Positions 1 through 35,347 of a stretch of DNA of 35,347 nt are shown one piece after another. Made by a program: the position numbers and the translations under genes. Every line of letters starts with the position of its first letter. The first letter of the stretch is position 1. The notes under the pieces were generated by a model. That model searched no databases and had not been told where the DNA came from. It was given only the letters and a program-made list of their open reading frames with translations. Source of the stretch: a virus; IMG/VR virus record IMGVR_UViG_3300030104_001765, positions 1 to 35,347 of that record. One strand, 5' to 3'.

Positions 1-908
1 ACGCATGGTTCTATTAGATCAGGCGGAAACACAGCGAAGTGTGCACCTTTAAATGGTTTTGTGGTGACAGTCCAAACAGATCGCTTGTTTGCACTTTCGT
101 AAGAATCTTCTAATCCTGTATGCGGAGACAGTCCTGTTCCTTCATTGTGATACTTTCCATCAGTTCTATCCCTTGTTCCCCAATCTTGTTTTACAGGCAC
201 TTTAATTGCCTCATGATCATAATAGTAATTTCTTTGTTTGGTAAGTAAGAAGATGTATTCATGTGCTTTGGTGCATCTGTCTTGAACGCTTTCAGGCATT
301 GGATTAGGTTTATGCCATATAATGTCTTGTCTTAGATACCAACCATCCGCTCTTAAAGCAAGGGCAACCATCCACGGGATTCCCATAAGGTCTTTCACTT
401 TATATATGCCACCCGCACCACCCGCTCTCGCTTGATGTCCTTGTGACAATTCCCCATGTTTCCACCCTGTATCTGAATCCCTAGTTCCTGTTGGATGTGT
501 GCTTACATATGAATCACCAAGATTAAGCCAAACAGTCCCCTCGTCTTTTAGCACTCGTCTAACTTTCCTAAACACTTCCACCATGCTTTCAACATATTCT
601 TCAGGTGAATCTTCTAAGCCTATCTGCTTGTCCTCTCTTGTTGCTCCACACTTCGGGCAAACGCTTTTGTAAATTGCATCACCAACCACATCTCCATGCT
701 CATACATATTCTTATGTCCTGTATCGGTGTCTTTGCTGATCTTAGTCATTCGCTTGTGAGGACAATCAGGATCACCACCAATCCATTTGCCAGTGTTGTA
801 GTCTCTGAGTCCGTAATAGGGAGGAGAAGTAATACAGGAATCGACTGACTTTTCAGGCAGTTGATCAAGCACTTCTATGCAGTTTCCATTTAATACTTTA
901 ATGCTCAT
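1..908 (-). CDS. DNA methyltransferase (N4-cytosine/N6-adenine type), C-terminus outside window
   Basis: The first 302 residues of a site-specific DNA methyltransferase; the gene runs off the left edge. The start is ATG at 908-906 (MSIKVLNGNC). Residues 28-31 form SPPY, the catalytic motif IV of amino-methyltransferases, followed by YGLRDY. Motif IV near the N-terminus indicates the beta-type order, so the AdoMet-binding FxGxG motif should lie beyond the edge. A Cys-rich insert (DCPHK, then CPKCGATR about 45 residues on) looks like a zinc ribbon. It overlaps the upstream zinc-ribbon gene by 11 bases and is the last visible gene of the leftward early operon. Likely role: modifying phage DNA against host restriction. 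The target site cannot be predicted. Confidence 0.93.
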   Translation of the reverse strand, partial: MSIKVLNGNCIEVLDQLPEKSVDSCITSPPYYGLRDYNTGKWIGGDPDCPHKRMTKISKDTDTGHKNMYEHGDVVGDAIYKSVCPKCGATREDKQIGLEDSPEEYVESMVEVFRKVRRVLKDEGTVWLNLGDSYVSTHPTGTRDSDTGWKHGELSQGHQARAGGAGGIYKVKDLMGIPWMVALALRADGWYLRQDIIWHKPNPMPESVQDRCTKAHEYIFLLTKQRNYYYDHEAIKVPVKQDWGTRDRTDGKYHNEGTGLSPHTGLEDSYESANKRSVWTVTTKPFKGAHFAVFPPDLIEPC

Positions 909-1056
909 CTTTGTTTTCTTCTCTCGGTAAATAAACCAAAACAAAAGACTTGCAATTAGGACAAGATAAATTTGTTATCATTATATGGTCATCTTCTTCT
1001 TCGGCATCATGATCTCCACCCCAAATTAAATCATTATTACAGTGCCAACAATTCAT
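898..1056 (-). CDS. Small zinc-ribbon protein, 52 residues
   Basis: A 52-residue frame starting MNCWHC and ending at TAA 900-898. Two CxxC pairs (CWHC at residues 3-6 and CPNC near residue 32) flank an acidic Asp/Glu-rich loop, the pattern of a rubredoxin-like zinc ribbon. The ATG overlaps the stop of the upstream gene as ATGA, and the 3' end overlaps the methyltransferase start, so it is translationally coupled on both sides. Small proteins of this kind are common in marine phages. Function unknown; protein or nucleic acid binding is only a guess. Confidence 0.85.
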   Translation of the reverse strand: MNCWHCNNDLIWGGDHDAEEEDDHIMITNLSCPNCKSFVLVYLPREENKDEH

Positions 1057-1349
1057 TCATCTTCTCCTTTCAGTTTCTTGGTTCTAAAAAAGCCATCGTA
1101 TTCTGGATGTTTCACATGGAACAATCTGGAATAGAAAGCGATGTAATCGTTTGATATCTTAAAGTCTGATCCTTGTGTCTCTATCGTTGTGTGCCAACGA
1201 ATCCTCTGAATGACCGCCCATGCACTGTAGTTCTCTCTACCGCTCTTGATTGCCTCGAAGGTGTACTTCTCAAACAATCTCCATACATGAGGGTTTAACC
1301 TATGCCAAGCCCACCAATCTTCTTTTCTTTCACTTAGTTCCTTGCTCAT
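1053..1349 (-). CDS. Hypothetical phage protein, 98 residues
   Basis: Starts MSKELSERK at ATG 1349-1347. Rich in Trp, Arg and Phe (EDWWAWHR near the start, then FEKYTFEAIKSGRENYSAW). No membrane segment, signal peptide or catalytic motif is visible. An in-frame TTG 18 bases upstream is less likely than the ATG. The start lies inside the upstream 55-residue gene (20-base overlap) and the stop overlaps the next start. It looks like a conserved phage early protein, possibly helical and nucleic-acid binding, but I do not recognise a named family. Confidence 0.8.
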   Translation of the reverse strand: MSKELSERKEDWWAWHRLNPHVWRLFEKYTFEAIKSGRENYSAWAVIQRIRWHTTIETQGSDFKISNDYIAFYSRLFHVKHPEYDGFFRTKKLKGEDE

Positions 1350-1497
1350 CAGGATAATACTTATCAAATAGTTCTTGTGCTTCTTCTTCGGATAAAAGCC
1401 TTTGGTTGTGATGAAGTCTTTCTTCTGAGTTAGACAGTCTCCAATGGCTATAGTTTTCTTTTCTTGTTAGTTTTTTTGAATATTTGAATCGTTCCAT
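1330..1497 (-). CDS. Hypothetical small protein, 55 residues
   Basis: Reads MERFKYSKKLTRKENY and ends DKYYPDEQGTK. It is highly charged and has no recognisable domain. A good Shine-Dalgarno (TTTGGAGAACAA) precedes the ATG, and a copy of the 20-bp palindrome (1508-1527) lies immediately upstream of that site, as it does before the Sak and ribbon-helix-helix genes. It overlaps the next gene by 20 bases. The gene is supported by ribosome site, position in the operon and lack of other coding here; function unknown. Confidence 0.7.
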   Translation of the reverse strand: MERFKYSKKLTRKENYSHWRLSNSEERLHHNQRLLSEEEAQELFDKYYPDEQGTK

Positions 1498-1507
1498 TTG
1501 TTCTCCA

Positions 1508-1527
1508 AACTTTGACCAGTCAATATT
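1508..1527. promoter_or_regulatory. 20-bp palindromic operator, copy 1
   Basis: AACTTTGAC-CA-GTCAATATT: the right arm matches the consensus exactly, the left arm has two changes. It lies directly upstream of the Shine-Dalgarno site of the leftward gene starting at 1497. Confidence 0.75.
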
Positions 1528-1765
1528 TGATTAAGATGCTACCGCTATAACAGATCAAGCATCCCATAATAATAAACAGCAAAGACATGAATGATTGAAA
1601 ACTTGCAACAGTTGGGTCTAACGAAAACATATTGTTAAAGAAACCCAACACATCTAATGAATAAAGATCATTCTTTAATGGCAAAGATGCCAAATCTAAA
1701 AGTACCCAACCACTTGTGAATACAAACATTCCTAGTAAAAATATAAATAAACCTAACGCTTTCAT
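1520..1765 (-). CDS. Small membrane protein, two transmembrane helices
   Basis: An 81-residue protein with two hydrophobic stretches: residues 4-25 (LGLFIFLLGMFVFTSGWVLL) and about 57-78 (FMSLLFIIMGCLICYSG). The linker between them is about 30 residues and polar. No signal-peptide cleavage site is evident, so it is probably an inner-membrane protein with both ends on the same side. The start overlaps the DUF3310 stop. Membrane proteins of this size in phages include holins, superinfection-exclusion factors and unknowns. Its place in the early operon, away from any endolysin, argues against a holin. Confidence 0.8.
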   Translation of the reverse strand: MKALGLFIFLLGMFVFTSGWVLLDLASLPLKNDLYSLDVLGFFNNMFSLDPTVASFQSFMSLLFIIMGCLICYSGSILIKY

Positions 1766-1986
1766 TTCTCCCCCTCTAGTTTTTCAATTAGTTTTTCCAA
1801 GTACCACTTGGCTTTTGTTAAATCTTGTATTGGATCATCGTGTTTGATCTTGTGTCTGACAATATATTTTATAATGTTCCCCTCGCACCAACCAAGATCG
1901 TGAGAAAGTATAAAGTCAGTCACCTGTATTCCTTTTTTGTAATAAGGCGGATTGATATTGTCGTCTTGTTTTGTTTTCTTTTTCAT
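1762..1986 (-). CDS. DUF3310 (SaV-like) protein
   Basis: A 74-residue protein matching the DUF3310 pattern: NPPYYKKGIQVTDFI, then GWCEGNIIKYIVRHK, then DPIQDLTKAKWYLEKLI. DUF3310 proteins are common in phages and have been suggested to be nucleotide-kinase-like or HTH-like; the biochemical role is not established. It overlaps both neighbours by 4 bases and is part of the leftward recombination operon. Confidence 0.9.
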   Translation of the reverse strand: MKKKTKQDDNINPPYYKKGIQVTDFILSHDLGWCEGNIIKYIVRHKIKHDDPIQDLTKAKWYLEKLIEKLEGEK

Positions 1987-2195
1987 TCTAAAGACTCATC
2001 TACCTCTAGCTTTCCTTCCATTACAGAAATTTTATAAGGTGAATCACCATTTGTTTTCCAATTATCAGGCTGATCCTTGTTGATTGCCCTGTAAACCAGT
2101 TCATGTTCTGTTAAAGAAACATCGGATTCGATTTCATATATCTCTGTGCCAGTGACTTGAATTTCTACTATGTATTTATTTGTCATTTTGCTCAT
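1983..2195 (-). CDS. Hypothetical protein, 70 residues
   Basis: The chosen start is ATG 2195 (MSKMTNKYIVEIQVTG); ATG 2186 three codons later is the alternative. Both lie inside the end of the upstream gene, so translation is probably coupled. The sequence alternates short beta-like strands with acidic loops (EIESDVSLTEHELVYRAI) and ends KLEVDESLE. No family recognised. Confidence 0.75.
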   Translation of the reverse strand: MSKMTNKYIVEIQVTGTEIYEIESDVSLTEHELVYRAINKDQPDNWKTNGDSPYKISVMEGKLEVDESLE

Positions 2196-2595
2196 ACCAT
2201 TTGTTGTATTTCTTGTTAATGTCATCAAAAAGAATCTGTGCAAACTCGTTGTTCTTTAGTTCGCTTCTCGAATGTATATTGCAAAAACTTCTTATAAACT
2301 CAGAAGCATCTTCTTCGTTCTCGACTTCTGCAAACTCCCAAAATTCTTTTTCCCTTGCCATGATCCCCGCTCTGTCCACATACTTTTGACCGCTTGTTTT
2401 CTTTCTGATCGGTTTATGCGGAACAGGAGTCTCATCTTCTTGTATGCCTACAAGGGCGCAGTAATATCTCTGACCGACCCAACTTCTAAGAAGTTCCTCT
2501 GGCACTTCGTCAGGATGGACATTAAGCACCAGATAAACTCCTTGTTTGTTCTGAGTAATCCGAACCTTTACAGCTTCAAAACTAAGCGCACTCAA
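2176..2595 (-). CDS. Hypothetical phage protein next to recombination genes, 139 residues
   Basis: Begins MSALSFEAVKVRITQNKQG and contains VHPDEVPEELLRSWVGQRYY, a stretch I have seen in marine-phage proteins near recombination genes. The N-terminal half looks beta-rich; the C-terminal half is helical and acidic. It starts at the stop of the SSB-like gene (4-base overlap). Its conserved place beside an annealing protein and an exonuclease suggests a DNA-metabolism accessory role, which is inference only. Confidence 0.8.
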   Translation of the reverse strand: MSALSFEAVKVRITQNKQGVYLVLNVHPDEVPEELLRSWVGQRYYCALVGIQEDETPVPHKPIRKKTSGQKYVDRAGIMAREKEFWEFAEVENEEDASEFIRSFCNIHSRSELKNNEFAQILFDDINKKYNKWYEQNDK

Positions 2596-2864
2596 AATGG
2601 TATCTCATCTTCAAAGACTTCCACTTCTTCTTCCTTAATCTCAGGAAGTTCAACAGAAACATATTTATATATCTTTCCATCTTTAGAAGTCCTGTCCCAC
2701 ATTGCAACACTTACTGAAATGTCTTGATTGGCTTTCGCTCTCTCGACCAACTCTTTCAATAGAGTTTTGCTCAGTTCAATCTTGCCTGTGAAGTCAGGAT
2801 GATTCTTTGCTTTTTTATAGGTGTTCGCAAATACTGCACCTTCAACCTTAATTCGATCACTCAT
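2592..2864 (-). CDS. Candidate single-stranded DNA-binding protein with SSB-like acidic tail
   Basis: A 90-residue protein whose last residues are EVFEDEIPF. An acidic tail ending Ile-Pro-Phe is the hallmark of bacterial SSB, where it docks partner proteins. The body (residues 5-70) has beta-type segments (VEGAVFANTY, ISVSVAMWDR, KIYKYVSVELP), compatible with a short OB fold, but I see no clear sequence match to known SSB. Its place directly after the Sak gene and before the methyltransferase-containing tail of the operon fits an ssDNA-binding role. DNA binding itself is not shown by the sequence. Confidence 0.7.
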   Translation of the reverse strand: MSDRIKVEGAVFANTYKKAKNHPDFTGKIELSKTLLKELVERAKANQDISVSVAMWDRTSKDGKIYKYVSVELPEIKEEEVEVFEDEIPF

Positions 2865-3555
2865 CTTCTGTCTCCTTTTTTAGATCGGCTTTAGTTTTAG
2901 CAAACGATTTGATCAAAGCGTTGTATGTCTCCTCGCTTGTTGTTTTGAGTTTCTTAAACTCATCTTTGTTGTCAGTGAAAAACTTCTCAAGAGATTCAAC
3001 TGTCTCAACATCTTTAATAAATGTCTCGACTATCTCTATAAACTTGTCATCAACGACATCTTCTTTGGATTCAGCAGACTCACCATTTGGGGGTTGATTT
3101 GAGGTATCATCACGTTTGTCTGCTGAACCACTTTCTTTTTTCTCGCTAGGTAAATCTTCTCCCGCAAAAATATAATGACCCAGACCTAATATCGCTATGC
3201 ACTTGACCAAGCATCTCATCTTCGCATCAGATATTTGTCTTGATGTTGGATTAGAAATTGCATTGTTTCTATTGTCCATTACAGGCAACCACATTGATCT
3301 TGCAAGATCGCCTATAGAAACAGTCACATGAACACTAGCACTCCCATCGGGATAAAACATTGCATCCCTCATGATCCCATCTGAATCAGTGAATGCTTGA
3401 AATGTAAACTGTGCATCAGGATAGTGTTCCATCAACACTCCCCAAGCCCAAGCCCATGAGAGATATGATAGATTCATCTTCTTCTCAATATGCTCTGAGC
3501 AATCCACTTTGGAAAGTGTGTCCCAAATTTCTTTATACGTTAGTTGTTTAGCCAT
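2857..3555 (-). CDS. Sak-type single-strand annealing protein (DUF1071)
   Basis: A 232-residue protein starting MAKQLTYKEIWDTLSK. The core matches the Sak/DUF1071 family: the VDCSEHIEKK and LSYLSWAWAWGVLMEHYP segments (residues about 15-45), then SVHVTVSIGD and ARSMWLPVMD, then RQISDAKMRCLVKCIAILGLG near residue 110. Proteins of this family anneal complementary single strands (Rad52-like). The C-terminal 90 residues are an acidic, helical extension. The start is fixed by AGAGGAG before ATG 3555. The in-frame region upstream contains the operator and is not coding. With the exonuclease upstream it forms a two-component recombination system. Confidence 0.92.
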   Translation of the reverse strand: MAKQLTYKEIWDTLSKVDCSEHIEKKMNLSYLSWAWAWGVLMEHYPDAQFTFQAFTDSDGIMRDAMFYPDGSASVHVTVSIGDLARSMWLPVMDNRNNAISNPTSRQISDAKMRCLVKCIAILGLGHYIFAGEDLPSEKKESGSADKRDDTSNQPPNGESAESKEDVVDDKFIEIVETFIKDVETVESLEKFFTDNKDEFKKLKTTSEETYNALIKSFAKTKADLKKETEDE

Positions 3556-3568
3556 AGTAATCTCCTCT

Positions 3569-3588
3569 AATATTGACTGGTCATTATT
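3569..3588. promoter_or_regulatory. 20-bp palindromic operator, copy 2
   Basis: AATATTGAC-TG-GTCATTATT, one mismatch to the consensus. It lies between the exonuclease stop and the Sak ribosome-binding site and overlaps the exonuclease stop codon. Confidence 0.85.
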
Positions 3589-4459
3589 TAATCTCAGCTT
3601 GAAACTGAGGACAAAAATCTCTGCATGGACAATAGTTCTCACACTTGTTTGCTTTACCTTCTCGGTGCTCAATAAAGTGTTCTTCGCTGTCCATGTTCTG
3701 ATGTGCTTCTGCTTCTGATTTGTAAACTTTGATTGCTCTCTTTCTACCCTTGAGTTTCAAAGCCCAAGTATCAGGTATTTTCCATCGTTCTTCATCGGTG
3801 CATTCTGTGGTTTCTCCTGTCATTTCATATTCAGCTTTCGCCAATTCATGCAGTTCAACCCTTTCTCTTAAATACCACTTCTGCTTTTGCTCATTCCACA
3901 ATGGAACATTCAACTCAACAATCGGTGTAGGTGGATAGTTCTTATCTCGGAATGAGTTTGCTCGACTCCAATCTCTGAGTATCGCAATGATCTTAATTCC
4001 TCTAACTGTATATCCATTTTCTCGCCACATATAAGCATATCCATTTGTCTGCTTTTCCCATTCTGGTTTTACAGAGCCTCCCTTCAATGCATCTTTGACT
4101 GCATAATACGATGTAGTTTTATAATCAATAACATGGTGTTTAAGGCGATCATATACATCGGTTGCACCTGATATCTTTTTACCTTCGACAACTATCGTGT
4201 GTCTCTTCTCGCAGATGACATCTTTGTTGTCTTTGTTTCCCGCCTCAAGCCCATCGTGATTCCAAGTTCCAGTTCTTGAAAATATTAGATCAGAGACATC
4301 TTGTGTCAATGCGCTGTGGTTTTCTCTTTCAAGTATGACTTGTTGTGGTGCTTTTATAAGTGTGGTCATGCTGTAGTCTGACCCTTGAGAAGAATAAGTA
4401 TCATGCATCAATGCATTCACAATGATAGGTGGAAGGTTATGTTTGTTGGTGAACTTCAC
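3584..4459 (-). CDS. PD-(D/E)XK exonuclease (RecB/Cas4-like)
   Basis: A 291-residue nuclease. GATD (98-101) and IDYKT (111-115, Asp112 and Lys114) give the metal-binding Asp and the D-x-K of the PD-(D/E)XK fold. The region after Lys114 (YAVKDALKGGS, then EKQTNGYAYMW) fits the following helix with its Gln/Tyr. The C-terminus carries four Cys (273, 277, 279, 283) in a C-x3-C-x-C-x3-C cluster, recalling the iron-sulfur site of Cas4/AddB nucleases. Likely role: degrading one DNA strand to supply substrate for the Sak protein encoded next. The start overlaps the upstream stop by 4 bases. Confidence 0.88.
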   Translation of the reverse strand: MKFTNKHNLPPIIVNALMHDTYSSQGSDYSMTTLIKAPQQVILERENHSALTQDVSDLIFSRTGTWNHDGLEAGNKDNKDVICEKRHTIVVEGKKISGATDVYDRLKHHVIDYKTTSYYAVKDALKGGSVKPEWEKQTNGYAYMWRENGYTVRGIKIIAILRDWSRANSFRDKNYPPTPIVELNVPLWNEQKQKWYLRERVELHELAKAEYEMTGETTECTDEERWKIPDTWALKLKGRKRAIKVYKSEAEAHQNMDSEEHFIEHREGKANKCENYCPCRDFCPQFQAEIK

Positions 4460-4731
4460 CTAGTTCTCCATATGCCTATGCCTTCCCAATCCAACTCGTC
4501 AGCAACATCGTTGATGACAAGCCTGACTGTGAATTTCTTTGATGGAGTTTTCTTTTGGAATCTGTGAACAATAGTTCTAATTGTGTTGCTATTGTCTCTT
4601 GCTTCATCTTCGCTCATTTCGAGTTTAATGAGTTCGCCTTTTTTGATAGACTCAAGAGGTAGATTCCATTTTCCTCTATTGCTCGTAGGGAGCTGTGATT
4701 TGACAACTACTGGTTTAATAGTTTTGTTCAT
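4456..4731 (-). CDS. Hypothetical protein, first gene of the leftward recombination operon
   Basis: A 91-residue protein (MNKTIKPVVVKSQLPTSNRG...). The N-terminal part looks extended; a helical, acidic middle (LEMSEDEARDNSNTIRTIVHRF) is followed by a basic and hydrophobic C-terminus ending IGIWRTR. An AGGA site lies 9 bases before ATG 4731. It is the first gene after the strong promoter at 4766-4793, as early regulators often are, but nothing in the sequence shows function. Confidence 0.8.
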   Translation of the reverse strand: MNKTIKPVVVKSQLPTSNRGKWNLPLESIKKGELIKLEMSEDEARDNSNTIRTIVHRFQKKTPSKKFTVRLVINDVADELDWEGIGIWRTR

Positions 4732-4765
4732 AAATGAGTCCTGTTTAAATCCTTGTGAAATACAA

Positions 4766-4793
4766 AGTATATAGATTGTTTAGATGGTGTCAA
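4766..4793 (-). promoter_or_regulatory. Strong sigma70-type promoter for the leftward recombination operon
   Basis: On the minus strand a perfect TTGACA (4793-4788) is followed after 16 bases by TATACT (4771-4766). Transcription would start about 25 bases upstream of the first gene (ATG 4731). This is the best promoter-like match in the window. Confidence 0.8.
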
Positions 4794-4827
4794 TAGATTG
4801 TTGCTAAATTTCTTGTGTAGGTGATTA

Positions 4828-5193
4828 ATGGGTGATAGTATTAAGTTTGTAGTTAAAGGACAATGCTACAGCAAAGCGAACAGCAGAAGGCTAGTTTCGA
4901 TAGGTGGGAAACCACGATTTATTAAGTCAAAACAAGCACTTAAATACGCTGAAGATTTTGCTTGGCAATGCCCTAAAAAAGAAACATTGATACCAAAAGA
5001 CAAAGATGTTTCGGTCAAGATGACGATATATTATCAGAATCGCAGACCTGATTTAGACGAAAGTTTAATACTAGATTTGATGCAAGGAATGATCTATGAG
5101 AATGATCGAAGCGTTAAAGAGAAACATATTTTTCATGGTATCGACAAAGAGAATCCAAGAGCGGAGATAGAAGTAAATGTTATCGACAGATGA
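4828..5193 (+). CDS. RusA-family Holliday-junction resolvase
   Basis: A 121-residue protein with the RusA layout: a beta-start (KFVVKGQCYSKANSRR), PRFIKSKQALKYAEDF, a strand-rich middle (VSVKMTIYY), and the signature RPDLDESLILDLMQGMIYEND at residues about 74-94. The aspartates there match the metal-binding Asp of RusA (consensus RPDxDNxxKxxxDxLxG...DD). RusA enzymes cut four-way junctions to resolve recombination intermediates before packaging. It is the first rightward gene after the divergent gap at 4732-4827 and overlaps the next gene by 17 bases. Confidence 0.88.
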   Translation: MGDSIKFVVKGQCYSKANSRRLVSIGGKPRFIKSKQALKYAEDFAWQCPKKETLIPKDKDVSVKMTIYYQNRRPDLDESLILDLMQGMIYENDRSVKEKHIFHGIDKENPRAEIEVNVIDR

Positions 5194-5467
5194 ACAAATG
5201 GCATTTGATGTTTGCAGAGCAATACTCAAACAAGCCATAAGAGATTTCCACTCATCGGATTCAGAAAGGGTGACAGATGTTGCAGATTGGGTTGCCGATG
5301 GTGAGGAGTTTAAAATGATATGCGATAGTGCAGAAGTTGATCCTGATTATTTGGCAATGTTCTTTTTAGAAATGTCGAAAAGACCAAAGATAGAAAGAAA
5401 GGTATTAGCTGAAAATGCGATCAGTGTTCTTGATAGTTTCTCCATGACAGAGCCTACCGAAAACTAG
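5177..5467 (+). CDS. Hypothetical protein downstream of RusA
   Basis: A 96-residue mainly helical acidic protein (QMAFDVCRAILKQAIRDF, then DVADWVADGEEFKMICDSA, then VDPDYLAMFF). The pattern of an N-terminal helix plus a WVADGEEFKMICDSAEVDP-like block recurs in phage proteins that accompany DNA-metabolism genes. No catalytic motif is visible. The start at 5177 lies within the end of the RusA gene, so expression is probably coupled. Confidence 0.78.
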   Translation: MLSTDEQMAFDVCRAILKQAIRDFHSSDSERVTDVADWVADGEEFKMICDSAEVDPDYLAMFFLEMSKRPKIERKVLAENAISVLDSFSMTEPTEN

Positions 5468-5501
5468 TTCGATAGACTCTTCTCATATAGGAGATCATCA
5501 T

Positions 5502-5549
5502 ATGAATAAGCTGACCCAATCAAAATCAGCTATAACTAGTATATACTAG
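5502..5549 (+). other. Possible 15-codon leader peptide upstream of the primase-helicase gene
   Basis: An ATG at 5502 with a good ribosome site (ATAGGAGATCATC) opens a 15-codon frame, MNKLTQSKSAITSIY, that ends at TAG 5547. The frame ends inside the perfect palindrome ACTAGTATATACTAGT (5535-5550). The primase start at 5623 has no equally good ribosome site. It could be a regulatory leader peptide or a relic of a lost gene. The rest of 5468-5622 is AT-rich with repeated TACTAG/TAGTAT steps and a TATAAT at 5556-5561 that lacks a good -35 partner. Confidence 0.4.
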
Positions 5550-5550
5550 T
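5535..5550. repeat. Perfect 16-bp palindrome upstream of the primase-helicase
   Basis: ACTAGTATATACTAGT reads identically on both strands. Further TAGTAT and ATACTG steps follow up to 5610, and related AT-rich steps (ATACTAG, GGTATTAG) occur at 19285-19350. It may be a regulator site or part of a replication origin near the primase gene; neither is shown. Confidence 0.6.
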
Positions 5551-5622
5551 ATTAGTATAATACCAGTCTGTAAATATACTGTTAGTTAATTAATAGTTAG
5601 TATATAACCAGTAGGTATTATT

Positions 5623-7389
5623 ATGGATGTAAGCACCAATCTTCAAAACGAATTATTATCAATATCAAAAAGCCTAGATTTCGGCAGTCACAAAATCAAA
5701 TGTCCTTCGTGTAGTTCAACCCGAAAGAAAAACAGATCAGACAGACCATTATCAATCACAGTTTCTTCAGATTGTGCTTTGTATCGTTGTCATCATTGTG
5801 GCATCGAGGGTAGGGTTTCGGAAAGACATACGCTCATGACAGCTCAAAACAAAAATATTTTTAAGGAGTTGGACACTACTGTTTTCAAGACCGACAATAC
5901 TGCGAAAGACTGGTTGATGGATAGAGGGATATCAGAAGAAGTGATTGAGAAGTTTGGGATTATCTTCTCGAAACATAAGTTCAATGGAAGTGGTGAGTTG
6001 CCGAGCGTTGGTTTTCCATACAAGAAAGATGGTGTGACTTATGCGATCAAGTGGAGATCAGCAAGTGATGAACACAAATACTTCACGCAAACAAAAGGCG
6101 GTGCAAAAACTTTTTACAACTTGCCAGAAAAACTCAATGGGCAGAAAAGAATAATAATTGCAGAGGGAGAGATGGATGTCTTGAGTCTAGCGACTGCGGG
6201 AATAGGGTTCGGTGAAGATGAACATAATACTCTCATTGTATCAGTACCAAATGGTGCGCCATCGAAAGTAAAAAACGATACAGAAGATGACAAGAAGTAC
6301 GATTATCTTCGTGATGCAGAAACGATCTTGTCAAATATTGACCAGTCAATCTTGCTGACCGATCAAGATACTGCGGGTGATTCTTTAAAGGAAGTGTTGG
6401 GAAGAAGGATTGGAAAAGCCAAGTCTTACGAGGTTGATCTCGGACAATACAAGGATGTAAATGAAGTCTTAATGACAGGCGGTACAGATAAGATTGTTGA
6501 TGCGATAGAGAATGCAACACCATTACCACTTGCGGGATTGAATACCATCTACACCTACAAAGATTCAATACAGAAGCTATACGATCATGGATATCCAAAA
6601 GGTGTGCAGTTGGGATTGCCATCATTGGATAAGCTGATCAGCTTTAATTCTTCTAATTTATATGTGGTGACAGGCTATCCTTCGCATGGTAAATCAGAAT
6701 TGGTTGATGAGATAACCATACGACTTGCAAAACAGGGAATGAAAACTTGCTTTGCATCATTTGAGAAACCACCACAGCTTCATGCATTGCAGTTGGCATC
6801 TAAGATTGTTGGGAAGCCATTCTTCAAAGGCAAAGAAAACAGAATGAATCAGGAAGAGATGGAATATGCTTTGGAGTTTATTGAGAACAACTTTGTGTTC
6901 CAAGACCACCAAGCGGGAAGTCCTTTCACGATTGAGGGAATATTAGACTTTGCATCAAGCGCATTACTCAGAGCAGATACATCTGTCCTAGTGATTGATC
7001 CATTTAACTTTATAGACATCAAACAAGGTAATCAGTTGTTGACTGAAGCGATCAATAAGATGCTTACTAAAGTCACTCAATGGGCGAAGCAAACTCAGTC
7101 TATTGTTTTGTTTGTGGCTCATCCCGCAAAACCCGCAAACAGGGACAATCTAGTTGCTACAGGTCTTGACATAGCGGGATCAATATCTTGGTACACTAAA
7201 GCGGATTTTCTTCTAAGCGTTGTTAGAAATGACAACGATACTGACGTTCATGTTCAAAAGGTTCGTTGGAATTTTCAAGGCAGTCAGGGGGTTGCTAAGT
7301 TGCGCTATGACCTTAATAGTGGTAGATTTGATGAAATCTCAGAGGACATGGGCTTTGACGAAGATTACGAATGGACAACAGACTTCTAA
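5623..7389 (+). CDS. Bifunctional DNA primase-helicase (T7 gp4-like)
   Basis: A 588-residue enzyme expected to unwind the fork and make primers. The N-terminal zinc-binding domain has Cys27/Cys30 (CPSC) and Cys56/Cys59 (CHHC). A TOPRIM segment lies near residues 176-192 (IIIAEGEMDVLSLATAG), with further acidic residues in the LLTDQDTAGDSL segment near residue 245. The C-terminal DnaB-type helicase has Walker A GYPSHGKS (351-358) and Walker B VIDP (457-460), followed by a VLFVAHPAKP segment (His loop). Length and domain order match T7 gp4/Twinkle. A copy of the 20-bp palindrome (6334-6353) sits inside the coding sequence, spelling SNIDQSI. No DNA polymerase is visible next to it. Confidence 0.95.
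   Translation: MDVSTNLQNELLSISKSLDFGSHKIKCPSCSSTRKKNRSDRPLSITVSSDCALYRCHHCGIEGRVSERHTLMTAQNKNIFKELDTTVFKTDNTAKDWLMDRGISEEVIEKFGIIFSKHKFNGSGELPSVGFPYKKDGVTYAIKWRSASDEHKYFTQTKGGAKTFYNLPEKLNGQKRIIIAEGEMDVLSLATAGIGFGEDEHNTLIVSVPNGAPSKVKNDTEDDKKYDYLRDAETILSNIDQSILLTDQDTAGDSLKEVLGRRIGKAKSYEVDLGQYKDVNEVLMTGGTDKIVDAIENATPLPLAGLNTIYTYKDSIQKLYDHGYPKGVQLGLPSLDKLISFNSSNLYVVTGYPSHGKSELVDEITIRLAKQGMKTCFASFEKPPQLHALQLASKIVGKPFFKGKENRMNQEEMEYALEFIENNFVFQDHQAGSPFTIEGILDFASSALLRADTSVLVIDPFNFIDIKQGNQLLTEAINKMLTKVTQWAKQTQSIVLFVAHPAKPANRDNLVATGLDIAGSISWYTKADFLLSVVRNDNDTDVHVQKVRWNFQGSQGVAKLRYDLNSGRFDEISEDMGFDEDYEWTTDF
6334..6353. promoter_or_regulatory. 20-bp palindromic operator, copy 3 (inside primase-helicase)
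   Basis: AATATTGAC-CA-GTCAATCTT, one mismatch in the right arm. This and copy 4 are the copies lying well inside protein-coding sequence; both encode Asn-Ile-Asp-Gln-Ser. It may be an intragenic binding site or a chance match constrained by the protein. Confidence 0.55.
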
Positions 7390-7885
7390 GATTGTCTTTA
7401 ATGAATTAGGCAATAAAGAGTTAGCATCAAGACATTCTTTCTCTCTCAGAAAGGGAGAGAATAGTCCTTTTCACCACATGAAAGTCACTGACCAAGTGCC
7501 AATCGACAAACTCTTAATAGAAAAAAAAATCACAGTAGATCAGCACCATGTTGGTGAGAAATATACAGAAATAATTTTCAAGTCTGGTGCAAATGTTGGA
7601 AGCCCTTCTTGGGAGTTTCGTGATATGAAAAATAATTTTAAACCACCATCTCCGCCAACCCGCACTTTGATTTTGTCTGGTGTGCAAAAATATTTACAAA
7701 AACACGCAAGTCCGAAAGTTGAAATTTTATTGTGGAATGTGGTCGCCAAAGAAAAAACCCCAAGAGATCATGAGATCGACCCCTTGAGGTTTGGCTTGGA
7801 TGTCCTATCAGATTATTGGTTTCCCAAAAGAAAAACCCAACAAGAAGTTAAGCTACAAAAAATGATTCTGCATTCGCTTCTTTAG
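7331..7885 (+). CDS. Unidentified protein downstream of primase-helicase
   Basis: About 184 residues. The frame overlaps the end of the helicase. Start candidates are ATG 7331 (59-base overlap, weak ribosome site) and TTG 7355, which has AGAGGA 8 bases upstream. The body reads HSFSLRKGENSPFHHMKVTDQ, then DQHHVGEKYTEIIFKSG, then LWNVVAKEKTPRDHEIDPLRFGLDVLSDYW. The order of blocks faintly recalls DUF6456 proteins of Alphaproteobacteria (an AGxRxR-like helix, then a long alpha-helical C-terminus), but I would not assign it. It ends convergently, overlapping the end of the ribbon-helix-helix gene by 4 bases. Confidence 0.7.
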   Translation: MKSQRTWALTKITNGQQTSKIVFNELGNKELASRHSFSLRKGENSPFHHMKVTDQVPIDKLLIEKKITVDQHHVGEKYTEIIFKSGANVGSPSWEFRDMKNNFKPPSPPTRTLILSGVQKYLQKHASPKVEILLWNVVAKEKTPRDHEIDPLRFGLDVLSDYWFPKRKTQQEVKLQKMILHSLL

Positions 7886-8253
7886 AAAGGAACATTATTA
7901 TCATCTGATTCATCGAGAGTGTTGTTTTCTTTCCTTTCTTCTTCTACTCTTTCTAAACTAGATTTTGCTTCATCAATCATTTCTTCTCTTAAAGATTCAG
8001 GTTCAATCTTGTGAGCGTTATCTAATATAATCTTATCCCTTGTTTCTGTGTTTGGATAGTTTGATTGTATTCTTCCCGCTAGGTGTTCTTCCATAGCATA
8101 TCCATGTTCTCGATAGCAGTCTTGGATAAGCTGTCTGATCTGAGAAGTCATGCTTCTGTTATAGGCACTAGAGATCACCTTGAGTTTTTGGTGATCTTCT
8201 TGTGATAATCTGCACATAAAGTTATGTGTTTCTTCTTTTTGTAATTCAGTCAT
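7882..8253 (-). CDS. Ribbon-helix-helix (Arc/MetJ-like) DNA-binding protein with SSB-like C-terminal tail
   Basis: A 123-residue protein. Residues about 10-50 (HNFMCRLSQEDHQKLKVISSA, then NRSMTSQIRQLIQD) have the strand-helix-turn-helix layout of ribbon-helix-helix repressors, which bind palindromes as dimers. The middle is helical and charged. The C-terminus ends DESDDNNVPF, an acidic run closing with Pro-Phe, resembling the SSB tail and the tail of the protein at 2592-2864. A strong AAGGAG precedes ATG 8253. A palindromic operator copy (8266-8285) lies just upstream, so autoregulation is plausible. It is one candidate to bind that palindrome. Confidence 0.8.
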   Translation of the reverse strand: MTELQKEETHNFMCRLSQEDHQKLKVISSAYNRSMTSQIRQLIQDCYREHGYAMEEHLAGRIQSNYPNTETRDKIILDNAHKIEPESLREEMIDEAKSSLERVEEERKENNTLDESDDNNVPF

Positions 8254-8561
8254 GTCGCACTCCTTAATTTTGACTGGTCAATATTAGATACTTTTACCAC
8301 CTCAACAAAGTTGGATGCGAAATCGTATCGTTTGTTTTCTGCTAGGAACTCCAATGCCTTTCTTAGTTGCTCTTCGCTGAAATATAGTTTGCGGTCAAAG
8401 ATGGCATCTTGTCCATGTTCAATCGCCCTGTACTCATTATCATAAACATAGCATTCTGTTTTATAACCCCAATGTCCATTGATCTGAGTCTTGTAATGAA
8501 TGATGGTTGCATAAACCCCTCTATCAAAAAACTGTTTAATCTCTTCTCTTTGCTCGGTCAT
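8250..8561 (-). CDS. Hypothetical protein, 103 residues
   Basis: Start ATG 8561 (MTEQREEIKQFFDRG), overlapping the upstream TGA as ATGA. An alpha/beta protein: FDRGVYATIIHYKTQINGHW, then a Tyr-rich segment (YVYDNEYRAIEHG), then helix EEQLRKALEFLAENK. No recognised family. Its last 12 codons contain a copy of the 20-bp palindrome. Confidence 0.78.
   Translation of the reverse strand: MTEQREEIKQFFDRGVYATIIHYKTQINGHWGYKTECYVYDNEYRAIEHGQDAIFDRKLYFSEEQLRKALEFLAENKRYDFASNFVEVVKVSNIDQSKLRSAT
8266..8285. promoter_or_regulatory. 20-bp palindromic operator, copy 4
   Basis: AATTTTGAC-TG-GTCAATATT, one mismatch. It sits directly upstream of the AAGGAG site of the ribbon-helix-helix gene and inside the 3' end of the preceding gene. 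Confidence 0.8.
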
Positions 8562-8791
8562 GCTACACCCCAATCATAATAAAAGGATTCTTCTTTGTTC
8601 TTCTTAATATGGCACTCTTTGCATTGATGTTGATAGCTGACTTCATCTGTTCTTCTGTCGTATGAATCAACCTGTATTCCCTCTTCGTGATACAAAAGAT
8701 CAACCCCTTGTGCCACTTCACACTCAATGTTTAAAGGATGTTGGTCTATCACCATTTGCTTTTTGCAGTCATCACAAAAATATTTAATCAT
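8558..8791 (-). CDS. Small zinc-binding protein, 77 residues
   Basis: Begins MIKYFCDDCKKQM and has a second pair CKEC near residue 59 (HQCKECHIKKNK), so two CxxC knuckles about 50 residues apart suit one zinc ribbon. The region between has an IECEVAQGVDLLYHEEG stretch. It starts within the end of the upstream HTH gene (8-base overlap) and its stop overlaps the next start. Function unknown. Confidence 0.8.
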   Translation of the reverse strand: MIKYFCDDCKKQMVIDQHPLNIECEVAQGVDLLYHEEGIQVDSYDRRTDEVSYQHQCKECHIKKNKEESFYYDWGVA

Positions 8792-9488
8792 CGTTTACTC
8801 CTTGTTTTTGTTTTTGTAATTCTCTTTGCAAGTCTTTGATCTTGCTTCTGTAAGATTTCATATCTTCTCTTATCTTCTTTATCCTCTGCTCTTTTTTCGA
8901 CAGAGCATCTAATTGTTCTCGGTCTATTAAATTTCTCCAGTCATCTAACTCTAGGATTTCAGCAATCTTTGTCATCGTTTCCTTGTTGACTGCTTTTCTA
9001 ACAGTTGATTTTGATGTGCCGAGTCTTGCATAGATTGTTTTATGAAAGCCACAAATTTTTACCAACTTGTGAACATTGCCTACGATTGGATGCATATCAC
9101 ATATCTTTTTGAGTAGATGAACATCTACAGGATATTTTCTTTCTTTTTCTGTTCTTACATGACCTCTGTGATCTATGTACTGACCTTTTTCCTCATCAAT
9201 ATTAAACTCTCTATTGATTAGAAACCTTTCTACATCTTGCCACTCAAAAGGTTTTTTGCTTGGCTTTTTTCTCTCTGTTAATAGTCCTTCTTGTTGCATC
9301 TTTCCTTTTTCATCTAACAGGGCAACATATTCAGGATCAGCACCTTCGTTTTTTGTTTTTAAAATGGAGTTTGTTTCCTCTGCTTCTTGCAAAACAGACA
9401 GATTGCAGTGAGCACTAGGAGTTGAATAATCTGTAGGAAGATTAGGCTCAATCTGTGATGGTGTTAGGATGTCTTTTTCTTTACTCAT
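8784..9488 (-). CDS. Helix-turn-helix/coiled-coil protein, candidate phage regulator
   Basis: A 234-residue protein. Residues 1-75 look disordered. Residues about 80-125 hold a basic segment (ERFLINREFNIDEE, then RGHVRTEKERKYP). Residues about 140-187 (KLVKICGFHKTIYARLG, then TSKSTVRKAVNKETMTKIAE) resemble a Cro/C1-type HTH, with SKSTVRKAV as the recognition-helix candidate. Residues 188-230 are a predicted coiled coil (KIREDMKSYRSKIKDLQREL), suiting a dimer. It is first in its operon, with a promoter at 9524-9552 and the only exact, non-extended copy of the 20-bp palindrome 133 bases upstream. This makes it the first candidate for the palindrome-binding regulator; the link is inference. Confidence 0.75.
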   Translation of the reverse strand: MSKEKDILTPSQIEPNLPTDYSTPSAHCNLSVLQEAEETNSILKTKNEGADPEYVALLDEKGKMQQEGLLTERKKPSKKPFEWQDVERFLINREFNIDEEKGQYIDHRGHVRTEKERKYPVDVHLLKKICDMHPIVGNVHKLVKICGFHKTIYARLGTSKSTVRKAVNKETMTKIAEILELDDWRNLIDREQLDALSKKEQRIKKIREDMKSYRSKIKDLQRELQKQKQGVNDD

Positions 9489-9523
9489 GATAATTACTCT
9501 GAATGCGTTTATATTTAATACAA

Positions 9524-9552
9524 ATTATAATGATTTAACCAAAATAATGCAA
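9524..9552 (-). promoter_or_regulatory. Sigma70-type promoter for the HTH operon
   Basis: Minus strand: TTGCAT (9552-9547), 17-base spacer, consensus TATAAT (9529-9524). The expected start is about 30 bases upstream of ATG 9488. Confidence 0.7.
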
Positions 9553-9607
9553 TCATAAAGATATCAAAAGACTAACTCAAAATAAGTATGACAATAACTT
9601 CTTGGTA

Positions 9608-9620
9608 TCTTGGTGCGTGT
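9608..9620 (-). repeat. 13-bp element shared by the two leftward units (copy 1)
   Basis: ACACGCACCAAGA on the minus strand, followed by a second ACCAAG. The same 13 bases occur at 17664-17676. Both lie upstream of the first gene of a leftward unit. This copy abuts operator copy 5. Confidence 0.6.
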
Positions 9621-9640
9621 AATATTGACTGGTCAATATT
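9621..9640. promoter_or_regulatory. 20-bp palindromic operator, copy 5 (exact consensus)
   Basis: AATATTGAC-TG-GTCAATATT with both 9-base arms perfect. Intergenic, about 70 bases upstream of the -35 box of the HTH operon promoter. Confidence 0.9.
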
Positions 9641-9833
9641 TAGTTAAAGGTAGTGTTGGAATATATACAGACCAAACCAAGCAGATTTTTTCCCCCAGCA
9701 AAACAAAAATATTTTTAGTTTTACACGGCTCTGGCAAAAAAGCCGTCAGCTCCCAGACCAAAAAAAATATTTTAGATTCTGACACTATTTTCACCCAATC
9801 TCCAGGACCACAAAATTTAGACCAAAAAAAAAA
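9641..9833. other. Non-coding part of the 9489-9896 intergenic region
   Basis: No credible gene. The region is AT-rich with three AGACCAAA repeats (9669, 9755, 9819), a hairpin ACGGCT/AGCCGT (9725-9730 with 9741-9746) and several T or A tracts around AAATATTTTT. It separates the terminator of the 10-17 kb cluster from the promoter of the HTH operon. Confidence 0.6.
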
Positions 9834-9877
9834 GACCCTACCGATCCACATCTAAAAAGACATAGACCGATAGGGTC
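9834..9877 (-). terminator. Intrinsic terminator ending the 9.9-17.5 kb leftward cluster
   Basis: A 12-bp imperfect stem (GACCCTACCGAT at 9834-9845 with ACCGATAGGGTC at 9866-9877, two mismatches). On the minus strand it is followed by ten consecutive T (A tract 9824-9833). It lies just after the last gene of the cluster (stop at 9897). On the plus strand the tail is TTTTATTT, so it may work both ways. Confidence 0.85.
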
Positions 9878-9896
9878 AAGTTTTATTTATTTATAA

Positions 9897-10082
9897 CTAG
9901 CGATTGTAAGTTTCTGTCCAGTTGATGAAAATTTGTTGTGCTTCTTTTTTAGAAACACAAAAATTATTTTGCAACCAAGATGGAGCACCGAACATATTGA
10001 TTATTCCTGACTCTCTAAGATCATCTAAAATTACATTCCAGTTTTCTTGATCTTGTTCGTCTATCAAAATTTCGGTACTCAT
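9897..10082 (-). CDS. Small hypothetical protein, 61 residues
   Basis: MSTEILIDEQDQENWNVI, then DDLRESGIINMFGAPSWLQ, then VSKKEAQQIFINWTETY. The second half reads like a compact helical fold; SKKEAQQIFINW could be a DNA-contact helix. The start overlaps the upstream stop (ATGA). Last gene before the terminator at 9834-9877. Similar small NMFGAP-type proteins are common in phages; function unknown. Confidence 0.78.
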   Translation of the reverse strand: MSTEILIDEQDQENWNVILDDLRESGIINMFGAPSWLQNNFCVSKKEAQQIFINWTETYNR

Positions 10083-10414
10083 GATGACACCGCCTTATCA
10101 AGATCGATTTCTTTCAAGCCATCTAAATAATCTTTGGCATCTTTCCTTGCCACTGGATTATAAACAACAGAGTCATCGGGCAATGTATAACTTTTCGAAC
10201 CACTAGAATTACCATTATGAATTAGTTCATCATAATAAGAATTAAGAGCAAAAGAATCTCTTTCTTCTTTGGAATGAAATATCCAAAAGAAATCATCTCT
10301 GGCAAATTCTTTATAGTTATCTATAAAGTGATCCACAGAACATTGATACTTTTCATGGTACATATTGTCGTACCCATAAATAGTTGCGACAAAGGTTTTA
10401 TTTTTCTTACTCAT
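10079..10414 (-). CDS. Hypothetical protein, 111 residues
   Basis: MSKKNKTFVATIYGYDNMY, aromatic and acidic (FARDDFFWIFHSKEERDSF), with a flexible Ser/Gly segment (NGNSSGSKSY) and an acidic C-terminus. No family recognised. Its leader is TATATAGGAGACAAATT before ATG, nearly the same as that of other genes in this cluster, and is preceded by the hairpin at 10442-10468 and the larger structure at 10524-10603. Confidence 0.78.
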   Translation of the reverse strand: MSKKNKTFVATIYGYDNMYHEKYQCSVDHFIDNYKEFARDDFFWIFHSKEERDSFALNSYYDELIHNGNSSGSKSYTLPDDSVVYNPVARKDAKDYLDGLKEIDLDKAVSS

Positions 10415-10441
10415 AATTTGTCTCCTATATAGTAAGATTAA

Positions 10442-10468
10442 ATTAAGGCGAATGAATCGCCCATTAAT
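10442..10468 (-). ncRNA. 5'-leader hairpin of the gene at 10414
   Basis: Minus-strand RNA UUAAUGGGCGA-UUCAU-UCGCCUUAA: 5-bp GGCGA/UCGCC stem extended by UUAA/UUAA across a 2-base bulge. It uses the same UUAAUGGG and CGCCUUAA strands as the leader hairpin at 12320-12358, but in the opposite order. Confidence 0.5.
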
Positions 10469-10523
10469 AGAAATCCACCCAAAACTAGCATTTTCATACT
10501 AATTCTAGGAAAAATGGACTCCT

Positions 10524-10603
10524 TATTTACGTTCTAATGCATTTTCTCATGTCGGGTAATGCCTAGACATCACCCAAAATGAGTGTTTTTCAAAACGTAA
10601 ATA
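10524..10603 (-). ncRNA. Nested structured RNA element upstream of the gene at 10414
   Basis: Three nested helices: UAUUUACGUU/AACGUAAAUA (10 bp, 10524-10533 with 10594-10603), CUCAU/AUGAG, and GGGUGAUG/CAUUACCC with a UCUAGG loop. One pair in the innermost helix is G-U on the minus strand and would be A-C on the plus strand, which points to the leftward RNA. It lies between the stop at 10669 and the leader of the next gene. No known class recognised. Confidence 0.55.
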
Positions 10604-10624
10604 GGGAAACCATAGAGGAAATCA

Positions 10625-10644
10625 AATATTGACTGGTCATTATT
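10625..10644. promoter_or_regulatory. 20-bp palindromic operator, copy 6
   Basis: AATATTGAC-TG-GTCATTATT, one mismatch. A half-site ACCAGTCAATAT follows at 10651-10662. On the minus strand the copy runs straight into TTGATT (10625-10620), a possible -35 box with only a weak -10 (TATTTA) 16 bases on. Confidence 0.85.
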
Positions 10645-10668
10645 AAAACAACCAGTCAATATCATCAC

Positions 10669-11331
10669 TTATCCCCAACGCAATCCAAACTTATCAGCAC
10701 AAACTTTTCCATAACCTACTTCAATAGATCGGTCATCGGACAGTTGCCTATGACAAGCAAAACAGTTGCCAGTGAGTTTTCCATATTCACTTGCGACTTT
10801 CTCAGGATCACTAACCAATCTATTTAATAGATCGATTAGTTTTTCCTGAACCTCTTTTCCATCTTTTGATAAGTAAAGATCGCCATCGGTTTCGATACGC
10901 CCAAAGTAAATATTTTCATATCCCCACTTCCCATTGCTGAGAAATAGTTTTCCTCTGTGCTTAGACTTGTTTGATGCTTTGGATATTTTTATATCTTGGT
11001 CATCAAGTCTCAGCCACAATTTAGGAAATGATTTATTCTTTGGTGATACCGCTCGTCTGAGCATAGAATAAACACCATTTATATTAGGCAGTTTTTTCTC
11101 AGGTTTTTCTTGCTTTGGATTCTGAAGCTGATCGACAAGTTTCAGTACCCAATGCCATTGTTTGTCAGACAATTCACCCTTCTTTTCAAAGTGCTTGAAA
11201 AGACTTTCAGCAAAGCCAGTAGTTTTTCCATAAAACTTATCGTCATCAAGAAATTCTTTTAGCTTGTGAATATTTTCCCTTTTGATTTTTACAATCCATT
11301 CTGTCCATAAACCACCGATTACCGCACTCAT
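10669..11331 (-). CDS. DUF6011-like zinc-binding phage protein
   Basis: A 220-residue protein. The C-terminal 34 residues (TGNCFACHRQLSDDRSIEVG, then YGKVCADKFG) match the DUF6011 pattern: two knuckle Cys (190, 193), Leu, Asp-Ser and a G-x-G-x-x-C (Cys211). The central part (KLWLRLDDQDIKISKAS, then GKLFLSNGKWG) is beta-rich; the N-terminus is helical with a FYGKTTGFAESLFKHFEKKG segment. DUF6011 is a zinc-binding module found in phage and bacterial proteins of unknown function. The start overlaps the upstream stop by 4 bases. Confidence 0.85.
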   Translation of the reverse strand: MSAVIGGLWTEWIVKIKRENIHKLKEFLDDDKFYGKTTGFAESLFKHFEKKGELSDKQWHWVLKLVDQLQNPKQEKPEKKLPNINGVYSMLRRAVSPKNKSFPKLWLRLDDQDIKISKASNKSKHRGKLFLSNGKWGYENIYFGRIETDGDLYLSKDGKEVQEKLIDLLNRLVSDPEKVASEYGKLTGNCFACHRQLSDDRSIEVGYGKVCADKFGLRWG

Positions 11332-11609
11332 GATGGATCACCATTTTGATCAAGTTTAGTTAAACACTCAATCCTTATAGTTGGATTCCATCTGAAATCA
11401 ATAACTGGTCGCATATCGGTTTCATGATAAGTATGAGAATCATCAAATGATTTTTTACCATCTGAATTTGCCATCTCATAAGCTGAATCCCAACAATCAG
11501 TTTGAACAGTTATTTTTTTGTATAGTAAATATTCTTTCTCAAAAACATAAGTTTTCAAGTCAGATTTTGATTTATCTACATTTTCGATTGCTACTTCTTT
11601 TTCACTCAT
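11328..11609 (-). CDS. Hypothetical protein, 93 residues
   Basis: MSEKEVAIENVDKSKSDLKT, then YVFEKEYLLYKKITVQTDCW, then TYHETDMRPVIDFRW. Probably a small beta-rich domain after a disordered acidic start. A TGGAGAACC site precedes ATG 11609, which overlaps the preceding stop. No family recognised. Confidence 0.78.
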   Translation of the reverse strand: MSEKEVAIENVDKSKSDLKTYVFEKEYLLYKKITVQTDCWDSAYEMANSDGKKSFDDSHTYHETDMRPVIDFRWNPTIRIECLTKLDQNGDPS

Positions 11610-11947
11610 GATGGTTCTCCAGTAAATGAACTACCAAAGAAAGGAGTCTTACAGACTGCACCATTAGTTGTCCTTTTAACTGTATCAAAAGCACCAGTCT
11701 GCAATTCTAATTTTCCAATCAGTTTTGCCACCTCAAAGCTAAGATTTCTCATAAACAAATCCGCTTCGATATTTGATACTTCAATAACTCCTTCTTTCTT
11801 TAAGATAGATTGAGCAGTTTCACTTCTTATGTCTAAACCATGAAACTCGGTTTCGTAAATGTTCTCAACAAGATCATACAGCTTGTTAAGAATCATTAGC
11901 CTTGCGAGGTTCTTAGGGCTATCAACATTTTTAGAATGATATTTCAT
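11606..11947 (-). CDS. Hypothetical helical protein, 113 residues
   Basis: MKYHSKNVDSPKNLARLMIL, then NKLYDLVENIYETEF, then FMRNLSFEVAKLIGKLELQT: mostly amphipathic helices. The C-terminal part (TTNGAVCKTPFFGSSF) is probably extended. The leader AATGGGAGATAAATT before the ATG follows the hammerhead ribozyme at 11995-12055, so this gene would be at the 5' end of a cleaved mRNA. Function unknown. Confidence 0.78.
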   Translation of the reverse strand: MKYHSKNVDSPKNLARLMILNKLYDLVENIYETEFHGLDIRSETAQSILKKEGVIEVSNIEADLFMRNLSFEVAKLIGKLELQTGAFDTVKRTTNGAVCKTPFFGSSFTGEPS

Positions 11948-11994
11948 AATTTATCTCCCATTATGAAAGTTAATTTAGTCAGCATTACACTGAC

Positions 11995-12055
11995 ACCAAG
12001 ACCCAATCTTTCGATTGGGTTTCGCTCAGATTTTCACTGAGTCTCTTCAGTTGGT
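11995..12055 (-). ncRNA. Type I hammerhead ribozyme A
   Basis: Minus-strand RNA, starting at the base after the TAA stop of the gene at 12056. Stem I: ACCAA (12055-12051) with UUGGU (11999-11995). Core CUGAAGA (12050-12044). Stem II: G plus CUCAG with CUGAG plus C, one bulged A, loop UGAAAAU. GAA (12023-12021). Stem III: ACCCAAUC/GAUUGGGU closed by a GAAA tetraloop. Cleavage dinucleotide U-C, with the cut expected between 12000 and 11999. Stem I is the open helix, so type I. Compared with ribozyme B, stem I differs by a compensating C-G for U-A change. Confidence 0.88.
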
Positions 12056-12289
12056 TTAAAGATTATAGTATTTTGCCCCTCTAGGATTTTCTTCAACCGC
12101 AGTTTCTATGACTGACTCAAGATACTTTACTATCTCACTCAATAGAAAAACTTTAGTGTCCTTACTGTCTTTAGGCATGAAAACAGTACCATTGGTTCTG
12201 TTCACATACATAAGACTATCTAAGACACTTTCCAGTTTCTCAATATCTACAGGGTCTACTACTACTTCTTTTAATGATTTTTCACTCAT
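12056..12289 (-). CDS. Hypothetical protein, 77 residues
   Basis: MSEKSLKEVVVDPVDIEKLE, then SVLDSLMYVNRTNGTVFMPK, then SEIVKYLESVIETA. A small, mostly helical acidic protein. The leader AATTAGGAGAAAAATT matches the cluster-wide form. Its stop codon directly abuts ribozyme A. No family recognised. Confidence 0.75.
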   Translation of the reverse strand: MSEKSLKEVVVDPVDIEKLESVLDSLMYVNRTNGTVFMPKDSKDTKVFLLSEIVKYLESVIETAVEENPRGAKYYNL

Positions 12290-12319
12290 AATTTTTCTCC
12301 TAATTTGAGTTTGGGATAA

Positions 12320-12358
12320 TTCCCATTAATAACACCGAAATGATGCTATTAAGGCGAA
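12320..12358 (-). ncRNA. 5'-leader hairpin of the gene at 12289
   Basis: Minus-strand RNA UUCGCCUUAAUAGCA (12358-12344) with UGUUAUUAAUGGGAA (12334-12320): 13 of 15 positions pair, including one G-U. Homologous in sequence and position to the hairpin at 17511-17550. In both, the distal strand is followed by UUA-CCC and then AGGAGAAAAA before the start codon. Confidence 0.65.
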
Positions 12359-12393
12359 TCTCACAAAAAATGGCTTCACCATTGCTCGTCTAA

Positions 12394-12450
12394 TGCAAAG
12401 TTAGGAGGGTAGTAAGGGCATAACATACCCTTAAAACCCCCCTTTTTGCA
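12394..12450 (-). ncRNA. Nested stem structure between the VWA gene and the gene at 12289
   Basis: Three nested 6-bp helices: TGCAAA/TTTGCA (12394-12399 with 12445-12450), GGAGGG/CCCCCC (12404-12409 with 12437-12442) and TAAGGG/CCCTTA (12413-12418 with 12428-12433). The middle helix has one A-C on the plus strand that is G-U on the minus strand, favouring leftward RNA. GTTAGGA (12400) can alternatively pair with TCCTAAC (12455-12461). TTAGGAG (12401-12407) makes the leftward RNA carry CUCCUAA, complementary to the next gene's Shine-Dalgarno. It may also act as a terminator after the VWA gene. Confidence 0.55.
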
Positions 12451-12456
12451 CCAATC

Positions 12457-13881
12457 CTAACTAGCTAAATCTAGATCAGATCGCAGACAATGTGGCGGGA
12501 GATGAATTGCTTCACCAAACTCAGTTTGATCCACACCCCATGTCATTTCGATTGTCGCCCATAGGACTGGTATATCAGGCTCATGTTTTGTTTTTACTGG
12601 GTAAAATTCTCCATCAGTAAAAACAATTAGACCCTGTAGATCGGCAACATCATCGGTATAGTTATTCACCAATTCAAAGATGGGAGTTAATTCAGTTCCA
12701 CCGCCACCTCTAGGAGTGATATCTAATAAAGATTCACCCGCAGAGATGTCAACTTCATCCCAATAATTCCCTTCTTCGTCATGATGAACTATGGTGCTAC
12801 ACCAACAAACTTTGACCTTCTCAATGTTGCATTGCTCAACCAACCCCTGTATCTGAGACATGAATCCATCCATGTAATAAGAAGTTGATCCTGATACATC
12901 AACACCGATTGCCAAAGTGCCACCCATAACTGAACTGACCCTACTCGGAAGATAGTTTCCTTTCTTGTAAGTTTTGTCTTTCCATATATGGTTTCTATGT
13001 GGTCGATTCCAAGATGTTTGATCAGGGAAAACGCTGACCAACCAATCCTGAATTTTCTCAAGATAGTTGGCAGTTTCCACATCAATTTCATTCACCCTTC
13101 GGTTGAATGAATTGTCATAACCATCACCGCAAGATCGACTCATGCTGTCAGCCAATCGGACTTTGTTAGCCAATTCTCTTTGAGCATCAATATTTTCTTG
13201 CTTGGTTAATGGTTTTCCATCTTGGTTCACTGCATCCCAAACACCACCCGCTTGGCTAGTGTTAGATGGTTTACCTTCATTAGCATTCGCTAAATCATCA
13301 CCATCTTTTTTATCACCACCATTGCTTTGATCTTGATCATTAGAATCACCATCAGAATCACCATCGGATGATCCATCTGATTGATCGCCATCGTCAGAAG
13401 AATTATCAGCCTGATCATTTTCTTGATCTTTCTGATCTTTTTCCTCAAGCAATATAGCGTAGATTTCGTCAGCAGTTTTGCCATCATATTTGCTGTCGTA
13501 CAATGCATCCTTTGGCATCTTCCAATAGGATATTGCACCTGATCTATTTAACTCAGCATTGATTGCATAATCAGTTGCGATATTCCATAACTCAGGATTC
13601 CTATCATTCCTTCTGAGGTGATGCGCCCAAGTGCAATGCAACGCTTCATGCATTAGAACAAATTCTAATTCTTCATGACTCGATTCATTGCAAAAGGATT
13701 CACACCAAAAGATATGAGTACCATCGGTTGCCATTGTAGAACATACATCCTTTGAAACTTCTTTCAGAATCAAAGGTGTAATCATCGAAGCCATACCAAG
13801 ATGACCCTTTTGGATGATCGAGGTTCTAGCTTTGACGATTTTGTGTTCTGCCACTTTACTGGCAGTTGTTTGCTTATCCAT
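12457..13881 (-). CDS. VWA/metallopeptidase-like (DUF2201/CobT-like) protein, MoxR partner
   Basis: A 474-residue protein. The N-terminal domain has HEALH (78-82) with CTWAHH after it, the zincin-like HExxH signature of DUF2201-type proteins. Residues about 145-210 are an extreme Asp/Ser/Gly/Gln linker. The C-terminal VWA domain has the MIDAS motif DVSGS (328-332), the GGGGTELTP block (threonine site) and FTDG (Asp423). Such proteins are partners of MoxR-type AAA ATPases, here encoded at 15228-16316, and resemble the CobS/CobT chelatase pairs annotated in phages. Probable role: an ATP-driven remodelling machine of unknown target. Leader: TATATAGGAGAAAATT. Confidence 0.88.
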   Translation of the reverse strand: MDKQTTASKVAEHKIVKARTSIIQKGHLGMASMITPLILKEVSKDVCSTMATDGTHIFWCESFCNESSHEELEFVLMHEALHCTWAHHLRRNDRNPELWNIATDYAINAELNRSGAISYWKMPKDALYDSKYDGKTADEIYAILLEEKDQKDQENDQADNSSDDGDQSDGSSDGDSDGDSNDQDQSNGGDKKDGDDLANANEGKPSNTSQAGGVWDAVNQDGKPLTKQENIDAQRELANKVRLADSMSRSCGDGYDNSFNRRVNEIDVETANYLEKIQDWLVSVFPDQTSWNRPHRNHIWKDKTYKKGNYLPSRVSSVMGGTLAIGVDVSGSTSYYMDGFMSQIQGLVEQCNIEKVKVCWCSTIVHHDEEGNYWDEVDISAGESLLDITPRGGGGTELTPIFELVNNYTDDVADLQGLIVFTDGEFYPVKTKHEPDIPVLWATIEMTWGVDQTEFGEAIHLPPHCLRSDLDLAS

Positions 13882-13927
13882 AATTTTCTCCTATATATAA
13901 ACAAATTTTGCAGACAGAATGCCTACA

Positions 13928-13963
13928 TCAAAACAAATATTGACTGGTCAATACTTGTTTTGA
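13928..13963. promoter_or_regulatory. 20-bp palindromic operator, copy 7, inside a 36-bp inverted repeat
   Basis: The core at 13936-13955 is AATATTGAC-TG-GTCAATACT. The flanks extend the symmetry (TCAAAACAA on the left, TTGTTTTGA on the right), giving 17-base arms with one mismatch. It lies in the long leader of the VWA gene, about 47 bases before the start. The RNA would form a strong hairpin. Downstream on the minus strand UGUAGGC/GUCUGCA (13911-13929) can also pair using G-U. Confidence 0.8.
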
Positions 13964-13991
13964 TTTAAACCTTCTGAAAATATTTTTATTT

Positions 13992-14041
13992 CTCAGGGAG
14001 CTGAGATGTTGGTTTTGGGGAGTCTTGCGACTCCCCACCAA
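13992..14041 (-). ncRNA. Tandem hairpins after the gene at 14043
   Basis: Minus-strand RNA: GGGGAGUC-GCAA-GACUCCCC (14036-14017), a perfect 8-bp stem with a GNRA tetraloop extended by UUGG/CCAA, then UCUCAG-CUCC-CUGAGA (13991-14006). It begins 2 bases after the stop of the gene at 14043. No T tract follows, so it is not a standard terminator; it may protect 3' ends or be an RNase III site. Confidence 0.6.
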
Positions 14042-14042
14042 A

Positions 14043-15038
14043 CTAAAATAATCCTTTAGCAGTGTCAGAAACTTTGACCTTCTTTTCAGCCTGTCTCAGT
14101 TTCTTAGCTGTAGATTTTCTAGCCTTGTCATCCTTCTTGAGATTGTCTTGAGATTTTGCATCTATGATGTCTTTTCTCAAGTCAGCTACAGTTGATCTTA
14201 GATCATCATCATCACCCAATAGATATTCATCTACTGAATCAAGCATATCTCTAAGGTCGTTATAGCTACCATCCCTCAATGGATTCTTGGTTTTGTTTTT
14301 GGGATCAAACTTTTCCAATCCTCTTGCTAACCTTTGAATTCCATCAATCAGCTTTTTGGCAGTATGCCTATCAGCATTTTTCTTTACATTATTTTCTTTT
14401 TCTTGGTAATCAGAAATAATGTTGGATTTAAGGTTAGAAGATATTTGAACTCTAATATCATCAGAATTGAATTCATTTATTTTCCCTTCTTCAAAAATAA
14501 AAATATATCTTGCTCTCAATTCATCAGGAGAAAGATAATCTGAACGATCAAACATCTTTCCTAAACCAATGTTTTTCTGCCTGACTTCTTCAATCGCATC
14601 GTCATAATCATTAATGATTTTTTCGACTGCTTTTTCAAAGTCTCTTTGATATTTTTTTACTTCTTCTTTAAACCAATCAGTCTTTTTGGATGGAAGCAAT
14701 CTCCAATCACCCTTTTTGACTTGTCTTCCTTTGTCTCCAAAGATATAGGATTTTCCTTCACCCAAAACTTGATCATCAGCATCAATCCACGGAAGAGTAT
14801 GTTTATACATAACTTGATTCCTAAATTTTTTGCCAATTTTGATCGGTTCTGCAAGACGTTCTTTTTTCAATAAATGCTTCTGTACTTTTACTAAATCAGG
14901 ATCAGCATCTTTACTATCTGCTAATTCATTCCTAGTTTGAGTATCAGATTTTATCCCACTATAAGTTTTTATAGTGACTCGAACTTTTGTGCAAGATTCT
15001 GATAGTGCAGTTTTCTTGCTATTGTTTTTCTTACTCAT
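14043..15038 (-). CDS. Helical middle protein of the MoxR-VWA cluster (DUF3150-like?)
   Basis: A 331-residue protein; start MSKKNNSKKTALSE at ATG 15038 after ATGGAGAATCAAT. N-terminal part: VRVTIKTYSGIKSD, then VQKHLLKKERL, then HTLPWIDADDQVL. The middle is long-helical (FKEEVKKYQRDFEKAVEKII, then DYLSPDELRARYIFIF), and the C-terminus is lysine-rich. The layout (WSG/YSG start, LPW segment, helix pair around Y-P/S-x-E-E-L) recalls the DUF3150-type proteins often encoded between phage CobS-like and CobT-like genes, which is also its position here. The family call is tentative; membership in the MoxR-VWA module rests on position. Confidence 0.75.
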   Translation of the reverse strand: MSKKNNSKKTALSESCTKVRVTIKTYSGIKSDTQTRNELADSKDADPDLVKVQKHLLKKERLAEPIKIGKKFRNQVMYKHTLPWIDADDQVLGEGKSYIFGDKGRQVKKGDWRLLPSKKTDWFKEEVKKYQRDFEKAVEKIINDYDDAIEEVRQKNIGLGKMFDRSDYLSPDELRARYIFIFEEGKINEFNSDDIRVQISSNLKSNIISDYQEKENNVKKNADRHTAKKLIDGIQRLARGLEKFDPKNKTKNPLRDGSYNDLRDMLDSVDEYLLGDDDDLRSTVADLRKDIIDAKSQDNLKKDDKARKSTAKKLRQAEKKVKVSDTAKGLF

Positions 15039-15076
15039 ATTGATTCTCCATAAGTAAAATTTAATTAACTGATTCA

Positions 15077-15130
15077 TAATCCTTTCGAAGTATCTCATCA
15101 GGCATGACTACTAATGTCATACGAGGATTA
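15077..15130 (-). ncRNA. Type III hammerhead ribozyme C
   Basis: Minus-strand RNA. Stem III (open): UAAUCCU (15130-15124) with AGGAUUA (15083-15077). C17 at 15123, cut expected between 15123 and 15122. Stem I: GUAUGAC (15122-15116) with GUCAUGC (15108-15102), one U-G pair, loop AUUAGUA. Core CUGAUGA (15101-15095). Stem II is minimal: GA/UC closing a UACU loop (15094-15087). GAA (15086-15084). It sits between the three-way structure at 15129-15207 and the ribosome site of the gene at 15038; two bases are shared with that structure's outer helix. Confidence 0.9.
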
Positions 15131-15207
15131 CACAATGGCGGATAAGGTATAGGAGAATCAAAAAAGACCCTTATCCCCTGATAAAAATCAGGTAGTGCCA
15201 TTGTGTA
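15129..15207 (-). ncRNA. Three-way-junction RNA element with anti-Shine-Dalgarno loop
   Basis: Outer helix TACACAATGGC/GCCATTGTGTA (15129-15139 with 15197-15207, 11 bp, perfect). Inside it are GGATAAGG/CCTTATCC (15140-15147 with 15169-15176) and CCTGAT/ATCAGG (15177-15182 with 15187-15192, 4-base loop). Helices abut without linkers except TAGT at 15193-15196. On the leftward RNA the larger loop contains UUGAUUCUCC (15161-15152), a 10-base perfect complement of GGAGAAUCAA in the leader of the next gene (15049-15040) and of the gene at 16912 (16922-16913). It begins 20 bases after the MoxR stop. Confidence 0.7.
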
Positions 15208-15227
15208 TCAAGTTTTGATTAGATCAC

Positions 15228-16316
15228 TTAAACCAAGATGTCTTGGTTTTTAATGTGCCAATCAATGAAAACCGAAGTTTCCTTGAATTTTGATTCTTTA
15301 GTTGTGAGTGCTTTGACAAACAAAACTGAAAACTCTTTAGCATCAAAACGCTCTATATAAGTCAGAGCATTTTCAAATTGCTTTGGAGTTTCAACTGCAT
15401 TGATCAGAGATGCAACACTTGCATATTGCAGTTCTGTCCTTTCAGGCAGTTTTGCTGTTTTTGGACTCTTGAGAATTTTAGTTGGCGATTCCAATTCATT
15501 TTGGAATGCACAAAAAGTTTCAAACTCTCTAGCGACTGTTTCACCCAAGTAAGATTCCAACACTGGTTGTATCAGTGATCGTCTAAGATCACCAGTCAGC
15601 ATTTCACTTACTTGATGCCAAATTCTTGGTGCGGGAAATCCACCCTCTTTCTTAGCATCAAATTGATGTAAGAATTGAGGTTGGAAAGTTAAGAATGCCA
15701 GTATGTCAGCATTGATATCATTCCCATATCCCCACTCTAACCACTCATTCGTATCAGGAACTAATTCCAAAGTTAAACAAGCAGATTGAAAGTGAGTCAA
15801 GATTCTTTGTGCACCCGCTCTATCGGTTGAATGATTACCCGCAAGGATAATTTTCCAACCAGTAGGCAAAACATAATCAGTGCCAATGCGACCTTCAAAA
15901 GTCAGTTGGCGAATTGTGTTTTGTAGTGCGGGAGTTGCTTGGGCTACTTCATCCAAAAACAAAAGACCTTTACTGTTTTTATCTGTAGGCAGATTATCCA
16001 GTAATGCCCTTTTCTGACTGCCAGTCTTATCATCGATATATGGCAATCCTGAAAAGTCTATTGGCTCATACATGGCGACCCTAAAATCAGCGAAACCAAA
16101 TTCATTTTTCTTTGGCTTCACATTATAGATTGGTCTATCCTTATGATCCCTGATCAGTTTCAGTTTAGATTTGTCAGCAATAGTCTGAGCAATCTCAAAG
16201 ACTAGAGAGGATTTACCGATAGCGGGACTTCCTTTTATGAAAGGCACACTGCTCGATGCATTCTCTAAGTTATGTAAGATTACTTCGACTAGTTCACTAG
16301 CTTTTAATTTACTCAT
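15228..16316 (-). CDS. MoxR-like AAA+ ATPase (CobS-like)
   Basis: A 362-residue ATPase. Walker A GSPAIGKSS (29-37), Walker B LLFLDE (118-123), and a sensor-1 region IILAGN with Asn161 followed by HSTDRAGA. The insert before Walker B (EPIDFSGLPYIDD, 84-96) is typical of MoxR-type proteins. The C-terminal lid is longer than in minimal MoxR. MoxR ATPases drive partner VWA proteins in chelatase-like or chaperone-like remodelling; the partner is probably the VWA protein two genes downstream. Leader CATAGGAGAAAATT before ATG 16316; hammerhead ribozyme D lies just upstream. Confidence 0.92.
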   Translation of the reverse strand: MSKLKASELVEVILHNLENASSSVPFIKGSPAIGKSSLVFEIAQTIADKSKLKLIRDHKDRPIYNVKPKKNEFGFADFRVAMYEPIDFSGLPYIDDKTGSQKRALLDNLPTDKNSKGLLFLDEVAQATPALQNTIRQLTFEGRIGTDYVLPTGWKIILAGNHSTDRAGAQRILTHFQSACLTLELVPDTNEWLEWGYGNDINADILAFLTFQPQFLHQFDAKKEGGFPAPRIWHQVSEMLTGDLRRSLIQPVLESYLGETVAREFETFCAFQNELESPTKILKSPKTAKLPERTELQYASVASLINAVETPKQFENALTYIERFDAKEFSVLFVKALTTKESKFKETSVFIDWHIKNQDILV

Positions 16317-16348
16317 AATTTTCTCCTATGTTATGTAAATTAGATTGG

Positions 16349-16400
16349 TGCTGTTTCATGCTTTCGCAATCATCAGTAGGAATTACATTCCTATACAGCA
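16349..16400 (-). ncRNA. Type III hammerhead ribozyme D
   Basis: Minus-strand RNA. Stem III (open): UGCUGU (16400-16395) with ACAGCA (16354-16349). A17 at 16394, cut expected between 16394 and 16393. Stem I: UAGGAAU-GUA-AUUCCUA (16393-16377), 7 bp perfect. Core CUGAUGA (16376-16370). Stem II: UUGC-GAAA-GCAU with a GNRA loop; its first pair is U-U instead of the usual G-C, the one non-ideal feature. GAA (16357-16355). It leads into the ribosome site of the MoxR gene. A possible promoter (TTGACC at 16409-16404, TGTAAT at 16387-16382) overlaps it. Confidence 0.84.
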
Positions 16401-16437
16401 AGGGGTCAAATATTGACTGGTCAATATTCAACCCCTT
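16400..16437. promoter_or_regulatory. 20-bp palindromic operator, copy 8, inside a 38-bp inverted repeat
   Basis: The core at 16409-16428 is the exact consensus. The flanks AAGGGGTCA and TCAACCCCTT extend the symmetry to 18-base arms with two mismatches. It lies 10 bases after the stop of the gene at 16448 on the leftward RNA, so it could also fold as a 3' hairpin. On the minus strand it runs into TTGACC. Confidence 0.88.
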
Positions 16438-16447
16438 TGATTATTTA

Positions 16448-16912
16448 TTAAATGCTTTCGTGATGCTTAATGTAAACCAAACATCTTTTATATGCTTCTT
16501 CATATTCATCACAGAAATGATTATCAAAATAAGGATCGTTTATGTCATCGTTATCCCCAAAGTCATCTGAGTAAACCCATGTCGTATAAACATCGTCATC
16601 ACCATCCCAAAACACAGTTAAGTAGCTATGCTTCTTTAGTAGTGCATTGATTTTTCTTCTGAAGCTATACTCAGTCTCAACCTGTTCAATTTCTTTTTTG
16701 AATTGTTTACGACAAGCAACAAGATCATTTATTGATTCTTCATAATCAGCGATTATTTGTTTCAACCTTTTTCTTTCTTTGGTGATTGCTTTATTCACCT
16801 CATCAAGCCTAGACTTAGAAGTTTTATTTTGTGCTGTTAGGTATTGTTTATAGTTATCGTGAACTATCAATTCCCATGTAGGCACATTGAATTTTTTATT
16901 TATTATTTTCAT
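16448..16912 (-). CDS. Hypothetical coiled-coil protein, 154 residues
   Basis: Start ATG 16912 (MKIINKKFNVPTWELIVHD) after ATGGAGAATCAA. In-frame codons further upstream lie inside ribozyme B and are not coding. Residues about 30-75 form a coiled coil (EVNKAITKERKRLKQIIADY, then ESINDLVACRKQFKKEIEQ). The C-terminal part is acidic and aromatic (FWDGDDDVYTTWVYSDDFGD). Function unknown. Confidence 0.78.
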   Translation of the reverse strand: MKIINKKFNVPTWELIVHDNYKQYLTAQNKTSKSRLDEVNKAITKERKRLKQIIADYEESINDLVACRKQFKKEIEQVETEYSFRRKINALLKKHSYLTVFWDGDDDVYTTWVYSDDFGDNDDINDPYFDNHFCDEYEEAYKRCLVYIKHHESI

Positions 16913-16936
16913 TTGATTCTCCATATGAAAGTTATT

Positions 16937-16994
16937 ATCAAGACCCAATCTTTCGATTGGGTTTCGCCTGAGTTTCACAGGCTCATCAGTTGAT
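16937..16994 (-). ncRNA. Type I hammerhead ribozyme B
   Basis: The cleanest of the four. Minus-strand RNA, starting at the base after the TAA stop of the gene at 16995. Stem I: AUCAA (16994-16990) with UUGAU (16941-16937). Core CUGAUGA (16989-16983). Stem II: GCCUG-UGAAACU-CAGGC (16982-16966), 5 bp perfect. GAA (16965-16963). Stem III: ACCCAAUC (16962-16955) with GAUUGGGU (16950-16943), GAAA loop. C17 at 16942, cut expected between 16942 and 16941. The leader of the next gene follows. Confidence 0.93.
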
Positions 16995-17480
16995 TTAAAA
17001 GTCAGCTATTGCATTCAGATCAGTGCCACTAACGAACTCGCTAGATTCAAAAACTTTCTCAGCAAAATCGGGATCAAAACTATCGTCAGATAGTTTCAAT
17101 GTTTGTTCCCAACTGTAGCTAAAATCTGAATCAGTCACATAACAATGCTGATTCTCGTTTTTCCTTCTAACCAAGACTTGCTCATGATTTCTCTGAGCAA
17201 TCCTAAAGTCATAACCTAGTGCATCAAGAATGCCATTGATTCTTTCTCTAGTGGTTGGTGTATGCCATCCGCATAGATCAATAATCTGAGTAGATTTTAA
17301 TCCCTGACATTCAGGCAATGTTGATCTAGTGATTTCAGCTATGCGATTTCCATGCAGATAAAATGTAGCGACTTCATCGTACTTATATCCTACCTTTTGG
17401 ATTTCTACTTCAGTATTAGACTTCTTGTATTGCTCAAAATTCACAAATGCTTCTGAACTTTCTTTAGTAATTTTTCTCAT
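16995..17480 (-). CDS. Hypothetical protein, first gene of the leftward cluster, 161 residues
   Basis: Begins MRKITKESSEAFVNFEQYKK and contains the segments KSNTEVEIQ, TFYLHGNRIAEI and CGWHTPTTRERINGIL. This order (KITKE, KSNT, LYLHGNxIA, a GWxxxTTxERLNGI block) recurs in small phage proteins of unknown function that often lead early clusters. The C-terminal half (FRIAQRNHEQVLVRRKNENQ, then an acidic tail) is more variable. Leader AATAGGAGAAAAAATT. It heads the cluster that contains the ribozymes. Confidence 0.85.
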   Translation of the reverse strand: MRKITKESSEAFVNFEQYKKSNTEVEIQKVGYKYDEVATFYLHGNRIAEITRSTLPECQGLKSTQIIDLCGWHTPTTRERINGILDALGYDFRIAQRNHEQVLVRRKNENQHCYVTDSDFSYSWEQTLKLSDDSFDPDFAEKVFESSEFVSGTDLNAIADF

Positions 17481-17510
17481 AATTTTTTCTCCTATTATGA
17501 ATTGGGTTAA

Positions 17511-17550
17511 TTCCCATTAATCACACTCATATGAATATGATTAAGGGGAA
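17511..17550 (-). ncRNA. 5'-leader hairpin of the gene at 17480
   Basis: Minus-strand RNA UUCCCCUUAAUCA (17550-17538) with UGAUUAAUGGGAA (17523-17511), 12 of 13 positions paired. It shares position, sequence and the same C-U mismatch with the hairpin at 12320-12358, with changed but still paired bases elsewhere. The distal GGGAAUUAACCC could refold on itself. Confidence 0.65.
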
Positions 17551-17552
17551 CA

Positions 17553-17597
17553 AACTGTATTGCGAGAGCGAGGGGAGAAACCCCACTCTCGCCAGTT
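17553..17597 (-). ncRNA. GC-rich hairpin upstream of the gene at 17480
   Basis: AACTG/CAGTT (17553-17557 with 17593-17597), GCGAGAG/CTCTCGC (17562-17568 with 17586-17592) and GGGG/CCCC inside. On the leftward RNA it contains UUUCUCC (complement of 17574-17580), matching GGAGAAA of the next ribosome site over 7 bases. Confidence 0.55.
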
Positions 17598-18215
17598 ATA
17601 AATAAATTCTTTGGACTATTCATATAGACCACGCAATGCTCATTATGATTTTCATCTTGGCTTTCTTGGTGCGTGTCTTTCGAGATAAAGATAATTAATG
17701 TTCTTGATGTGATCTAAGTCACCCTGATATTTGAATCGGCAACCATGACATCGCTATCAATCTGCTTTCATCGACTGCTCAAAATTTCCTAAAAAATTTA
17801 TTGGCTATCGGGTTCAAGAATCTCACTTATCTCGAAGATGCTTCCAAGTCCCCCTTTAGAGACTTACATTTTCGGATTCCCATCCTTGTGCTGTTGGCAT
17901 TTGTTTCAGCCCTAGATTTGAATTGTCAGTAATGAGAAATCTACAAACTCATTTTTTACCCAGTGAAACTTATACCTCAGAGGTGTCCACTTTATCGATA
18001 CCACCGCATCGACTCGGTCAAGAAATTCTGACTTTCTTCAGGACTGTGATCTTATCTACTTGTTTAAACTGGTCTTGTCCCTGTCAACCAAAATCTGATT
18101 TAACCTTATCGGTATCAGATACAAAACAAATATATCAAATGGGTAGTTTATTGCAATCAATAAGTACATATAAATACATACAAATTAGATGCACATTCAG
18201 AGCCATCAGAAAGTA
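17598..18215. other. Divergent intergenic control region, no confident gene
   Basis: About 620 bases between the leftward cluster and the late genes. The minus strand has short CxxC-containing frames (for example RCHGCRFKYQGDLDHIKNIN at about 17740-17680, and KCKSLKGDLEASS at about 17865-17830), each interrupted by stops, which may be remnants of a zinc-finger or HNH-type gene. A plus frame at 17923-18216 lacks a ribosome site and family features. The 11-mer TATCGGTATCA occurs at 18107-18117 and again at 18244-18254, inside the late promoter. Confidence 0.5.
17664..17676 (-). repeat. 13-bp element shared by the two leftward units (copy 2)
   Basis: ACACGCACCAAGA on the minus strand, followed by AAGCCAAG. 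Identical over 13 bases to 9608-9620. It lies upstream of the gene at 17480 as copy 1 lies upstream of the gene at 9488. Confidence 0.6.
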
Positions 18216-18235
18216 AATAATGACTGGTCAATATT
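18216..18235. promoter_or_regulatory. 20-bp palindromic operator, copy 9, next to the late promoter
   Basis: AATAATGAC-TG-GTCAATATT, one mismatch. It overlaps by one base the -35 box of the promoter at 18235-18263, so its centre is about 45 bases before the expected transcription start. Confidence 0.85.
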
Positions 18236-18263
18236 TGAATGCATATCGGTATCATTTTGTAAT
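18235..18263 (+). promoter_or_regulatory. Candidate promoter of the late (packaging/head) genes
   Basis: TTGAAT (18235-18240), 17-base spacer, TGTAAT (18258-18263). The spacer contains the 11-mer TATCGGTATCA, also present at 18107. The first late gene starts at 18301. Confidence 0.65.
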
Positions 18264-18300
18264 CTTGATCGGGGGGAGTTGAGCATCATATAATCAGTCT

Positions 18301-18762
18301 ATGACTGATCGACCTAAACTGAAATCAATCCCTACTCTAACCAGTAAGCAAGAACTATTCTGTCAAGAATACATCAAAGGCAATTCAGCATCAGATGCAT
18401 ACAGGAAGATATACAACGTCAAGCAAGGAACAAAAGACAGCACTGTTCACAGATCAGCACATGAACTCCTAAACAACCCCAAGATATCCTCAAGGGTACA
18501 AACACTAACCGCTAGAAAAGAACAGAATTTACAGACCTCTGTCCACTCTCTCTCTCGCTACATTGTTGAGCGTCTAGTGGAAGAAACCAAAGGCGATAAC
18601 CCAAGCAGTAGACTGAAGGCACTCGAACTCTTAGGCAAGCACAGAGAGATCGATATATTTAATCCTGAGTCTAAGGTAAATGTCACAGTCAACAACAACA
18701 AGACCACTTCAGAACTCGAAGCAGAGATCAAAGAGAAACTGAAACTGGTCATCTCTGACTAG
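18301..18762 (+). CDS. Terminase small subunit
   Basis: A 153-residue protein. Residues about 13-60 (LTSKQELFCQEYIKGNSASD, then AYRKIYNVKQGT) match the N-terminal DNA-binding part of Terminase_2/P27-type small subunits (LTxKQExFxxEYxxxxNAxxAYxxA), then HELLNNPKISSRVQ. The C-terminal helix region follows with SSRLKALELLGKHREIDIF. It recognises the packaging site and hands DNA to the large subunit encoded at 20612. No ribosome site is close to ATG 18301: GGGGGGAG lies 22 bases upstream, so the start is slightly uncertain. Confidence 0.87.
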   Translation: MTDRPKLKSIPTLTSKQELFCQEYIKGNSASDAYRKIYNVKQGTKDSTVHRSAHELLNNPKISSRVQTLTARKEQNLQTSVHSLSRYIVERLVEETKGDNPSSRLKALELLGKHREIDIFNPESKVNVTVNNNKTTSELEAEIKEKLKLVISD

Positions 18763-18989
18763 AACTATCCGCACCAGTAGAAAGACCCCCCCTTGCGTAC
18801 ACGCATAAATATAGAAGATACGACCCCTACACCCCCCCTACACGCACTTGGGACTCCTAGCTCATTGTAAATAGAGTTTTGCACAAAAGATTCCCAATTT
18901 TTATGACCCCCCCCTTCTTCTTTTCTTTGGTCTACCATTTTGATACCATTTACCCTTATGAATCAGGAATTAGCTCAAGGAATCCTAGT
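18763..18989. other. C-tract-rich gap after the small terminase gene
   Basis: No gene. Three C runs of 7, 7 and 8 bases (18786, 18832 and 18907 regions). The first two are each followed by a TACACGCA-like step (TTGCGTACACGCA, TACACGCAC). In an AT-rich genome this local composition stands out. Being next to the small terminase, it could be a packaging (cos/pac) site, which is speculation. Confidence 0.4.
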
Positions 18990-19229
18990 GTGGAAAAAAA
19001 TTTAACAAAAAAACAGGCGGATTTACTGGAATTTGTGGAAAATTACTGGCTTGAACGCTACTGTGCGCCTACATACAAGGAAATTGCGGAAAATTTGGGT
19101 GTAAAAAGCGTGGGATGGGTGCATTCTTTGGTCAATGAGCTGGTTTCTAAGGGCATTTTACTAAAAAAGGGGCATCGAACCCTCCGACCAGCGCACCTCA
19201 CGCAGAAAAGCCTTGACAAGAAACTGTGA
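18990..19229 (+). CDS. LexA-like winged helix-turn-helix protein without peptidase domain
   Basis: 79 residues from GTG 18990, which has AAGGA 8 bases upstream. Residues 5-65 (LTKKQADLLEFVENYWLERY, then APTYKEIAENLGVKSVGWVH, then LVNELVSKGILLKKGHRTLR) match the LexA DNA-binding domain, including the APTxxEIA block and recognition helix SVGWVHSLVNEL. The S24 self-cleavage domain of LexA is absent. It could be a phage transcription factor acting on the late genes or on host SOS genes. A longer in-frame start at 18879 is unlikely. Confidence 0.82.
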   Translation: MEKNLTKKQADLLEFVENYWLERYCAPTYKEIAENLGVKSVGWVHSLVNELVSKGILLKKGHRTLRPAHLTQKSLDKKL

Positions 19230-19310
19230 AGAGGTGTTAAATACTATAATCCAGTGGATATACCGTCTCTAGTAAGTTACCAACTGGTTAAATACTAGAT
19301 AGTTAAGAGA

Positions 19311-19338
19311 TTGGTATAGATATAGCTGGTAATATACT
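19311..19338 (+). promoter_or_regulatory. Possible promoter before the HNH nuclease gene
   Basis: TTGGTA (19311-19316), 16-base spacer, TATACT (19333-19338). The surrounding 19230-19414 gap has repeated GGTTAAATACTA and GGTATTAG steps. Moderate match only. Confidence 0.45.
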
Positions 19339-19414
19339 AGGTGGTATTAGTGATTTGGAAAGTGGTATGGAGAATATTGTTTGCCCTGTTGTTCTACATT
19401 GGGTTTGAGTTCAA

Positions 19415-19711
19415 ATGAAAGGAAGAAGTCCGACCAAAGAGGAACAAGAGTGGATGGATTTTATCTGTCAGTACGGATGTATCGTCTGCCGAAATGAAAT
19501 GAGTGTATTCAGTCCTTGTGAACCGCACCATATCGAAGGAAAGACGAAGGCGGGGGCTCATTTTTTGACAATACCACTGTGCTGGGGACATCATCGCTCT
19601 GGCTACAATACCACTGAATGTGTTTCCCGCCACCCTTACAAAGCTGAGTTTGAAAAACGCTATGGTAAGGAAATAGAATTATTAGAACAAATGCGGGAGC
19701 TTCATGAATGA
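19415..19711 (+). CDS. Ref-like HNH nuclease
   Basis: A 98-residue protein: CIVC (residues 22-25), EPHHIEGK, HFLTIPLCWGHH, then SRHPYKAEFEKRYGKEIELL. This is the pattern of the phage P1 Ref (recombination enhancement function) HNH family: a CxxC zinc knuckle, the HH of the active site, and LCWxHH. Known Ref cuts DNA within RecA D-loops. Next to terminase it may act in DNA processing, since HNH proteins near terminase genes often assist packaging. Confidence 0.85.
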   Translation: MKGRSPTKEEQEWMDFICQYGCIVCRNEMSVFSPCEPHHIEGKTKAGAHFLTIPLCWGHHRSGYNTTECVSRHPYKAEFEKRYGKEIELLEQMRELHE

Positions 19712-20612
19712 AGGAATTAAATCGTTAGCAACCACTGCGGGCTATTTTGCACCCGGTGCTGGTGTTTTGGATGCGTTGGGGATGTACCCTGATGAGAACA
19801 GCCAGAGTATGTTAGCGAATCTAAAGGCAGGTGAGTTCGGTCAAGCAGGGTTTCAAGGCTTGGGTGCTTTAGGGGATGCACTGCAGATGACTGGTGTGGG
19901 TGCGGCTTTGGGTCTGGGACTGAAAACGGTATCGAAAGCAGGCAAACTAGGTCGAGCACAGAAAGGAACAATCTTTCGTGGTAGAAAGCATCGTGACGAT
20001 ATTACAAAAAACCCAATTTTTGAGTCGGATCAAATGGTGAATTTGGCGGGCGAGAAACGCCCTCTTAACTCAAAGCTGATGCATTTTCTGACTCCTAAGA
20101 AATTAGGAGACAAAGAATACGTTGATGCCACATCGGATGTATTAAAACAATTGTTCACAAAAGATCGCAGTATTGCTGGTGCGCCAAACCCCTCGAAGAG
20201 TCTAACATCGGATTCTCAATATTTTACACTACAAAAAGATGTGGGACTTGGTATGGATAATCCAGCAAGGGTCACTGTCAGGGTTTCTGATCATCCACCA
20301 AGACTAAAGGGTTTGGGTAAAGAGCGATCAGGTGGTCGTGGAGACAAACGATTTAGAGAAGCGGATGTAAGGATTAATATTTCTCCAGACACGCCATCAT
20401 CGATGAGCGTAGAAGAAGCGATGGGTTCGATTAGAAATATGTATATAAAACCCGGCAAGATCGAAGAGATTGTTAGATCGGGTCGCAAAGTAACAGGCGA
20501 AGATTTATTGGTAGCCAGTATTAAAGATGGCAAAGTGGTATCTAAAAAAGCTCCATATCAATACAGAGAAGGTGGTATGACACCATTTGGAATGGATGTT
20601 TCTCAATTGTAA
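19704..20612 (+). CDS. Ejected/polyvalent-type protein with shared N-terminal module
   Basis: A 302-residue protein. Residues about 9-83 (TAGYFAPGAGVLDALGMYPD, then GLGALGDALQMTGVGAAL, then LKTVSKAGKLG) match residues about 33-138 of the protein at 22108-24318. The C-terminal part carries ARVTVRVSDHPPR and DVRINISPDTPSSMSV. The VR-S-DH pattern resembles domains in phage polyvalent or toxin-like proteins; I cannot name it. The glycine-rich hydrophobic stretch could interact with membranes. Its location between the Ref-like nuclease and TerL (stop overlaps the TerL start as TAATG) fits a virion protein made late. Function inferred only. Confidence 0.65.
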   Translation: MNEGIKSLATTAGYFAPGAGVLDALGMYPDENSQSMLANLKAGEFGQAGFQGLGALGDALQMTGVGAALGLGLKTVSKAGKLGRAQKGTIFRGRKHRDDITKNPIFESDQMVNLAGEKRPLNSKLMHFLTPKKLGDKEYVDATSDVLKQLFTKDRSIAGAPNPSKSLTSDSQYFTLQKDVGLGMDNPARVTVRVSDHPPRLKGLGKERSGGRGDKRFREADVRINISPDTPSSMSVEEAMGSIRNMYIKPGKIEEIVRSGRKVTGEDLLVASIKDGKVVSKKAPYQYREGGMTPFGMDVSQL

Positions 20613-22108
20613 TGCAGATTAATTCACAAACGATACAGAACATCAGCAATCTTTCTTACGATGAGAAGCTGGAGTTGCTTAAACAACTTGAAGAATTACA
20701 AAAAGCCAAGTTTAGAGAAGATTGTCAGGGTGACTTTATTACTTTTGTAAAGTCGGTTTGGCCCGCATTTATAGAAGGGGATCACCACAAGATCATGGCT
20801 GAAGAGTTTGGTCGTGTTGTCAATGGCGATTTAAAGCGTTTGATTATCAATATGCCCCCTAGACATACCAAGAGTGAGTTTGCGTCTTATCTGTTGCCTG
20901 CATGGTTTCTAGGACACAAGCCAGAAGGAAAGGTAATTCAGACTGCACACACCGCAGAACTCTCAGTGGGTTTCGGTAGAAAGGTGCGTAACTTGGTTGG
21001 CTCAAAGGATTACCAAAAGATATTTGATACTGTAAACCTGCAAGCGGACAGTAAAGCTGCGGGTCGATGGAATACCAACAAAGGCGGTGAGTATTTTGCG
21101 ATTGGTGTTGGCGGTGCTGTAACTGGTAAAGGTGCGGATTTATTGATAATCGATGATCCACACTCAGAGCAGGAAGGCGCAAGTGCCGATCCCAAAGTAT
21201 TTGAAAAGACTTTTGAATGGTACACCTCAGGTCCTCGTCAGCGTTTACAACCGGGCGGTGCGATTGTGGTGGTAATGACCCGATGGCACAAACGAGATTT
21301 GACTGGAAACCTATTGAAAACCAGTATGAAGCGTGGTGGAGAAGAATGGAGAGTCATTGAGTTTCCTGCAATCCTGCCTTCAGGCAAGTCACTTTGGCCC
21401 GGCTTTTGGAAAATAGAAGAGCTTGAAGCCCTTAAAGAAGAGCTTCCTGTTTCAAAATGGTCTGCACAATATCAGCAAGACCCAACCAGTGAAGAAGGCG
21501 CATTGGTTAAAAGAGAGTGGTGGAAACGATGGGAAGAAGATCGACCACCGCATTGTGAGTTTTTAATTCAGTCTTGGGACACCGCATTTTTAAAATCAGA
21601 AAGGGCAGACTATTCTGCTTGCACGACATGGGGAGTGTTTTACGCAGACGATGAAGATGGGAGAATGGCTCCCAATTTAATTTTATTGGATGCGTTTAAA
21701 GAGCGATTGGAGTTTCCAGAACTGAAGAAAGTGGCTTATAAGACATGGCAGAAGTATGAACCCGATGCGTTTATTGTCGAGTCGAAAGCCGCAGGAACAC
21801 CCTTAATCTTTGAATTGAGATCAATGGGGATTCCTGTATCAGAATTTAGCCCATCGAGAGGGAACGATAAAATAGCAAGAGTGAATGCGGTTGCAGATTT
21901 GTTTGCAACTGGAATAGTTTGGGCACCGGAAACCCGATGGGCAGATGAAGTTATTGAAGAGTTTGCGGCTTTTCCAAATGCAGATCATGACGATTTAGTC
22001 GATTCCAGCACTCAGGCTTTGTTAAGATTTAGACAAGGTGGTTTTGTCAGCCTTTACTCCGATGAAGAAGATGAACCTTTTTACGCAGGTAAAGCAGAGT
22101 ATTACTAA
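20612..22108 (+). CDS. Terminase large subunit
   Basis: A 498-residue packaging motor. ATPase: a Walker-A-like loop PPRHTKSE (82-89), Walker B LLIIDD (177-182), and a coupling region VVVMTRWHKRDLTGNL. The C-terminal RNase H-like nuclease has SWDTAF (Asp323), FIVESKAAG and DHDDLVDS (Asp460/Asp461). Domain order and length match phage large terminases (Terminase_6 type). Starts overlap on both sides (TAATG), so it is coupled to the two polyvalent-type genes. Confidence 0.95.
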   Translation: MQINSQTIQNISNLSYDEKLELLKQLEELQKAKFREDCQGDFITFVKSVWPAFIEGDHHKIMAEEFGRVVNGDLKRLIINMPPRHTKSEFASYLLPAWFLGHKPEGKVIQTAHTAELSVGFGRKVRNLVGSKDYQKIFDTVNLQADSKAAGRWNTNKGGEYFAIGVGGAVTGKGADLLIIDDPHSEQEGASADPKVFEKTFEWYTSGPRQRLQPGGAIVVVMTRWHKRDLTGNLLKTSMKRGGEEWRVIEFPAILPSGKSLWPGFWKIEELEALKEELPVSKWSAQYQQDPTSEEGALVKREWWKRWEEDRPPHCEFLIQSWDTAFLKSERADYSACTTWGVFYADDEDGRMAPNLILLDAFKERLEFPELKKVAYKTWQKYEPDAFIVESKAAGTPLIFELRSMGIPVSEFSPSRGNDKIARVNAVADLFATGIVWAPETRWADEVIEEFAAFPNADHDDLVDSSTQALLRFRQGGFVSLYSDEEDEPFYAGKAEYY

Positions 22109-24318
22109 TGGCAGAAACAAGAGAACAAAGACAGCAAAGATTTCTGCAAAGAGATTTAGATCGCCAAGCAAGAGAGCAACAGATAAAACAAAAGCTCCCA
22201 ACATTAGGTGCTCAAGCTGGTTGGATGGGCGGATTGATGGCTCCGAGTTCTGGATTGACTGATTACTTTGGTTTATATCCACAGATACCGACTGAAGATA
22301 ATATGATTCCGACTGAAAGACTGCCAAGTTTTTCTGAGAACATAGAAAACAAAAGATACATGGATGCCTTGTATCAAACGATGGGCGTTCTGGGGGATGC
22401 AGCTTATGCTTCTGCTCCATTTACAGGACCAGCAGGGCTTATAGCAGGAACAACATTGAAAGGCATTGGAGCTGCTGGAAAAGCAATTAAAGCAAGTAAA
22501 TCAAAAGGAATTGCATCTTTGTCTGAACAAGCAGACTTGGTTAATAAATATGCAAGAGATGAGAACTTTGTCTCGCCCACCATTGAGACTTTGATAAATA
22601 GAGCACCTAAAGACTTAAAAGGAAAACAGATTACAGAGTGGGTTAATGCTTCTGCAAACAAAGGAGTGAAACCAAAAGAAATTCAATATTTAGGCATTGA
22701 TGAATTTATTGAAGCAAACCCAAACGCAAGCATTGATGAAGTTGTGCGTGGGGTTAGTGATAATCAAATAAAAATTAGAAAAAATGTTTATGAAGGCGAT
22801 AACAGTCCAGTATTAGAATTTATAGAAAGCACACCTGATCGTGATCCTTTAGATGGCTCAAATTTTTGGCAGTATAGAACCGATGATTTTTTATATGATA
22901 TTGAAAGAGGTGATTCACAAATACAAAAAGAATTACTAAATCATTACAATGAAGCATGGGGTGTAAATAAAAAATCTTGGGATGATGTGCCAGAAACAAT
23001 GCATGAAGAGATTGCTGATTCATTGGCTAAACAAGATTATCTAGATAATCCATATGAGATGATTAAGGTTGCTGATGTAGGTGATAATACCTTTGCACTA
23101 GGCAATGAAGATATTGGCTATACCATTTTCGTTAATGGAAAAAGAATGGATACTCCATCTGTTCCTTACAGTAACACAGAAGCTAGGATTCAATTGCGAA
23201 ATTCAATGTCCAGAGAAGGATATGATTTTGGTAGAGTAGATGGCGAAGAAGATTATTACAGTGATATTCAATATAAAACAGAAATAGATAATAATTTACC
23301 CGGCGGTGAAAACTATAGGGAAGTTGTATTTAATTGGGAAAATGCTCCAGAAGATTCAGTTTCCCAATTGCGTCAAACAACAAACCCTCATTTTAATGAT
23401 GATAACCAAATAGCACACGCATTAGTAAGGGATCGAACTTTAGAAGATGGTTCTAAAAGTTTGCACATTGATGAGCTTCAGTCTGATTTGCATAGAGAAG
23501 GATCAAGATATGGTTATAAAACAAAAGAGGGGATTGAATCATCAAATAAAGAATTAAGTAAATTTAATTCATTAATCGATAATGAATACGAAAACTTACA
23601 ACCAATTATCAAAAAATACGATTTAGACCTAACAGAATATGATTGGAAATCATTGGAAGATGGATACGGTAGTAACATATATTACCAGCCGGATAATATA
23701 AGAGCCTCTGCTAAAGGGAAAGTTGCAAAAGAATATGTTAACGAAGCTGTAAAAAAATATACAATGCGTGAAGGTGTTGGACCATCTCAGTTGCCGAAAG
23801 ATTTAAACGATGCATTAAAAAAATTAGAAGATGCAGCGAACAGCAGTATTGATGAAAGTGGGAAATTATTTAAAATGGTTCCCGACTACCCATTCAAAGA
23901 CGATTGGTACAATATGGGGATAAAAAGTTTATTGGTTGATGCAATTGATGAAGGCAAAGATGCACTCTCCATTTCTACTTCTGCCGCTATGAAAAATAGA
24001 TACACTGATCAATACCACAAGTTTTATGAAATGCTGTATGATAAGAAGATACCTTCTGCAATGCAGAAACTGGCTAAGAAATATGGTGGTAAGTTTGAAA
24101 AAGGAAGTCTGGATTTAGATGATACTTATGGCGCAGGTTTTAAAGAAACAGCTAGAAACCCAAATGTTATGACACCAAAAACGTCTATAGAATTAGCAAA
24201 AGCCAATACGATTAAAATTACCCCAGAAATGAGAAAAAAAGTTTTAGAAGAAGGGATTTCAACTTTTTCTGCGGGCGGATCAATTGGTAATTTTCCTTCT
24301 CGTTTAGCAAAAATATAA
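22108..24318 (+). CDS. Large polyvalent-type protein with shared N-terminal module
   Basis: A 736-residue protein. The N-terminal module (GWMGGLMAPSSGLTDYFGLY, then MGVLGDAAYASAPFTGPAGL, then KGIGAAGKAIK) is shared with the 302-residue protein at 19704. Later segments match the large polyvalent protein pattern: LPGGENYREVVFNW near residue 395, ALVRDRTLEDGSKSLHIDEL then QSDLHREGSRYGYK near 440-470, and PDYPFKDDWYNMGIKSLLVD near 592. Polyvalent proteins are multi-domain effectors injected with phage DNA. The C-terminus ends SAGGSIGNFPSRLAKI. No catalytic residue can be assigned. It lies between TerL and the portal, the usual zone for such proteins. Confidence 0.75.
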   Translation: MAETREQRQQRFLQRDLDRQAREQQIKQKLPTLGAQAGWMGGLMAPSSGLTDYFGLYPQIPTEDNMIPTERLPSFSENIENKRYMDALYQTMGVLGDAAYASAPFTGPAGLIAGTTLKGIGAAGKAIKASKSKGIASLSEQADLVNKYARDENFVSPTIETLINRAPKDLKGKQITEWVNASANKGVKPKEIQYLGIDEFIEANPNASIDEVVRGVSDNQIKIRKNVYEGDNSPVLEFIESTPDRDPLDGSNFWQYRTDDFLYDIERGDSQIQKELLNHYNEAWGVNKKSWDDVPETMHEEIADSLAKQDYLDNPYEMIKVADVGDNTFALGNEDIGYTIFVNGKRMDTPSVPYSNTEARIQLRNSMSREGYDFGRVDGEEDYYSDIQYKTEIDNNLPGGENYREVVFNWENAPEDSVSQLRQTTNPHFNDDNQIAHALVRDRTLEDGSKSLHIDELQSDLHREGSRYGYKTKEGIESSNKELSKFNSLIDNEYENLQPIIKKYDLDLTEYDWKSLEDGYGSNIYYQPDNIRASAKGKVAKEYVNEAVKKYTMREGVGPSQLPKDLNDALKKLEDAANSSIDESGKLFKMVPDYPFKDDWYNMGIKSLLVDAIDEGKDALSISTSAAMKNRYTDQYHKFYEMLYDKKIPSAMQKLAKKYGGKFEKGSLDLDDTYGAGFKETARNPNVMTPKTSIELAKANTIKITPEMRKKVLEEGISTFSAGGSIGNFPSRLAKI

Positions 24319-24331
24319 TTAATGGATTACT

Positions 24332-26812
24332 ATGGCAATTGAAAGAACAACACCAGCAACACCAATAGAAGGTGAGTTAGAATCAAGCGTTGAAATAGAT
24401 ATTGTTGAGCCTAATGGCGCAATGATGACCGAAGATGGCGGAATGATTATTGATTTTGATCCCGATGCTTTTGATCCAAGCGGTGATTTTTTTGCAAACT
24501 TAGCAGAAGAAATGTCTGAAGATGATTTGCAAATGTTAGCATCAGAGCTTGTTGGTCAATATCAAGGCGATAGAGATTCTAGGAATGATTGGGAAGAAAC
24601 TTATATAAAAGGTTTAGACCAGTTGGGATTGAAGATTGAAGATCGAACTTTACCATGGCCCGGCTCATGCGGTGTGTTTCACCCAATGCTTACAGAAGCT
24701 GTTGTACGATTTCAAAGTCAGGCAATTGGAGAAATATTTCCAGCTTCAGGACCAGTAAATACTAAAATATTTGGCAAGGTTACTCCTGAAAAAGAACAGC
24801 AATCAAAAAGAGTTCAAGACTATATGAACTATTTGTTGACTGATAGAATGACTGAATACCGAACTGAAACTGAAAAACTTTTGTTTTCATTGCCATTAGC
24901 GGGTTCAGCATTTAGAAAAGTTTATTACGATCCAAACATGGACAGACCATGTGCAATCTTTGTTCCTGCTGAAGATTTTATTGTGTCTTATGGTGCAACC
25001 GATCTTCAAATGGCAGAACGAGCTACACACATTATGAAAAAGAATGCGAATGATGTGCGTAAATTACAGGTATCAGGCTTTTATAGAGACATTGACTTAC
25101 CTGATCCATCTCCTGATCCAGATGATATTCGTAAAAAATACGATGAATTAACAGGCGATAGCTCAACTTATGACTTTGATAATCGCTATACGCTGTTAGA
25201 AATGATGGTGAACTTAGACCTACAAGGCTTTGAAGATACTGATGATGAAGGAAATGAAACAGGCATTGCACTTCCTTATGTAGTTACCATTGATATTTCA
25301 AGCAACAGCATTTTGTCCATTCGCAGAAATTGGTATGAGAAAGACAATAATCGAATGATGCGTCAACACTTTGCACATTATCAATACTTGCCGGGTCTTG
25401 GGTTTTATGGATTTGGTTTGGTGCATTTGATTGGTGGATTGGCAAAATCTGCTACTTCACTGTTAAGACAGCTAGTAGATGCAGGAACATTATCAAACTT
25501 GCCGGGTGGTCTAAAGTCCAGAGGGCTTAGAATTAAAGGGGATGATACTCCGATTATGCCGGGTGAGTTTAGAGATGTAGATATTCCCGGTGGTGCAATT
25601 AGAGACAACATTACATTTCTTCCTTACAAAGAACCATCGGCAACTCTTTATCAGTTGCTAGGAAATATTGTTGAAGAAGGAAGAAGGTTTACGAGTGCAT
25701 CAGATTTAAATGTCAGCGACATGAACTCAGAAGCTCCAGTTGGAACAACATTAGCAATTCTTGAAAGAAGCATGAAGGTTATGACTGCTATACAATCTAG
25801 GCTTCACGCTTCAATGAAACAAGAATTTAATATCTTAGTTAATGTAATTAAAGACTTTACCTCTCCATCTTATCCTTATGAGGTTGATGCAGAGTCTGAT
25901 ATTAAGGCTGAAGATTTTGATGACCGCATTGATGTCCAACCTGTTTCTGATCCAAACTCAGCAACAATGTCTCAAAGAATAATGCAGTATCAAGCAGCAC
26001 TTCAGTTGGCTCAACAATCGCCACAGATTTATAATTTGCCTGAATTACACAGACAAATGTTAGATACATTAGGCATTAGAGATGCAGACAAGATTGTTCC
26101 GCTAGGCGATGATGTAAAAGCTGCTGATCCAGTCAGTGAAAATATGAATATGATTAATGGCGAACCAGTTAAAGCATTTGAATATCAAGATCAAGAAGCA
26201 CACATTAGAGTTCATATGAGTGCTATACAAGACCCAGAGTTGGCTCAAATGGGCGCAAACAACCCACAAGGTATGCAGTTACTACAAGCATCTGTAGAGT
26301 CTCATATTAGAGAACATTTGGCATTTCAATATCGTGATGAGATTGAAAAAGAATTGGGTGTTGAGTTACCTCCATTGGGTGAGCCTCTTCCAGAAGATAT
26401 TGAAAAAAGATTGTCATCAATGGTTGCTGAAGCTGCGGAAAGATTATTACAGAAAAACGAAAGAGAAGCGCAACAACAACAAATTCAACAACAAATGCAA
26501 GACCCATTGGTTCAAGCAAAAATGCGTGAACTTGATATTAAAGAAGCTGAAGTTCAGCGTAAAGCTCAAGCCGATATGGTTGATGCACAAGTTGATATGC
26601 AAAAGGCTCAAAGCCGTGATGCTATTGAGCTTGAAAGAATTAGGTCGCAAGAAAAAATTGCTGATGCCAGCGTAAAACAAAAACTGGTTAGCGATGTAAT
26701 TGATGCTCAAGTAGAGGGCGAAAAAATTGAAAGTGAAGAAGCCACTAAAGCAGCTGAGATTGCATCAAGACTTGCATCTGATATAACATCTGATAATACT
26801 AATGGACAGTAA
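24332..26812 (+). CDS. Portal protein
   Basis: An 826-residue portal, similar in length to P22-like portals. An acidic N-terminus (IDFDPDAFDPSGDFF) is followed by DWEETYIKGLDQLGLKIEDR, then TLPWPGSCGVFHPMLTEAVV, the conserved start of podovirus portals. Other family marks are the YEKDNNRMMRQHFAHYQYLP and LPGLGFYGFGLVHLIG segments and ASDLNVSDMNSEAPVGTTLA before a helix. Residues about 690-800 form a long Gln/Glu/Lys helix (LDIKEAEVQRKAQADMVDAQ) like the P22 barrel. It forms the dodecameric gate at the packaging vertex. Confidence 0.93.
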   Translation: MAIERTTPATPIEGELESSVEIDIVEPNGAMMTEDGGMIIDFDPDAFDPSGDFFANLAEEMSEDDLQMLASELVGQYQGDRDSRNDWEETYIKGLDQLGLKIEDRTLPWPGSCGVFHPMLTEAVVRFQSQAIGEIFPASGPVNTKIFGKVTPEKEQQSKRVQDYMNYLLTDRMTEYRTETEKLLFSLPLAGSAFRKVYYDPNMDRPCAIFVPAEDFIVSYGATDLQMAERATHIMKKNANDVRKLQVSGFYRDIDLPDPSPDPDDIRKKYDELTGDSSTYDFDNRYTLLEMMVNLDLQGFEDTDDEGNETGIALPYVVTIDISSNSILSIRRNWYEKDNNRMMRQHFAHYQYLPGLGFYGFGLVHLIGGLAKSATSLLRQLVDAGTLSNLPGGLKSRGLRIKGDDTPIMPGEFRDVDIPGGAIRDNITFLPYKEPSATLYQLLGNIVEEGRRFTSASDLNVSDMNSEAPVGTTLAILERSMKVMTAIQSRLHASMKQEFNILVNVIKDFTSPSYPYEVDAESDIKAEDFDDRIDVQPVSDPNSATMSQRIMQYQAALQLAQQSPQIYNLPELHRQMLDTLGIRDADKIVPLGDDVKAADPVSENMNMINGEPVKAFEYQDQEAHIRVHMSAIQDPELAQMGANNPQGMQLLQASVESHIREHLAFQYRDEIEKELGVELPPLGEPLPEDIEKRLSSMVAEAAERLLQKNEREAQQQQIQQQMQDPLVQAKMRELDIKEAEVQRKAQADMVDAQVDMQKAQSRDAIELERIRSQEKIADASVKQKLVSDVIDAQVEGEKIESEEATKAAEIASRLASDITSDNTNGQ

Positions 26813-26993
26813 TATACTGATTGAAAAGTTTAAGTCGAGAATACGAGACTTAATGAACGATAGAGCAGATAATATTGCTACAGGAAGTTGTACTAGTTTT
26901 GATGAATACAAACATCAATCTGGTGTAATCGAGGGTTTAGCCCTCGCAGAGCGTGAACTTTTGGATATTATTCAAGAATTAGAACGACTCTAA
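26802..26993 (+). CDS. Small conserved phage protein, 63 residues
   Basis: MDSNILIEKFKSRIRDLMND, then SCTSFDEYKHQSGVIEGLAL, then AERELLDIIQEL. Two helices around the conserved GVIEGLALAEREL block, found in small proteins encoded next to phage portals. It overlaps the portal end by 11 bases. Possibly a structural or assembly helper; not established. Confidence 0.82.
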   Translation: MDSNILIEKFKSRIRDLMNDRADNIATGSCTSFDEYKHQSGVIEGLALAERELLDIIQELERL

Positions 26994-27054
26994 ATCGGCA
27001 TAGTGCCGCAAGGTAACTCGGAAACCTTTAATAATTCCGTGCAAAGAGGTGGTC

Positions 27055-27426
27055 ATGCAAACTGCACTCGATATAGAGAAAGAAAAAAAAGAGGCAACAC
27101 AGTTGCCAGAACCCACAGGATATAGAATCCTAATTGCAATCCCTGAAAAAGAAGATAAAACCGAAGGCGGTATTTTGAAAGCGGATGAAACTATTCGCAA
27201 TGAAGAAGTAGCCACTATTACAGGTTTTGTTTTAAAAATGGGACCTGATTGCTACAAAGACGAATCACGATTTCCTACTGGAGCTTGGTGTTCCGAAGGA
27301 GATTTTGTTGTTTTTCGTGCATTTAGTGGTACTAGGATTAAAATTCATGGGAAAGAATTTCGCATCATTAATGATGATAGTGTCGAAGCAGTGGTTGATG
27401 ATCCCAGAGGGATAGAAAAAGTATGA
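27055..27426 (+). CDS. GroES-like co-chaperonin (Cpn10 family)
   Basis: 123 residues from ATG 27055 (AGAGGTGG site). PTGYRILIAIPEKEDKTEGG then ILKADETIRNEE match the start of the Cpn10 fold, including the mobile-loop region; GPDCYKDESRFPTGAWC and GDFVVFRAFSG match its second half. The family caps GroEL; phage versions (T4 gp31 by function) adapt the host chaperonin to fold the capsid protein. Its position in the head gene block fits. A GTG two codons upstream is less likely. Confidence 0.88.
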   Translation: MQTALDIEKEKKEATQLPEPTGYRILIAIPEKEDKTEGGILKADETIRNEEVATITGFVLKMGPDCYKDESRFPTGAWCSEGDFVVFRAFSGTRIKIHGKEFRIINDDSVEAVVDDPRGIEKV

Positions 27427-28424
27427 GCGATACTAACGAAAACTCAACAATGAGTACAGAACAGAAGTTTTTAGGCGTTAAATCTAAAATTGGCTCTAAG
27501 CCAGATGAGGTTGTTGAGTCTGAAAATGAAATTGATATTGAAATTATTGATGATTCTGAAGAAAAACCTGAAAAAAAAGAAAAGGTTTTTGCTGAAGATG
27601 TTAAAAATGATTCAGAAAAGCCAGTTGATGAAGAAATTTTAAATGTCGATAAAGGCGTTCAAAAAAGAATTGATCAATTAACTGCAAAACATCATGAAGA
27701 AAGAAGGCAAAAAGAACAAGCTGCAAAACTTCGTGATGAAGCAATTAAATATGCACAGCAAATAAAGTCTGAAAATGATCGTTTAAACCAATTGGTTAAT
27801 GATGGTCAGCAATATCTTGGAAAACAAGCCGAAGAAAGAGCAGAGTTTGCTAAACAAGCAGCACAAGAAAGATATAAAAAGGCTTATGAAGATGGTAATG
27901 CTGAAGAGATTATGATGGCTCAAGAGGCATTAACTAGAGCAACTATGGATGCGGCTAGTGCTGAACAATTTAATGCAAGGATTCCAGAGGAAGAATTTGT
28001 TCCACAACAACAAGAACAGTTTGTTCCTCAACAACAGATGCCACCAAGACCTGATGATAAAGCTATTTCATGGCAAGCAAAAAACCAATGGTTTGGAAGT
28101 GATCCTGAAATGACTAGCTTTGCATATGGTGTGCATGAAAAATTAGTTAGAGAAGAAAACATTGATCCTGCTTCTGATGAATACTATGAAAGAATAGATT
28201 CAAGAATGAAGTCAGTATTTCCAGATTTCTTTGGGAGTGAAGAAAAAGAAGCTGTAAGCTCCAATTCCCAAAGTTCCGTGATTGCACCTGCTACACGCAA
28301 TAATGGTGCAAAACCACGCAAAGTACAGCTTACAGCAACTCAAGTCGCCCTCGCAAAGCGTCTTGGGGTAACGCCAGAACAATATGCTAACCAGTTGGTT
28401 AAGGATATGTCTGCAAATAACTAG
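27423..28424 (+). CDS. Scaffolding-type protein
   Basis: A 333-residue, highly charged protein. Residues 1-80 are acidic and disordered (IDIEIIDDSEEKPEKKEK). Residues about 85-180 form a long helix (RIDQLTAKHHEERRQKEQAA, then QAAQERYKKAYEDGNAEEIM). There are two EEFVPQQQ/EQFVPQQQ repeats near residue 195, and a C-terminal basic helix (RKVQLTATQVALAKRLGV) suited to capsid contact. Position between the co-chaperonin and capsid genes, size and helical composition match phage scaffold proteins. Called from architecture, not from a family signature. Confidence 0.72.
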   Translation: MSDTNENSTMSTEQKFLGVKSKIGSKPDEVVESENEIDIEIIDDSEEKPEKKEKVFAEDVKNDSEKPVDEEILNVDKGVQKRIDQLTAKHHEERRQKEQAAKLRDEAIKYAQQIKSENDRLNQLVNDGQQYLGKQAEERAEFAKQAAQERYKKAYEDGNAEEIMMAQEALTRATMDAASAEQFNARIPEEEFVPQQQEQFVPQQQMPPRPDDKAISWQAKNQWFGSDPEMTSFAYGVHEKLVREENIDPASDEYYERIDSRMKSVFPDFFGSEEKEAVSSNSQSSVIAPATRNNGAKPRKVQLTATQVALAKRLGVTPEQYANQLVKDMSANN

Positions 28425-28435
28425 AGGATATTTAT

Positions 28436-28900
28436 ATGTCTGAAGAGCGCACTCCAAGAGAGGAGTATAATCGAGAAACCACACAACGAAAGAAGTCGTG
28501 GTCACCACCAAATGTACTACCTGACCCTGAACCAGAGGAAGGATGGGTGTTTAGATGGGTTCGTACCAGCATGATTGGTAATCCAGATAACACTAATGTT
28601 TCCAGTAAGTTTAGAGAAGGCTGGGAGGTCGTCTCTGCTGAGTCTCAACCTAAGTTGAAAATACTTTCGGATGAAGATTCACGCTGGGCAAGCGAAGGTG
28701 CAATTGAAGTTGGTGGGTTATTATTATGTAAAGCCCCTGTTGAAATGGTCAAAGAACGTAAAGAATATTACGAGAAAATGGCTGATCAACAAATGAATGG
28801 CATTGATAATAATTACCTTAGAGAAAATGATCCAAGAATGCCTATGCTTCAACCGGAAAGGCAGTCTAGGGTTACTTTCGGGAGTAACTCCAAGAAGTAA
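28436..28900 (+). CDS. Conserved head-region protein, 154 residues
   Basis: A hydrophilic protein: TQRKKSWSPPNVLPDPEPEE, then GWVFRWVRTSMIGNPDNTNV, then REGWEVVSAESQP. The segment ending KAPVEMVKERKEYYEKMADQ is helical. Its order after the scaffold and before the major capsid protein is typical of a group of marine podovirus-like phages, where the equivalent gene has no assigned function. Likely an assembly or minor head protein. Confidence 0.75.
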   Translation: MSEERTPREEYNRETTQRKKSWSPPNVLPDPEPEEGWVFRWVRTSMIGNPDNTNVSSKFREGWEVVSAESQPKLKILSDEDSRWASEGAIEVGGLLLCKAPVEMVKERKEYYEKMADQQMNGIDNNYLRENDPRMPMLQPERQSRVTFGSNSKK

Positions 28901-28957
28901 TTTATTATTTCATGGGGTTATGAATTTTAACTTTGTGATGTAAATAGGGAGGCTATT

Positions 28958-29536
28958 ATGCCTAGTAGTGCAACACCTTACGGTGCTATGCCACAAGCTG
29001 GACTTAGTTGTAATGGTTCTTTTAGCGGAAAAGTTCGTCACTATAAAATTGCGAGTGGTTATGGCACTGGTATTTTTTATGGCGACTTCGTTAAGCTAGT
29101 TACTGCCGGTACTGTCGAAAAAGACACTGGCACGACTTCCTTAACTCCAATTGGTATTTTTGTCGGATGTGCTTACACCGATCCAAATACTAATCAAAAG
29201 ACCTTTAATCAACAATGGCCCGCATCTACTTCTGCTTCAGATGCCGTAGCCTATGTTATGGATGACCCAGATATTACTTTCCAAATGCAATGTGACGGCT
29301 CTGCCGCTCAAGCTGTATTGGGAACTAATTGTGCGGTTGTTCAAACAGCAGGCTCTACCTCTATAGGGACTAGCAAAAACGCTGTCGATATTTCTACTGC
29401 AGCTACCACTAACACACTACCAGTTCGTATCATCGAGTTTGTCGATGGACCGAACTCTGCTGTTGGTGATAGTTACACTGATGTTGTCGTCAAGTTTAAT
29501 GTTGGTCACCTCATGGACAACACAACTGGAATATAA
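28958..29536 (+). CDS. Head-associated structural protein, 192 residues
   Basis: Beta-rich: GKVRHYKIASGYGTGIFYGD, then FVKLVTAGTVEKDTG, then TPIGIFVGCAYTDPNTN. No helices or catalytic motif. Located directly before the major capsid gene with its own GGGAGG site, as for capsid decoration or stabilisation proteins in related phages. A structural role is likely; the exact role is not shown. Confidence 0.72.
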   Translation: MPSSATPYGAMPQAGLSCNGSFSGKVRHYKIASGYGTGIFYGDFVKLVTAGTVEKDTGTTSLTPIGIFVGCAYTDPNTNQKTFNQQWPASTSASDAVAYVMDDPDITFQMQCDGSAAQAVLGTNCAVVQTAGSTSIGTSKNAVDISTAATTNTLPVRIIEFVDGPNSAVGDSYTDVVVKFNVGHLMDNTTGI

Positions 29537-29548
29537 GGAATTTAATAA

Positions 29549-30454
29549 ATGGCTATTTCAAGAGCACAGTTACTTAAAGAACTTCTACCCGGTTTAAATG
29601 CGTTGTTCGGGCTAGAGTACGGCAAGTACGAAAATGAGCATGAAGAGATATATGAGACTGAATCATCAGACAGATCGTTTGAAGAAGAAGTCAAGCTAAG
29701 TGGCTTTAACGCTGCCCCTGTAAAAGACGAAGGTGCTGCTATCAGTTATGATAACGCACAAGAATCTTTTACTGCTCGATACAACCACGAAACCATTGCA
29801 ATGGGATTTGCTATTACTGAAGAAGCTATGGAAGATAATCTTTATGATTCGCTTTCTGCACGCTACACTAAAGCACTTGCCAGAGCTATGGCTTATACGA
29901 AGCAAGTCAAAGCTGCATATCCTTTGAATAAAGGGTTTGGAGATTTTGATTCAGGTGATGGAGTTGATTTATTCAGCACCTCTCACCCTCTTGTTTCAGG
30001 TGGAACAAACTCGAACACTCCTTCTACACAAGCTGATCTTAACGAAACTTCACTAGAAGCGGCTGTTATTCAGATTGCTGGATGGACTGACGAGCGTGGT
30101 TTGCTAATTGCTGCAAAACCAACGAAGTTGATTATACCGCCTAACTTGATGTTTGTTGCTCAACGGATACTACAGTCTGATCTCAGAGTGGGTACTGCTG
30201 ACAATGATATTAATGCGATAAAATCAATGGGCGTTGTTCCCGGTGGTTATGCTGTGAATCATTATCTAACTGATACTGATGCATGGTTCTTAATGACCGA
30301 TGTTCCAAATGGATTCAAACATTTCGTTAGAACTCCAATGGAAACGAGCATGGATGGCGATTTTGATACTGGAAATGTGAGGTACAAAGCTAGAGAAAGA
30401 TATTCATTTGGAGTATCTGATCCGCTTGGTGCTTTCGGTTCTTCAGGAGCTTAA
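29549..30454 (+). CDS. Major capsid protein
   Basis: A 301-residue protein with capsid-like segments: LLPGLNALFGLEYGKYENEH (N-arm), FTARYNHETIAMGFAITEEA, a LIIPPNLMFVAQRILQSDLR strand-helix, DTDAWFLMTDVPNGFKHFVR, and the C-terminal VRYKARERYSFGVSDPLGAF. These last two blocks are characteristic of Mu-gpT-like/HK97-fold capsid proteins in small tailed phages. Probably assembled with the GroES-like and scaffold proteins encoded upstream. A hairpin follows at 30475-30503. Confidence 0.9.
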   Translation: MAISRAQLLKELLPGLNALFGLEYGKYENEHEEIYETESSDRSFEEEVKLSGFNAAPVKDEGAAISYDNAQESFTARYNHETIAMGFAITEEAMEDNLYDSLSARYTKALARAMAYTKQVKAAYPLNKGFGDFDSGDGVDLFSTSHPLVSGGTNSNTPSTQADLNETSLEAAVIQIAGWTDERGLLIAAKPTKLIIPPNLMFVAQRILQSDLRVGTADNDINAIKSMGVVPGGYAVNHYLTDTDAWFLMTDVPNGFKHFVRTPMETSMDGDFDTGNVRYKARERYSFGVSDPLGAFGSSGA

Positions 30455-30459
30455 TTTTG

Positions 30460-30503
30460 TTAATGGAACCTGTGATGGGGGGGTTTCTTACTCAACCCCC
30501 ATT
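30460..30503 (+). terminator. Hairpin after the capsid gene, partial terminator
   Basis: ATGGGGGGGTT (30475-30485) pairs with AACCCCCAT (30494-30502), with one extra G bulged. GTTAATGG (30460-30467) can compete, pairing with CCATTAAC (30499-30506). The tail TAACTTTATC is a weak T tract, so termination is likely partial, a common way to raise capsid over downstream expression. Confidence 0.55.
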
Positions 30504-30524
30504 AACTTTATCTAGGGTAAACTT

Positions 30525-30585
30525 GTCCTACAGACTGACCTAGCAGACTCGCCAAGACGGTAGGACTTATTTCCGTAGGAGGAAA
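30525..30585 (+). promoter_or_regulatory. Structured leader of the gene at 30588
   Basis: GTCCTAC (30525-30531) pairs with GTAGGAC (30560-30566) around a loop with two CAGACT repeats. Next, ATTTCC and GGAAAT can pair across GTAGGA, which would hide the GGAGG ribosome site of the next gene. Either translation control or an mRNA processing site. Confidence 0.45.
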
Positions 30586-30587
30586 TT

Positions 30588-31094
30588 ATGGCAAAATCAA
30601 CCTTTTCAGGACCAGTTCAATCATTGGCTGGTTTTATTTCGGCAGGAAATGCTAACGTAGTTAGTCTAACTGCTGATACAACACTTACAGTTGCATCTCA
30701 CGCTGGTAAAGTATTAATAACAAATGATGCAGATGGTAAATTTACTTTGCCTTCTATCGTTGCGACTGCACCAGATGCAGATGACGATCCAAATCAAACT
30801 AACAATTTGGGTGCTACTTTTACATTTGTTGTTGTTACAGCAGCTACAGATATGGACATACTAACTGACGGAACAGATAAATTCGTTGGCGGTCTATATA
30901 CTGGTGTAGATGATGCAACAGGTAAAACTTTTATTTCTGGATCAAGCAATGATGTAATTACTATGAACGGAAGCACTAAAGGCGGACTAGCTGGTAGTAT
31001 CGTAAAAGTTACTGCAATGGCTTCTGCTAAGTATGCTGTCGAAGGGATTATTCTTGGATCAGGAACACTAGTAACTCCATTTGCTGACGCATAA
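30588..31094 (+). CDS. Structural protein, 168 residues
   Basis: MAKSTFSGPVQSLAGFISAG, then beta-rich Thr/Ala/Gly sequence (GATFTFVVVTAATDMDIL, GGLAGSIVKVTAMASAKYAV). The MAKSTFSGPVxSLxGF start is common to small structural proteins of marine podovirus-like phages. Likely a capsid decoration or tail-base protein. AGGAGG site; TAA followed by GGGGG before the next gene. Confidence 0.72.
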   Translation: MAKSTFSGPVQSLAGFISAGNANVVSLTADTTLTVASHAGKVLITNDADGKFTLPSIVATAPDADDDPNQTNNLGATFTFVVVTAATDMDILTDGTDKFVGGLYTGVDDATGKTFISGSSNDVITMNGSTKGGLAGSIVKVTAMASAKYAVEGIILGSGTLVTPFADA

Positions 31095-31105
31095 GGGGGT
31101 AAATA

Positions 31106-31522
31106 ATGGCTGATGCAGTAGCAACACAAACCATCTCTGATGGAGCACAACACGCTACATTTAAGTTTACTAACGTAAGTGACGGTACTGGAGAGAGTGC
31201 CGTCACTAAAATTGATGTTTCTTCTTTATCTGTTAATCCAGTAACAAGAATGTCTTGCAGTTCAGTAAGCATTGAAAAAATCTATTTCAGCAATATCGGA
31301 ATGGGTGTCAAAATATTATTTGATGCTGATACTGATGTATTAGCTATTCAGCTTCCTGCTGATTGGTCTGATGAATTTGATTTTTCTAATTTTAGCGGTA
31401 TTCCTGATAATGCAGGAACTGGCTCTACAGGCGATGTTAAGTTTACAACAGTTGGTCATAGTAGTGGCGATGTTTATACTATCGTTATGACTGTGATTAA
31501 ACATTACACTAATCCAAGCTAG
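31106..31522 (+). CDS. Probable structural protein, 138 residues
   Basis: Beta-rich, Ser/Thr-rich: MADAVATQTISDGAQHATFK, then MGVKILFDADTDVLAIQLPA and DVYTIVMTVIKHY. Immunoglobulin-like or jelly-roll-like composition without a recognisable motif. Its location between other head or neck proteins points to a virion role. Preceded by GGGGG in the gap. Confidence 0.68.
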   Translation: MADAVATQTISDGAQHATFKFTNVSDGTGESAVTKIDVSSLSVNPVTRMSCSSVSIEKIYFSNIGMGVKILFDADTDVLAIQLPADWSDEFDFSNFSGIPDNAGTGSTGDVKFTTVGHSSGDVYTIVMTVIKHYTNPS

Positions 31523-31530
31523 GAATTGTT

Positions 31531-31722
31531 ATGGCAAAATATAAAGTAGTTCAAAATGGAGAAAGAGTTCCAAGTGGAGAGCCAATTTTTCAAGTTGCAG
31601 AAATCATTGACGGCGAAGAAGTTATCGTTGATGGCAGTCTAATGACTAAAAAAGAAGCTCAAGCTGCTATGAAAGCTCTTGCTCCTGCAAAAAAACCTGC
31701 TAAGAAAAAAGCTAAAAAGTAA
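31531..31722 (+). CDS. Small protein with lysine-rich C-terminus, 63 residues
   Basis: MAKYKVVQNGERVPSGEPIF, then IIDGEEVIVDGSLMTKKEA, ending in a histone-like tail PAKKPAKKKAKK. The tail could bind DNA inside the head or act as a targeting signal. The stop overlaps the next start (TAATG). Confidence 0.72.
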   Translation: MAKYKVVQNGERVPSGEPIFQVAEIIDGEEVIVDGSLMTKKEAQAAMKALAPAKKPAKKKAKK

Positions 31723-32015
31723 TGCCACTGAAAAGTGGCGGCTCTAAAAAAGTTATTTCTGGGAATATCTCTAAGTTAAAACAAGAGGGGTATCCCCAGA
31801 AACAAGCTGTTGCTATATCATTATCTAAATCAAAAAGAAAAAATAAGGGAGGCTATATGCCTAATTATTACGATTCAAAATCTTCTAAACCTAAAAAAAG
31901 CAAAAAAGTAAAATATGCTGAAGGAAAAATGATTAGGTATATGGGTGGAGAAGATATTAAAGTTGAAAACTATAACGACCAAATTAAAAGAAAATTTGGT
32001 GGTGGAAAGCTGTAA
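31722..32015 (+). CDS. Two-part basic protein, possible fusion or dual-start gene
   Basis: 97 residues. Residues 1-45 (MPLKSGGSKKVISGNISKLK, then QEGYPQKQAVAISLSKSKR) match small stand-alone phage proteins with an MPLKxGxSKK start and PQKQAVAI core. Residues 46-97 begin again at Met46, preceded in the DNA by AAGGGAGGCTAT, a strong ribosome site, so a second protein may start at 31857. The C-terminal 16 residues, ENYNDQIKRKFGGGKL, recur in the protein at 33066-33260. Possibly a head-internal DNA-binding protein. Confidence 0.72.
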   Translation: MPLKSGGSKKVISGNISKLKQEGYPQKQAVAISLSKSKRKNKGGYMPNYYDSKSSKPKKSKKVKYAEGKMIRYMGGEDIKVENYNDQIKRKFGGGKL

Positions 32016-32711
32016 ATGGCAATTGCGACCACTAATGCTTTCAATCTCAATATAGGTGAGATTGTTGAAGAAGCCTATGAACGAGCGGGATTAGAAGCTC
32101 GTACTGGCTATGACTATCGTACTGCTAGACGTAGTATTGATATGATGATGCTTGAGTGGCAAAATCGTGGAATCAATTTGTGGACAATTGAAAATGGAAC
32201 ACAAACATTAACTGCCGATACAGCAACCTATACATTGCCTGACGATACGATTGATTTGATGGAAACTCATCTTAGGTTAAATTCTGGAGACAGTTCTAGT
32301 CAAACTGATTATCAACTAACTAGAATATCACCTAGTCAATATGCTGATATACCTAATAAATTACAGTCAGGTCAGCCTACACAGATATGGATTCAAAGAC
32401 TTACAACAACGCCACAATATACACTTTGGCCCGTGCCTGATGATACTCAAACATATACTGTTTCTTATTATCGGATAAGACAAATTTATGATAGCGGAAC
32501 ACCCGGTAGCAATAATATGGATGTTCCTAAAAGATTTTTACCTTGTTTGGTTTCTGGGCTGGCTTATTACATAGCTATGAAAAGACCAGAAGTATCAGAC
32601 CGATTGCCTATATTAAAACAAGAGTATGAAGAACAATGGCAATTAGCTTCAGAGGAAGATAGGGTTAAAGCGAATTTTCGTTTTGTGCCGTGGACATCTT
32701 ACAATAACTAA
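32016..32711 (+). CDS. Head-to-tail adaptor-type protein (P22 gp4/SU10-like)
   Basis: A 231-residue protein. EIVEEAYERAGLEARTGYDY then TARRSIDMMMLEWQNRGINL is typical of the helical start of P22 gp4-like adaptors; the central beta part has LTADTATYTLPDDTIDLMET and TLWPVPDDTQTYTVSYYR; a final helix region follows (PCLVSGLAYYIAMKRPE). Adaptors form the ring below the portal. The stop overlaps the next start (TAATG). Confidence 0.8.
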   Translation: MAIATTNAFNLNIGEIVEEAYERAGLEARTGYDYRTARRSIDMMMLEWQNRGINLWTIENGTQTLTADTATYTLPDDTIDLMETHLRLNSGDSSSQTDYQLTRISPSQYADIPNKLQSGQPTQIWIQRLTTTPQYTLWPVPDDTQTYTVSYYRIRQIYDSGTPGSNNMDVPKRFLPCLVSGLAYYIAMKRPEVSDRLPILKQEYEEQWQLASEEDRVKANFRFVPWTSYNN

Positions 32712-33055
32712 TGACACAGTTTGCACAAGGTAAGTATGCTTTTGGATTTTGTGATCGTTGCGGTTTTCGTTACGATTTAAAAGATTTAAAAGATGAAGTA
32801 GTTGACACAAGACTCAGTGGATTCTTGGTTTGTCCTGAGTGTTTTGATCAAGATCAACCTCAGTATCAACTAGGTAGAACACCAGTTGATGATCCAATTG
32901 CTTTGGAGAACCCAAGACCTGATAAAGCACAAGAAGCCAGTAGGCGTTTATATGCATTTGACCCGATTGGTGGTGGTGTTACTTCTGCTGGATCAAGAAC
33001 AGTTGGTCTTGATATGAGTGGTGAAATAGGAAAACTTAAAGTAACAACAAGCTAG
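32711..33055 (+). CDS. Zinc-ribbon structural-region protein, 114 residues
   Basis: CDRC (14-17) and CPEC (41-44) give a zinc ribbon around FRYDLKDL. The following DQPQYQLGRTPVDDP and ENPRPDKAQEA segments and a small beta C-terminus are typical of proteins encoded next to phage adaptor genes. Possibly a neck or tail accessory protein; role not established. Confidence 0.75.
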   Translation: MTQFAQGKYAFGFCDRCGFRYDLKDLKDEVVDTRLSGFLVCPECFDQDQPQYQLGRTPVDDPIALENPRPDKAQEASRRLYAFDPIGGGVTSAGSRTVGLDMSGEIGKLKVTTS

Positions 33056-33065
33056 AGGATAAAAA

Positions 33066-33260
33066 ATGGACAATAAAAAACTAGAAACACTAAAAAATAG
33101 TGAGCGATATAAATTTTCTTCTAAAAAAGATCAAAGGAAAATGATAAAAGATTTTAGAAAAAAACAATCACAAGAAAAAAGAAATATGGGAGCTGAAGGA
33201 CAAGCTCCAGAAAACTATAATGACCAAGTTAAAAGAAAATTTGGTGGTGGAAAGTTATAA
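33066..33260 (+). CDS. Small basic protein with shared C-terminal tail, 64 residues
   Basis: MDNKKLETLKNSERYKFSSK, then KDQRKMIKDFRKKQSQEKRN, then GAEGQAPENYNDQ. It ends ENYNDQVKRKFGGGKL, the same tail as the protein at 31722-32015 apart from one Ile/Val change. The rest is unrelated. The basic composition suggests contact with DNA or RNA. AGAGGATAAAAA site. Confidence 0.72.
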   Translation: MDNKKLETLKNSERYKFSSKKDQRKMIKDFRKKQSQEKRNMGAEGQAPENYNDQVKRKFGGGKL

Positions 33261-33266
33261 AAAACA

Positions 33267-33893
33267 ATGACTTATGGTGAATTAAAAAACTTAATACAGA
33301 ATTATCTCCAGAATAGTGAGACTTCTTTTACTACATATCTTCCAGATATTATTAAACAAGCAGAAGATCGTATTCTTGAGAATGTTCAGTTGCCTGTTTT
33401 TAGAAAGAATCAGGTGGGTGCTTTATCTTCAAGCAATCAGTATTTAGGCATACCTACTGATTTTTTAGCACCCTATTCTTTGTCTTTTACAAATAGCAGT
33501 AATCAAACTTTTTTAATAAATAAAGATGTTAATTGGATTAGAGAGCTATATCCGAATGCATCAACAACAGGAGAGCCTGAATATTACGCTATATTTGATA
33601 ATGATTATTTTATTGTAGCTCCAACACCAGACTCTGCTTACAATGTTGAATTACATTATTTTTATAGACCAGCATCAATAACTGCTGGCTCAGATAGTGG
33701 TACAACATGGTTATCAACAAATGCACCTTCAGCATTGCTATATGCTTGTTTGCTAGAAGGATATGTATATATGAAAGGCGAACAGGATATGATGTCTGTT
33801 TATAACACAAGGTATGAATCTGCATTGGGCAGACTTAAAGTATTGGGAGAAGGCAGAGATAGAAACGATGCCTACAGAGCAGGACAGCTTTAA
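33267..33893 (+). CDS. Second adaptor-type protein
   Basis: A 208-residue protein resembling SU10-type adaptors: YGELKNLIQNYLQNSETSFT, then YLPDIIKQAEDRILENVQLP, then beta blocks (YLGIPTDFLAPYSLSF, YYAIFDNDYFIVAPTPDSAY, VELHYFYRPASIT) and a final helix. The helix-beta-helix layout parallels the protein at 32016, so the two may form successive rings of the neck. Confidence 0.8.
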   Translation: MTYGELKNLIQNYLQNSETSFTTYLPDIIKQAEDRILENVQLPVFRKNQVGALSSSNQYLGIPTDFLAPYSLSFTNSSNQTFLINKDVNWIRELYPNASTTGEPEYYAIFDNDYFIVAPTPDSAYNVELHYFYRPASITAGSDSGTTWLSTNAPSALLYACLLEGYVYMKGEQDMMSVYNTRYESALGRLKVLGEGRDRNDAYRAGQL

Positions 33894-34623
33894 ATCTTCT
33901 AAAAAAATGGAAGATAAAAACATTGCAATTGTAGCAATGGGACAAAGCCAGATAGATTTTCATTTATCACAGGTTCATAGTGTATCGTTTGATGAAGTAT
34001 GGGCAGTTAATGCAATGATAGGTGTTTTGCCTCGCATAGACAGGGCTTTTATATTAGACCCCATGAGTCGTTTTTTAGATTCAGAAGATGCAGGGTCTAT
34101 GACAAAAATGATGAGACTGGTTCTACCAACTGCTTATTATCCCATTTATTCTTGTGAGCTAGATGAAAGAGTGCCTGCTGTTGAAGAATATCCATTAGAA
34201 GAAGTTGTAGGAAAGCTCGGTTGTTCTTATTTCAACAATACAATTGCTTATGCCATTGCTTATGCATTATGGTCTAATGTTAAAAGCATTGCTGTTTTTG
34301 GCGTTGATTTTACTTATAAAAGCAATATGCATTTTGCAGAAGCTGGAAGAGGATGTGTTGAGTTTTGGTTATCTAAATGCATTGATGCTGGTATAGATGT
34401 TTCAATAGCACCAAGATCATCATTACTAGATACAGATATAGGTTTTAAAGATAAACTTTATGGTTATCATAGATTAGATGATCCAAAGGTTACTTATCAA
34501 AATGGAAAAGGAATAAAGGTTTGTAAGTTTTCTGAGGTTCAAATAGAAAAAAACTTAAAGCCAGTTGGAAAGATAGATAGAAATGATATAAATTTAAACC
34601 CTCCAGAGCCAAAAAAATACTAA
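33868..34623 (+). CDS. DUF115/MptE-like conserved phage protein
   Basis: 251 residues from ATG 33868 (MPTEQDSFKSSKKMEDKN), inside the end of the adaptor gene. A Rossmann-like start (KNIAIVAMGQSQIDF) is followed by EVWAVNAMIGVLPRIDRAFI, LDPMSRFLDSEDAG, SYFNNTIAYAIAYALW, AVFGVDFTYKSNMHFAEAGR and SIAPRSSLLDT. This recalls DUF115/MptE-like enzymes related to sugar or pterin transferases, found in some marine phages. It is unusual among neck genes; a role in modifying virion or cell-surface components is only a guess. ATG 33907 is an alternative start. Confidence 0.7.
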   Translation: MPTEQDSFKSSKKMEDKNIAIVAMGQSQIDFHLSQVHSVSFDEVWAVNAMIGVLPRIDRAFILDPMSRFLDSEDAGSMTKMMRLVLPTAYYPIYSCELDERVPAVEEYPLEEVVGKLGCSYFNNTIAYAIAYALWSNVKSIAVFGVDFTYKSNMHFAEAGRGCVEFWLSKCIDAGIDVSIAPRSSLLDTDIGFKDKLYGYHRLDDPKVTYQNGKGIKVCKFSEVQIEKNLKPVGKIDRNDINLNPPEPKKY

Positions 34624-34913
34624 TGGAAACAGATTCTTTTACAATATCTATAGGAAATTTAGGAGTTAAGACAACTAAAAATAGAGGTCACACTCCAGAA
34701 GAGGTTGCTGAAATGGCGACTGAAAAAATTATTTCGGTAAGTGATACAGCACCACCGCAAATTAAAGCACAAGCACACGCTTTTAAAAATTTGTGCTACA
34801 AAATCATTGCTTATTATATGCATGAGGCGATTAAAAACCATATGTGTACTATAGGGAATCAATTAGAACAGCAAGGTCATAAAGACTTAGCTGAAATTAT
34901 TAGGAGGCTATAA
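34623..34913 (+). CDS. Conserved small phage protein, 96 residues
   Basis: METDSFTISIGNLGVKTTKN, then GHTPEEVAEMATEKIISVSD, then a helical half (AQAHAFKNLCYKIIAYYMHE, AIKNHMCTIGNQLEQQGHKD). The RGHTPEEVAEMA segment recurs in proteins near phage tail or neck genes. Starts and stops overlap both neighbours by one base. Function unknown. Confidence 0.78.
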   Translation: METDSFTISIGNLGVKTTKNRGHTPEEVAEMATEKIISVSDTAPPQIKAQAHAFKNLCYKIIAYYMHEAIKNHMCTIGNQLEQQGHKDLAEIIRRL

Positions 34914-35344
34914 TGGCTATAACACAAGCAATGTGTACTTCTTTCAAAAGTGAGCTTTTGCAAGCGGTACATAACTTTAAAGCGACTGGAGGTAATACCT
35001 TTAAACTTGCTTTATACACTAGCTCTGCGACTATGAGTGCTTCTACTACAGCCTATAGCACAGGTCAAGAAGCATCAGGAACAAACTATACTGCGGGTGG
35101 AGCAGCTTTAACAAACGTCAACCCTACAACATCAGGAACAACTGCGTACACTGATTTTGCTGATTTAACTTTTGGTACAGCTACTATTACTGCAAGAGGT
35201 TGTATGATTTATAATGATACAGCTACTGGCGATCCAGCAGTTGCCGTTTTTGATTTTGGTGGAGACAAAACAAGTACAGCAGGTAGTTTTACAATATCTT
35301 TTCCAACCGCAGACGCAAGTAACGCTGTTATCAGAATAGCGTAA
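34913..35344 (+). CDS. Probable tail/neck structural protein, 143 residues
   Basis: Begins MAITQAMCTSFKSELLQAVH, then beta-rich FKLALYTSSATMSASTTAY, TNYTAGGAALTNVNPT and AVAVFDFGGDKTSTAGSFTI, ending ASNAVIRIA. The FKLALYTSSAT...TDFADLTFGTATITARG pattern is widespread in phage structural gene blocks. A GGAGG site overlaps the previous gene end. The gene is complete, with its stop three bases from the window end. Confidence 0.8.
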   Translation: MAITQAMCTSFKSELLQAVHNFKATGGNTFKLALYTSSATMSASTTAYSTGQEASGTNYTAGGAALTNVNPTTSGTTAYTDFADLTFGTATITARGCMIYNDTATGDPAVAVFDFGGDKTSTAGSFTISFPTADASNAVIRIA

Positions 35345-35347
35345 ACC

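Follow-up and report, generated by a model that had tools for sequence, protein, structure and literature searches.

The stretch of DNA analysed here (the window) is a 35,347-nt part of a 60,681-base (60.7-kb) IMG/VR virus record, whose TerL, capsid and portal genes mark it as a phage. Its leftward gene cluster carries four elements with the fold of hammerhead ribozymes, listed below with their neighbours in the order in which a leftward transcript would contain them. R1 and R2 are covariance models of type III (36 copies) and type I (25 copies) hammerheads, respectively, built from other phage contigs; their alignments left out anything at least 0.9 similar to the window copies, and the E-values given with them are rough.

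16995 to 17480, minus strand: gene A, 161 aa, Kyano_Gp96-like (PF23790)
16937 to 16994, minus strand: ribozyme 1, type I, canonical core, predicted cut 16942/16941; R2 60.4 bits, E=5e-15
16448 to 16912, minus strand: gene B, 154 aa
16349 to 16400, minus strand: ribozyme 2, type III, predicted cut 16394/16393; R1 70.1 bits, E=2e-17
15228 to 16316, minus strand: gene C, 362 aa, MoxR-like AAA ATPase (phrog_1297)
15075 to 15132, minus strand: probable ribozyme 3, type III, predicted cut 15123/15122; R1 E=0.22 only
14043 to 15038, minus strand: gene D, 331 aa, conserved between MoxR and VWA genes
12457 to 13881, minus strand: gene E, 474 aa, DUF2201 metallopeptidase-like/VWA protein (phrog_1314)
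12056 to 12289, minus strand: gene F, 77 aa
11995 to 12055, minus strand: ribozyme 4, type I, predicted cut 12000/11999; R2 46.3 bits, E=7e-11
11978 to 11994, minus strand: 5' hairpin, starting 5 nt past the ribozyme 4 cut
11606 to 11947, minus strand: gene G, 113 aa
9897 to 11609, minus strand: genes H, I (DUF6011), J and K, with no hammerheads between them
9834 to 9877, minus strand: strong intrinsic terminator closing the cluster, the only one in it

Hammerheads were located with a structure-aware scan for a CUGANGA core, a GAAA core, an N-U-H cleavage site and three stems. Exactly four were found in the window (scores 15.6-19.7), all on the minus strand, which encodes the leftward cluster, at the junctions A/B, B/C, C/D and F/G; D/E, E/F and every junction after G had none. 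In dinucleotide-shuffled versions, matches numbered 0.18 per window and scored at most 13.5, and the same scan returned no hammerheads from the rest of the record (25 kb; L019, L020). Two of the copies are type I (16942 and 12000) and two are type III (16394 and 15123). Each contains the core C3-U4-G5-A6-N7-G8-A9, G12-A13-A14, A15.1-U16.1 and H17, and in each, three helices meet at the core in type I or III order; these helices are preserved in relatives through compensatory change (for ribozyme 3, stems I and III only). By fold, then, the four elements are hammerhead ribozymes, with self-cleavage predicted at H17. Every cut site falls after the upstream stop codon and before the Shine-Dalgarno sequence of the following gene: for the cuts at 16942, 16394, 15123 and 12000, the distances are 53, 54, 105 and 56 nt from the stop codon and 29, 77, 84 and 52 nt to the ATG, respectively. 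The sequence-only reading had already placed two type I and two type III hammerheads at these junctions; our independent scan reproduced its coordinates to within 2 bases, agreed on type, coding strand and stop-to-ribosome-site position for all four, and yielded exactly the same cut positions.

Models built from other phages recovered ribozymes 1, 2 and 4 (rough E-values of 2e-17 to 7e-11); the match at 15123 was weak (E=0.22). Ribozyme 1, whose 5-bp stem I has its first base directly after the gene A stop codon and whose junction is also occupied in the related loci L009 and L011, is almost certainly active. Ribozyme 4 begins at the first base past the gene F stop codon, has a stem III identical to that of ribozyme 1 and a core segment in common with it, and differs in having A at N7, which the consensus permits, and a single bulged A within stem II; we consider its catalysis very likely. 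The same high probability is assigned to ribozyme 2, which is retained in L008, L011, L012 and L013 and in which a U.U replaces the G-C at 10.1-11.1, adjoining the core. A U.U at this position was also present in 16 type I and 34 type III copies where the search pattern did not force it, and because it recurs so widely, it looks like a natural variant that is tolerated and putatively active. The other three ribozymes have a standard pair at 10.1-11.1. Ribozyme 3 has a competing minimum-energy fold and a stem II of just 2 bp, a length called common by Perreault et al. (PMC3088659), which differs in relatives; in its counterpart in L013, stems I and III still pair despite changes, and the core carries the insertion CUGAAUGA. 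We lean slightly towards this copy being active. All four activity grades are matters of judgement.

Eleven loci found through the MoxR protein carry hammerheads, mostly at the corresponding junctions, and at orthologous junctions of close relatives, copies have been gained, lost or changed in type. Loci L012 and L013 each contain a different, unrelated extra gene at the C/D junction, and each extra gene is accompanied by its own type I hammerhead. Pattern scans performed without any protein query added 109 and 60 stretches. In total, 58 loci from dozens of uncultured phage contigs (a count in which one record appears three times and a few other contigs twice) had at least three hammerheads, always on one strand; 45 of these loci encode a MoxR homologue and 45 a VWA homologue. 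The same-strand rule held in 85 of 85 loci with at least two copies, and no hammerhead was antisense to the MoxR cassette. Some copies are degenerate (a U4C core in L183 and L178, and the insertion in L013), and stem III of about 16 variants contains a conserved three-way-junction insert with UUAAA, a UA bulge and a GNRA loop, which is found in none of the window's four.

Aligned phage copies exhibited compensatory change in every stem around a near-invariant core. Covariation was 0.75 for type III and 0.67 for type I, relative to at most 0.16 for slid-structure controls, but this measure is partly circular because the copies were chosen by a detector that requires stems. A non-circular test of pairing relied on exact pattern matches in which nothing but the core letters and outer stem was prescribed. 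Where stem I of type III could vary freely, 69 of 70 distinct cases paired, compared with 2% in shuffles; for the likewise unconstrained stem III of type I, 34 of 42 did, compared with 0.8%. At a score of at least 14, there were 342 matches in the fetched loci and none in 1.48 Mb of shuffled sequence. Functionless relics or chance folds, lacking catalysis, thus seem a very improbable account of most of these elements: degenerate copies and the marginal ribozyme 3 are what such an account would predict, whereas compensatory change, an all-but-fixed core and the absence of chance matches argue against it.

Among cultured phages, pelagiphages have the terminases closest to those of the phages with these arrays (55% to HTVC027P and, for L183, 59% to EXVC032P). 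The cultured or named phages themselves lacked hammerheads in all nine cases, most of them covered in part: none was found in HTVC027P (whole), EXVC032P Baldr (whole), HTVC023P (1-30000), 023Pt_psg01 (1-30000) or DSL-LC04 (1-50000), or in the region around MoxR in S-TIM61, PJN101, phage G and Ebordelon, and neither R1 nor R2 matched at E 0.01 in approximately 208 kb of such DNA. The type III pattern had six matches in a genome collection, in scattered MAGs and one Sphingobacterium, a distribution that gives no host name.

The most extreme array lies in L183 (record G001), from a phage that has genes for terminase, capsid and an SU10-type portal; here, 16 genes in a row (8076-14667) each have a hammerhead in front. 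Thirteen are type I with canonical cores (two with a long stem III), two are type III, and one has the U4C core. Fourteen copies came from R1 and R2, for which this record had supplied two and five training sequences, respectively, and two more from detectors and reading of the sequence; a type III call at 8715, nested within a long type I copy, was dropped on such reading as spurious. In L220, a relative of L183 (89% in one protein), all 10 of 10 genes are preceded by a hammerhead. We tentatively suggest, with rather more doubt than confidence, that in this uncultured lineage the 5' ends of almost all operon genes are set by self-cleavage and not by promoters or protein nucleases, so that genes travelling with their own hammerheads would make up a ribozyme-built, one-message-per-gene system of which the window phage has a partial version.

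Curated models give little indication of these arrays. The sequence-only reading had named Rfam as its check, with the lack of a hit above threshold counting against it, and in the window Rfam 15 indeed gave no match at gathering cut-offs (RF00163, RF00008, RF02275-7 and RF03152). This result is not diagnostic, because the same cut-offs detected no array in eight related loci, including L183 with its 16 hammerheads; a gathering cut-off belongs to how a search is set up and does not define the hammerhead class. At E<=10, the RAGATH-1 hammerhead model matched ribozymes 1 and 4 (the two scores being 27.3 and 23.2 bits where 56.3 is required, and the model's upstream hairpin not being clearly present) and HH9 matched ribozyme 1. 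Several L183 copies had sub-threshold matches to RAGATH-1 (RF03152) or Hammerhead_1 (RF00163), the best RF00163 score being 31.5 bits against a cut-off of 34. RAGATH was reportedly defined by Weinberg in 2015. Other ribozyme classes in Rfam were absent from the hammerhead-free junctions even at E=10. Since the cut-offs miss them, such arrays are easily overlooked.

The position of the elements relative to genes is regular. Type I copies begin at the stop codon of the upstream gene, with C3 most often five bases past it (49 of 94 placed copies), and a hairpin follows the cut within 10 nt in 66 of 103 copies, compared with 24% in shuffles. Type III copies lie mostly 24-77 nt from the stop codon and have their cut 60-89 nt before the start codon (124 of 142); here, stem I itself would turn into the 5' hairpin of the downstream message, as read from the sequence, and ribozyme 2 would in this way give the MoxR message its 5'-terminal hairpin. 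Both geometries would leave a short fixed leader, often with a hairpin at or near the 5'-OH end. The leaders in L183, unlike these, are mostly bare and approximately 20-25 nt long.

Gene order and the single terminator suggest that the leftward cluster is transcribed as one polycistronic RNA. Internal sigma-70 promoters were considered as a source of separate messages and rejected: matches to the consensus, which describes sigma-70 promoters and leaves phage-specific ones outside it, were not above chance but below it. These two observations lend support to the earlier idea that one polycistronic RNA is cut. For the window, we infer catalysis, a common transcript and a benefit for expression, as follows. 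The four hammerheads would sit in one leftward transcript, each folding as it leaves RNA polymerase and cutting once at its N-U-H site. Hammerhead cleavage leaves 5'-OH and 2',3'-cyclic phosphate ends. Complete cutting would release five messages: A; B; MoxR; D-VWA-F; and G-H-I-J-K. Each downstream piece would open with a 5'-OH, followed by a short and fixed leader, mostly with a hairpin at the 5' end or within about 5 nt of it (at A/B in the window, there is none), and each upstream piece would end in a 2',3'-cyclic phosphate, type I hairpins serving as a 3' cap. The prediction of single-gene units made from the sequence would accordingly hold for A, B and MoxR and fail for D-E-F (15122-12000) and G-K, which are multi-gene pieces; as D/E, E/F and the junctions after G lack hammerheads, any insulation in the window is not gene by gene.

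The likeliest benefit of such cutting would be insulation, that is, a separate leader, decay and translation for each gene or block in a common transcript, as with synthetic RiboJ. RNase E acts poorly on 5'-OH RNA when it depends on the 5' end, direct entry being common, and E. coli seemingly does not rephosphorylate hammerhead-made 5'-OH ends (PMC4191395). In the same organism, RiboJ (a hammerhead plus a hairpin) raised transcript levels approximately twofold and protein levels two- to tenfold (PMC6206723), and a triple hammerhead array around ardA cleaves both in vitro and in E. coli (PMC3088659). Together, the precedent for cleavage, the behaviour of RNase E and the effect of RiboJ favour insulation and stabilisation of each unit, by inference; in hosts with other nucleases, a 5'-OH end may instead destabilise RNA. 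We consider it fairly probable that phage polycistrons cleave themselves into units with defined 5'-OH leaders and that this insulates genes or blocks.

Two other readings were weighed. Cutting might be conditional, gated by translation or a ligand. A ribosome that terminates at the neighbouring stop codon would cover a type I copy with its footprint, so that heavy upstream translation would block folding and cutting of that copy; the stop codon directly before or within most type I copies fits this, as does the structured stem III insert of some relatives, which could act as a sensor. Abutment on the stop codon may, however, reflect mere compactness, the window's four copies lack the insert, and type III copies mostly stand well clear of the stop codon, and we regard conditional switching as rather unlikely. 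Slightly less likely still, in our view, is that gene-plus-ribozyme modules spread as cassettes, in which either (i) the cut shields neighbours from a new gene, or (ii) the sequence serves as recombination homology only. The extra genes of L012 and L013, each bringing a type I hammerhead, and the stem III and core segment shared by ribozymes 1 and 4 speak for cassettes. Recombination homology would not need the pairing that is kept while stems diverge widely, and the shielding form is compatible with processing of the message and not opposed to it.

A further proposal, that paired cuts release RNAs whose ends are then joined to form circles, as happens in retrozymes and viroids, draws on the presence of several hammerheads in one cluster. 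The 5'-OH and 2',3'-cyclic phosphate ends are also substrates of RtcB. Neither RtcB nor the RNA_ligase family was found in the 12 records searched, several of which are fragments, the spacers are long and coding, and Perreault et al., who looked for circles, detected none (PMC3088659); we give this proposal hardly any credence. Self-cleavage that insulates genes or blocks remains our preferred reading.

The clustered arrangement and the idea of processing are already known. Hammerheads had been taken in the sequence-only reading to occur singly, with no phage operon described that had several; both statements are contradicted by Perreault et al. 2011 (PMC3088659), who reported clusters of prophage hammerheads flanking genes and proposed that they process mRNA. 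The window contains what characterizes those clusters, namely several same-strand copies of mixed type in phage DNA, placed beside single genes or short blocks. The tested cases of Perreault et al. were tandem or triple arrays with variable genes, whereas in the window a single operon, built around a conserved MoxR-VWA core, holds four, and relatives reach 16 copies, many with U.U at 10.1-11.1, a position at which the earlier filter required a standard pair unless activity had been measured (PMC3088659). In the literature searched, outside which most subscription papers fall, we did not find (i) the size and regularity of the arrays, (ii) their tie to MoxR-VWA in phages with pelagiphage-like terminases, (iii) the U.U variant, or (iv) the Rfam blind spot, and by that measure these are new.

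What purpose hammerheads serve in bacteria and phages is treated in the literature as an unsettled matter (PMC6155905). Arrays this regular, which keep constant distances to start and stop codons, allow sharp predictions, namely the precise places of 5'-OH ends in metatranscriptomes, as well as matched constructs, active or dead. Such arrays occur in a group of uncultured phages that is widespread, and long messages there probably divide themselves into shorter ones; if so, phages use gene-by-gene ribozyme insulators of the kind later built by synthetic biology. With RAGATH-1 (RF03152) and Hammerhead_1 (RF00163), the phage copies share type I topology and core, and differ in their compact stems and in scoring below the curated cut-offs. 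With RiboJ, which consists of the sTRSV hammerhead and a 23-nt hairpin (PMC6206723), they share the order of hammerhead, 5'-terminal hairpin and ribosome site, and would function in the same manner; RiboJ is man-made and placed after a promoter, whereas the phage elements lie between genes.

Hammerheads were found in long uninterrupted arrays in two related phages. Each of 16 consecutive small genes in the phage record L183 (8076-14667) is preceded by a hammerhead, 16 in a row, and in its relative L220 a hammerhead stands in front of every gene of the ten (10/10). Encoded within the 16-gene array is a 479-aa protein (L183:12249-13688), the N-terminal part of which gave a sub-threshold match to GHKL ATPases, and which also carries a metallopeptidase-like HEFGHW motif.

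The junction between the MoxR-like ATPase gene and gene D, the next downstream, contains both additional genes and additional structure. Two related contigs, L012 and L013, each carry an additional gene at this position; the two genes are not the same, and each has its own type I hammerhead behind it. In the window, one further element was located there:

15133-15227, minus strand: large hairpin, with the MoxR stop on one side and ribozyme 3 on the other

Changes in its stem are compensated across relatives, while its loop, GTCTTTTTTGATTYCTCCTATA, is almost constant. The loop reads TTTCTCCTATA in several relatives, exactly complementary to TATAGGAGAAA, the ribosome site of the phage; that of the window has one T fewer.

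Two structural variants were recognized among the relatives. Type I hammerheads at 16 loci share a conserved three-way-junction insert in stem III, composed of UUAAA, a hairpin with a UA bulge and a mostly GNRA loop, and a second hairpin; candidate roles are a docking arm or a natural sensor.

Loci with the type I stem III insert:
L105, L114, L124, L128, L131, L135, L149, L160
L178, L221, L223, L224, L226, L230, L016, L018

Upstream of MoxR, the type III hammerheads of L009 (5886-5975), L010 and L014 have three hairpins in place of stem II, and pairing in the last of these is preserved in L014 despite a double change.

Separately, a 16-nt palindrome, TATTGACCAGTCAATA, occurs nine times in the window (allowing up to two mismatches) against 0.05 expected; several copies sit within longer hairpins at gene junctions, and it may be an operator, a nuclease site or a terminator.

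Palindrome copies, window positions:
16411, 13938, 10627, 9623, 8268, 6336, 3571, 1510, 18218

Outside the window, the same record (L019) encodes a repetitive 1020-aa ORF (1190-4252) and a 381-aa ORF (6323-7468) with long Thr/Asn repeats (NTNTNT).

Among the fetched loci, U.U or A.A at 10.1-11.1, the position next to the hammerhead core, is common in both type I and type III copies; copies with such mismatches were excluded by filter from the survey of Perreault et al. (2011; PMC3088659).
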